From Nitrospiraceae bacterium (lineage in GTDB: Bacteria; Nitrospirota; Nitrospiria; Nitrospirales; Nitrospiraceae), in contig JABFSG010000003.1 of the NCBI GenBank assembly GCA_013140715.1, positions 1 to 42,492 of the forward strand: DNA of 42,492 nt. The letters are read 5' to 3'. Of the stretch, positions 1 to 42,492 are shown in pieces; position 1 is the first letter of the stretch; every line of letters begins with the position of its first letter. The notes beneath the pieces were generated by a model. That model did not search any database. It was given only the letters and a program-made list of their open reading frames with translations, and was not told the origin of the DNA. A program made the position numbers and the translations under genes.

Positions 1-1720
1 GGCGGGCGATGGCCAGGGCTGTGAGCGGATGGTCGCCGGTAATCATGATGGTGCGGACACCGGCTTGGCGGCAGCGGGCAATGGCTTCCGGCACTTCGTG
101 GCGCGGGGGGTCTATCATCGCCACGAGGCCGAGAAAGGTGAGGGTCTGCTCTACCTGCTCGATGTCCAGCTTCTCGAGTCCCTGTTCAATATTGCGCATG
201 GCCACAGCCAGGACTCGATAGGCTTGCTGTGCGAAGGTACGGCTCTGTTCCATGATGCGTAGCCGGTCTTCCTGACTCATCTGGGAGCGTGCACTGTGGT
301 GGAGCATGTGAGTGCAGAGTGGCAGGAGCGATTCCGGCGCTCCCTTCACGAAGGCCACGAGGTGGCCTTCCCGCCAATGGAGGGTGGACATGCGCTTCCG
401 ATCTGCGTCGAACGGGAGCTCGCCCATGCGGGGCATCGGTTCACGGTGGAGGAGTCCGTGATCCTGTGCGAATTCGACCAGGGCCACTTCGGTTGGATCG
501 CCTGTGATGGTGGGGCGGCCATCGGTTCGCCGCACACGTTTGGCATTGTGGCAGTGGATGATCGCCTCGAAGAGCGGCGCATAGTCCTCGGCCTCGATCG
601 CGCTGGTCACACGTCCGGCGATCACCAGACAGCTTTCCTGCACCTCGATTTCGAGATGGTCCATATAGAAACGAGCCACGCGCATCCGGTTCTCGGTCAG
701 TGTCCCAGTCTTGTCCGTGCAAATGACGGTGGTGCAGCCTAAGGTTTCAACGGACGTCAGTTGCTTGATGAGCGCGTGGCGTTTGGCCATGCGCTGACTG
801 CCTAGGGCCAAGGCCAGCGTCACGGTGGGGAGCAGCCCTTCCGGCACGTTCGCGACGATAATGCCGATCCCGAAGATTGCGCTGATCCAGAATCCCAAGC
901 CCATGGAAACGCCGATGACGAAAAAGACCATGCCCATGGCGAGCGACAACAGTGCGACCACATGGGTGATCTTCACGATTTCTTTTTGCAGCGGGCTGAG
1001 ACCTGTCTCCACGCTTGTGGAGAGGCGAGCGATCTTGCCGAATTCTGTCTGCATGCCGGTGGCGAACACCACCGCCTTGCCTCTGCCGGAGAGCACGGGG
1101 GTGCCGGCGAATAGGAGATTGGGAATGTCCAGGAGATGACCGTCGGTGATCGGCTCCGCTGTCCGCCGCTTCGGTCGGGATTCGCCCGTGAGAGATGAGA
1201 GGTCGACCAGCATGTCGGCTGCTTCGATGAGCCGGGCGTCGGCAGAGACCTGTTCTCCTTCCTCGATCACGATCACGTCGCCCGGCACGATCTCACTCCG
1301 CAACACGTCATGCGGTTGATTGCCTCGCAGCACCCAGGCTCTGGCAGGGAGGAGGCGGTGGAGAGCATGCACCGCGCGCTCCGCCTTATATTCCTGAAAG
1401 AAAGCAAAGGCGGCGTTGATGACGATCACACCGAGGATTGCCCAGCCGAGCGTGGCCATCCCTTCACCGGGTTTCATGAATTCTGCCGTGAAGGCCAGGG
1501 CTGCGGCGATCCAGAGCAATAGGGCCAAGAAATGGGTGAATTGATGGAGAAACCCTCGAAGCAACGAATAACGAGTCGGTTCCTCCAAAACGTTGGGGCC
1601 ATGCCGATTGAGCCGCTCCTGTGCCTCTTCGGGCGACAGGCCTCCTTCCCTGGTTTCCAGGCGTTTGAAGATTTCATCGACCGTCAGTCGGTGGAGCTGC
1701 GGCTCGCCGAGGTCAGGCAC
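1..1720 (-). CDS. P2-type cation-transporting ATPase, N-terminal 573 residues (runs off the left edge)
   Basis: Integral-membrane pump that uses ATP to move a cation. Reading the minus strand from GTG at 1720 gives an N-terminal cation-ATPase domain, paired hydrophobic segments, the actuator loop SSLTGES, the membrane motif NVPEGL, the phosphorylation motif DKTGTLT (Asp about residue 336), the nucleotide-domain KGAPE motif and MITGDH near the window edge. NVPEGLLPTVTLALALGSQR and ICTDKTGTLTENRM resemble bacterial relatives of Na,K/H,K-ATPases (P2C-like) more than SERCA-type pumps; the ion is not certain. The GTG lies inside the 3' end of the universal stress protein gene (8-base overlap) and an in-frame stop sits five codons upstream, so no earlier start is possible and translation is probably coupled. 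The C-terminal third is outside the window. Confidence 0.9.
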   Translation of the reverse strand, partial: MPDLGEPQLHRLTVDEIFKRLETREGGLSPEEAQERLNRHGPNVLEEPTRYSLLRGFLHQFTHFLALLLWIAAALAFTAEFMKPGEGMATLGWAILGVIVINAAFAFFQEYKAERAVHALHRLLPARAWVLRGNQPHDVLRSEIVPGDVIVIEEGEQVSADARLIEAADMLVDLSSLTGESRPKRRTAEPITDGHLLDIPNLLFAGTPVLSGRGKAVVFATGMQTEFGKIARLSTSVETGLSPLQKEIVKITHVVALLSLAMGMVFFVIGVSMGLGFWISAIFGIGIIVANVPEGLLPTVTLALALGSQRMAKRHALIKQLTSVETLGCTTVICTDKTGTLTENRMRVARFYMDHLEIEVQESCLVIAGRVTSAIEAEDYAPLFEAIIHCHNAKRVRRTDGRPTITGDPTEVALVEFAQDHGLLHREPMPRMGELPFDADRKRMSTLHWREGHLVAFVKGAPESLLPLCTHMLHHSARSQMSQEDRLRIMEQSRTFAQQAYRVLAVAMRNIEQGLEKLDIEQVEQTLTFLGLVAMIDPPRHEVPEAIARCRQAGVRTIMITGDHPLTALAIAR

Positions 1721-2624
1721 GACGGCCTCGCACGATCAGGACTGAACAGGGGGCATGTCTCAGGAGACTGTCCGAGACGCTGCCGAGATGGAGCTTCTCG
1801 CTCTTGGTCAAGTCGCGTGACCCGATCACCAGGAGGTCGGTATGATCCGCCTCCACGTGCTTGACGATAGTATCGATGACGTGGTCCATCTGTACTTCTG
1901 TGACGACGGCGTAGCCGTCTTTCAGGAATTCATCCCGTAATGATGTGACAAGTGTCGTGGCCCGTTCGAGGATCGGTCGTTCCAATTCTTCGACTTGTGT
2001 TTTGGGGAGGTATCGAACGGCCAGGTCTGTCACAGGTCGTTCGGCAGAGGAGAGGATGGTGGTCGTGGCAGATTCTGGAAGAATCCGTGATCGAAGAAAC
2101 CGGGCGGCGGCTCGGGACGGCTTCGAGTCATCGACTGCAAGGGTTACCCGCGTCAGTTGATGGATCGGCTGTTTCACGACGAAGACAGAGCAGGTGGCCA
2201 TTGATGCAACCTGCCGGGAGATGCTCCCCAATAAAAATCCCTGAATGTCGCTCAATCCACGGGATCCGATGAGGATGAGATCGGCCTTCACTCGTTGCGC
2301 TTGTCGCACGATCGTCCGGGCGAGGGGGCCATGGGCTAAGACAGGGTGGTATTTTGTGCGAGGGCCGGTAGCGGCCTGTCCGAGTGCGACACGAGCTGAT
2401 CGCTCCGCTTGGCGGAGAAGGATTCCTCCGGCCTTCTCCATGGCGCCCAAGGCGCGCTTTTCTGCCACGGGATTTTTGCCTCTGCCCGTTCCCGTTCGGA
2501 AGGCCGAGGGATCAACCACGTGGAGAAGCGTCACTTCCTCCGGTTCACGTCCGGCGAGAGCTTCGAGTGCTTGTACCCCCCACTGCGACCATTCAGACCC
2601 ATCCACTGCACAAAGAATTCGCAT
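1713..2624 (-). CDS. Tandem universal stress protein (two UspA domains)
   Basis: Cytoplasmic stress protein of 303 residues made of two UspA folds. Domain 1 starts MRILCAVDGSEWS and carries the nucleotide-binding signature IGSRGLSD...GSISRQV; domain 2 carries VTLAVDDS and IGSRDLTKSEKLHLGSVSDS. Both contain the G-x2-G-x9-G-S/T type loop expected of ATP-binding Usp proteins, slightly altered in domain 2 (GSRDL). A GGAGGGAG ribosome binding site precedes ATG 2624. It is the first gene of a two-gene minus-strand unit with the P-type ATPase, whose start overlaps its stop. USP-ATPase pairs suggest nucleotide- or stress-linked ion transport, but that link is inferred. Confidence 0.92.
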   Translation of the reverse strand: MRILCAVDGSEWSQWGVQALEALAGREPEEVTLLHVVDPSAFRTGTGRGKNPVAEKRALGAMEKAGGILLRQAERSARVALGQAATGPRTKYHPVLAHGPLARTIVRQAQRVKADLILIGSRGLSDIQGFLLGSISRQVASMATCSVFVVKQPIHQLTRVTLAVDDSKPSRAAARFLRSRILPESATTTILSSAERPVTDLAVRYLPKTQVEELERPILERATTLVTSLRDEFLKDGYAVVTEVQMDHVIDTIVKHVEADHTDLLVIGSRDLTKSEKLHLGSVSDSLLRHAPCSVLIVRGRRA

Positions 2625-2849
2625 GACAGGCTCCCTCCCTCAGTAACATTGATGATCGACAAACAGCGCGTGGCTTCGGGTATCAGAACTGCATTGCATG
2701 TGCCTGTGAAGTTAAGGAGTGGGGAAGGGGAATTAGTCCTATTACAAGGAGTTGCAAAGAGAAACAGGAGGTCGATTCCCATGGATGATGCAGCGTTTTG
2801 CAGCAGAGAAGCAGGTCACACTGTGGTGAATAGCGTCAGTTCCTGGGGC

Positions 2850-2946
2850 TTGTTTGTTTGGTTTCTTTGGTTGATTTGGTTTGTCTCGTTGATTTGGACT
2901 GAATCAACCAAACAAACCAGATGGACCAAATAAACGAAATAAACCG
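2850..2946. repeat. Quasi-palindromic word repeat C1 (TTTGGTT-type)
   Basis: Left arm 2850-2898 is a string of degenerate words such as TTTGGTTGATTTGG; right arm 2900-2946 is its approximate complement (AATCAACCAAACAAACC). By eye about 36 of 48 aligned positions pair, leaving a tiny loop, so the RNA or DNA could form one long imperfect hairpin. It lies between divergent genes and ends 4 nt before the GAGGAGGG ribosome binding site of the CBS gene at 2964. It occupies most of the 2625-2963 gap; the remainder holds no gene that I can support. Confidence 0.8.
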
Positions 2947-2963
2947 GAGTGAGGAGGGCATAC

Positions 2964-3413
2964 ATGCCGGCGAAGAAGGCGAAGACAAAGAGGAAGGCTA
3001 GGACAGATAAGAAGAAGGACTTCGGAGAGATGACCGTCAAGCAGGTAATGCAGAAAATGGTGCAATCCGCTCATCTCAAGACCAAAGGTAACGTCATTGC
3101 GTCGCTCATGATCGAGGGGTTTGGCGCCGTACCGGTGGTCGACGCTAAAGATAAACTCCTGGGCATCGTCAGCGAGCATGATTTGCTGGGTGTATTGGAT
3201 GACGGGCATGAGCTCGCTGCCGTCTCCGCGGCCGACATCATGACGTACAATCCCTACTCGGTCCACCCGGAAACGATACTCCCGACGCTGACTCATGTGT
3301 TTAGAGCCAGCGATTTGATTCGCGTGCCGGTGGTGGACGCCAAAGACACGCTTGTCGGCATCATCGCCAGGCGGGATGTGCTTCGTGCGTACCTGGCGGC
3401 CGGGCGTGCGTGA
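2964..3413 (+). CDS. CBS-domain pair protein (with Lys/Arg-rich N-terminus)
   Basis: 149-residue cytoplasmic protein: a basic leader (MPAKKAKTKRKARTDKKK, residues 1-18) followed by two CBS motifs. CBS1 covers MTVKQVM...GFGAVPVVDAKDKLLGIVSEHDLLG and CBS2 covers AADIMTYNPYSV...DLIRVPVVDAKDTLVGIIARRDVL. Paired CBS modules usually form a Bateman domain binding adenine nucleotides. ATG 2964 is preferred over the in-frame GTG at 2949 because GAGGAGGG lies correctly spaced before it. It is paralogous to the next gene (3592). The long hairpin C1 directly precedes the ribosome binding site and palindrome A1 begins within its stop codon. The basic extension could bind nucleic acid; that is speculative. 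Confidence 0.9.
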   Translation: MPAKKAKTKRKARTDKKKDFGEMTVKQVMQKMVQSAHLKTKGNVIASLMIEGFGAVPVVDAKDKLLGIVSEHDLLGVLDDGHELAAVSAADIMTYNPYSVHPETILPTLTHVFRASDLIRVPVVDAKDTLVGIIARRDVLRAYLAAGRA

Positions 3414-3530
3414 TGCTAAAAATGGCCGTCAGCAGCGTTCTCACCTCGAAAGCATCCTCAACGTAGCTCTGAGGCTACGCCTCCGGTGCTTTCATCGGCT
3501 GCGGCCTTGCTGACAACCATTTTTAGCATC
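3412..3530. repeat. Palindromic repeat family A, copy 1
   Basis: Begins inside the TGA stop of the CBS gene. Ends pair as GATGCTAAAAATGG / CCATTTTTAGCATC; the core contains CGTTCTC, ATCCTCAACGTA, an inner hairpin CGTAGCtctgaGGCTACG, then CGCCTCCGGT and CTGCGGCCTTGCTG. The core words are shared with copies at 4027 and 29001. It can fold into a long cruciform or hairpin, and the U-run in the right arm suggests a possible transcription terminator. Confidence 0.85.
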
Positions 3531-3591
3531 CCGCGGGAAGGCTTTTTTGTTGTGCTGAGGGCTTCTAGATAAGGACAAAAAAGGAGGGGCT

Positions 3592-4026
3592 ATGCGACAA
3601 ACGGAGTTTCTCACGGCGGCCTGCGATCCTAAGGCCCTGACTGTGGGACAATTGATGCAGGATGCGGTTTTTACCTGTGGCTCCAGGGCCGATGCCTTGT
3701 CCATCAGCCGTATGATGACTCAGCGAAACTTCGGCAGTCTGCCGGTGGTGGAAGAGGACCGGACCCTGGTCGGTCTAATAAGCGAGTATGATCTGCTTCA
3801 GGCGATGATCGATGGCCGCGACCTGCGGAAGATCATGGTCGTAGAAATCATGAGCAGCAACCCGGTGACGGCCACCGAAAATATGAAGCTGGAGCAGGTC
3901 GCAAATCTGTTCCAGGATCGGTACATCACGCGCGTGCCGGTCGTACGGAACGGCAAACTCGTCGGTATCCTGGCGCGGCGTGATCTGTTGTATGGCTATA
4001 TGAAAGCGTCGCAGTACTGGTCTTAA
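3592..4026 (+). CDS. CBS-domain pair protein
   Basis: 144-residue cytoplasmic protein with two CBS motifs: QLMQDAVFTC...NFGSLPVVEEDRTLVGLISEYDLL and EIMSSNPVTA...YITRVPVVRNGKLVGILARRDLL. No other domain is present, so it is a stand-alone Bateman module, probably an energy or nucleotide sensor acting on a partner. AAAAGGAGGGG precedes ATG 3592. It is clearly a paralogue of the protein at 2964 but lacks that protein's basic N-terminus. The two genes are separated by palindrome A1 and this one ends directly at palindrome A2. No partner enzyme is fused or adjacent. Confidence 0.9.
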   Translation: MRQTEFLTAACDPKALTVGQLMQDAVFTCGSRADALSISRMMTQRNFGSLPVVEEDRTLVGLISEYDLLQAMIDGRDLRKIMVVEIMSSNPVTATENMKLEQVANLFQDRYITRVPVVRNGKLVGILARRDLLYGYMKASQYWS

Positions 4027-4151
4027 CAGGATGCTGAAAATGACCCCCAGCGTCGTTCTCAGTCGCTCGTCTCCCTGCAACGTACCCCAAGGGTACGCTT
4101 CGGTTGCCGAGCTCCCTGCGGCCTTGCTGGGATGTCATTTTGAGCATCCTG
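4027..4151. repeat. Palindromic repeat family A, copy 2
   Basis: Starts at the first base after the TAA of the CBS gene. Outer stem CAGGATGCTgAAAATGAC pairs with GTCATTTTgAGCATCCTG; the inner hairpin is CGTACCCcaaGGGTACG. Relative to copy 1 the differences in both stems are largely compensated on the opposite arm, which implies that folding is maintained. Possible reading frames inside it are artefacts of the repeat. Confidence 0.88.
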
Positions 4152-4202
4152 GGGGTGCTACTGTATCTATTCGGTGCCGCCTTGCTCAGAAATACATCGA
4201 AT

Positions 4203-5033
4203 ATGTCCGCTACTATGCTCAGGGCAGTCTGGAGTTTACTGATGGTCGTGAGTGTGATGATCATCATCATGGGCTCTCAGGTTTCCGCACAAGCTGATTC
4301 CTCCAAGAAGCATCGCGGTCCATGCGAGATTGTCTACCCGAGTGACGCTACTGTGGAGTGGGACTGCCGCACTCTGCGTCCTGGCGAATCACTGGAAAAA
4401 CTGTTTGGTGAAAGCTGGGTCGATGTCGCGCGATTCAATCGGATCGACCGGCGTCACGCACATTCAGGCCTATCCATCAAAGTGCCGAGGAGTTTGGAGG
4501 ATCTCACATCCTTTACTCCTCTCCCGTTATTCTATACGGCTGCAGAACGAGATGAGCAATTCATCCTGATCGATCTCACGGAGCAGTTTCTTGGCGCCTA
4601 TGAATATGGAGGCCTTCGTTTCGCGAGCCCCATCGCCTCCGGGAATGGACTGAACGGGACGCCTACGGGGAAGTTTCGACTGGCCGCCGCCCATCTTCGG
4701 CATCAATCCGATCTCTATAAGATCGAAGAGACGGACCGACCCTATCCGATGAATTACGCACTCCGGTTCCATGTGAATCGGGAAGGTGTGTCCTATTGGA
4801 TCCATGGGCGAGATATGCCGGGCTACCCGGCCTCACATGGCTGTATCGGCCTCTACGACGAGTCTATGCAGCAGGAGCAGTATGGTTTACCGAAAGATCC
4901 TGAGCTGAACGACGCGAAGCGTCTATTCGAGTGGGTCTTAGGAGGGGAAATCGATGATGATCGTGTGATCCCACTGCCGCACAGTCTTCGCGTTTACATT
5001 ATCGGCCAAGCGCCTAGTCATCGGCTGCCCTAA
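4203..5033 (+). CDS. Exported L,D-transpeptidase (LysM-like plus YkuD domain)
   Basis: Periplasmic peptidoglycan enzyme of about 276 residues. An N-terminal hydrophobic segment ending in SQVSAQA is a signal peptide. It is followed by a LysM-like segment (LRPGESLEKLFG...VARFNRI, about residues 60-95) and a YkuD catalytic domain with HGRDMPGYPASHGCIGL; the SHGC cysteine (about residue 214) is the expected nucleophile forming 3-3 cross-links or attaching proteins to peptidoglycan. The frame is open further upstream into palindrome A2, so ATG 4203 (or 4215) is preferred because it gives a compact signal peptide; no good ribosome binding site decides between them. The following gap 5034-5227 shows nothing recognisable. 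Confidence 0.88.
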   Translation: MSATMLRAVWSLLMVVSVMIIIMGSQVSAQADSSKKHRGPCEIVYPSDATVEWDCRTLRPGESLEKLFGESWVDVARFNRIDRRHAHSGLSIKVPRSLEDLTSFTPLPLFYTAAERDEQFILIDLTEQFLGAYEYGGLRFASPIASGNGLNGTPTGKFRLAAAHLRHQSDLYKIEETDRPYPMNYALRFHVNREGVSYWIHGRDMPGYPASHGCIGLYDESMQQEQYGLPKDPELNDAKRLFEWVLGGEIDDDRVIPLPHSLRVYIIGQAPSHRLP

Positions 5034-5227
5034 ATTACTATGGTATCGAAGGTGAGATTTGATAGGACCAATTCAATAGATTCCATGTCCTGTGGCATGC
5101 TTCCCCAATCGATTTTCACCACAACTACGAACTCTTTCGTTTTTCCGTACTTATCCGTGGGCATATCTGATGCACAGGGTCTAGCATTGCGTCAGTCGCC
5201 GTGTCCCTCCGGTGCGGAAGACATGAA

Positions 5228-5894
5228 ATGAGAAAGCGATGAGGATTGGATGAGGAGGATGAGGGGAAGGGGGCCATCCTCCTCGCGGGTCTGCTGAGCG
5301 TTATGCAGCTAACGGCAGGAGGTGCCTTGGCAGAGCCCCAGAAGAATTCGGCATTGCGACTCCTGTTGGACAAAGGGATCATTACGTAACAGGAATATGA
5401 CCAAGCCTTCGACGAGGATCGACGGGCGACGGTTCTCGAAGAACAGCGCGATAAACAAGCGACCGCGATCACGAAGCATGGTCTAGAATCCAAGCTGGGC
5501 GGCCTTCGGTCAAACCAACATCGATGGAGGTCTGGCCGCGGTCAGCAGTCAAACCGGAAAGTTCGAAGCCATTTGCACGACTTCACTGATGGTGCATGGC
5601 ACCTATTCTCTCCCCGACGACGGCAAGACATGGATCGGAGGCGGCTATGGGACGATCTATTCGTCGAATGCGGCTGAAATGACCTGTGCGGTGAGTGCGC
5701 CCTCTTGTGGAGGCGCCGTGCGCACGGTGCAGAATATCTATGTCCGCGACTCCACCTACTATGCCTATGCGTTCCACGATTTCACACAAGAAATTCTCGC
5801 CGTGCTGACGATGAACTTTATTCGGACTACCTATGCCGATGGGGCCTATGCCGAGGATCATCGCGTACAAGTGAGCTTTTTCTATCGATTCTAG
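5228..5894 (+). pseudogene. Decayed outer-membrane beta-barrel gene
   Basis: In one frame from 5228 there is a signal-peptide-like stretch (ILLAGLLSVMQLTAGGALAEP) and a typical porin N-terminus LRLLLDKGIIT-stop-QEYDQAFDE, interrupted by TGA at 5240 and TAA at 5387. Near 5500 the coding sense jumps by one base into the frame reading AFGQTNIDGGLAAVSS, which continues to 5894 and ends VQVSFFYRF, a characteristic C-terminal barrel strand with terminal Phe. The reconstructed product is about 215 residues, shorter than usual porins, so an internal deletion is also likely. The intact 3' part (from ATG 5589) has no signal peptide and is unlikely to be functional alone. Confidence 0.7.
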
Positions 5895-6001
5895 TTGGTT
5901 GGGTTTAAGCCCGATATTCTGTATGATGCGGCCTACATCGCAGCGCACATCGATCAGGTACAACCACTGGGGGCGATCCCTTTTCTTGTAAACGAAAAAA
6001 T

Positions 6002-6565
6002 ATGTACTGGCGGGGAACAATAGCAGTGATCGGTATAGTCTTGGGGGTCATGACTGAGCTCCAAGGATGCCGTTTGGGTGTTCAGCCCTCCATGCCGGAT
6101 ATCGGCGCAACCACCATCGCGCATACGGCGGAGATCCAAGCAGACGATCAGACCGTCAAGGAAATCATGTCCACATTTAACCATGCCGACGAAGCCCTTA
6201 AGCGAAAGGATCTGAACGCGCTTATGGACCTGTATTCGGAGGGCTACAATCACAATGGCTACACGAAGGAGATCATAAGAAGAGACTGGGATGTCCTATT
6301 TCAGCAGTATCACGATTTCTCCAGCACCCATGTATTCTCGAAAATTACAGTGGAAGTCGGCGAAGTTCCCAAGGCCGAGATCACCTGCACTGGAAGTCTT
6401 TGGGCATCCTCCGTGCGCACTGGCGAACGAGTCAATATCGATAGTTGGTTTGGCGTCGTTCATCTCTTGATCTACGAGGGTGGGGCATGGCGGATACGAG
6501 GCTATGCAGGGGAGAGCCCCCGCATCGCGCCACGGTATGCGCTTCCACCCCACCCACTTTTCTGA
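6002..6565 (+). CDS. Putative lipoprotein with NTF2/SnoaL-like domain
   Basis: 187 residues. The N-terminus has a hydrophobic segment followed by ELQGC, an approximate lipobox, so it may be a lipoprotein. The body (QTVKEIMSTFNHADEALKRKD...LMDLYSEGYNHNG...WRIRGY) has the helix-helix-helix then curved-sheet pattern of SnoaL/NTF2-like proteins, where an initial helix and D-L-Y-S signature are followed by a C-terminal W-R-I-x-G-Y strand. Such folds bind small ligands or act as lipoprotein scaffolds; no catalytic residues are evident. The start at ATG 6002 lacks a strong ribosome binding site. It is the last gene before a repeat-filled gap and the ars cluster. Confidence 0.65.
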   Translation: MYWRGTIAVIGIVLGVMTELQGCRLGVQPSMPDIGATTIAHTAEIQADDQTVKEIMSTFNHADEALKRKDLNALMDLYSEGYNHNGYTKEIIRRDWDVLFQQYHDFSSTHVFSKITVEVGEVPKAEITCTGSLWASSVRTGERVNIDSWFGVVHLLIYEGGAWRIRGYAGESPRIAPRYALPPHPLF

Positions 6566-6700
6566 GCCTGCCTTTTTGTTCACGTTTTCTCAACGCACCT
6601 CACTCAGTTCTATCCCAGCCTGTGCTCTCGCTGGAAGAACCTGCGCCCATTCCATATGCGGCATAAATATTTCCTTCAAGCTTGCTCATTGTCGATCAGG

Positions 6701-6861
6701 GATAGGGTCAGATTGATCTTCCACTGCATGCATCCATTCGTATTCTTCGCCCCATTTCAATGCCCAGCCGAGCAAGGGCGTGAGGAGATTTTGACTGCAG
6801 CCGTTGAGTGCGGCCGTTCTCAGGGCGCGCGCTCCGGGAGCGAAGAAAAGTCCTCAGGCCC
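6701..6861. repeat. Degenerate palindromic repeat family B, copy 1
   Basis: Left part GATTGATCTTCCACTGC (6711-6727) and right part 6824-6861 (GCGCGCTCCGGGAGCGAAG, then AAGTCCTCAGGCCC) match the two arms of the better copies at 12729 and 14721, separated by a longer diverged centre. It ends one base before the -35 box of arsR. It fills half of the 6566-6897 gap; the other half contains nothing I recognise. Confidence 0.55.
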
Positions 6862-6891
6862 TTGACTCATCAAAATTAGTTGATATATAGT
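6862..6891 (+). promoter_or_regulatory. arsR promoter with ArsR-type operator
   Basis: TTGACT (6862-6867), 18 nt, then TATAGT (6886-6891) is a good sigma-70 promoter. Between the boxes lies ATCAA-N6-TTGAT (6869-6884), the inverted repeat typical of ArsR/SmtB operators, so repressor binding would block polymerase. The predicted transcription start (about 6897-6899) coincides with the ATG at 6898, implying a leaderless mRNA; no ribosome binding site is present. Confidence 0.75.
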
Positions 6892-6897
6892 TTGAGC

Positions 6898-7218
6898 ATG
6901 GTTGCTCCTGCTGTCTCGTTCAAGAACGCTGTTGTCTTATTTCATGCTTTGTCGGATGAGACGCGGTTGGCGTTGCTCGAACGGTTGAAAGGGGGGGAGC
7001 GTTGTGTCTGTGAGTTGACGGATGCGATGAAGGCAAGCCAGTCGCGACTCTCGTTTCATCTCAAAGTGCTGAAGGAGGCAGGGTTCATTCAGGATCGCCG
7101 CGAGGGACGGTGGATGTACTACTCGCTTAATCCTGACGCGATCGAGGAGTTGGAAGAGTTAGTAGATTCGCTCAAGAAAGCGGCCAAGCCGGCGGTTTCG
7201 GCAGACCGGTGCTGCTGA
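6898..7218 (+). CDS. arsR: ArsR-family arsenic-responsive repressor
   Basis: 106-residue winged-helix DNA-binding repressor. FHALSDETRLALLERL and the recognition region ASQSRLSFHLKVLKEAGFI are classic ArsR motifs. Cys36 and Cys38 in ERCVCEL match the CxC arsenite site in the E. coli-type ArsR; a further Cys pair ends the protein (DRCC). It probably represses its own operon through the operator at 6869-6884. ATG 6898 is chosen over an in-frame TTG at 6880, which would lie inside the promoter -10 region. arsM follows after 44 bases. Confidence 0.92.
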   Translation: MVAPAVSFKNAVVLFHALSDETRLALLERLKGGERCVCELTDAMKASQSRLSFHLKVLKEAGFIQDRREGRWMYYSLNPDAIEELEELVDSLKKAAKPAVSADRCC

Positions 7219-7262
7219 TTTTTGGGTCAAATAGATCAACATTTCTTGATGGGAGGTGATCC

Positions 7263-8129
7263 ATGAGCACAGAGCAAGAGCTGAAGGAAGAAATCAAGGC
7301 GAGGTATGGCCAAGCGGCGTTGCAGGCCAAGCGCCCGGAACGTCGTTCTTGCTGCGGAACCGGCACGGTGTTGGAGGGAGGAAAGCTCGATCCGATCACT
7401 TCCTATCTGTATGCCGATCAGGAGACGGCGGTTCTGCCGGAGGATGCAGTTCGGGCTTCGCTTGGCTGCGGGAATCCGACGGCGCTGGCGCACATCATGC
7501 CGGGTGAAACTGTTCTCGATTTGGGATCTGGCGGCGGAATCGACGTGTTGCTCTCGGCTCGACGAGTGGGGCCTAACGGCAAGGTGTATGGATTGGACAT
7601 GACCGACGAGATGTTGGAGTTGGCAAGGGCCAATCAGGTCAAGGCCGGTGTGACCAATGTCGAATTTCTCAAGGGCGACATCGACCATATTCCGTTGCCG
7701 GATCATTCTGTCGACCTGATCATTTCCAACTGCGTCATCAACCTGTCGCCGGACAAGGACCGGGTATTGGCCGAAGCGTTCCGTGTGTTGAAGCCGGGTG
7801 GGAGATTTGCCGTTTCGGATATCGTGATCCGGGGCGAGATGCCGGCTGAAATTCAGCGGAGTCTCGAATTATGGGCCGGCTGCGTGGCCGGCGCGTTGGA
7901 AGAACATGACTACAAGGCGAAGCTCGCGCGGACCGGCTTTGAACAGGTGTCCATTGAGGCAACTCGCGTCTATACGGCTGCGGATGCGCGAGATCTGTTC
8001 GAAGGGACCGGTCTCGATGTCGAAACGATCGCGCCGCTCGTCGATGGGAAATTCATCAGCGGATTTGTACGGGCGACAAAGCCGGCAGCGCAGCCGGCGG
8101 CCTGCTGCTCCACAACCTGTTGCTCATGA
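7263..8129 (+). CDS. arsM: Arsenite S-adenosylmethionine methyltransferase
   Basis: 288-residue cytoplasmic enzyme that transfers methyl groups from SAM to trivalent arsenic, giving methylated and volatile arsenicals. Class I methyltransferase motif I is VLDLGSGGGIDVLLSA (about residues 84-99); LDMTDEML and LKGDIDHIPLPDHSVDLIISN follow. Cysteines expected to bind As(III) are present: Cys30/31 (RRSCCG), Cys69 (LGCGNP), Cys157 (SNCVINL) and Cys207 (AGCVAGAL). The tail is Cys-rich (ACCSTTCCS). A near-perfect GGAGGTGATC ribosome binding site precedes ATG 7263. The stop overlaps the arsC start by ATGA. Confidence 0.94.
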   Translation: MSTEQELKEEIKARYGQAALQAKRPERRSCCGTGTVLEGGKLDPITSYLYADQETAVLPEDAVRASLGCGNPTALAHIMPGETVLDLGSGGGIDVLLSARRVGPNGKVYGLDMTDEMLELARANQVKAGVTNVEFLKGDIDHIPLPDHSVDLIISNCVINLSPDKDRVLAEAFRVLKPGGRFAVSDIVIRGEMPAEIQRSLELWAGCVAGALEEHDYKAKLARTGFEQVSIEATRVYTAADARDLFEGTGLDVETIAPLVDGKFISGFVRATKPAAQPAACCSTTCCS

Positions 8130-8539
8130 AAAGGCGCGTACTGTTTCTGTGCACGGGCAATTCAGCGCGCAGTCAGATGGCGGAAGGCCTGCTTCGTCAC
8201 CTGGCAAGCGACCGTTTCGAGGTAGACAGCGCGGGCACGCATCCAGTTGGACTCAATCCAGGCGCGATCGAGGCTATGCATGACATCGGCGTCGATATCT
8301 CGCAACATCGATCTAAGAGGATGAGCGAGTTCCTGAACGATCCGTTCGATTATGTGATTACGGTCTGCGATCGGGCGAAGGACTCATGTCCGTTGTGGCC
8401 TCATGCCGCGGAATTGATTCATTGGAGCTTCGAAGACCCTGCCGAGACTAAGGGGTCGCCGGAAGAACGGCAGGAGGCCTTCCGACAGGTGCGGGAAGAA
8501 ATCAGAGCGCGTATTGAAGAATTCGTCAAGGACGATTAG
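8126..8539 (+). CDS. arsC: Arsenate reductase, low-molecular-weight phosphatase (thioredoxin) type
   Basis: 137-residue enzyme reducing arsenate to arsenite. It has the LMW-PTPase P-loop C9-TGNSAR-S at the N-terminus and the additional cysteines C81 and C88 (TVCDRAKDSCP) that relay the disulfide to thioredoxin in the Bacillus/Staphylococcus-type ArsC; HWSFEDPAE supplies the general acid Asp. ATG 8126 overlaps the arsM stop (ATGA), so translation is coupled. The reductase would feed arsenite to ArsM. No arsB or acr3 efflux gene follows. Confidence 0.93.
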   Translation: MKRRVLFLCTGNSARSQMAEGLLRHLASDRFEVDSAGTHPVGLNPGAIEAMHDIGVDISQHRSKRMSEFLNDPFDYVITVCDRAKDSCPLWPHAAELIHWSFEDPAETKGSPEERQEAFRQVREEIRARIEEFVKDD

Positions 8540-8690
8540 GGAGAGTCTGAAACTGTCCGAGGTGCCGTTACTTCCCCTCCCCAAAGGGACAGCCTAGTTG
8601 CTCCTTGAGTGCGCGCATCGAACGACTTTCCTTCTCTTAAATGATCCTTCCAAGCTCGCTTGCCTTTCTCTTTTGAAATGGCACTCGCGT

Positions 8691-8770
8691 CGGTCCCACT
8701 GTGGCTGTCGAGTGAGCACATTCTGCCCGTGTGCGCTCCTGGAGAAAGGGATCAGCACAGGTGTCATTCA
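8691..8770. repeat. Degenerate palindromic repeat family B, copy 2
   Basis: TCCCACTGTGGCTGTCGAG, then GAGCACATTCTGCCCGTGTG and CGCTCCTGGAG align with the corresponding parts of the copy at 12729 (TTCCACTGCGCGCGCCGAAC, GAGCACATTTCTATTGTGCG). It lies in the gene-free stretch 8540-9123. Confidence 0.45.
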
Positions 8771-8814
8771 TCTCTTTCACCCTGCGCGTTCTGTGAGTGG
8801 GAAGGGCACCAAAC

Positions 8815-8885
8815 TGCTGTACAAAATTGAAAGTGCAAATGCATCTGTGCGTATCGGATTGTACGTATAGGTAGTCGCCACAGGT
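8815..8885. repeat. Direct repeat unit 1
   Basis: 71-nt unit containing ACAAAATTGAAAGT, AAATGC, ATTGTACGTATA and GTAGTC-CCACAG. It matches the unit at 8961 in about 55 of 71 positions (my count), with strictly conserved blocks and variable spacers. The copies are 146 nt apart and in the same orientation. Confidence 0.75.
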
Positions 8886-8960
8886 CACAGTGGATGATCG
8901 GGCATCGATTCCGATGTCGGATCGCAAGGGAGGTCCTTCTTTTTGGCAGTAAAACTGCAT

Positions 8961-9031
8961 CGCTGCACAAAATTGAAAGTAGAAATGCCACGAAGCGTAC
9001 ATAATTGTACGTATAAGTAGTCACCACAGTT
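8961..9031. repeat. Direct repeat unit 2
   Basis: Second copy of the 71-nt unit, ending 93 nt before the zinc-ribbon gene. GTACATAATTGTACGTATA contains small palindromes (GTAC, TACGTA). It could be a protein-binding array or the tandem ends of a lost insertion sequence; no transposase remnant is visible. Confidence 0.75.
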
Positions 9032-9123
9032 CTAAGTTATTGATAATGCACGAATGTCATGCTGGATTGTAAATTGCTATGTACTCCCGCGTCAGTCAAT
9101 TTTTTTCAACGAGGGAGAGCAGC

Positions 9124-9315
9124 ATGATGGATTGTCCGAAGTGTAAAGGAATGATGACGTTGGAACGGTTCTCGGATTTCTTTCTGGTGTTCTATGCCTG
9201 GAAATGTCTCAATTGCGGCGCGGTCATCGATAAGACCATTTGCAATAACCGGCGAAAGAGTCTCGCAGCCAAAGCTACGAAAGAAGTTGAACCGACTGCC
9301 GTAGAAGTTGGGTGA
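9124..9315 (+). CDS. Small zinc-ribbon protein
   Basis: 63-residue protein with two Cys pairs, CPKC (about residues 4-7) and CLNC (about 28-31), spaced as in a zinc ribbon, then a basic tail. The sequence MMDCPKCKGMMTLERFSDFF...AWKCLNCGAVID has no enzymatic domain. GGGAGAGC precedes ATG 9124, so this start is chosen over an in-frame ATG at 9079. A role in nucleic-acid binding or as a small regulator is possible but not shown. A strong hairpin at 9423 lies downstream, between it and the convergent oxidase gene. Confidence 0.7.
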   Translation: MMDCPKCKGMMTLERFSDFFLVFYAWKCLNCGAVIDKTICNNRRKSLAAKATKEVEPTAVEVG

Positions 9316-9422
9316 CAGTCTTCGCTATTTCTATGTGATGTGCCCCAAGTCGAGCCTCTGAGAGGGGGAGCCGATATTTAAGTGCTCCTCCGTAGCAGCC
9401 TCATCGCATTTCTTCATCAGTA

Positions 9423-9449
9423 GGAAGGCCGCCATTCGGGCGGCCCTCC
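9423..9449. terminator. Bidirectional terminator-like hairpin
   Basis: GGAAGGCCGCC-attc-GGGCGGCCCTCC forms an 11-12 bp GC-rich stem with a 4-nt loop between the convergent zinc-ribbon and multicopper oxidase genes. Neither side has a long U-tract, so intrinsic termination is likely but not certain. Confidence 0.55.
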
Positions 9450-9492
9450 TCTGTACCCTGATTCCCTCTCCTTCACATCTTAGCGCTTGACG

Positions 9493-12072
9493 TTATTTCT
9501 TGTGCCTGTCCGCCCAGCGATATTCATGCTTCATCTTGTGATGCTCCCGGTCATGATCATCGAAGTCATGATGATGCGGGGGTGGTGCAATAGCCGAGAC
9601 GACGTAGGGGCGCATCATCTCGTTGTCCTCGTGTTCAACGATATGGCAGTGCCACACATAGAGGCCGGCGATGTCGAACTTGGCCTTCACGGTCGTGATC
9701 TCTCCCGGATAAGCAATCACCGTGTCCTTGTAACCCATCTCCGATGGTGCGAGAGGATGGGGGGTTACGCAGCCACTTCCAGGCACCGAAGGGTCGGAAA
9801 TATTGATGCATGCCCGGCTGACCACTTCGAATCGCACCAGATGCATGTGGATCGGGTGCCCATCGACCGTGAAGTTATAGATCTTCCATTCCTCGGTGTC
9901 GCCGAGCTTCGGCTTCTCTGTCACATCCACCGTGATCGTGGCCCCGCTGTTCAGCCTGACTTTCACTGGCTGGCTGGCGCCAGACACATCCGTCCACTTC
10001 AACGGGTTCCCTACGTCCGTCGCAGGGGTAAGCGGGGGGCCCTGGGTCGTCGAACCCTGCAGGCTGACGGTTCCGAGCAAGGCAGCGGTCGGTCCGAAAG
10101 GCACCGGGAATGGCGCTACAGCGGGATCGCCACAGGGAGTCGCCACCAGATTCCCTGCGCTATCCACCGCAAAGTTCCCATTTCCATCGCTCGGTACGCA
10201 CACTTGTGCGGAGGACATCTCGTTCAGCGATACTAGCCGCGTGACGGTCGATGGTCCAAGCGGCTGTTCCGCGTTCAGTTTGAGGTTGGCCGGCGCCGTT
10301 GTCTTGCCGTCGGTCGAACCCTTGGCCCCGCTGAGGCTCGCGTTCACCACAAACTGCATGACTTGTCCGGTCGTGCCGGGATCGGCCACAGGATCAACTG
10401 GGAACCCCCCGAAAGGCCCGTCCGGTCCCGTATTCACCATGGTCACGATCGTCCCCGGCGCCAACCCGCTGAAGTCCACAATGACATCGGCCCTCTCCGC
10501 ATTGCCCATCAGGAGCGCCCTCGGATCGCTCAGATTTGGACTTGGAGTCGGCTCAGGGGCTCCCGCGATCAACGCAATCTGCTCGCCGGTCTGTATCCTT
10601 ACCACCTGGGGCAAGAAGCCCTGCTCTGCGCCGATCTGATAGAAGGGAATCTCCTTCTTAACGCTATTCGCGTCGACATAGGTGAGCGCGAGATTCAGGA
10701 AACGGGCATTGGTTCCGTTCAACAGGCGGAAACGATACCGAGCCTGTGCCACCTCGAGTTTCGGCCAGCTCACTCCATTGACCACCATCACGTTAAAAAA
10801 GGCCTCAGGGTTCCAGATCGGGGCAACATCGGATGTTGGCGCGAAGGGGATCTGGAGCTGATTCTGATCCAGCCCCTCAAAAAACGCCCGATTGGCGGGG
10901 TAGAAGAGCGAACCATCACTATTGAACGACCGGTCTTGGATTGCAATCGGGATCTCGCGGATGGCATTTCTGACAGGATTCGACGTGTTGAGCGCGAGCA
11001 CACCCTGTCCCCTGCGCGGGGCTGGTCCTGGCAATATCGCTTTGGTATTTGTGACTACGTTCCTCCCCCCGTCGAACCTCCCTCCGCGGATCAGCCAGAA
11101 TCCAGCCGGTCCCGCATAGACGTTTGATCGCGTCATCCCCAGGGCATGGTCGTGGTACCAGAGTGTGGTGGCAGCCTGATCGTTCCGGTAGGAGAAATCC
11201 GCATAGCCAAGATTGCCGGGATTGCGTCCGGTGACGTCGTCAAACAACCGACCGTGACTCGTATAGCCGGCGGGAATATATTTCGCAGCCGGAAGCCACC
11301 AGGCTTCGGGGTACCCGTCGCTGGCAGGATCTACGTGAGAGCCGTGCACATGGGTGACAATCGGAACCGGACCTTTGTAGGGGAGAGGGTCGAGCCCCAT
11401 GCAATCGGTCCCGGTTAGAGCGCTACCATTATGCGGATCACACACTCCGGGAGGATTCGCCCAGTGGAGCGTCTGATCCACCGGAAGCAGGTGCTCCAGA
11501 AACTGATGTTTGAGGTCTATCGGGTTGGTCTTGGCCCCCACCAGTTCGTTTATCCAGCGGACATTGACCCGCCTGGCGTCTCTTGTCTCAATGGTATAGG
11601 CGGGATAATTGAATTGGGAGTTGGGATCAGGCGCGACCAGAGGCGTGGGGTCGCCAGCTGGACCATAACTCCACACGGTGGTAGCCGGCAACGGAACCGG
11701 CAGGATCTGTTGCTGGAATTGCCTCACCGCAATTTGGTAATTTTCCCCTTTACGTCCTTCACTGTCTTCCGGCATGTAATCGTTTCTGGTGGGATCAGTA
11801 AATTTACGATCGATGTCGCCGTTCGTCTCGCTCCTGCGCATCACCGGTGGGATGACCAGAGGCGTGATGTATTTCGTGATGGTCGTAGGATCCAGTGTTC
11901 CGCCGGGCAGCGGGTCCGCGAACACCGGCACCGAGGTCCAGGGTGCCAAGGCCATTGCTAAGGCGCTGGTTACAATAGCCAGCCGGCTATTCCTTTTCCT
12001 GTCTTCTCGTCCTCGACCACCGCTGCTGGGGTCGGTCCAGCTTAGATTCAACCGTCTGAGTCGATTCAGCAT
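9493..12072 (-). CDS. Large exported multicopper oxidase with His-rich tail
   Basis: 859-residue periplasmic or secreted multicopper oxidase. A signal-peptide-like hydrophobic segment lies at about residues 31-52 after a long basic leader. The four copper motifs are intact: HVHGSH (241-246), WYHDH (305-309), HPIHMH (739-744) and HCHIVEHEDNEMM (808-820), giving the T1 Cys/His/Met site and the T2/T3 trinuclear cluster. It should oxidise a reductant while reducing O2 to water; CotA/bilirubin-oxidase-like members act on metals or phenolics, but the substrate cannot be read here. It is about 250-350 residues longer than common laccases, with insertions between the second and third motifs. The C-terminus is rich in His, Asp and Lys (PPPHHHDFDDHDREHHKMKH), a possible metal-binding tail. 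GGAGGAGA precedes ATG 12072. Confidence 0.92.
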   Translation of the reverse strand: MLNRLRRLNLSWTDPSSGGRGREDRKRNSRLAIVTSALAMALAPWTSVPVFADPLPGGTLDPTTITKYITPLVIPPVMRRSETNGDIDRKFTDPTRNDYMPEDSEGRKGENYQIAVRQFQQQILPVPLPATTVWSYGPAGDPTPLVAPDPNSQFNYPAYTIETRDARRVNVRWINELVGAKTNPIDLKHQFLEHLLPVDQTLHWANPPGVCDPHNGSALTGTDCMGLDPLPYKGPVPIVTHVHGSHVDPASDGYPEAWWLPAAKYIPAGYTSHGRLFDDVTGRNPGNLGYADFSYRNDQAATTLWYHDHALGMTRSNVYAGPAGFWLIRGGRFDGGRNVVTNTKAILPGPAPRRGQGVLALNTSNPVRNAIREIPIAIQDRSFNSDGSLFYPANRAFFEGLDQNQLQIPFAPTSDVAPIWNPEAFFNVMVVNGVSWPKLEVAQARYRFRLLNGTNARFLNLALTYVDANSVKKEIPFYQIGAEQGFLPQVVRIQTGEQIALIAGAPEPTPSPNLSDPRALLMGNAERADVIVDFSGLAPGTIVTMVNTGPDGPFGGFPVDPVADPGTTGQVMQFVVNASLSGAKGSTDGKTTAPANLKLNAEQPLGPSTVTRLVSLNEMSSAQVCVPSDGNGNFAVDSAGNLVATPCGDPAVAPFPVPFGPTAALLGTVSLQGSTTQGPPLTPATDVGNPLKWTDVSGASQPVKVRLNSGATITVDVTEKPKLGDTEEWKIYNFTVDGHPIHMHLVRFEVVSRACINISDPSVPGSGCVTPHPLAPSEMGYKDTVIAYPGEITTVKAKFDIAGLYVWHCHIVEHEDNEMMRPYVVSAIAPPPHHHDFDDHDREHHKMKHEYRWADRHKK

Positions 12073-12728
12073 GGCAATTCTCCTCCATTGGTTGGGCCTG
12101 AATAAACACCGATCTGCCCCTTACCCCTCCGGCCAGAGATTCCAGGCAATGATCGACCACAAAACATTTTTCACAAGTAATTCTTCTCGGTCTGAACCAG
12201 AGGTGACTCCTTTCAGCTTTCCGAAATCTGAGCTGGCACAAAATAGATGAAAATGGAATTATGTCTATACCTCTTAAGGTGGGGATGCCGCACTGGTGGC
12301 CGTTTCCCACGGATTAAGCCCGTAGTTATGTGCGCCTAACTGATGGGTCAAAGCGACATTGCTCTACTGACGCGGCAATGACGATTTTGAGATTTTTCGG
12401 CAGGTATCGTGCCTCCTGAGCCTGGGGCCAGCAGGAATCACGAAGTTCACAGGACTTCGGTACGGCCCCTCCCTCGACTGAGGGGGCATCCTTAGCCAGG
12501 GTTGAATAAGGCAGTGGAGGCACAGGTTGAAACCTGATGCATGATCTCGCGATGCGTCATCGAAGCGGCAAGCAGAGCAAAGATTGCTCTCGAGGTAGGA
12601 GTGAATGGGTATAGAAATAGCGTCAGAAGTATGGAACGAGGTGAGTAGGTGGGGTATCTATCCGGGCGAGTAGAGCGAACGATTAGAAGGTTTCTGGAGC
12701 CGTCAGTGGTGCCCGTTTTCTTCTCAGG
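12073..12728. other. Gene-free upstream region of the multicopper oxidase
   Basis: No convincing coding sequence on either strand; short open frames lack homology-like composition or ribosome binding sites. It must contain the oxidase promoter. The only motif I can point to is the sigma-54-like site at 12400. Confidence 0.5.
12400..12413 (-). promoter_or_regulatory. Possible sigma-54 promoter
   Basis: Minus strand reads GGCACG-ATAC-CTGC: GG and GC with the required 10-nt spacing and a good -24 element. It would start transcription near 12388, about 315 nt before the oxidase start, a long leader. Sequence match only. Confidence 0.25.
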
Positions 12729-12821
12729 GATGGGGGCTGATTGGACTTCCACTGCGCGCGCCGAACGAGCACATTTCTATTGTGCGCGTTCCGCGAACAC
12801 AGAAGATCATCAGGCTCCATC
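12729..12821. repeat. Palindromic repeat family B, copy 3
   Basis: GATGGGGGCTGATTGGACTT... pairs with ...AGATCATCAGGCTCCATC; the inner part GCGCGCGCCGAACGAGCACA pairs imperfectly with TGTGCGCGTTCCGCGAACAC. On the minus strand it begins six bases after the stop of the pentapeptide-repeat gene. Confidence 0.8.
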
Positions 12822-12827
12822 ACACCC

Positions 12828-14249
12828 TCATCTGCCTGAATTCTTCTTGGTTTTCTTTTCTCCACAGGGCTCCGGGCGGCTGAGGTCGGGTGGTAACTTG
12901 GTCTGCTCGTCGAGACAAGCGCTGTCGATTTGCGCTTGGGTGAGGCCCAGCGCTCCCGCGAGGTTTGCGCCCCGCAAGTCTGCTTGCCGCAGGTTTGCTG
13001 CATCTAGTCGCACCCCGGTGAAATTTGCGCCTGAAAACGATGTTTCCTGAAGATTCGCTTCCTGCAGGTTCGCCTGCTCGATCGTGGCGTGACTGAAGGT
13101 CGCCCTTCTCAAGTCTGCTGCGACCAGATTGGCCGATTCCAAATTTGCTCTATTGAATTGCGCGCGCTGTAATGACACGTTTGGGGCGTAGATCTGGCTG
13201 AGGTCGGCGTCGATGAAAATGGTTCCCTTGCCCATCGCTCCGATGAGAACGGCATGAGGGAGCTTCGCACCGCGGAAGTCGGTTCCATCCAGAATCGAAT
13301 GGTACAGAATCGCCATTCGAAGGTTGGCATATTGCAGGTTGGTCTTCACCAGCCGCGCGCCTTCGAAATTGACTCCTTCCAGGTCTGCTTGCCGGAAGCC
13401 CGCTGACTGCAGATTGGTGAAGCGAAGGTCTGCGCCTCGGAGCAACGCATCGCGCAAGTTGGCCTCTGTCAGATCCGCCTCATCGAAATAGGCTCCTTCG
13501 AGATCTGCTTCCACGAGGCGCGCGCCGTTCAGTTGGGCGCCGTCGAGAAGGGCTCCTTGTAGATTGGCCTGCTCCAAGTTTGCTTTGGTCAAATTCGTTC
13601 GGCGCAGATCTGCCTGCAGGAAGTCGGCTCCAGATAGAATCGCTCCACGCAGGTCGGCGCCATAGAAGTAGCTGTCGGCCAGGTTTGCGTTGGTGAGGTT
13701 GGCAGAGGTGAGGTCGCTGCCCTCAAAATGTGCCCGTTCGAAGGCGGACTCCTTTAATTGCGTGCCGATCAGGACGGCATTGTAGAGCACCGCTTCGTCT
13801 CCGATCACTCGAAGCAGGCTGGCGTGCGACAATCTGGCTCGCCGCAAATCGGTCCCCGACAGGTTGCTGTCTTCCAGGCGGGCTTTGGTGAGATCGGCAC
13901 CGGCGAGCTGCGCTTGTGTCAAGGTACTCTGGTGCAGATTGGCTTCCTGCAGCACTGTTCCTTCCAGATTCGCTCGTTCCAGATTGGCCCCGGCGAGTGT
14001 CGCCCGGCGCAAGTCTGCCTGACAGAGATTTGCTCGTCGATATTCCTGCTTCTCACGATGCTCAAGCCACTGTTCATGCGATTCCACAATCGCCTGTAGC
14101 TGCTTGGGCGGAACAGACTTTTTTTTGTAGGTGCTTGCACAGCTGGCAGGTTGACCGCTTGCCTGATTTGGTTCTGCTGCTTGGATGATGGCCGGCAGGG
14201 CGAGAACGAGCGATGCCAGGATCGTGACGAGGACAGTCCGCTGTGTCAT
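12828..14249 (-). CDS. Exported pentapeptide-repeat protein
   Basis: 473 residues. Residues 1-25 (MTQRTVLVTILASLVLALPA...) form a signal peptide, so the protein is periplasmic or outer-membrane-associated, unlike most bacterial pentapeptide proteins, which are cytoplasmic. From about residue 70 to 445 it is built almost entirely of A(D/N)LxxA pentapeptides (ANLCQADLRRATLAGANLER...), predicted to fold as a long right-handed square beta-helix. No enzymatic domain is present. ATG 14249 is preferred because GGAGAG precedes it and the signal peptide starts there; an upstream ATG at 14288 would add 13 residues. It follows a cytochrome c gene by 48 bases and is probably cotranscribed. Confidence 0.88.
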   Translation of the reverse strand: MTQRTVLVTILASLVLALPAIIQAAEPNQASGQPASCASTYKKKSVPPKQLQAIVESHEQWLEHREKQEYRRANLCQADLRRATLAGANLERANLEGTVLQEANLHQSTLTQAQLAGADLTKARLEDSNLSGTDLRRARLSHASLLRVIGDEAVLYNAVLIGTQLKESAFERAHFEGSDLTSANLTNANLADSYFYGADLRGAILSGADFLQADLRRTNLTKANLEQANLQGALLDGAQLNGARLVEADLEGAYFDEADLTEANLRDALLRGADLRFTNLQSAGFRQADLEGVNFEGARLVKTNLQYANLRMAILYHSILDGTDFRGAKLPHAVLIGAMGKGTIFIDADLSQIYAPNVSLQRAQFNRANLESANLVAADLRRATFSHATIEQANLQEANLQETSFSGANFTGVRLDAANLRQADLRGANLAGALGLTQAQIDSACLDEQTKLPPDLSRPEPCGEKKTKKNSGR

Positions 14250-14297
14250 TCTGATTCTCTCCAAAATGATGGATGTGTTTCTTGCCATACCAGAGCC

Positions 14298-14672
14298 TCA
14301 TCGTGCTCGCTGAGACAACAGACGGATGTAGGCCACTGCATCCTGCATTTCCCCATCCGTCAGCTGGCCTCGCCATGCATGCATGGGGCTGAAGACGACC
14401 CCATGTTCGATGGTGCGAAGCAGTTCTTCGTCGGATTTGAGAAAGGACGAAAACCGGTGGAAGTTGGCCGGCGCGATCTTGAGGGCCTGCGCTTCAGGTC
14501 CATCCCCCCAGCCTCCGGCACCATGGCAGGCCTGGCAATCCCGCTGATATACGGTTTTGCCGCGTGTGATATCGGGCGGATATTCTTGTGCCTGAAGAAG
14601 CGGCGCGAACAGGAGACCGATGACCCCTATACTCAGGGTGGCTGTCATGCCTCTATGTAAAATACGCATCAT
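14298..14672 (-). CDS. Periplasmic mono-haem cytochrome c
   Basis: 124-residue exported class I cytochrome c: signal peptide to about residue 28 (LLFAPLLQAQ), haem-binding CQACH at residues 46-50, and a plausible distal Met ligand in VVFSPMHAW; the C-terminal helix EMQDAVAYIRLLS is typical. It would shuttle electrons in the periplasm. AGGAGGT overlaps tandem ATGs at 14672 and 14669, so the second may be used. It is first in an apparent operon with the exported pentapeptide-repeat protein. Confidence 0.92.
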   Translation of the reverse strand: MMRILHRGMTATLSIGVIGLLFAPLLQAQEYPPDITRGKTVYQRDCQACHGAGGWGDGPEAQALKIAPANFHRFSSFLKSDEELLRTIEHGVVFSPMHAWRGQLTDGEMQDAVAYIRLLSQRAR

Positions 14673-14720
14673 ACCTCCTCAACAGCTTCGGAAACCCCCA
14701 AGCTTGCATGTTCACTCTTC

Positions 14721-14819
14721 AGAGATGGGTCCTGATTGATCTTCCACTGCGCGCGTCCAACGAGGGGAGTCCGCGACCGCGCGTTGCGCGAGCACAGAAG
14801 ATCATCAGGCCCCATCTCT
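14721..14819. repeat. Palindromic repeat family B, copy 4
   Basis: Perfect ends AGAGATGGG / CCCATCTCT and arms TCCTGATTGATCTTC / GAAGATCATCAGGCC, then GCGCGCGTCCAACGAG against GCGTTGCGCGAGCAC. On the minus strand it follows the zinc-ribbon gene ending at 14851, separated by a fragment of family A. Confidence 0.85.
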
Positions 14820-14825
14820 CTCCCT

Positions 14826-14850
14826 GCTGGAGGTCATTTTCAGCATGCTG
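14826..14850 (-). repeat. Left-end fragment of palindrome family A
   Basis: On the minus strand, directly after the TGA of the zinc-ribbon gene, CAGCATGCTGAAAATGACC then TCCAGC matches the first 25 bases of copy A2 (CAGGATGCTGAAAATGACCC). The remainder of the element is missing and a family B palindrome follows seven bases later. Confidence 0.75.
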
Positions 14851-15015
14851 TCAGCTTTTCTTGGTCGTGTGGGCAATAAACGACGTATAAAGTTGCTGCA
14901 TCTTACCGCTGCTGCATTTCGGGCAGGTCACCTTGTTGGACTCATGTTGTTTCAGCGTCAAGACCACCAACGATTCCTTCCCGCAGTCGAGACATTTGTA
15001 GTCGTACATGGGCAT
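14851..15015 (-). CDS. FmdB-type zinc-ribbon protein
   Basis: 54-residue protein beginning MPMYDYKCLDCGKES with a second pair CPKC, the CxxC...CxxC arrangement and MPxYDYxC start of the FmdB/CxxC_CxxC_SSSS family. Function of the family is poorly defined; members are thought to be regulatory or metal-binding. GCGAGG precedes ATG 15015; the frame is open upstream but that part overlaps the neighbouring gene's stop region and has no ribosome binding site. It lies 31 bases after the RaiA-cold-shock fusion gene and is likely in the same transcript. Confidence 0.82.
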   Translation of the reverse strand: MPMYDYKCLDCGKESLVVLTLKQHESNKVTCPKCSSGKMQQLYTSFIAHTTKKS

Positions 15016-15046
15016 AGTGCCTCGCTTTTCCCGTACCGCCATGGCC

Positions 15047-15592
15047 CTATCTGGCGATGGCAGATAGATGATGAACCGTCGTGGCCTGAGGACCCTTCTC
15101 GCCTTCCTCAAGATTGAAGGAGACGTCGGTTCCGTCTCTCAATTCTTCGAACGTAAGACCCTGCAGAGCATGTTTGTGAAAATAGACCTCGCCTCCGCCC
15201 TCCTTGAGAATGAATCCGTAGCCTTCTTTCGGGAACAGTTTGCAGATGACGCCCCGTAATGGGGGGATCGGAGAGGTGCGTACTTCGGTGCGACCCCGCT
15301 TCTCATGGTGCTTGCGGAGCTCGATGGCCATGGCGTCGAAGGCAGTTCGGATCGCCTCTTCGAACGTCTTGTCTTCCTTGCGGGCGGTCTTGGTTTGGCG
15401 ACCGGGGAGTGTGACGACGATGAGGGCCTCAGCGACGTTGGCTTGTTTCTTATGATGGAGATTTTTTGTGAGGGTGACTCGCCCATGGATCAGATCTTGA
15501 TGCCTTTGCTGGAGATCGGCCATACGAGATTCGATTTCGGTTTTCCAGCGGGGGGTCATCCCGACGTTTCGACTCTCAATCTCCAGCTCCAT
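15047..15592 (-). CDS. Ribosome-associated HPF/RaiA protein fused to a cold-shock domain
   Basis: 181 residues. Residues 1-105 (MELEIESRNVGMTPRWKTEI...VTLPGR...EEAIRTAFDAMAIELRKHHEK) have the beta-alpha-beta pattern of hibernation promoting factor/RaiA, which blocks the ribosomal decoding site. Residues about 112-181 form a cold-shock domain with RNP1-like GYGFI and RNP2-like VYFHKHAL and a preceding GVICKLFPKEG. The two parts together suggest a stress factor acting on ribosomes and RNA. GGAGG lies 4 nt before ATG 15592, which excludes the longer frame running through the upstream repeat to 15850. Hairpin C2 begins about 20 nt upstream, in the predicted leader. Confidence 0.9.
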   Translation of the reverse strand: MELEIESRNVGMTPRWKTEIESRMADLQQRHQDLIHGRVTLTKNLHHKKQANVAEALIVVTLPGRQTKTARKEDKTFEEAIRTAFDAMAIELRKHHEKRGRTEVRTSPIPPLRGVICKLFPKEGYGFILKEGGGEVYFHKHALQGLTFEELRDGTDVSFNLEEGEKGPQATTVHHLSAIAR

Positions 15593-15614
15593 GCAGCCTC
15601 CAAATTGTTGATTC

Positions 15615-15700
15615 GGTCTATCTCGTTTATCTGGTTTGTCTTGTTTGTTTAGTTGGTTTGGTTCGAAGAACGAAAGAAACCAAACGAACCAGCTAACCCG
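15615..15700. repeat. Quasi-palindromic word repeat C2 (TTTGGTT-type)
   Basis: Left arm is built of words such as TATCTGGTTTGTCTTGTTTG and GTTGGTTTGGTTCG; right arm CGAAAGAAACCAAACGAACC is their approximate complement. It lies upstream of the RaiA-cold-shock gene on the minus strand. The surrounding gap 15593-15936 contains no other feature I can support. Confidence 0.78.
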
Positions 15701-15936
15701 TCGTTGGTGGATATCAGCAAGCGATGTGCCGCAGGCTGCTGGAGGTGAGAGGCATGAGGCAAGCAGCCATGGACTTGAAAATTTTCCCTCTCGTCCCTCG
15801 CCCTGGGCCTGCGGCTCGGTATGAAGTGACGCATTTTTCCCCAGTGGCACTCTTGGCAGTGAAGCTCAATGCACCAGTTCACGTCGAGGTGAATGGTTAT
15901 ACTGGGCTCCTTCATCTGTTCGAACAGCAATAGGTA

Positions 15937-17055
15937 ATGGAACGTGAATTGCGTATCTGCAATAGGATGCCTTCTCTCACGAAACTGTCCCTGGAGCGAT
16001 ACCTTCGTGACCGGTTCGGTCTCCGGGCGACATTGTTGACCTATGGGGCCATCGGAAAGGAAAGTTCGCAAGGCGCTTATAAACAGTATGGGTATGGCTC
16101 ACCAGTCAAATTGACCTTTCAGATCGGGCGCAACATTCAGTCGGCTGTTTTGGAGACAATGAGCCCAGGGCCGTTCGGTCATGAGCATCCGGCGGACCGG
16201 GCCCAGGCGATCCTCTGGGATTACGACTCCTATGGCCGGCTACCGCGCCATGTGAAGGCGCTCGATGTCGGAGCCTTTACCGGCGACCGACGGTTGATTT
16301 CGGTGGCCCAGGCGCGAGAATTCTTTGTGCTGACTCAGTGGACGGAGGGGGCCAGCTATCATGCCGATCTGGAACGGTTGGCCAAAGGCGGGAGGCTTAG
16401 GAAACAGGATCGAGAGAGAACGGTAGCCCTTGCTCGGTATCTCGCTGAGATACATGCCAGAAAACGGAACGATCCCTCTCTCTATCGGCGTCGGCTCAGG
16501 GAGTTGATCGGCCACGGCGAATGTATCATGGGGCTGACCGACAGTTATCCGGACCGCTACGAGTTTATCTCGGCGGATCTCTTGCGCTGGGTCGAGGAAG
16601 CCTGCAATCGATGGCGTTGGCGTCTGCACGGGGAGACCCAGCGTCTGTCGCAAGTCCATGGAGATTTTCATCCTTGGAATGTTCTGTTTAGGAGAGGAAC
16701 GGATTTCTCCGTGCTTGATCGGTCGCGCGGGGAGTGGGGGGAACCGGCGGACGATGTGACCTCGATGACGATTAACTACCTATTCTTCTCACTCTGCCGT
16801 TGGGGCAGCTTGAAGGGACCGTTGGAAGTGCTGTTCCGACTCTTTTGGGAGACCTATGTGGAGACAAGCCGTGATCCTGAAGTCGCAGAGTCGGCCGCCC
16901 CTTTTTTTGCGTTTCGAGGGTTGGTCTTAGCGAGTCCTATCTGGTATCCCAAGTTGCCGATCGAAGTACGCCGGACTATTTTCCGATTTATCGAACATGT
17001 GCTGGATGAGCCGCGCTTCGATTCTTCTCGGGTGAATGAGTATTGTCGGGAGTGA
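15937..17055 (+). CDS. Aminoglycoside-phosphotransferase-fold kinase
   Basis: 372 residues with the protein-kinase-like APH fold. The catalytic loop is VHGDFHPWNVLF (His about residue 241) and the metal-binding Asp is in VLDRSRGEWGEPADD, a variant of the usual LIDWE. The N-lobe contains KLTFQIG...VLETMSP. Such enzymes phosphorylate small molecules (antibiotics, choline, sugars, homoserine); the substrate is unknown, and antibiotic resistance should not be assumed. An alternative start ATG 15967 (MPSLTKLSLERYL) is plausible, because the first ten codons are encoded by a sequence repeated near 21895. An APS-kinase-like gene follows 16 bases downstream. Confidence 0.82.
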   Translation: MERELRICNRMPSLTKLSLERYLRDRFGLRATLLTYGAIGKESSQGAYKQYGYGSPVKLTFQIGRNIQSAVLETMSPGPFGHEHPADRAQAILWDYDSYGRLPRHVKALDVGAFTGDRRLISVAQAREFFVLTQWTEGASYHADLERLAKGGRLRKQDRERTVALARYLAEIHARKRNDPSLYRRRLRELIGHGECIMGLTDSYPDRYEFISADLLRWVEEACNRWRWRLHGETQRLSQVHGDFHPWNVLFRRGTDFSVLDRSRGEWGEPADDVTSMTINYLFFSLCRWGSLKGPLEVLFRLFWETYVETSRDPEVAESAAPFFAFRGLVLASPIWYPKLPIEVRRTIFRFIEHVLDEPRFDSSRVNEYCRE

Positions 17056-17064
17056 AGGCGGAGA

Positions 17065-17128
17065 GTGATGAGTGAATAAGATGAAAGAGCCATGTATCCC
17101 TGATCACCCGTTACCCGTCACTCATCAC
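17065..17128. repeat. Quasi-palindrome C8 spanning a start codon
   Basis: GTGATGAGTG (17065-17074) and CACTCATCAC (17119-17128) are perfect inverted repeats, with related words between (TGATCACCCGTTACCCGTCA). The GTG start of the next gene lies in the left arm and its first 19 codons are encoded by the element. Confidence 0.7.
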
Positions 17129-17647
17129 GGGCGTGCCTTTGCCATTTGGATCACCGGTTTGCCGGCATCGGGCAAGAGCACGATCGTTTCAGCCCTGAAG
17201 CCGCAACTCGAAGAGCTTGGGTTGACGGTGGAGGTGTTGGAGTCAGATGAGGCCAGGCGGATCATCACGCCGGAACCGACCTACTCAGAATCGGAGCGGG
17301 ATCTCTTTTATCGTGCGTTGGCTTTCACCGGACAGAGGCTCGTGGCCCATGGTGTGACCGTCATCTTCGATGCGACGGCAAGCCGCAGGGTCTATCGGGA
17401 CGTTGCGAGGGCTGCGATCCCTCGATTCATCGAGGTTGCCGTGGAATGCCCCCTCATCACCTGCATGGAACGAGATAAGAAAGGAACCTATCGAAGGGGC
17501 CAGAGTGGCGAATCTCTCACCGTTCCTGGGCTCCAGTCTCCCTATGAGGAGCCAATCCATCCTGATCTTCGAATCGACAGCACCGCCACTCTGCCAGATG
17601 ACGCAGCCCGCCGGATTCGCGACCTGGCCAAAGCGAAATTCTTCTAG
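17072..17647 (+). CDS. APS-kinase-like (CysC family) P-loop kinase
   Basis: 191-residue cytoplasmic kinase. Walker A GLPASGKST (about residues 29-37) and the C-terminal block ECPLITCMERDKKGTYRRG...PGLQSPYEEP closely follow adenylylsulfate kinase, which phosphorylates APS to PAPS. It departs from canonical CysC at LESDEARRI (usual LDGDNVR) and in the following helix, so the substrate may differ. No other sulfate-assimilation gene is nearby. GTG 17072 is chosen because GGAG lies 8 nt upstream; ATG 17081 is an alternative. The preceding gene is an APH-fold kinase; a related two-domain arrangement (APH plus P-loop kinase) exists as a fusion in other bacteria, so the pair may act together. Confidence 0.82.
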   Translation: MNKMKEPCIPDHPLPVTHHGRAFAIWITGLPASGKSTIVSALKPQLEELGLTVEVLESDEARRIITPEPTYSESERDLFYRALAFTGQRLVAHGVTVIFDATASRRVYRDVARAAIPRFIEVAVECPLITCMERDKKGTYRRGQSGESLTVPGLQSPYEEPIHPDLRIDSTATLPDDAARRIRDLAKAKFF

Positions 17648-17935
17648 CAGCGGTAGGAGATTCTTCATTTCTTGAGATCTCTGCCCGCGGCTTGCAATGG
17701 TTCTCAGTCGGAGAGTAGTCTTTCTCTATCTACTGATCGTTCTTCGGAGACTTGATAGGTGAATGGTCTAGCTTTTCGGTAGTCTATTCTGTCTCGCTGC
17801 TCCTGGACTTGTCGAATCAGGCTTGTCCGGGAAATACGATCGTGACGACAACGAGCAGAACTGCGTGGAAGGCTGTCCCGTCCCACTATGTTGCCTCCTC
17901 GCGTTTCATGCTACAAATCCGTGGAACTATTCCCT

Positions 17936-18934
17936 ATGATGGCCTCACTGTCATCCGGGAAGCGAGAGTTTGTACCGGCAACCTTGCTCCGCAATCCCCA
18001 CTTTATGACGGTGCTCCCACTCTGTTGGCCTCGGCAAGCGCTCCTTGCCGGAATCCCCACCGAATCGCGCCTCTTCACCACCGAGTCGCACACTCAACTA
18101 CTCGGTTTCTGCCATTGGCAGCTCCAACGCGCCGCTTGCCAGACCGTGGTGCTTGTTCACGGCTTGGAAGGTTCCAGCGAGTCGCACTATATGCGAGGCA
18201 TCGCCGCGAAGGCCTATCGCGCGGGATACAATGTTATCCGGCTGAATCAACGGACTTGTGGCGGAACCGAGCATCTGACGCCGACGCTCTACAACAGCGG
18301 TCTGAGTCAGGACTATCGCACCATCGTTCAGGAATTGGCGCGCATGGACAGACTCGACCGCATCTGGCTGGTCGGCTACTCGATGGGAGGGAACCTTGTC
18401 CTGAAAGCCGCCGGAGAAGCCGGAACATCGGATGCCGCCTTGGCCGGCGCAATCGCGGTCTGCCCGACTATCGACCCTCCGAAATGCGTCGAGGCTTTGG
18501 AGCAGCCACGCAACAGGATGTACCACAGGCGTTTTCTCGTAAAACTGAAGGCGCGAATTCGGCGAAAGGCCGCGCTCTTCCCCGGCAAGTGGGATCTCAC
18601 GGATCTCGCAGAGATTGCTAGGCTGAGGGACTTTGACGCCCGCTACACTGCTCCTGATGCAGGGTACGCCAGCGGAGACGACTACTACAATTGTGCAGGA
18701 GCCCACCATGTGCTCGATAGCATCGCCGTTCCCACCCTCATCATTACGGCCCAAGACGATCCATTCATTCCCTACTTCATGTTTACAATCCCTGCGATTC
18801 AGCACCATTCGAAGATTCGAATGATCGCGCCTCGCCATGGGGGCCATTGCGGATTCTTTGACTGGGCTCCTAACGGAGAAGACCCCTACTGGGCAGAGAA
18901 CCGGATTGTGGACTTCTTGCGAGAGCATAAGTGA
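17936..18934 (+). CDS. YheT-type alpha/beta hydrolase
   Basis: 332-residue alpha/beta hydrolase of the YheT/ABHD1-3 group. It begins with the family signature FVPATLLRNPHFMTVLP, has the oxyanion region VVLVHGLEGSSES, nucleophile Ser in GYSMGGN, acid Asp in TAQDDPFIP and His in RHGGHCGFF, so the catalytic triad is complete. Likely an esterase acting on lipids or other carboxyl esters; substrate unknown. ATG 17936 gives the expected short lead before the signature; ATG 17888 is also open and neither has a strong ribosome binding site. The 288-base gap before it shows nothing recognisable. It is convergent with the histidine kinase at 19046. Confidence 0.87.
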   Translation: MMASLSSGKREFVPATLLRNPHFMTVLPLCWPRQALLAGIPTESRLFTTESHTQLLGFCHWQLQRAACQTVVLVHGLEGSSESHYMRGIAAKAYRAGYNVIRLNQRTCGGTEHLTPTLYNSGLSQDYRTIVQELARMDRLDRIWLVGYSMGGNLVLKAAGEAGTSDAALAGAIAVCPTIDPPKCVEALEQPRNRMYHRRFLVKLKARIRRKAALFPGKWDLTDLAEIARLRDFDARYTAPDAGYASGDDYYNCAGAHHVLDSIAVPTLIITAQDDPFIPYFMFTIPAIQHHSKIRMIAPRHGGHCGFFDWAPNGEDPYWAENRIVDFLREHK

Positions 18935-19045
18935 GGAGAATCGGACGCAGTACCATTCCTCCAGGAGATACGATGAGTCGGATCTGCGACTTGATCAAGG
19001 CAAAATCTCGCTCGGCTGCGGAAGGGAGCGGGGAAAGTGCTGTGA

Positions 19046-21373
19046 TTACGATTCGGTGAAAAAAGGAAGGCAGATTGTAAAGGTGGTGCCACGGCCCGGC
19101 TCGCTCTCGACGGCGATGGAGCCTCCATGCTCGTCGATAATCCCCTTCACCACGCTGAGCCCCAGCCCGGTCCCTTTCCCAGCTTCTTTTGTTGTAAAGA
19201 ATGCGTCAAATATTTTTGACACATGGTCCTTGGCAATGCCCTTTCCTGTATCGGTAACGGCGAGTACGGCTTTCCCACCCGTGGGGGTCAAGCCGAGGCG
19301 GAGGGTGCCTCCGTCCGGCATGGCATGGATCGCATTGACGATCAGATTGATGAGCACCTGACTCATCTGGTCTGGATCGGCCAGCACCGGAGGACAGTTC
19401 TCATCGCAGACCAGCTCCACGATCGTTCGATGCTGGGTGAAGCGCTCCTGGAAGAACTCCAAAGCCTCGTGGATTGTGTCTCGCAGATGGAGCATCCGGC
19501 GTTTGGATGGGCCGCGTCGGGCAAAGGCCATCAGTTGTGTCATCAGCTTGGTAATACGCTCCACTTGAGTGACAATCGTCTGCAGTCCTTTCTTGGTCGG
19601 TTCATCGGACGTCCGTTCCATCATATATTCGGCTCGGCCCTGGATGACGTTCATCGGAGTCCCGATTTCATGGGCCAAGCCGGAAGCCAAGGTTCCTAAT
19701 TCCGCCAATCGCTCGGTTTTCCGCAGCTGCTCCTCGTTCCGCTTTCGTTCGGTGATATCCCTGACGAACCGTGAGAGGCCGATGATCTCTCCCGTGCTGT
19801 CTTTGATCGGGAAGACGGTCACGGAGACATAAATGGGCGTTCCGTCCTTTCTGACCCGCAGGGTTTCGTGCGGAGCGATCGATTCGCCTCGACCGACTCG
19901 CGCGAGAATCGTCCGTTCGAGCTCATGAGATTCCGGCGGAAGCAGGGACGAGAGAGGCAGCCCCAGCGCGTCTTGAGCCGAGTAACCGGAGATCCGCTCC
20001 GCTGCAGGGTTCCAGCTGACGATGATACCTTCCAGGCTTTCCCCCACAATGGCGTCATCCGACGAGGCGACGATGGCGGCCAGATGGGCTCGCGCCTGCT
20101 CCAAACGTTTCCGCTCCGTGATGTCTAGCATGGTGCCGACCATACGGATCGGGCGACCAGTCTCGTCCCACGTCACGTCACCACGGCAGTGGAGATCGCG
20201 AGTTTCACCCGTGGGACGGCGGATACGGCATTCGAAATTGTAGGGCGCGTACAGATTCAATCTGAAATTGATGGCGGCCATCACCCGCTCCCTATCGTCA
20301 GGATGGAGCGCTGTGACAAAGGTGTCGTGGCTTGGCGTGATACTGTGGGGCTCATAGCCAAAGATGCGGAACTGTTCGTCTGACCACTGTTCTGCGCCAG
20401 TGCGGATGTCCCATTCCCAACTGCCGAGATGCATCATGGCTTGGGCTGCCAAGAGATCTGCGGTCCGTTCCCGCACCCGCACCTCGAGATCGTCATGGGC
20501 GCGACGTAGCGATTTCTCCGCCTGTTTACGTTCCGTAATATCCCGGGCGACTCCGAGATATCCGATGATCTGCCCTGCCACATCACGCAAGGCTGTGACG
20601 ACTAGGAGCACGGTCAGGTGTGAACCATCTTTCCGTACATAGGTCCACTCTCGTTCTTCGGCATTGCCTTGGCGAGCTGATTCGATCAACGTAGCGAAAC
20701 CTTCAATCTTCCGCGTAAGTTGCACCGACAACTGTATCTCGCGCTCCGTGACTTCGGACGGGAGGTGAAAGACCAGCGGCGTGGCTCCTCCGATCATCTC
20801 GTCTGCCGAATAGCCCAGCATCCGTTCCGCCCCCGTGTTGAATACTGTGATGGTCCCATCGAGGCCGGTGGCAATAATCGCTGCATGGGTCGAGGCATTC
20901 AGAACCGCATCGAGTTGGCTATTGGACGTACGGATCGTGTCTTCCATCGCTTTGCGGGCTGTGATGTCGCGAATGACGGCTGAGACGAGGCGTCCGGTTG
21001 GGGTCTCGACGGGGCTTAGGCTGACTTCAACAGGAAAGACCGTGCCGTCTTTTCGGAGAGCCTGCAAACTCAGGCCTGATCCCATGGGGCGAGTGGATGG
21101 TTTGGCGAAGTAGCCAGCCCGGTAGTCTCGATGACTCAAATGCACGCTCCGGGGAATCAGTATTTCAACTGGGCGCCCTACAAGTTCGGCTCTCGTATAG
21201 CCGAACAGCTGTTCTGTCTGAGCGTTCGCCAGAAGGATCGTGCCATTTTGGGCCACGACGACGATAGCGTCCGGCGCTGTTTCGAGGAGCGCACAGTAGA
21301 GGCTTTCATCAGCGGAAAGCGACTGCTGGGTAACTCCTGGCGATGGTATGCCATGGGCCGGATCGTGACTCAT
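19046..21373 (-). CDS. Soluble multi-PAS sensor histidine kinase
   Basis: About 775 residues, no membrane segment. Four PAS/PAC modules are visible: about residues 30-145 (ETAPDAIVVVAQNGTI), 155-285 (NASTHAAIIATGLDGTI), 310-430 (HLGSWEWDIRTGAEQW, a PAS_3 type) and 435-550 (ASSDDAIVGESLEGII), each ending in RDITxRK. A HisKA domain follows with phospho-acceptor His in LASGLAHEIGTPMNV, then the ATPase N box (NLIVNAIHAM), G1 (DTGKGI), F (FDAFFTTK) and G2 (GTGLGLSVV). It should sense a cytoplasmic signal and phosphorylate a response regulator not encoded nearby (orphan kinase). ATG 21373 with an upstream GGAG is preferred; GTG 21427 is in frame. Confidence 0.92.
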   Translation of the reverse strand: MSHDPAHGIPSPGVTQQSLSADESLYCALLETAPDAIVVVAQNGTILLANAQTEQLFGYTRAELVGRPVEILIPRSVHLSHRDYRAGYFAKPSTRPMGSGLSLQALRKDGTVFPVEVSLSPVETPTGRLVSAVIRDITARKAMEDTIRTSNSQLDAVLNASTHAAIIATGLDGTITVFNTGAERMLGYSADEMIGGATPLVFHLPSEVTEREIQLSVQLTRKIEGFATLIESARQGNAEEREWTYVRKDGSHLTVLLVVTALRDVAGQIIGYLGVARDITERKQAEKSLRRAHDDLEVRVRERTADLLAAQAMMHLGSWEWDIRTGAEQWSDEQFRIFGYEPHSITPSHDTFVTALHPDDRERVMAAINFRLNLYAPYNFECRIRRPTGETRDLHCRGDVTWDETGRPIRMVGTMLDITERKRLEQARAHLAAIVASSDDAIVGESLEGIIVSWNPAAERISGYSAQDALGLPLSSLLPPESHELERTILARVGRGESIAPHETLRVRKDGTPIYVSVTVFPIKDSTGEIIGLSRFVRDITERKRNEEQLRKTERLAELGTLASGLAHEIGTPMNVIQGRAEYMMERTSDEPTKKGLQTIVTQVERITKLMTQLMAFARRGPSKRRMLHLRDTIHEALEFFQERFTQHRTIVELVCDENCPPVLADPDQMSQVLINLIVNAIHAMPDGGTLRLGLTPTGGKAVLAVTDTGKGIAKDHVSKIFDAFFTTKEAGKGTGLGLSVVKGIIDEHGGSIAVESEPGRGTTFTICLPFFTES

Positions 21374-21990
21374 CGGCTTGATGTCTCCGCTGGACGGGCG
21401 CAGTGCAGAATAACGAGGAATACGCACCTCAGAAGAAACACATAGTATGCCGTTGTGCCCGGCAGGGCAAGCCCCGGATATATGGGCACCCCCCCCCTTA
21501 TATATAGAGAAATGCAGATTAGGCCCGATCGATTCTGGAGATGTTGAACCTCAGCAACGTGAGCTTTTTCTTCCGTCATATCGGAACAGGTCGCTGATTG
21601 GCCCAGCAGATTTCTTAGGGGCAATCTGCAACAGGGAGCAAGTCTTACCTATGCCTTGAAGCCTTGATTTTCATCAGAAAAGAGACAGGGCCTTCTTAGC
21701 CCATGGGCCAGCCAGGTGGGATTCTTCCACCCGGCAGATGCAGAACGTGCTGTGGCTTTTTGGAACAGGCTGAGAGAGGTTCCTGTCGCAAAAATCTCCA
21801 AGTCTAAGCGATTAACGAACGCCAAACTTCCTCTCCTACGCAGAATCGCGAGAGTATTTCGTGAGTTTGTCTCTCGCGAGAATTGTTGGGCATAAGGAAT
21901 GTGAATTGCGTACTGCGCATTAAGAGTTTGCTTCGGGAAGTATCTCTCAAGAGAACGTGGCGTAGCTCATGCACAGAAGGAGGTCTTTCA
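21374..21990. other. Gene-free region between divergent kinase and cytochrome genes
   Basis: 617 bases without a supportable gene. Contains a run of nine C (about 21490-21498) flanked by ATATATG/TTATATATA, the inverted repeat at 21846-21879, and near 21895 a GGAATGTGAATTGCGTA word also found at 15938. The promoters of both flanking genes should be here. Confidence 0.5.
21846..21879. repeat. Inverted repeat upstream of the cytochrome c cluster
   Basis: TCGCGAGAG and CTCTCGCGA form a perfect 9-bp inverted repeat with a 16-nt spacer; the right half sits in the self-complementary TCTCGCGAGA. Position 112 nt before the cytochrome c start suits an operator or an RNA hairpin. Confidence 0.55.
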
Positions 21991-22461
21991 ATGTACTGCC
22001 GAAACCGCGTAGGTTACGTTATCTTCCCAGCTATGATAGCCGTGGTGGCTCTGGCGATAGCGGCATGCGCCTCGCGTCATCCTACCGCAGACCGAGTCCC
22101 CTCCCACGCAATGGAGGATGCCCTGAGCTATAAGGCCCCTTTTGGGGATACACGCACGGCTCCGCCAGAAATCGTTACAGCGGGTAAAGCGCTCTACGAA
22201 GGGAAGGGGAATTGCATTCTCTGTCACGGGATCAGCGGCAAAGGCGACGGCCCTGCTGCTCATATGCAAGACCCTCATCTACCAACCGACTTCACAAACT
22301 GCTCCGTTCAGAACGTACGGAAGGATGGGGAGCTATTTTGGGTGATTAAACACGGCAGTCCAGGCACGGGGATGAAATCACTTATTCCTGGGATGCTGTC
22401 GGAGGAGGAGGGGTGGAAACTCGTGGCCTATGTCCGAACATTTTGCACCGCACATTCGTAA
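21991..22461 (+). CDS. Cytochrome c lipoprotein
   Basis: 156-residue c-type cytochrome. Signal sequence with lipobox IAAC (Cys26) predicts a membrane-anchored lipoprotein; the haem motif is CILCH (75-79), followed by GKGDGPA, a common class I context, and a candidate axial Met (GTGMKSL or PGML). GGAGGT precedes ATG 21991, excluding the longer open frame that starts at 21883. It is the first gene of a four-gene envelope cluster and could pass electrons to or from the haem-bearing barrel protein downstream. Confidence 0.9.
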   Translation: MYCRNRVGYVIFPAMIAVVALAIAACASRHPTADRVPSHAMEDALSYKAPFGDTRTAPPEIVTAGKALYEGKGNCILCHGISGKGDGPAAHMQDPHLPTDFTNCSVQNVRKDGELFWVIKHGSPGTGMKSLIPGMLSEEEGWKLVAYVRTFCTAHS

Positions 22462-22558
22462 CCTGCACGTCGCGTTGTCGTAGCGCTTTGAGAGAAACAG
22501 AATTTGCGGAAGCATCAATTGGCCTGCGCATGCGGGTGAGAAAGGAAGGGACACAACC

Positions 22559-24061
22559 ATGAGCAATCGTGCGATACGTGGACTCGTTGTCTGTCTGCTC
22601 GGATTGATCGGCCTGTTCACGTATGAAATCAGCGTCCTCCTGCCTGAGGCGCAGGCCATTCCCGCGTTCGCACGGAAGTATGGAGTGTCGTGCAACGTCT
22701 GCCACGTACCAGGGTTTCCGAAGCTCAATGATTTTGGGAACCAGTTTCGCGACCAGGGCTATCAATTCGACGCGGATGTGGACCTCCCCACTAACGAAAA
22801 GATCACCATGGGCTACTGGCCCCTCTCAATGAGGACGACAGTTGGCTATCAGGCAGCCAGTGTCCGAACGGATGGCAGCGGCATCTCCACTGGCGGGTTT
22901 GGCTTTACGGGGCTGGACATTTTAAGCTTTGGCCTCCTGCACCGCGACATTTCATTTGGTCTCGTTCTTACGCCTGGCCTTGGAGGCGCAGGCTTTGGCA
23001 CGGGAGCATCGGACGGCGATTTGGAGGCTGCTTATGTCCGGCTCAACCGGCTTGAACGGTTTCTCGGCGTCAAGGGCGAGCCTGGGTCCTATCTCATGAA
23101 TCTGAAGGTCGGGAAGTTTGAGCTCGATGTGCCTTACAGCGAGAAACGGAGTCCCACTCTCAACACGCCCTTTGTGATGTATCACTATGTCGCCGGTACT
23201 CCCTATACGGCTGCGATCAGCGGGACGTCGACCAGTACCTATGCCAACCCCAATTCCTTTGCGATCGGAGAAAACTCACCTGGCATCGAACTGGCCGGCA
23301 CAACCAAGACGGCAGTCACCGATGGGGTCTTCCGCTACAGTCTCGCGGGGCTCAGCACGAACACATTCTCAGGCCCTCTCAACGGCAGTGGGTGTGGCGG
23401 GGGTGGCTGTGGCACCGGCGGGCGAAACGTGAATTTTTATGGCCGCATGACTCAGTCGTTTGGAGGTTACGGCATTGTCACCGGACATCGCATCGGGCTG
23501 TTCGGCGCATACGGCAATGCTCCGACAAGGGTGAATGCCACCTGTCCCACCTGCCAGGCTGTTGGGGGGAGCGGTCAGCCGTTCTATCGGATCGGGGCGG
23601 ATGTGAGTTTCACCTACGATGGACAATGGAATCTCTTTGGCGCGGTTGTGCATGGGAACGACAGCAAAAACCTCTTTGTCTCACAAGGGATCGCAAACGC
23701 CCAGAATGCTTCATGGAACGGCGCCTTTGTCGAATTGGATTGGTACCCCACTCAATTGCCGCTGGTCGGAATGCCCGGCTGGTTCTTTTCCTATCGCTAC
23801 GACATCATCCGAAATGACCGGCAAGGCGATCCGACATTTGCGAAGAACTACAATAATGTCGATTCGCACACTTTCTTAGTCCGTTACTATCTCCATCAGT
23901 CGACCAGGACCGACATTGCACTGCATGCAGAATACAACACCTACCGTACGGTCGGCGTCGGGTCGGCCAATGCTGCTTCCTCAGCTAGCGGTCCTTGCGC
24001 TCCCGCATGCGGAAATCTCTTAGGTCAAACAATGCTCGTCGGGCTCGACTTTGCCTATTGA
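22559..24061 (+). CDS. Outer-membrane beta-barrel with N-terminal haem motif (Cyc2-like architecture)
   Basis: 500 residues. Signal peptide to about residue 33 (PEAQA), then IPAFARKYGVSCNVCHVPGF with one CxxCH (Cys45, Cys48, His49), PKLNDFG and QGYQF. The rest is rich in alternating aromatic/Gly strands and ends with GLDFAY, typical of an outer-membrane barrel. A single haem fused to a porin is the architecture of Cyc2, the outer-membrane Fe(II)-oxidising cytochrome, whose N-terminus has the same CxxCH...P-x-LNxFG...GY pattern. Related sequences also occur in bacteria not known to oxidise iron, so function is open. AAGGAAGGG precedes ATG 22559. Confidence 0.8.
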   Translation: MSNRAIRGLVVCLLGLIGLFTYEISVLLPEAQAIPAFARKYGVSCNVCHVPGFPKLNDFGNQFRDQGYQFDADVDLPTNEKITMGYWPLSMRTTVGYQAASVRTDGSGISTGGFGFTGLDILSFGLLHRDISFGLVLTPGLGGAGFGTGASDGDLEAAYVRLNRLERFLGVKGEPGSYLMNLKVGKFELDVPYSEKRSPTLNTPFVMYHYVAGTPYTAAISGTSTSTYANPNSFAIGENSPGIELAGTTKTAVTDGVFRYSLAGLSTNTFSGPLNGSGCGGGGCGTGGRNVNFYGRMTQSFGGYGIVTGHRIGLFGAYGNAPTRVNATCPTCQAVGGSGQPFYRIGADVSFTYDGQWNLFGAVVHGNDSKNLFVSQGIANAQNASWNGAFVELDWYPTQLPLVGMPGWFFSYRYDIIRNDRQGDPTFAKNYNNVDSHTFLVRYYLHQSTRTDIALHAEYNTYRTVGVGSANAASSASGPCAPACGNLLGQTMLVGLDFAY

Positions 24062-24128
24062 AGAAACACCGAATGAGAATATTAACTATTGGGCACCGAG
24101 CCGTCCGTGCTTTCTGTGGAGAAACGGA

Positions 24129-24977
24129 ATGACTCCTGGCTGGAAAGACAAGCGAGCCCGTTCAACTCCCCTGTTGATGATGGCTGTTCTGGCTGTCGTC
24201 GTGAGTCTCGGGGCGGCTCCAGTCAATCGAGTCGCCTGTGGAATGTGTGAAGAGCCGGATCGATTTGTCCGGCTGCAGACTTCCACAAATGATCGCTATG
24301 CGGAAGGTGCCCAACCCTTTTCCCATCCCTTCCGCTGGAGCGCTGAACAATGGAAGCCGATCTTGCGCAGTGTCCATGTCCAGAAACGAGGCCAGGGTCT
24401 GCTCTTTTTCTCTGCTCCGAACGGGCCGGTGCAGCAGGCCTTTACTCCGGCTGAGGTGGACTATCTCAGTGAAACCTTGACGCGAGCATTTGTCCAGGCG
24501 CAGCCCTCGGAGCTGGTGGTCTTTGGCTTGACGAACTCGAAGACACAAGAGATGACCGAAATCACGACGGGAGCTTGGTTTGTGAAAGGTACGCAGCTGC
24601 ACCTAATATTGGGGAACTATCGTGAAATCGTGACGATGTCGAATGTCCGCAATCTGGTATGGCAGGATCCGCTGCACATGATCGCCGGGTCGATTTATGA
24701 ATTTGTGCCGGGTCCCCATCAAAGCCTGACTCAAGAAGACGACAGAATCGGAAATTTCCTGACTCCTGAGGCGCCACAGTTAGCCCTCACCTATCAACCG
24801 CTCTCCTTGGATGTTCTCCCTGCAGAGGGTGGTCGCGATAGGGGATCGTCTCCTTCCGCTTACCAAGATTCTTCTCTCGAAGGGAAGTTGAAACGGCTCA
24901 AGCAGATTCACGATGATGGGTTAATTACCGACGATGAATTCATCGCAAAGAAGAAAACGCTCCTTGATGGGTTTTGA
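24129..24977 (+). CDS. Exported protein with C-terminal SHOCT domain
   Basis: 282 residues. Basic N-terminus then a hydrophobic segment (LLMMAVLAVVVSLGAAP) gives a signal peptide, with a nearby Cys (RVACGMC) that could be lipidated although the lipobox is poor. The central part (WSAEQWKPILRSVHVQKRG...TPAEVDYLSETLTRAFVQAQ) has no function I recognise. The last about 35 residues (LEGKLKRLKQIHDDGLITDD...KKKTLLDG) are a SHOCT domain, a short helical hairpin often mediating oligomerisation. GGAG lies before ATG 24129. It sits in the haem/copper envelope cluster and its stop is followed within a few bases by the start region of the next gene. Confidence 0.75.
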   Translation: MTPGWKDKRARSTPLLMMAVLAVVVSLGAAPVNRVACGMCEEPDRFVRLQTSTNDRYAEGAQPFSHPFRWSAEQWKPILRSVHVQKRGQGLLFFSAPNGPVQQAFTPAEVDYLSETLTRAFVQAQPSELVVFGLTNSKTQEMTEITTGAWFVKGTQLHLILGNYREIVTMSNVRNLVWQDPLHMIAGSIYEFVPGPHQSLTQEDDRIGNFLTPEAPQLALTYQPLSLDVLPAEGGRDRGSSPSAYQDSSLEGKLKRLKQIHDDGLITDDEFIAKKKTLLDGF

Positions 24978-25021
24978 CCATGAAAGACAATAGGAAAATT
25001 ACCAGTGAGGGGGGGCTTCTG

Positions 25022-25840
25022 ATGACACCAAAACTGTCTCTTGCTGTGCGCTATATTATTTTCTGCATGTTTCTCTCGTTAATCATCTCAAGCCTAGTGT
25101 GGGCCGAGCCGTATCAGGTCATCGACGTGACGAACGGAGGCACCATCAAAGGAGTGACAACCTGGAAGGGAGAGATTCCTGACCTGCCGCCGGTCGAGAT
25201 TCAAATAGACACGGAGCTATGCGGAGAGGAAATGCCGTCTCAGGCGTTGCAGATCAATCCGAAAAACCACGGCGTGCGACAGGTCCTTGTCTATCTTGAG
25301 CGGGTTGAGAAGGGGAAGGCACCGGCGGACAAATATTGGCTCCAGATGGTGGGTTGCCAATTCAAACAGCACGTGTTCCCGTTTGTTCGTAGTCAAGTCT
25401 TGGCCATGGTGAACGCCGATCCTATTCTCCACAACCCACACTTCTTTAACGCCAAGAACATCTCACTCCTGAATATTCCCATGCCCACCCTGAACCAGGA
25501 AATTGGCCACAAGTTCCTGCAGCTACCTGGAAAGCACGAAAAGGGAATAATGCGCCTTCAGTGTGATATCCACTCCAACATGAATGCCTATTGGGCAGGA
25601 TTTGATCATCCGTATTTCGCAATCACGGATGCTGATGGAACATTTGAGATTGGCGGGATCCCGCCCGGTAAGTATACGGTGGTGGCATGGCACGAAGGCT
25701 ACAGAGTGATAAGGGAGGAGTCTTCGAGGCCATTCTACGACAGGCCGCACATCCGTCAGCAGGAGATTGAGGTGAAATCAAACGAGTCAGTCGACGTTCA
25801 CTTTGAGTTCCCGGTTCGGAAGGTTACTATCGAGTACTGA
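25022..25840 (+). CDS. Exported cupredoxin-like / carboxypeptidase-regulatory-like protein
   Basis: 272 residues. Signal peptide to about residue 28 (SLVWAEP). The middle region has a cupredoxin-like ligand set: His137 or His140 (ILHNPHF), then Cys181-x2-His184-x2-Met187 in LQCDIHSNMNAYW. A C-terminal beta-sandwich with ADGTFEIGGIPPGKYTVVAWHEG matches carboxypeptidase regulatory-like domains. This combination occurs in periplasmic proteins of lithotrophs; copper binding is inferred, not shown. ATG 25022 has a GAGGGGGG ribosome binding site and directly precedes the hydrophobic core; ATG 24980 is in frame. Last gene of the cluster from 21991. Confidence 0.75.
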   Translation: MTPKLSLAVRYIIFCMFLSLIISSLVWAEPYQVIDVTNGGTIKGVTTWKGEIPDLPPVEIQIDTELCGEEMPSQALQINPKNHGVRQVLVYLERVEKGKAPADKYWLQMVGCQFKQHVFPFVRSQVLAMVNADPILHNPHFFNAKNISLLNIPMPTLNQEIGHKFLQLPGKHEKGIMRLQCDIHSNMNAYWAGFDHPYFAITDADGTFEIGGIPPGKYTVVAWHEGYRVIREESSRPFYDRPHIRQQEIEVKSNESVDVHFEFPVRKVTIEY

Positions 25841-26249
25841 GCTGAAGAAAACTGGAGTCGGGTATCCTGAACGCGATATACCGCTGAGCAGACAGCCCAA
25901 ACGGTGGTCGCTGATCGTCCCCGTCACGTCTAGATACATTGATCGGATGCCAATCGATTTTGGTGATCCCCGTCTCAGGAACCTGTGGCTATTTGTTTCA
26001 GCCTACTAGAACACATCACTCGCTGTTTCCACAGACAACGCTGGGGTAATCTGCAACAGTGTTGTCTGATTGATTGACCCTTCATTCCCCTTCGGCCTGT
26101 CCCGTGCATTTGCGCCATTCCCGCTTTGACAGGTCTAACCCATTGTTGTCTTGTCGTTTATTCTAAATATCATCCCTGCACCCGCGAATTGGGACTGAAT
26201 CTGCACTGGGTCAAGACCATGCATCGTATCTCATCAAAAGGGGACAACC
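25841..26249. other. Gene-free region
   Basis: 409 bases with no supportable coding sequence. The only clear structure is the hairpin at 26032; the promoter of the two small genes downstream is presumably in the AT-richer part near 26150-26175. Confidence 0.5.
26032..26069. repeat. Hairpin-forming inverted repeat
   Basis: CAGACAACgCTG and CAGtGTTGTCTG can pair over 12 positions with one mismatch around a 14-nt loop. No U-tract follows, so a terminator function for the upstream cluster is uncertain. Confidence 0.5.
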
Positions 26250-26489
26250 ATGCAAGTTCAACAGAGCACTAACCTCCGAGTGATGGAGGTCATCGTTCGA
26301 TCGCCGGGGACTGCACTGGATGACATCGTGCTCGAATGTCCGGATCTCACATGGAACCAGGCCGTTATTGCGATTGATCGCCTCAGTCGAGTGGGGGCAC
26401 TCAAAACAAGGTCCAAAGGGCGAGGACTCTATACGGTTCACTTCTCGAACAAGGCATGGCAGGAAGCGCAGCAGCAAACTCTCGTCTGA
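26250..26489 (+). CDS. Small winged-helix-like protein
   Basis: 79 residues, MQVQQSTNLRVMEVIVRSPG...LDDIVLECPDLTWNQAVIAIDRLSRVGALKTRSKGRGLYTVHF. The predicted helix-helix-helix then basic beta hairpin pattern resembles a minimal winged helix-turn-helix, so DNA binding is possible. No larger domain is present. AAAAGGGGAC precedes ATG 26250. It is followed by a DUF2934-like gene after about 60 bases and the two may be cotranscribed. I do not recognise a specific family. Confidence 0.65.
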   Translation: MQVQQSTNLRVMEVIVRSPGTALDDIVLECPDLTWNQAVIAIDRLSRVGALKTRSKGRGLYTVHFSNKAWQEAQQQTLV

Positions 26490-26551
26490 ATCATTCACTC
26501 GTCGAAGAGCCAGTTCAGGCACTGCAACCATATGGAAGGAAAGTGATCGTT

Positions 26552-26800
26552 ATGAAAACACAGACCTCAAAACCGACAATTGAAAAGAAGCCGCACAACC
26601 AGCTGGCAAAGAAGGGGGTAGAAGCCTCGGCGCCTAGTAAGTCCGCGCGTCAGGCAAAACCCTCGTTCGACGACCTGCATGCTCACATCACGGCGCGGGC
26701 CTATGAGTTGTATGTTGAGCGGGGCTATCGGACCGGCTGTGCGTTGGAAGACTGGGTGGATGCAGAACGGGAGATTTTGAGTCGTGAATTCCCCGTATAG
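26552..26800 (+). CDS. DUF2934-like small protein
   Basis: 82 residues: a Lys-rich, low-complexity N-terminal part (KTQTSKPTIEKKPHNQLAKK) and a C-terminal helix pair HITARAYELYVERGYRTG...EDWVDAEREIL, the hallmark IxxRAYELYxxRG...DWxxAE pattern of DUF2934. The function of the family is unknown; it is common in soil and lithotrophic bacteria. GGAAGGAAAG precedes ATG 26552. The in-frame ATG at 26456 overlaps the previous gene and lacks a ribosome binding site. Confidence 0.78.
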   Translation: MKTQTSKPTIEKKPHNQLAKKGVEASAPSKSARQAKPSFDDLHAHITARAYELYVERGYRTGCALEDWVDAEREILSREFPV

Positions 26801-27062
26801 GCACCTGTCCGGCCGCTCATTCTTGCGCTGGCTATTATCAGGATCTCGCTGATGCCGTTCGACCTGTCGCTTTGCGCTACAGCGGCATTAGTTGCCACTG
26901 TCGCAGGACTCCCCCAAAGCCCATCTTCATCCTAAACATTTCGCTTGAAGTCCTGACTACATCTGCGGAAAAATCCTGTCTGAAGGTTCCATACGTGGGT
27001 CTCTCGCTTGCAATCACAACGTGCGGGCATGGTAGGAAGAAATGGCGAGACGCCCGGGACAG

Positions 27063-27146
27063 GCGAGACTGGATCGTTTGGTTCATCTGGTTAGTCTAAA
27101 TCGACCACACAAACCAAATAAACAAGAGAAACCAGTTGATCCTCGC
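27063..27146. repeat. Quasi-palindromic word repeat C3 (TTTGGTT-type)
   Basis: GCGAGACTGGATCGTTTGG...CATCTGGTTAGTC on the left, GACCACACAAACCAAATAAA...CCAGTTGATCCTCGC on the right; the outer GCGAG/CTCGC and GGATC/GATCC pair. It ends 30 nt before the AGGAGG of ftsH. The rest of the gap 26801-27189 shows no gene. Confidence 0.75.
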
Positions 27147-27189
27147 ATCTTGCACGAACGAACTGTGACTTCGAGAGGAGGTCATTGCG

Positions 27190-29001
27190 ATGCCGGTCAA
27201 TAAAAAGATGTCTTTTTCGATCCTGTATGTCTTTCTTGCAATTTTCTTGATCGTTCTCGCGCACGATTTCATCGTGGCCACTCAGAAGCCTGAAGAGCTT
27301 CCGTACAGCGAATTCAGGGCACTCGTGGCGGCAGGCAAGGTGGCTGAAGTCACAGTCACCCATCAGAGAGTGACCGGGAAGCTAAAACTGGAAGAGGGAT
27401 CCAAGGAGTCGAAGATATTCACGACCGTTCGGGTTGATGACCCGGATCTCATCAAGGAGCTCAGTTCACGCAACATTATCTTTTCCGGGGTGATTGAGAG
27501 CACCTTCTTGCGCGATATCCTCTCCTGGATCGTTCCTGCGCTGGTTTTCGTCGGGATTTGGTTCTTTCTCATTCGGCGCTTCGGTCAGGGGCAACAGGGG
27601 GGGTTCATGACGGTGGGGAAGTCGAAGGCGAAAATCTATGTGGAGCAGGACATCAAGGTGACCTTTGCCGATGTGGCTGGTGTGGACGAGGCGAAGGAAG
27701 AGCTGCACGAGGTGATCGAGTTTCTGCAGACACCGGAAAAGTTCACACGTCTCGGAGGAAAGATTCCGAAAGGTATCTTACTCGTCGGCCCGCCTGGAAC
27801 AGGCAAGACTCTCTTGGCCCGTGCTGTGGCAGGCGAGGCAGGGGTGACCTTTTTCAGTATCAGCGGGTCTGAATTTGTGGAAATGTTCGTTGGGGTTGGG
27901 GCAGCCCGCGTGCGAGATCTCTTCGATCAGGCGAAGGACAAAGCTCCCTGCATCATCTTTATCGACGAACTGGATGCGCTCGGGAAAGCCCGAGGGATGG
28001 GACCCATGGCGCATGAGGAGCGTGAGCAGACCTTGAATCAGTTACTGGTCGAGATGGACGGCTTCGATCCACGCATTGGGGTCATTCTGATGGCGGCCAC
28101 CAATCGGCCTGAAATCCTGGATCCCGCACTCTTGCGCGCCGGCCGGTTCGACAGGCAAGTTTTGGTCGACCGACCGGATAAGATCGGCCGCCTGGCCATT
28201 TTGCGCGTTCATGCGAAAAAGGTGGCCCTGGGTTCCGATGCAGACCTCGAAGTGGTTGCCGGGATGACCCCCGGTTTCTCTGGCGCCGATCTCGCCAATA
28301 TTATTAACGAAGCGACACTCTTGTCCGTGCGCCGGAATAGGGAGAAGGTGGGCCTCCCGGAGTTGCAGGAGGCGGTGGAGCGGGTCGTCGCAGGGTTGGA
28401 GAAGAAAAATCGGGTGCTCAACAAGATGGAAAGGGAGCGAGTCGCTCACCATGAGGTGGGCCACGCATTGGTGGCCCTCTCATTCCCAGGGTCGGACCCG
28501 ATCCAAAAGATTTCGATCATTCCTCGCGGGATTGCCGCCTTGGGCTATACCCTTCAGCTCCCGACCGAGGATCGCTTTCTGATGGCGAAGAGCGAGTTAG
28601 AAAACAAGATCGCCGTCTTGTTCGGCGGGAGGGTTGCGGAAGAATTGATTTTCGGTGAGGCCTCCACGGGAGCGCAGAACGATCTGGTTAAGGCCACGGA
28701 CCTGGCCAAGAGCATGGTCAAATCCTACGGGATGAGCGAGAAGCTAGGCACTGTTACCCTGGATCGTGAACGCCAGCCGCTCATGATGCAAATCCAGGCA
28801 CCGCAGGAGAAAGGCGATTACTCGGAAGAGACTGCCCGCGAGATCGACTGCGAAGTGCGCCGTATCATCGATGAGCAGTACGAGCGTGTGAAACGGCTCT
28901 TGGCGGAAAAGAAGCCGTCGCTCATTGAAGGAGCAAGAGTGTTGCTAGAGAGAGAGGTGATCAGTGGGGCGGATCTCAAGGCCATCATGGACAAGTACTA
29001 G
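27190..29001 (+). CDS. ftsH: ATP-dependent zinc metalloprotease FtsH
   Basis: 603-residue membrane-anchored AAA+ protease that degrades membrane and short-lived regulatory proteins. Two transmembrane segments (about 8-25 and 110-128) flank a periplasmic domain; Walker A GPPGTGKT (200-207), Walker [11 protein letters not shown] (255-264), pore motif FVGVGA, second region of homology [20 protein letters not shown]; zinc site HEVGH (421-425, usual HEAGH) with third ligand Asp about 498 in [11 protein letters not shown]. Length matches the family. AGGAGG precedes ATG 27190. Hairpin C3 lies upstream and palindrome A3 begins on the last base of the stop codon. It stands alone, not next to the usual tilS/folP neighbours, so it may be an additional FtsH copy. 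Confidence 0.96.
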
Positions 29002-29126
29002 CAGGATGCTGAAAAAGTCCGCCAGCTTCGTTCTCGGTTTGTCGAAATCCTCAACGTACCCCGAGGGTACGCCTCCGGTTTCGACTCGCCTGCGGCCTTG
29101 CTGGACGGCCTTTTTGAGCATCCTGC
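29001..29126. repeat. Palindromic repeat family A, copy 3
   Basis: GCAGGATGCTgAAAAAG...GCCAGC pairs with GCTGGaCGGCCTTTTTgAGC...ATCCTGC; inner hairpin CGTACCCcgaGGGTACG. Its first base is the G of the ftsH TAG stop. The right arm ends with a T5 run, so it could terminate ftsH transcription. Confidence 0.9.
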
Positions 29127-29141
29127 GAAATAGGTGAAATT

Positions 29142-29275
29142 GGTGGGACTTGTGAGTATAGCGGAACAGCCTAGGCAGGCTGAAGGCCAGAGGTCTGAGA
29201 TCCGAATACTTCGGCCTTCAGTCTTCAGCCTGCATTACTCGTCGCGCTTTTCCCGCTAGTCCCGCTTGAGTTGGC
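29142..29275. repeat. Quasi-palindromic word repeat C7 (nested)
   Basis: Inner inverted repeat GCAGGCTGAAG (29175-29185) / CTTCAGCCTGC (29223-29233) with related words between them, enclosed by a weaker outer pair (GTGGGACTTGTGAG...GCGG against CCCGCTAGTCCCGCTTGAG). It ends about 8 nt before the ribosome binding site of the VIT-like gene. Confidence 0.65.
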
Positions 29276-29291
29276 ATGGCAATGAAGGTTG

Positions 29292-29768
29292 ATGAGGACG
29301 TCGTTTAAAACTGGTTTGAGTTTCGGCCTCACGTCGGGGGTGATTACGACGTTGGGGTTGATGGTGGGCCTCCATTCAGGCACCCACTCACGGACCGTTG
29401 TGATCGGCGGTATTCTGACGATTGCGATCGCCGATGCCATGTCGGATGCTTTGGGCATGCACATTGCCGAGGAGTCCAAGAATCATGGGCTCGTATCGGA
29501 AATCTGGGAATCGACTATCGCCACCTTTGCGGCAAAGTTTCTGATCGCGATGACCTTTGTCGTGCCGGTGCTGCTGTTGCCGTTGGAGAATGCCATGATC
29601 GTGAGCGTTGGGTGGGGCCTCACGCTTCTTGCGGTGCTGAGTTATTTCTTGGCGCGCGCCCAGCAGATTCCAGCCTGGAAAGTCATCGTCGAGCATGTGG
29701 TCATTGGCGTCAGCGTGATTGCAATCACGCATTATGTGGGCGAGTGGATTCAGTCAACGTTGAGTTAG
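29292..29768 (+). CDS. VIT1/CCC1-like membrane protein
   Basis: 158-residue integral membrane protein with about five hydrophobic segments. GLSFGLTSGVITTLGLMVGL and the following ADAMSDALGMHIAEES resemble the first two helices of VIT1/CCC1-type iron and manganese transporters (G-x-TDG-x-x-x-LG and A-x-S-MAxGEY); it is shorter than most and lacks the acidic cytoplasmic metal-binding helices seen in plant VIT1. Probable divalent-cation transport, but a non-transport membrane role is possible. GAAGG precedes ATG 29292. A truncated family A palindrome begins right after its TAG. Confidence 0.65.
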   Translation: MRTSFKTGLSFGLTSGVITTLGLMVGLHSGTHSRTVVIGGILTIAIADAMSDALGMHIAEESKNHGLVSEIWESTIATFAAKFLIAMTFVVPVLLLPLENAMIVSVGWGLTLLAVLSYFLARAQQIPAWKVIVEHVVIGVSVIAITHYVGEWIQSTLS

Positions 29769-29800
29769 CAGGACGCCGCAAAAGTTCGCCAGCTTTCTGG
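29769..29800 (+). repeat. Truncated palindrome of family A
   Basis: CAGGACGCCGCAAAAGTTCG then CCAGCTTTCTGG matches the left end of copy A3 (CAGGATGCTGAAAAAGTCCG, CCAGCTTCGTTC) and starts one base after the TAG of the VIT-like gene; the rest is lost. A following stretch (about 29805-29833, TAAGGCTAAGGATGGTTGAG) resembles one arm of C5. Confidence 0.7.
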
Positions 29801-30080
29801 AAGAGTAAGGCTAAGGATGGTTGAGGTTAGAGGTGCAGGGTCGGCTTCATAGTGGCAAAAATTCTTCGAGAAGTTGAGTCGCTCGAACTGCAATACAGAC
29901 CTTCTGTCGTCTGGGGCAAATGTCCCCACGGTAGTTGCTCGCTCTGTTGCGCGACGGGCCAGAATTGGCTTTCAGGCCCGCTCATAGGAAGATTTCAAGA
30001 GGCCTACGTCTTGCAGTTCTGAAGCAGGCAACTTGTGCGATCCCTTGGTCATCCCGAGCGAGCGTCGCACGCAACAATAC

Positions 30081-30267
30081 TAGGAGCCTGTCCAACATTG
30101 CCTTCGTGACGAGGCAAAGGAGGTGTGGCCAGATGCGAGGCCGTAGGCTTGAAAAAACCGGAGGCGTATTTGCTGGAATACGTTGAGGATCTTTTCAAGC
30201 CGAGAACGACGCAAGTGGTTGCGCATCCTTTGCTGCAGTAGAATGGTCAATGTCGGACAGGCTCCTA
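30081..30267. mobile_element. MITE-like element with 20-bp terminal inverted repeats
   Basis: Ends are TAGGAGCCTGTCCAACATTG (30081-30100) and CAATGTCGGACAGGCTCCTA (30248-30267), complementary in 19 of 20 positions. If the outer TA on each side is the target duplication, this fits Tc1/mariner-IS630-type insertion. It has no coding capacity. Read on the minus strand, its interior carries the family A core (CGTTCTC, ATCCTCAACGTA, TACGCCTCCGGT, ACGGCCTCGC). It fills part of the otherwise empty 29769-30283 gap. Confidence 0.75.
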
Positions 30268-30283
30268 TACAGAGGAGGTTCGT

Positions 30284-30667
30284 ATGAAGCAGGTAGGGGG
30301 AATGTTGGTCCTGGCGGTCGGCGCCGTGTTGCTGTTGAATGGTCCTGCTTGGAGCGATCAGAAAGACAAGGGACAAAAAGATGAAGCGAAAGAGACGGTT
30401 GAAATGGCCGCGACGGCTAAGGTGACGATCGACCAGGCGATCAAGACGGCTTCGGAAAAAGTGGCAGGCAAGGTCGTAGAGGCCGAATTGGAGAAGAAAC
30501 ATGACAAGCTTGTGTGGGAAGTCGAGGTTGTGACGGCGGAGAACAAGGTGATGGAGGTTCACATCGATGCGGAGTCCGGAGCTGTGATCGACGTGGAGGA
30601 AGAGAAGTCGGAGAAAGATATGAAGAGTGCGCAGAAGCACGAACGCAAACAACAGCACAAGCCCTAA
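30284..30667 (+). CDS. Exported PepSY-domain protein
   Basis: 127 residues: signal peptide (MLVLAVGAVLLLNGPAWS), an acidic/basic linker rich in Lys and Asp, a PepSY domain (VTIDQAIKTASEKVAGKVVEAELEKK...WEVEVVTAENKVMEVHIDAESGAVI, about residues 45-105), and a Lys/His-rich tail. Stand-alone PepSY proteins are thought to inhibit or regulate peptidases or bind metals in the periplasm. AGGAGGT precedes ATG 30284 and comes only a few bases after the end of the MITE-like element, so the element may have brought or replaced the promoter. Confidence 0.85.
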   Translation: MKQVGGMLVLAVGAVLLLNGPAWSDQKDKGQKDEAKETVEMAATAKVTIDQAIKTASEKVAGKVVEAELEKKHDKLVWEVEVVTAENKVMEVHIDAESGAVIDVEEEKSEKDMKSAQKHERKQQHKP

Positions 30668-30692
30668 CCCGCATCGTTCATGAGCGCTCTGG
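30668..30692 (+). repeat. End fragment of the 41054 palindromic element
   Basis: CCCGCATCGTTCATGAGCGC immediately after the PepSY stop matches the terminal sequence of the element at 41054-41295 (CCCGCAATATTCATGAGCGC read from its right end). Confidence 0.55.
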
Positions 30693-30773
30693 CAAGTGAA
30701 ATGTCGCTGATGAAGTGCAGGACAATCTCCTCGTCGTTCTTGGTCACTGTCTTGGACTTTGGTTGCTCTGTCA

Positions 30774-33536
30774 ATGAAGACCGCACCTCTCATCGTCAGA
30801 GCCTGGCACACGTCTTCGGCTGATGCTTTGGCGGCGGATCTCCACACGAGCTTCGAGGGAGGCCTATCCAGTCACGAAGCCCGGCAACGACTCCAGCAAG
30901 AAGGCCGCAATGAGTTGCCTGAAGCGCAGCCCCCTTCCCCGCTGAGGCTCTTCTTCTCTCAGTTCACGAGCGTCATTGTCTGGGTATTGATCGGGGCGGC
31001 GATCCTCTCTGGATTGTTGGAAGACTGGCTCGATGCGGCGGCCATTCTGGCCATCGTGCTACTCAACGGAATTCTTGGATTCGTACAGGAGTTTCGGGCT
31101 GAGCGGTCGTTGGCGGCGCTGCGGAAGATGTCTGTGGCGACGGCACGGGTGATTCGCGACGGGATTGTGCTGCCGATTCCTGCACGGGAATTAGTGTGTG
31201 GTGACCTGACCCTCCTCGAAGCGGGCGACCGCATTCCTGCCGATGTGCGGCTGATTTACACGACGAACTTCCAAACGCAGGAGGCTTCGCTGACCGGCGA
31301 ATCGACGCCGGTCCAGAAGCACGCGGGCGTCATTGCCGGAACCGGCGTACCACTGGCCGAGCGGACGAACATGGCCTTTATGGGTACGGTCGCCGTGTCC
31401 GGTAAAGCGCGGGCTGTTGTCGTGGCAACTGCCTTGCGCACCGAGTTGGGCCGTGTCGCCGCGATGATCCAAAAAGCCACGGAGGCTGAACGGGCAGAGA
31501 CTCCCTTGCAGCGCCGGCTCGAACGATTCGGCTACCAGCTGTTGTGGCTGGCGTTAGCGGTCGTGACGGTTGTATTCGGTTTGGGCTATCTGCGGGGTGA
31601 GCCGCCGGTCTTGATGCTGTTAACGGCGGTGAGTCTCGCCGTGGCCGCCGTCCCAGAAGGGTTGCCCGCTGTCGTGACCATCACGTTGGCCTTGGGCGTG
31701 ACGAGGATGGTCAAACGTCATGCTTTGATCCGTAAGCTGCCAGCGGTCGAAACGCTTGGGTCCGCCACGGTCATTTGCTCCGACAAAACCGGCACTCTCA
31801 CCAAGAACGAAATGACAGTGACGAGGTTATTCGCCGGAGACCGGGTATTCGAGGTGACGGGTGAGGGGTACACCCCAGTGGGAGAGATTCGCGAAACCGG
31901 ATGTGAGGCGTTAGGCGTGAGGCATGAGGGGGTTTCTTCTGACGCCGTACCCCTTACCCTTCACCCCTTAGGCCTCCCGCCCGCCTTATGCGAGCTGCTG
32001 AGTACCGCTGTGCTGTGCAACGGTGCGACGTTACGACAGGAGAATGGAACGTGGCAGATAATTGGCGATCCGACAGAAGGGGCGCTCCTGGTTGCGGCGG
32101 CCAAGGCAGCGATCACGGTCGAGACGCTTGGTTCTGCCTATGACTTCCTCGGAGAGGTGCCGTTCGATCCTGAGCGCAAGATGATGACGATCGTGCGGCG
32201 AACACCGGATGGCCCGTTCGCCTACGTCAAAGGCGCGCCGGATGTGTTGCTGCGGCATTGTACGCATCGGTTAGCCATGGACGGCACGACCGAACCCCTC
32301 ACGGAATCGATTCGCGGCGCCATCCTCGATGCGAATGCATCGTTCGCTCATCAAACGTTGCGTGTGCTCGCGATGGCCCATCGGCGGTTGGACGGGGAGC
32401 CCGAGGCCTACCGGGCGCATGAGCTGGAGGATCGGCTGGTTTTTCTCGGGCTTGCGGCTATGAAAGACCCGCTGCGGCCTGAGGCGAAAGCCGCTGTCCA
32501 GGCTTGCCACGATGCCGGCATTCGGACGGTGATGATCACAGGAGATCATAAGGATACGGCCACGGCGATCGCAGAAGAACTGAGAGGGGGGAACGAACCG
32601 ATACAGTCGTTGTCCGGGATGGAACTCGATCGACTGTCCGACGATGAGTTGGCGAGGACTGTGGAGCAGGTGTCGGTTTATGCGAGGGTCTCGGCAGAGC
32701 ACAAGTTGCGCATCGTCAAAGCCTGGAAGGCGCGGGGCGCCATTGTGGCCATGACGGGCGACGGTGTGAACGACGCACCAGCAGTCAAAGAAGCAGACAT
32801 TGGCGTGGCCATGGGGGTGACCGGAACCGATGTGACGAAAGAGGCCGCCGACATGGTGGTGACGGACGATAACTTCGCCTCGATCGCTGCGGCTGTGGAA
32901 GAAGGCCGGGGCATCTTCGACAATATCCGCAAGACCATCTATTTTCTCCTGTCGTGCAATGTCAGCGAGGTGCTGGTCATGTTGTTTGCGACGTTGATCG
33001 GTCTTCCCTTGCCCCTGTTGCCGATTCAAATTTTATGGATGAATCTCGTGACGGATGGATTTCCGGCTCTGGCGTTGGCAGTAGATCCCAAGTCGCCCGA
33101 TTTGATGAAGCAGCCGCCCCGACGACCGGAAGCTCGGTTGTTGGACGGCGGCACACTCTTGGCTATCGGGGCACAAGGGGTTATGTTGAGTGCGATCGCG
33201 TTGGGGGCATTCGCCTATAGTCTGTATGGTCTCCATCAAGAGGTTGAGCAAGCGAGGACTGTCACATTTACCGTGATGGTTATCGCGCAATTGGTGCATG
33301 CGTTTAACTGTCGAAGTGAACGATGGTCTCTGTTCCAGGTTGGTCTGTGGACCAATCGTCCGCTCCTCTTGGCTTTTTCACTCTCTCTTGGGATTCAAGT
33401 TGTCGTGCTCACCGTCCCAGCGGTCGCGACGATCTTCAAGGTTGTTCCGCTGCCGATCGAAGACTGGGCGTTGATGGGAGCCATGGGCATTCTGCCCTTT
33501 CTTATGATGGAGGCAATCAAGTTGCTGCGACGATGA
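30774..33536 (+). CDS. P2A-type (Ca2+-ATPase-like) cation pump
   Basis: 920-residue integral-membrane P-type ATPase. N-terminal cation-ATPase domain ([19 protein letters not shown]), actuator motif SLTGES, membrane motif [16 protein letters not shown] with the SERCA/PMR1-type PEGL, phosphorylation Asp about residue 337 in [47 protein letters not shown], and C-terminal segments with LLSCNVSE and [17 protein letters not shown], which place it with Ca2+/Mn2+ exporters. Residues about 377-402 in the nucleotide domain are encoded by a quasi-palindromic repeat (31903-31977) and are probably an insertion. ATG 30774 is used; the ribosome binding site is weak. Its stop overlaps the ackA start (ATGA). 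Confidence 0.93.
31903..31977. repeat. Quasi-palindrome C6 inside the P2A ATPase coding sequence
   Basis: GTGAGGCGTTAGGCGTGAGG...CATGAGGGGGT pairs imperfectly with TACCCCTTACCCTTCACCCC...TTAGGCCTC. About 20 of 29 aligned arm positions match. Its length (75 nt) is a multiple of three and it adds residues [10 protein letters not shown]...TLHPLGL without breaking the frame. Confidence 0.65.
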
Positions 33537-34783
33537 AGGTACTGGCCATCAATAGTGGAAGCTCCTCCCTGAAGTTCAAAATCGTCGAATTCGACGAAAC
33601 TGCCGGAGGGGGAGCCGGTCGACAAGCAAACGTACGATTCGATGGATCGATAGAAAACATCGGGTCTGCAGCCAGACTGTTGTTTCGCCGCTCTGGGACT
33701 ACAATATTTGAAAACCGATGTGCGGTTGCCACCCATGCCGAGGCAGTCCGATCGATGATGCAGATGTTAGAGGAGTCGAGCCGGGAGGAAGGGCGGGCTC
33801 TTGGCATCGAGGCCATCGGACATCGAGTGGTACATGGAGGCGAGCAGTTTCAATCGCCGGTTAGAATCGGCGAGGACGTTTTCGCCGAGATTGAGCGTCT
33901 GGCCGAACTGGCGCCGCTGCATAATCCCGGGTGCATCGCCGGGATCAAGGGCGCGCGCGCGGTGATGGGGTCTGATATCCCGATGGTCGCCGTCTTCGAT
34001 ACGGGATTCCATCGCACGATCCCGCCCCAGGCTGCCACCTATGCGATCGATCTCGACCTGGCTCGCAAGCACGGGATTCATCGTTACGGATTTCATGGTA
34101 TTGCACATTCGTCGTTAGCCGGCATCTGCGCCGCAGCGGCCAACCGGCCGCTGGCCAGCCTCCGTCTCGTTACGGTACATCTTGGTAATGGCTGTTCTGC
34201 GACGGCAATCGATCGAGGCCGTTCGGTAGATACGTCGATGGGATTTACGCCTCTGGAAGGCCTGGTGATGGGGACCAGGTCGGGCGATCTGGACCCTGCG
34301 TTGGTCGGTCATCTCATGCGGCATGAAGGGCTCACTGTCGACGAGGTCGAGCGTTTCTTCAACGAGCGCTCCGGCCTCCTGGGACTGTCCGGCTTGTCGA
34401 ACGACATGCGCGACCTGCTGGCAGAGGAAGCGAAGGGCGACGCTCGCGCGGGTCTGGCCATCGCGGTTTTCTGCTATAGGGTTCGAAAATATATCGGGTC
34501 GTATTTGGCGGTCCTGGGAGGCGCCGATGCGCTTGTCTTCGGCGGCGGAATCGGCGAGCGGTCTGCGATCATCCGCGCGCGGATCTGCGACGGAATGGCC
34601 TGGTGCGGACTGCGACTCGATCCCCTACGAAATGTGGCAGCCGTGAACCTCGCTTCCGGTGATGCGATGAAGATCAGCGAAGATGGCGCGCCGCTCGCTT
34701 GCTATGTGGCGGGTGTCGATGAAGAGGTCGAAATTGCCCGCGCCACGCGCGAATGTATATTGAACAGGCCGTCCAGCGAGTAG
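33533..34783 (+). CDS. ackA: Acetate kinase
   Basis: 416-residue cytoplasmic enzyme: acetyl phosphate + ADP = acetate + ATP. Signatures are complete: LAINSGSSSLKF at the N-terminus, GHRVVHGGE, VFDTGFHRTIPPQA, RYGFHGIAHSSLA, VHLGNGCSATAIDRGRSVDT, MGTRSGDLDP, FGGGIGERSAIIR and VDEEVEIARAT (catalytic Glu). Length fits the family. The start ATG 33533 overlaps the stop of the P2A ATPase by four bases, so the two are translationally coupled; a longer upstream frame is rejected. Phosphoketolase follows after hairpin C5, so acetyl phosphate made by Xfp can be turned directly into ATP. Confidence 0.96.
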   Translation: MKVLAINSGSSSLKFKIVEFDETAGGGAGRQANVRFDGSIENIGSAARLLFRRSGTTIFENRCAVATHAEAVRSMMQMLEESSREEGRALGIEAIGHRVVHGGEQFQSPVRIGEDVFAEIERLAELAPLHNPGCIAGIKGARAVMGSDIPMVAVFDTGFHRTIPPQAATYAIDLDLARKHGIHRYGFHGIAHSSLAGICAAAANRPLASLRLVTVHLGNGCSATAIDRGRSVDTSMGFTPLEGLVMGTRSGDLDPALVGHLMRHEGLTVDEVERFFNERSGLLGLSGLSNDMRDLLAEEAKGDARAGLAIAVFCYRVRKYIGSYLAVLGGADALVFGGGIGERSAIIRARICDGMAWCGLRLDPLRNVAAVNLASGDAMKISEDGAPLACYVAGVDEEVEIARATRECILNRPSSE

Positions 34784-34867
34784 GATAGGCTGAGGTCGAG
34801 GTTAAGGTTGAGAAAAGAGCTGATGTCTTCAGCTTAGCCTCAACCTTAGCCTGAGCCTTTTCCTATT
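34783..34867. repeat. Quasi-palindromic word repeat C5 (GAGGTTAAGG-type)
   Basis: GGATAGGCTGAGGTCGAGGT, TAAGGTTGAG and AGCTGA on the left; TCAGCTTAGCCTCAACCTTA and GCCTGAGCCTTTTCCTAT on the right. It begins at the ackA stop codon and ends three bases before the GGAGAT ribosome binding site of xfp, so it occupies the whole intercistronic space. Confidence 0.82.
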
Positions 34868-34882
34868 ATGGAGATGACAACC

Positions 34883-37261
34883 ATGAAGTCTGTGTTAACC
34901 AAGAAAGAACTGACGCTGATCAATGCCTACTGGCGGGCAGCCAATTACCTGTCAGTCGGGCAAATCTATCTCTACGACAATCCCTTGCTAAAGAAGCCGC
35001 TCACGCGCGCGCACATCAAGCCGCGTCTACTTGGCCATTGGGGCACGACACCCGGTTTGAATTTCATCTATGTGCATCTGAATCGCATCATCAAGGAGCA
35101 GGACCTTGAGATGATCTATATCGCCGGGCCAGGCCATGGCGGGCCAGGGATTGTGGCGAACGCGTATCTGGAAGGGAGCTACAGCGAGGTCTATCCAAAC
35201 GTCTCGCAGGATGAAGAGGGTCTGAGGCGTTTCTTCAAACAGTTCTCTTTCCCCGGCGGCATTCCGAGTCACGTTTCACCGGAGACACCTGGGTCTATTC
35301 ATGAGGGCGGCGAGTTGGGCTATTCGCTCTCGCACGCATTTGGGGCGGTATTCGACAATCCCGACCTGATTGCGGCCTGCGTGGTCGGCGATGGTGAAGC
35401 AGAAACAGGCCCGCTCGCGACGAGTTGGCATTCCAATAAATTTCTCAATCCGCTCACCGACGGTGTCGTCCTGCCCATTCTCCATCTGAACGGCTACAAG
35501 ATTGCGAATCCCACGGTTCTGGCCCGTATTACTCACGACGAGTTGGACCAGCTGTTCCGCGGCTATGGCTATAGCCCATATTTCGTCGAAGGCAGCGATC
35601 CTCAGAAGATGCATCGGCTCATGGCCTCGACGCTCGACTGCGTTGTCAGCGATATTCAACGTATCAAAACAACCGCGCGCCGAGACGGAGCCAAGAAGCG
35701 GCCGCTCTGGCCTATGATCGTGCTCCGTACACCAAAAGGCTGGACCTGTCCGAAGCAGATCGACGGCAACAAGACCGAGGATTACTGGCGTTCGCATCAG
35801 GTGCCGATGGGCGACATGGATAAACCGGGGCATGTCAGGATTCTCGAACGATGGATGAAGAGCTACAAGCCCGAGGAGCTCTTTACCAAGACGGGAGGGT
35901 TCAAGCCTGTGCTGGCTGCATTGGCGCCAGAGGGAACGCGCCGTATGAGTGCGAATCCCCACGCCAACGGCGGCCTCCTTCTCAGGGACCTGCTCCTGCC
36001 GGATTTCCGCGACTATGCAGTCAAGGTCAGGAAACCGGGCGCCCTTGATGCCGAGTCTACCCGCCTCATGGGGACATTTCTGCGAGACACGATGAAGATG
36101 AACATGGGGAGCCGGAACTTCCGCCTCTTCAGTCCGGACGAGAACAATTCAAACCGTTGGCAGGACCTGTTGGAGGTGACCGACCGCGCCTGGATGGCGG
36201 AGCGCTATCCCTACGACGACCACCTGGCGGCGGACGGCCGGGTGATGGAGATGCTGAGTGAGCACCAGTGCCAAGGATGGCTGGAAGGGTATCTTTTGAC
36301 CGGACGGCACGGGTTCTTTTCCTGCTACGAGGCGTTCATCCACATCATCGATTCGATGTTCAATCAACATGCCAAATGGCTGAAGGTCTGCGGCCACATT
36401 CCCTGGCGACGACCGATCGCCTCGCTGAATTATCTCCTGTCCTCTCACGTCTGGCGGCAAGACCATAATGGATTCAGCCATCAAGATCCCGGGTTTCTCG
36501 ACCACGTCGTCAATAAGAAGGCCGAGGTGATCCGGGTCTATCTGCCGCCCGACGCCAATACGCTCTTGTCCGTCACCGACCACTGTCTGCGGAGCCGTAA
36601 TCATGTGAACGTCATCGTGGCCGGCAAACAACCGGCCCCGCAGTGGCTCAACATGGACGATGCGATCACCCATTGCACTGCCGGCATCGGTATCTGGCCC
36701 TGGGCCAGCAACGACGGAGGTGATGAGCCGGATGTTGTGATGGCCTGCTGCGGCGATGTCCCCACGCTGGAAACGCTGGCGGCTGTGACGCTGCTGCGTA
36801 CCCATCTGCCGGATATCAGAGTGCGCGTGGTCAATGTCGTGGATCTCATGAAGCTGCAACCGCCCAATGAGCATCCGAACGGATTACCCGATAAAGACTT
36901 CGATGCCCTGTTCACAACGGACAAGCCGGTCATCTTTGCGTTTCATGGCTATCCCTGGCTGATTCATCGATTGACCTATCGGCGAACCAATCACAAAAAT
37001 TTGCATGTGCGCGGGTACAAAGAGGAGGGCACGACGACAACGCCCTTCGACATGGCAGTCTTAAACGACCTCGATCGGTTCCACTTGGTGATGGACGTCA
37101 TCGATCGTGTCCCGAAACTGGGGCCTCTGGCCGCCCATACTAGGCAAGCGATGCAGGACAAACGAGTGGAGCATAAGTCCTATATTGCCAAGTACGGGGA
37201 TGATCGTCCTGATATTCGAAATTGGAAATGGGGCGCAAGACGATTTCGGAGGTTCACATGA
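34883..37261 (+). CDS. xfp: Phosphoketolase (xylulose-5-P/fructose-6-P)
   Basis: 792-residue thiamine-diphosphate enzyme splitting xylulose-5-P (and often fructose-6-P) with phosphate into acetyl phosphate and glyceraldehyde-3-P or erythrose-4-P. Family motifs: [15 protein letters not shown] near the N-terminus, [50 protein letters not shown], the ThDP site [19 protein letters not shown], and C-terminal [13 protein letters not shown]. Length matches the roughly 800-residue family. GGAGAT at 34870 with 7-nt spacing selects ATG 34883 over ATG 34868. Next to ackA it forms an ATP-yielding carbon branch; a HAD phosphatase starts within its stop codon. Confidence 0.96.
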
Positions 37262-37953
37262 CAGTACCGACCGTCGTGTTTCTCTTCGATGTCGACAACA
37301 CCCTCCTCGATAACGATCGGGTGACCGCCGACCTCAAACGCCATCTCGAACAGCAGATGGGGCGCGAACGGCAGGAACGCTACTGGACGATCTTCGAGCG
37401 GTTGAGAACGGAACTCGGCTACGCCGACTACTTGGGGGCGCTCCAGTTCTATCGGATCGAACAGCCACGCGATCCACAGGTCCTGACAGTCTCTCATTTT
37501 CTGGTGAACTATCCGTTTGCGAATCGACTATTCCCGAATGCACTCGATGCGCTGGAGCACGTGAAGCGATGGGGACCGGCGGTCGTCTTGTCGGACGGAG
37601 ATGTCGTGTTCCAGCCGAGAAAAATCGAACGGTCCGGTCTTTTTGAAGCGGTGGAGGGTCATGTGCTGATCTACATTCATAAAGAGCTAGAATTGGAAGA
37701 TGTCGAGCGGCGGTATCCGGGCGATCACTATGTGGTCGTTGACGACAAGATTAAAATTCTCACCGCGATCAAGCAAGTCTGGGGTCCGCGGGTGACGACC
37801 GTGTTTCCGCGGCAGGGACACTATGCCCTCGACCCGCATTTGCTCAAAACCTACCCGCCGGCGGACATAAATATCGACCGTATCGGCGATCTGCTCCAGT
37901 ACGATCTTTCCCAGCTTGTCGGCTCAGGAACCGCTTCGGTTCGTAAGCCATAA
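37258..37953 (+). CDS. HAD-superfamily hydrolase
   Basis: 231 residues. HAD motif I is [13 protein letters not shown], motif II VVLSDGD, motif III Lys in HKELELEDV and motif IV VVDDK, so the phosphotransfer site is complete; a helical cap (about residues 20-85) follows motif I. It probably dephosphorylates a small metabolite, plausibly a sugar phosphate linked to the phosphoketolase branch, but that is context-based. ATG 37258 overlaps the xfp stop (ATGA), indicating coupled translation, and excludes an upstream in-frame start at 37222. Confidence 0.9.
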
Positions 37954-37988
37954 CGTATCCGAAGCCTGCAACGGAGAGGGATCATGCA

Positions 37989-40523
37989 TTGATACGGCAG
38001 GAGTCGTCCAGCCAGCGGCATTTTTGGAGCAGCCCATCGGCTGAGATTCTTGAGCGGCTCGAGACCAATTCTCATGGACTCTCCGGTGAGGAGGCGCGAC
38101 GGCGTCATCTGCGCGATGCGCATTTCCTCCTGAAACCGAAGAGCCGGCTGTCTACATACGAGCTGCTGCTGCGGCAATTCACCAGCCCGATTATCCTCAT
38201 TCTCCTGGCGGCCGCCGGACTGGCCTTCTTTCTGGCGGATCGAACCGACACGGCGATCATTCTCCTGATTGTGCTTGCCAGCGGTCTGCTCGGATTCTGG
38301 CAGGAGCGGAGTGCGAATCGTGCAGTGGTCGGCTTGCTCGCGATCGTACAGGTCAAAGCCGATGTGTGGCGCGATGGAAGCCCGGTCCCTGTGCCGGTTG
38401 AGGAGGTTGTGCCGGGCGATGTCGTCCTGCTCAGAGCGGGCGATACAGTTCCAGGCGATTGCCTCCTGCTTGAATCCAAGGATCTGTTCGTCGACGAGGC
38501 AACGCTCACCGGCGAAACCTATCCGGTCGAGAAGGTCTGCGGCATTCTGCCGGACGATGTTTCCTTGGCTCGACGGACGAACAGCCTCTTTCTCGGGACT
38601 CATGTCGTCAGCGGAAACAGCAGGGCGGTCGTGGTGCACATCGGGTCGGATACGGAGTTCGGAAAGATCTCGGGCCGGTTGCAACTCAGGCCGCCCGAGA
38701 CGGAGTTCGAACGGGGCATCAGACAATTCGGGTATCTGCTCTTGGAAGTGACCGTCCTGCTGGTTGCCGCTATTTTCGCGGTCAATGTGTATCTGGCCAG
38801 GCCCGTCCTCGAAGCCTTTCTGTTCTCTCTCGCCCTTGCGGTGGGTCTCACTCCGCAGCTGCTGCCGGCAATCATCAGCATCAATTTAGCCCATGGGGCC
38901 AAGCGTATGGCCAAGCGGAAAGTGATTGTGAAGCGATTGGCCTCGATCGAAAACTTCGGGAGCATGACCGTCTTCTGCTCGGATAAGACTGGAACATTGA
39001 CCGAAGGACTCGTCCGGTTGAAGGCCGCTTGCGATATTGCAGGGAGTCCGAGCGAACGGGTGCTCTTGCACGGTTCGCTCAATGCGAGTTTTGAAACCGG
39101 GTTTCATAACCCAATCGATGAAGCCATTCGTACCGTTCGTTCGTTCGATCTGTCCTCTTATCGGAAGCTGGATGAGGAGCCCTACGATTTCGTCCGCAAA
39201 CGGTTGTCTGTGTTAGTCGCGACCTCGACTGCGCATCTCTTGGTTACCAAGGGAGCTCTGGCGAATGTGTTGGCAGTCTGTTCGACCGCCGAAGCTGTGG
39301 ATGGCGCTGTGGTTGAGTTGGCTGCCGTGCGGGAGGCCGTCGAATTGCAAATGGCGCAATGGGCCGGTCAGGGATGGCGGGTGCTTGGCATTGCGTCTCG
39401 TGACTTGGGTGTACGAGAGGGCATCACTAAGGATGATGAGAAGGATATGACGTTCTTGGGATTTCTGCTGTTCGAAGATCCCGTCAAGACCGATGTCCCG
39501 GAGACGATTGGCCGCCTCAAGAGCCTGGGTGTCGCCTTGAAGATTGTGACCGGAGACAATCGCCTCGTCGCAGCTCACGTTGGGCAAGCGATAGGCCTAT
39601 CGAGCGGAAATCTGTTGACCGGCGAGGATCTGCGGCAGATGAGCGACGAAGCACTGGTATCGCGCGTGAATGACGTCCATGTCTTTGCCGAGGTCGAGCC
39701 GAATCAGAAGGAACGGATCATCCTGGCGTTGAAAAAAACGGGCCACGTCGTCGGCTATGGAGGCGACGGCATCAACGATGCTTCGGCATTGCACGCGGCG
39801 GATGTCGGAGTGTCCGTCGAAAGCGCGGTGGACGTGGCAAAGGAAGCGGCGGACATCGTGTTGCTGGAGAAAGATCTCGGCATCCTCGTCGAAGGAGTCC
39901 AGGAAGGGCGGAGGACATTTGCCAACACGTTGAAGTATGTCTTTATGGCGACCAGCGCCAATTTCGGCAACATGTTCAGCATGGCTGGGGCGTCGCTGTT
40001 TCTATCCTTCCTGCCCCTGCTGCCCAAACAGATCTTATTGACCAATCTCCTGACCGACATTCCGGAAATGACCATTGCCGGCGATCGCGTGGATGAGGAG
40101 CTGGTCGATCGGCCCAGACGGTGGAACATCGCTTTCATCAGGAAGTTTATGCTCACATTCGGCTTAGTGAGTTCTGTCTTCGATTATCTGACTTTTGGCG
40201 TGCTGCTCTTCTTCCTGGAAGCAGGCGTCGAGGAATTCAGAACCGGGTGGTTTGTGGAGTCGGTGATCTCCGCCTCGGTCATTGTCCTGGTCGTTCGGAC
40301 TCGCCGGTCGTTTATACGCAGCAAACCGAGCCGTGGCCTGCTGATTGCAACCCTCGCAGTCGTAGGGCTGACGTTACTCTTGCCCTATACGCCCCTGCGG
40401 GGGCCGCTGGGGTTCGTACCATTGCCGCCGCTGTTCCTGGTCGCTTTGCTCTGCATTGTCGCCGGGTATGTCGTTGCGGCTGAGGTAGCGAAGAAGGTCT
40501 TTTACCGGCATGTGGTCTATTGA
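37989..40523 (+). CDS. P3B-type (MgtA-like) magnesium-translocating ATPase
   Basis: 844-residue membrane pump. Motifs: LSGEEARRR, ATLTGETYPVEK, LTPQLLPAIISINLAHGAKRMAKRKVIVKRL (where PEGL is replaced as in MgtA/MgtB), Asp about residue 332 in [42 protein letters not shown], and a C-terminal block (NFGNMFSMAGAS, QILLTNLLTDIPEM, VVRTRRSFIRSKPS, PLPP) typical of Mg2+ P-ATPases. It should import or move Mg2+. No ATG fits; TTG 37989 is used because GGAGAGGG lies 8-10 nt upstream, while the nearby ATG 37984 runs straight into a stop. Last gene of the run beginning at 30774. Confidence 0.9.
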   Translation: MIRQESSSQRHFWSSPSAEILERLETNSHGLSGEEARRRHLRDAHFLLKPKSRLSTYELLLRQFTSPIILILLAAAGLAFFLADRTDTAIILLIVLASGLLGFWQERSANRAVVGLLAIVQVKADVWRDGSPVPVPVEEVVPGDVVLLRAGDTVPGDCLLLESKDLFVDEATLTGETYPVEKVCGILPDDVSLARRTNSLFLGTHVVSGNSRAVVVHIGSDTEFGKISGRLQLRPPETEFERGIRQFGYLLLEVTVLLVAAIFAVNVYLARPVLEAFLFSLALAVGLTPQLLPAIISINLAHGAKRMAKRKVIVKRLASIENFGSMTVFCSDKTGTLTEGLVRLKAACDIAGSPSERVLLHGSLNASFETGFHNPIDEAIRTVRSFDLSSYRKLDEEPYDFVRKRLSVLVATSTAHLLVTKGALANVLAVCSTAEAVDGAVVELAAVREAVELQMAQWAGQGWRVLGIASRDLGVREGITKDDEKDMTFLGFLLFEDPVKTDVPETIGRLKSLGVALKIVTGDNRLVAAHVGQAIGLSSGNLLTGEDLRQMSDEALVSRVNDVHVFAEVEPNQKERIILALKKTGHVVGYGGDGINDASALHAADVGVSVESAVDVAKEAADIVLLEKDLGILVEGVQEGRRTFANTLKYVFMATSANFGNMFSMAGASLFLSFLPLLPKQILLTNLLTDIPEMTIAGDRVDEELVDRPRRWNIAFIRKFMLTFGLVSSVFDYLTFGVLLFFLEAGVEEFRTGWFVESVISASVIVLVVRTRRSFIRSKPSRGLLIATLAVVGLTLLLPYTPLRGPLGFVPLPPLFLVALLCIVAGYVVAAEVAKKVFYRHVVY

Positions 40524-40544
40524 GATTGAATTGCCATGCGAGCC

Positions 40545-40943
40545 TTATTCAATGGTGAGAAGGTTTTTGATCCGGTCGTATGTGGCGTCCGACAGAATGT
40601 GTTTGTCTGCCAGATCTGACTTGGCCTGATAGGGACGGCCCTCGACGATCTGTTGGGCCATCGCTGCGTTGATCCCGGGCAAGGTGACGAGTTGCTCGGT
40701 GGATGCCGTATTCAGGTTCACCGGTTTCATGGGGGCGGGAGGTGTCCGTAGTGGGCGTTCCAGTCGTTCCAATGGAATGTCCATCGGACGCTGGAGCTGA
40801 GGGTTAATCTGTGGGCTGGCCCTGTCGGCTGCGAGAACAGCTGGGCACAACCATGCAAGTCCCAGTATCAGGAATAGGGCGACGGAAAGCGGGGTATGAA
40901 CGACTCGGCATAAGAGGAAATACGGGCTTTGTGATCGAGTCAT
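40545..40943 (-). CDS. Exported ComEA-like helix-hairpin-helix protein
   Basis: 132 residues with a signal peptide or membrane anchor (about residues 17-38, LSVALFLILGLAWLCPAVLA) and a C-terminal helix-hairpin-helix pair NLNTASTEQLVTLPGI...AQQIVEGRPYQAKSDL, as in ComEA/T2SK-type proteins that bind DNA non-specifically, often in DNA uptake. A Pro-rich linker separates them. No competence gene is adjacent, so uptake is only a suggestion. GGGAGGACG precedes ATG 40943, selecting it over the upstream in-frame ATG at 41021. It is convergent with the MgtA-like gene (21 bases apart). Confidence 0.87.
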   Translation of the reverse strand: MTRSQSPYFLLCRVVHTPLSVALFLILGLAWLCPAVLAADRASPQINPQLQRPMDIPLERLERPLRTPPAPMKPVNLNTASTEQLVTLPGINAAMAQQIVEGRPYQAKSDLADKHILSDATYDRIKNLLTIE

Positions 40944-41053
40944 GGCGTCCTCCCTGTGAAAAGGTGATCCTACTTCGTTAGACGTAACAATCAGCCCGGC
41001 GTTTCTACTGTGTGGAATCATATGATGGAATCGGATGCTCGAACAACAGACCT

Positions 41054-41295
41054 AGCCCGCATTATTCATGACGGTTCGTTGCAAAATCGCGCAGTCGCGT
41101 TGCGAGATGGGCATGCGAAGCCGGGGACTGACACCCTTCTCCGCGTCTGCGCGTGGTGCCTGTCCCCGTCCGAACCGGGACAGGCACCGTCGAGGCCGAC
41201 GGAGCCAGTCCCTGAGCAGTACGTCGAGGGAACGAGCGGCGAGCCTGCCCGCCGAAGGCTTGTCGCAGCAGAAGCGCTCATGAATATTGCGGGCT
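41054..41295. mobile_element. MITE-like palindromic element with 18-bp terminal inverted repeats
   Basis: AGCCCGCATTATTCATGA (41054-41071) and TCATGAATATTGCGGGCT (41278-41295) are complementary in 17 of 18 positions. The interior contains a perfect 12-bp hairpin GGTGCCTGTCCC/GGGACAGGCACC (41156-41189). No transposase and no convincing gene lies inside; the open frame 41010-41315 simply crosses the element. It ends 16 bases before the DsrE-like gene. Confidence 0.75.
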
Positions 41296-41311
41296 GGATG
41301 GGAGGATTGCG

Positions 41312-41842
41312 ATGAAGGTGCCCCCGATTCTTATGCTCCTATGTGTTGGTGCTGTTACGTTATCGATGGGTTGCCACGGGCCAGCTGGAAAGGACAGAGG
41401 AGACAAGATCTTCAATCAGCCGGTTGCGGCTCTTTCGCCGGTGAAGATGCCTGCGCAACTGCAGAACGCAGAGGAGCTTGAGCCAAGCGGCAAGGCCCAT
41501 CGCGTAGTCATGCACCTGAACTCCGGAGAGGAGAAGCTACAGAAGGGCATGCTCAACAACATCAGGAATCTCTATGACGCCATGGGGGCCGAACGGTTGG
41601 ATGTCGAACTTGTCGCGCATGGAGCAGGATTGTCGCTGTTCATCAAACAGGATGCGAAACTGGTTGAAGAGTTGGAGAAGCTCAAGGCCTTATACGGGGT
41701 CTCGTACACTGCTTGCTCCAATACGATGAAAGCTCAAGGCCTCACGCGGGCCGACTTGATCGATCAGGTGGATCGCACGATGCCGGCCATGGTCCGCCTG
41801 ATGGAATTGCAAGAACGGGGCTGGGCCTATATAAAACCGTGA
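41312..41842 (+). CDS. DsrE-like lipoprotein
   Basis: 176 residues. Signal sequence ending LSMGC (Cys21) suggests a lipoprotein, though the lipobox is atypical. The domain HRVVMHLNSGEEKLQKGMLNNIRNLYDAM...LDVELVAHGAGLSLF...YGVSYTACSNTMKAQGL has the Rossmann-like DsrE/DsrF pattern with one Cys in the position (TACSNT) where sulfur-carrier DsrE proteins have a catalytic cysteine. Most DsrE proteins are cytoplasmic, so an exported form is less usual. The ribosome binding site is GGGAGG. An OsmC-like gene follows 50 bases later, consistent with a sulfur or thiol role. Confidence 0.82.
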   Translation: MKVPPILMLLCVGAVTLSMGCHGPAGKDRGDKIFNQPVAALSPVKMPAQLQNAEELEPSGKAHRVVMHLNSGEEKLQKGMLNNIRNLYDAMGAERLDVELVAHGAGLSLFIKQDAKLVEELEKLKALYGVSYTACSNTMKAQGLTRADLIDQVDRTMPAMVRLMELQERGWAYIKP

Positions 41843-41892
41843 AGCGTGGAATGTGACATGTAAGGCGTGAGGGGAATAGAAAGGAGAGGAAG

Positions 41893-42326
41893 ATGGACGT
41901 TCGTAGTAAGGTCTACACCTATCACACATCGGTCAAATGGACGGAGCAGCGGAAGGGGGTCATCTCCTGCGCCGCAAGCCGGATATCCAGGTTGCGACTC
42001 CGCCGGAGTTCAAGGGACATGCAGATATCTGGTCGCCGGAGGATCTATTCGTCGCGTCTGCCAATATCTGTTTGATGACGACGTTTCTGTCTGTGGCAGA
42101 CCGGGCAGGTCTGGCTTTTAGCTCATATGAGAGTCTGGCAGAAGGAAGGCTGGAGTTGGTCGATGGAAAGTTTCAGTTCATTGCCATTACGTTGAAACCG
42201 ACCATTACGCTCACGATGAGCAGTGATGCGGACAAAGCCAAGGAGCTAATCGAGAAAGCCGAAGCGAACTGTCTAATTTCCAACTCGATGAAGGCAAAGG
42301 TGAGCTTGGAGGCGACGATCCGGTAG
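41893..42326 (+). pseudogene. OsmC-like gene with a one-base frameshift
   Basis: From ATG 41893 (AAAGGAGAGG upstream) the frame reads MDVRSKVYTYHTSVKWTEQRKGVISCAA, then at about 41975-41985 family-like sequence continues in another frame as KPDIQVATPPEFKGHADIWSPEDLFVASANICLMTTF through LVDGKFQF to stop TAG 42324. Together these give a complete OsmC/Ohr-type protein of about 144 residues, with the core Cys in ANICLM; the second conserved Cys is in EANCLIS. A single-base loss (or a sequencing error) explains the break. Intact relatives reduce organic hydroperoxides. Confidence 0.75.
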
Positions 42327-42332
42327 CACGGG

Positions 42333-42492
42333 GATGGAGCCTGATGATCTTCTGTGCTCGCGCAACGCGCACGGGTTGGTCTGTCTGGTTTTTCTGGATG
42401 AGTTTCCAGTCCGATCAACCAGACAAACCAGATAGACGAGATAGACCAGACGAACCAGCATTCGTGGACGCGCGCAGTGAGAGGCCAGCCTC
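42333..42492. repeat. Palindromic repeat family B, copy 5, interrupted by a C element
   Basis: GATGGAGCCTGATGATCTTC then TGTGCTCGCGCAACGCGCAC (42333-42372) is one B arm, starting six bases after the OsmC stop. The other arm resumes at 42460 as ATTCGTGGACGCGCGCAGTG and continues to the window edge. Between them lies C4. Confidence 0.75.
42373..42459. repeat. Quasi-palindromic word repeat C4 (TTTGGTT-type), nested in a B element
   Basis: GGGTTGGTCTGTCTGGTTTT...TCTGGATGAG on the left and GATCAACCAGACAAACCAGA...TAGACCAGACGAACCAGC on the right. Words are the same as in C1-C3 (GGTTTGTCTGGTT). It occupies exactly the loop position of the surrounding B palindrome. Confidence 0.8.

Follow-up and report, generated by a model that had tools for sequence, protein, structure and literature searches.

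A Cyc2-like cytochrome-porin gene of a comammox Nitrospira and its alternating cytochrome c and cupredoxin-like neighbours

Four genes encoding a candidate outer-membrane electron conduit lie on the plus strand, with short gaps between them, in the 42,492-nt stretch of DNA analysed here (the window; Table 1). A monohaem cytochrome c, predicted to be a lipoprotein, precedes a 500-aa Cyc2-like fused cytochrome-porin, which is followed by a predicted exported SHOCT-domain protein and a cupredoxin-like protein (CUP). The first-pass annotation had proposed the same set, namely a cytochrome c lipoprotein ahead of a Cyc2-like haem-barrel with one CxxCH, PKLNDFG and GYQF, and behind it two exported proteins, one bearing a C-x2-H-x2-M site. 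All four ORFs were recovered at the positions that it gave. The lipoprotein has a lipobox-like AIAAC, a single CILCH and a Cytochrom_C match; both downstream products have hydrophobic N termini, and the last carries H137 and C181/H184/M187. For the SHOCT gene, the ATG at 24129 is a better start than the TTG at 24051. Orthologues of the SHOCT protein resemble lipoproteins.

Table 1. Positions of the genes, motifs and predicted domains in the window.
Feature	Position	Strand	Evidence or remark
Monohaem cytochrome c, predicted lipoprotein	21991..22461	+	Lipobox-like AIAAC, lipobox Cys is residue 26; Pfam Cytochrom_C, E 8.7e-11
CILCH, single haem motif of the cytochrome lipoprotein	22213-22227	+	
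Cyc2-like fused cytochrome-porin, 500 aa	22559..24061	+	Orthologue alignment, model, fold match, tree
AIPAFARKY, Cyc2 signature AXPXFAR[Q/K][T/Y]	22655..22681	+	Sequence compared with PMC8406198
CNVCH, where the barrel protein would bind haem c	22691..22705	+	No change of Cys45, Cys48 or His49 in the 25 orthologues or in any of 49 rows of a wider set
PKL, PXL motif 4 residues past CxxCH	22718..22726	+	Sequence compared with PMC8406198
Predicted 16-strand beta-barrel, residues 88-500	22820..24058	+	AlphaFold2 model; VIA-align span 82-500
SHOCT-domain protein, predicted exported	24129..24977	+	Hydrophobic N terminus; kept downstream of cyc2
C-terminal SHOCT domain	24885-24965	+	E 1.5e-6; 5.4e-9 in the N. 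defluvii orthologue
CUP, cupredoxin-like protein	25022..25840	+	Hydrophobic N terminus; predicted copper-ligand residues; weak cupredoxin matches of a relative
His137 of CUP, predicted copper ligand	25430..25432	+	Invariant in 13 orthologues; equivalent His also in more distant paralogues
Cys181-x2-His184-x2-Met187 (C181-D-I-H184-S-N-M187), predicted copper-ligand loop of CUP	25562..25582	+	Invariant in 13 orthologues
C-terminal carboxypeptidase-regulatory-like domain of CUP	25616-25717	+	CarboxypepD_reg, E 6e-7, slightly below cut-off

Keffer et al. (PMC8406198) define members of the Cyc2 family by four features: AXPXFAR[Q/K][T/Y] before CxxCH, PXL at a distance of four residues beyond it, no fewer than 365 aa and an OprP/OprO-like porin of 16 strands. 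The ORF in the window begins with a signal-peptide-like N terminus (judged by eye), continues with AIPAFARKY-GVS-CNVCH-VPGF-PKLNDFG...GYQF and ends in ...LDFAY. Such a C-terminal end is usual for outer-membrane barrels. Read from its sequence, the protein has every published Cyc2 sequence feature: AIPAFARKY stands three residues ahead of CNVCH, this lone CxxCH is followed at four residues by PKL (CNVCH-VPGF-PKL), and the 500 residues exceed the 365-aa minimum. The Cyc2-like architecture named in the first-pass annotation therefore holds. The CxxCH and most flanking residues are invariant among 25 aligned orthologues that are 53–89% identical, so the motif is not a chance occurrence, and loss of CxxCH among close orthologues, which the annotation had named as evidence against its proposal, was not seen in any of the 25 rows.

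The AlphaFold2 model, built from the 25-orthologue alignment, contains 16 strands (mean pLDDT 55.4, pTM 0.62), with modest overall confidence and a pLDDT below 50 in the N-terminal haem domain. Foldseek placed OprP (2o4v) first with an E of 1.3e-10 and OprO (4rjw) fourth, and these are the porins reported for Cyc2 (PMC8406198); VIA-align matched many 16-strand porins at Z ~20, spanning residues 82–500. PDB sequence searches with the barrel, single and profile, returned no meaningful relative, and Pfam and NCBIfam scans gave nothing above cut-off. The 16-strand barrel expected from the first reading is confirmed as a prediction, with OprP as the closest fold. A MtoAB-type complex was ruled out at this locus, since that system pairs a separate multihaem cytochrome with a porin, whereas a single polypeptide with one CxxCH is found here. 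The porin-like character of the barrel family would also suit a porin whose haem motif is vestigial and which has no conduit function, its neighbours being linked for other reasons; this is very improbable, given that CxxCH and its flanks are invariant across distant relatives and that redox carriers repeatedly adjoin the gene. As to kind, assignment to the Cyc2-family conduits is well supported.

The genome scan yielded 27 loci, all in records titled Nitrospira, Nitrospirae or Nitrospiraceae, Candidatus Nitrospira defluvii among them. Cytochrome 579 matches above the curated cut-off, rather than names, served to identify Leptospirillaceae genomes, whose Cyc2 homologues were then added. Plasmid records tried as outside references gave short matches confined to the N terminus; two such rows were used in the tree. 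In this tree, which was built mainly within one phylum and includes no Cluster 1 or 2 Cyc2 reference, the Nitrospira barrel proteins formed one clade adjoining the Leptospirillaceae Cyc2 homologues (Cyt572 type), to which they are 28–31% identical across ~440 columns. Support for the joint clade was 96/85 with all 49 rows and 90/82 once the longest branches had been removed (41 rows); the latter value falls short of strong support, and a long branch leads to the Leptospirillaceae. The sequences thus place the barrel next to the Leptospirillaceae Cyc2 homologues with moderate support. With 16 predicted strands and these neighbours, the combination of no barrel and a position far outside Cyc2, which the first-pass annotation had also held to count against it, was not observed. 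A point against the conduit reading is that Keffer et al. called function in Cyc2 Cluster 3 the least certain (PMC8406198).

The cytochrome lipoprotein scored 76.6 bits against the cytochrome 579 model NF033864, whose curated cut-off is 280, and a copy elsewhere in the genome scored 139.9. Cytochrome 579 was rejected as its identity: the two are related, but the score is far under the cut-off, and Nitrospira genomes hold so many cytochromes of this type that the match is not diagnostic for the lipoprotein.

In CUP, H137, C181, H184 and M187 are invariant, so that a His...Cys-His-Met type 1 copper ligand set is present in 13/13 aligned orthologues. A looser scan of the loci found C-x2-H-x2-M in distant paralogues as well and its loss in one frameshifted copy (L009). 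One paralogue matched Cupredoxin_1 at E 2.8e-4 and Copper-bind at 0.033; amicyanin was matched by two (0.013 and 0.0047). All of these matches are below cut-offs. The CUP model (pLDDT 45) was too poor for a fold reading, and the only match in a PDB profile search was to the C-terminal domain type. Because the candidate ligands are invariant and weak cupredoxin and amicyanin matches exist, a predicted type 1 copper site is likely. The ligand loop is C-x4-H-x4-M in rusticyanin and C-x2-H-x2-M in amicyanin. Rusticyanin was ruled out as the identity of CUP on this spacing. Paralogues of CUP in the genome of the window adjoin very large genes resembling multicopper oxidases and others resembling oxidases, and the family therefore seems to serve several redox systems.

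Gene order was compared across 49 non-identical cyc2 loci with scores of 500 bits or more, counting same-strand neighbours up to 1.3 kb away; contig ends cut some of these loci, and the counts are not independent events because relatives share an arrangement. At least one partner, CUP or a cytochrome, was found in 43 of the 49 and neither in six. CUP adjoins cyc2 in 24/49 and a cytochrome related to that of the window in 20/49; the window is included in both counts and is the only locus with both partners inside 1.3 kb. The SHOCT protein lies no more than 1.3 kb downstream of cyc2 in 36/49. CUP occurs in loci of the N. defluvii type and the cytochrome in most other Nitrospira loci. In locus L003 both partners flank a degraded extra cyc2 copy, and in L009 a frameshifted CUP stands ahead of a frameshifted cyc2. 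A second, diverged Cyc2-CUP-cytochrome locus exists elsewhere in the genome of the window. Strict co-occurrence of CUP with Cyc2 was abandoned as an explanation: four genomes (G216, G197, G399 and G406) contain cyc2 and no CUP at E 1e-30, and one (G214) contains an orphan CUP and no cyc2 at E 1e-50. Of the four-gene linkage first proposed, recurrent association of the barrel with a cytochrome or CUP is thus retained, and the copper protein as an obligate partner is not.

In the genome, amoB lies next to amoA, and the product of an nxrA-like gene has a twin-arginine signal; the organism is therefore a comammox Nitrospira. The distribution of cyc2 is patchy in the genus (13/32 genomes), and no link to amo was visible among these 32 genomes, some of them incomplete (both genes in 6, amo only in 6, cyc2 only in 7, neither in 13). 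Such patchiness, with no clear tie to ammonia oxidation, makes cyc2 dispensable and would fit a protective or sensing role in which Fe(II) or another reductant is oxidised at the surface for no meaningful energy gain. We give this role a slender chance, as the gene is repeatedly found beside electron carriers of two types, which points to an entry into the respiratory chain.

The explanation that we favour, and hold to be probable, is a Cyc2-family outer-membrane conduit that takes electrons inward, with Fe(II) as the most likely donor and the cytochrome or CUP as acceptors. The N-terminal monohaem domain would plug the 16-strand barrel and accept electrons singly from a dissolved extracellular donor, with Fe(II) the likeliest; on the periplasmic side the electron would pass to the adjoining cytochrome c lipoprotein or CUP, and these may feed a periplasmic pool shared with nitrite oxidation and the terminal oxidases. 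The sequence with its signature motifs, the predicted barrel, the kinship and the kept gene order are what the analysis shows; from these we infer the loading of haem and copper, the localisation, the donor, the direction of electron flow and its passage from the barrel to a partner, and inward flow from Fe(II) is a best guess by analogy with kin.

Direction is not fixed by the sequence, and the same conduit could instead discharge electrons to extracellular acceptors under scarce oxygen for redox balancing. The two-component system and 30-haem protein that accompany the second Cyc2-like locus of the genome are compatible with such export, which is nevertheless unlikely, since the biochemically characterised Cyc2 proteins oxidise external donors (PMC8406198). 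With inward flow retained, Mn(II) or a different metal ion might take the place of Fe(II) as the natural donor, a variant that appears quite unlikely. A one-electron step is thermodynamically harder for Mn(II), as is well established. The measured Cyc2 potential of ~208 mV moreover suits Fe(II) at neutral pH (PMC8406198). On the side of manganese, a part for Cyc2 in Mn(II) oxidation has been proposed in Ca. Manganitrophus (PMC9040806), and Nitrospira MAGs from manganese-removing filters reportedly carry Cyc2 (PMC12070406); the literature searched contained no trial of a Nitrospira Cyc2 with Mn.

The Cyc2 core is not new, because cyc2 of Nitrospira, N. defluvii included, is in print. The N. defluvii gene was noted in the FeGenie paper (PMC7005843), Cyc2 has been published for nitrite- and ammonia-oxidising Nitrospirales (PMC9040806), and a study of sand-filter Nitrospira describes Cyc2 with Mn oxidation as a hypothesis (PMC12070406). 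The initial remark that this organism is not usually considered to move electrons across the outer membrane is overtaken by these reports. The new part is the alternation of a cytochrome and a cupredoxin-like protein beside one barrel, which appears not to have been described: the literature searched yielded no report on the cyc2 gene neighbourhood and alternating partner in Nitrospira, and an earlier one may exist.

Nitrification in soils and in water treatment depends centrally on Nitrospira. It is a tentative idea, and on balance a doubtful one, that complete nitrifiers of this genus take up electrons from Fe(II) (or Mn(II)) outside the cell via Cyc2, with an exchangeable cytochrome c or cupredoxin as acceptor, and so possess a metal-oxidising metabolism beside nitrification. 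If true, a complete nitrifier with a working conduit would gain an energy source, and the cycling of nitrogen would be coupled to iron or manganese. Loci in which a cupredoxin takes the place of the cytochrome next to this barrel would offer a natural comparison for what Cyc2 needs of its periplasmic acceptor, including in neutrophiles.

Among known systems, the Cyt572/Cyc2 homologues of Leptospirillum share the one-haem N-terminal domain fused to a barrel and form the nearest group in the tree. In contrast to the present locus, the published Cyt572 and Cyt579 genes are unclustered (PMC10654088), and Cyt572 has an unusual haem (PMC8406198). CUP has the C-x2-H-x2-M spacing of the amicyanin/plastocyanin family, to which its relatives show weak matches, but it bears an extra C-terminal domain and all matches are below curated cut-offs. 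In the acidophile rus operon the order is cyc2-cyc1-cup-cox-rus, and in Acidithiobacillus ferrooxidans cyc2 likewise has cytochrome c and copper-protein genes linked to it (PMC10654088); this precedent (cyc2-cyc1-cup) counts in favour of cytochrome and copper partners. Unlike that operon, the cyc2 of the window has no adjoining terminal oxidase genes and its host is a neutral-pH nitrifier, and CUP, not counted here as a relative of rusticyanin or Cup, has a C-x2-H-x2-M loop and an added regulatory-like domain. Neutrophilic iron oxidisers are reported to lack rusticyanin (PMC7767972). Compared by its published description, the Cyc2 of one of them, Mariprofundus PV-1, resembles the protein described here in its signature, its one haem and its predicted 16-strand porin (PMC8406198).

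The genome from which the window derives carries an adjoining amoB and amoA pair together with an nxrA-like gene, and it is therefore comammox. On another of its contigs (locus L045), a second, diverged Cyc2-like gene is found together with regulatory and redox genes, with a multihaem protein encoded approximately 5 kb ahead of it.

Further paralogues of CUP, the cupredoxin-like protein of the main locus, are present in loci L046, L047, and L048 of this genome (contigs C79, C77, and C36), of which those in L046 and L048 adjoin genes that encode multicopper oxidase-like proteins roughly 1500 aa long, and membrane-oxidase-like genes lie near the L048 copy. An orphan CUP was detected in G214, a comammox genome without a close cyc2 (search at E 1e-50).

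Several cyc2 copies in other loci are broken or partial, and the CUP in L009 is frameshifted; all these defects may reflect either assembly error or decay.

Features identified within and beyond the window (coordinates as numbered in each locus)
Feature	Locus	Coordinates	Strand	Remarks
Diverged Cyc2-like gene	L045 (G000:C96:18000-29029)	8574-9953		AIPAFARKY...CTACH
Response regulator, CUP paralogue, sensor kinase, dihaem cytochrome	L045	4915-10738		range includes the Cyc2-like gene
30-CxxCH protein	L045	890-3181		763 aa
amoB, amoA	L120 (G000:C70)	89-2241		adjoining
nxrA-like gene	L121 (G000:C20)	538-3207		
Orphan CUP	L130 (G214:C29)	3432-4196	-	68% identity to window CUP
cyc2, broken or partial	L003	668-1167		
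cyc2, broken or partial; frameshifted CUP	L009	1376-3564		
cyc2, broken or partial	L010	7953-9892		
Relative of window cytochrome	L133 (G246:C1)	2231-2587		62% identity; matched frame interrupted by stop codons
Acetate kinase, phosphoketolase	window	33323-37261		adjoining
Multicopper oxidase-like gene	window	9493-12072	-	859 aa

Elsewhere in the window, two P-type ATPases are encoded close to the acetate kinase and phosphoketolase genes, and the multicopper oxidase-like gene matches the PhsA and CueO models, both below the cut-off.
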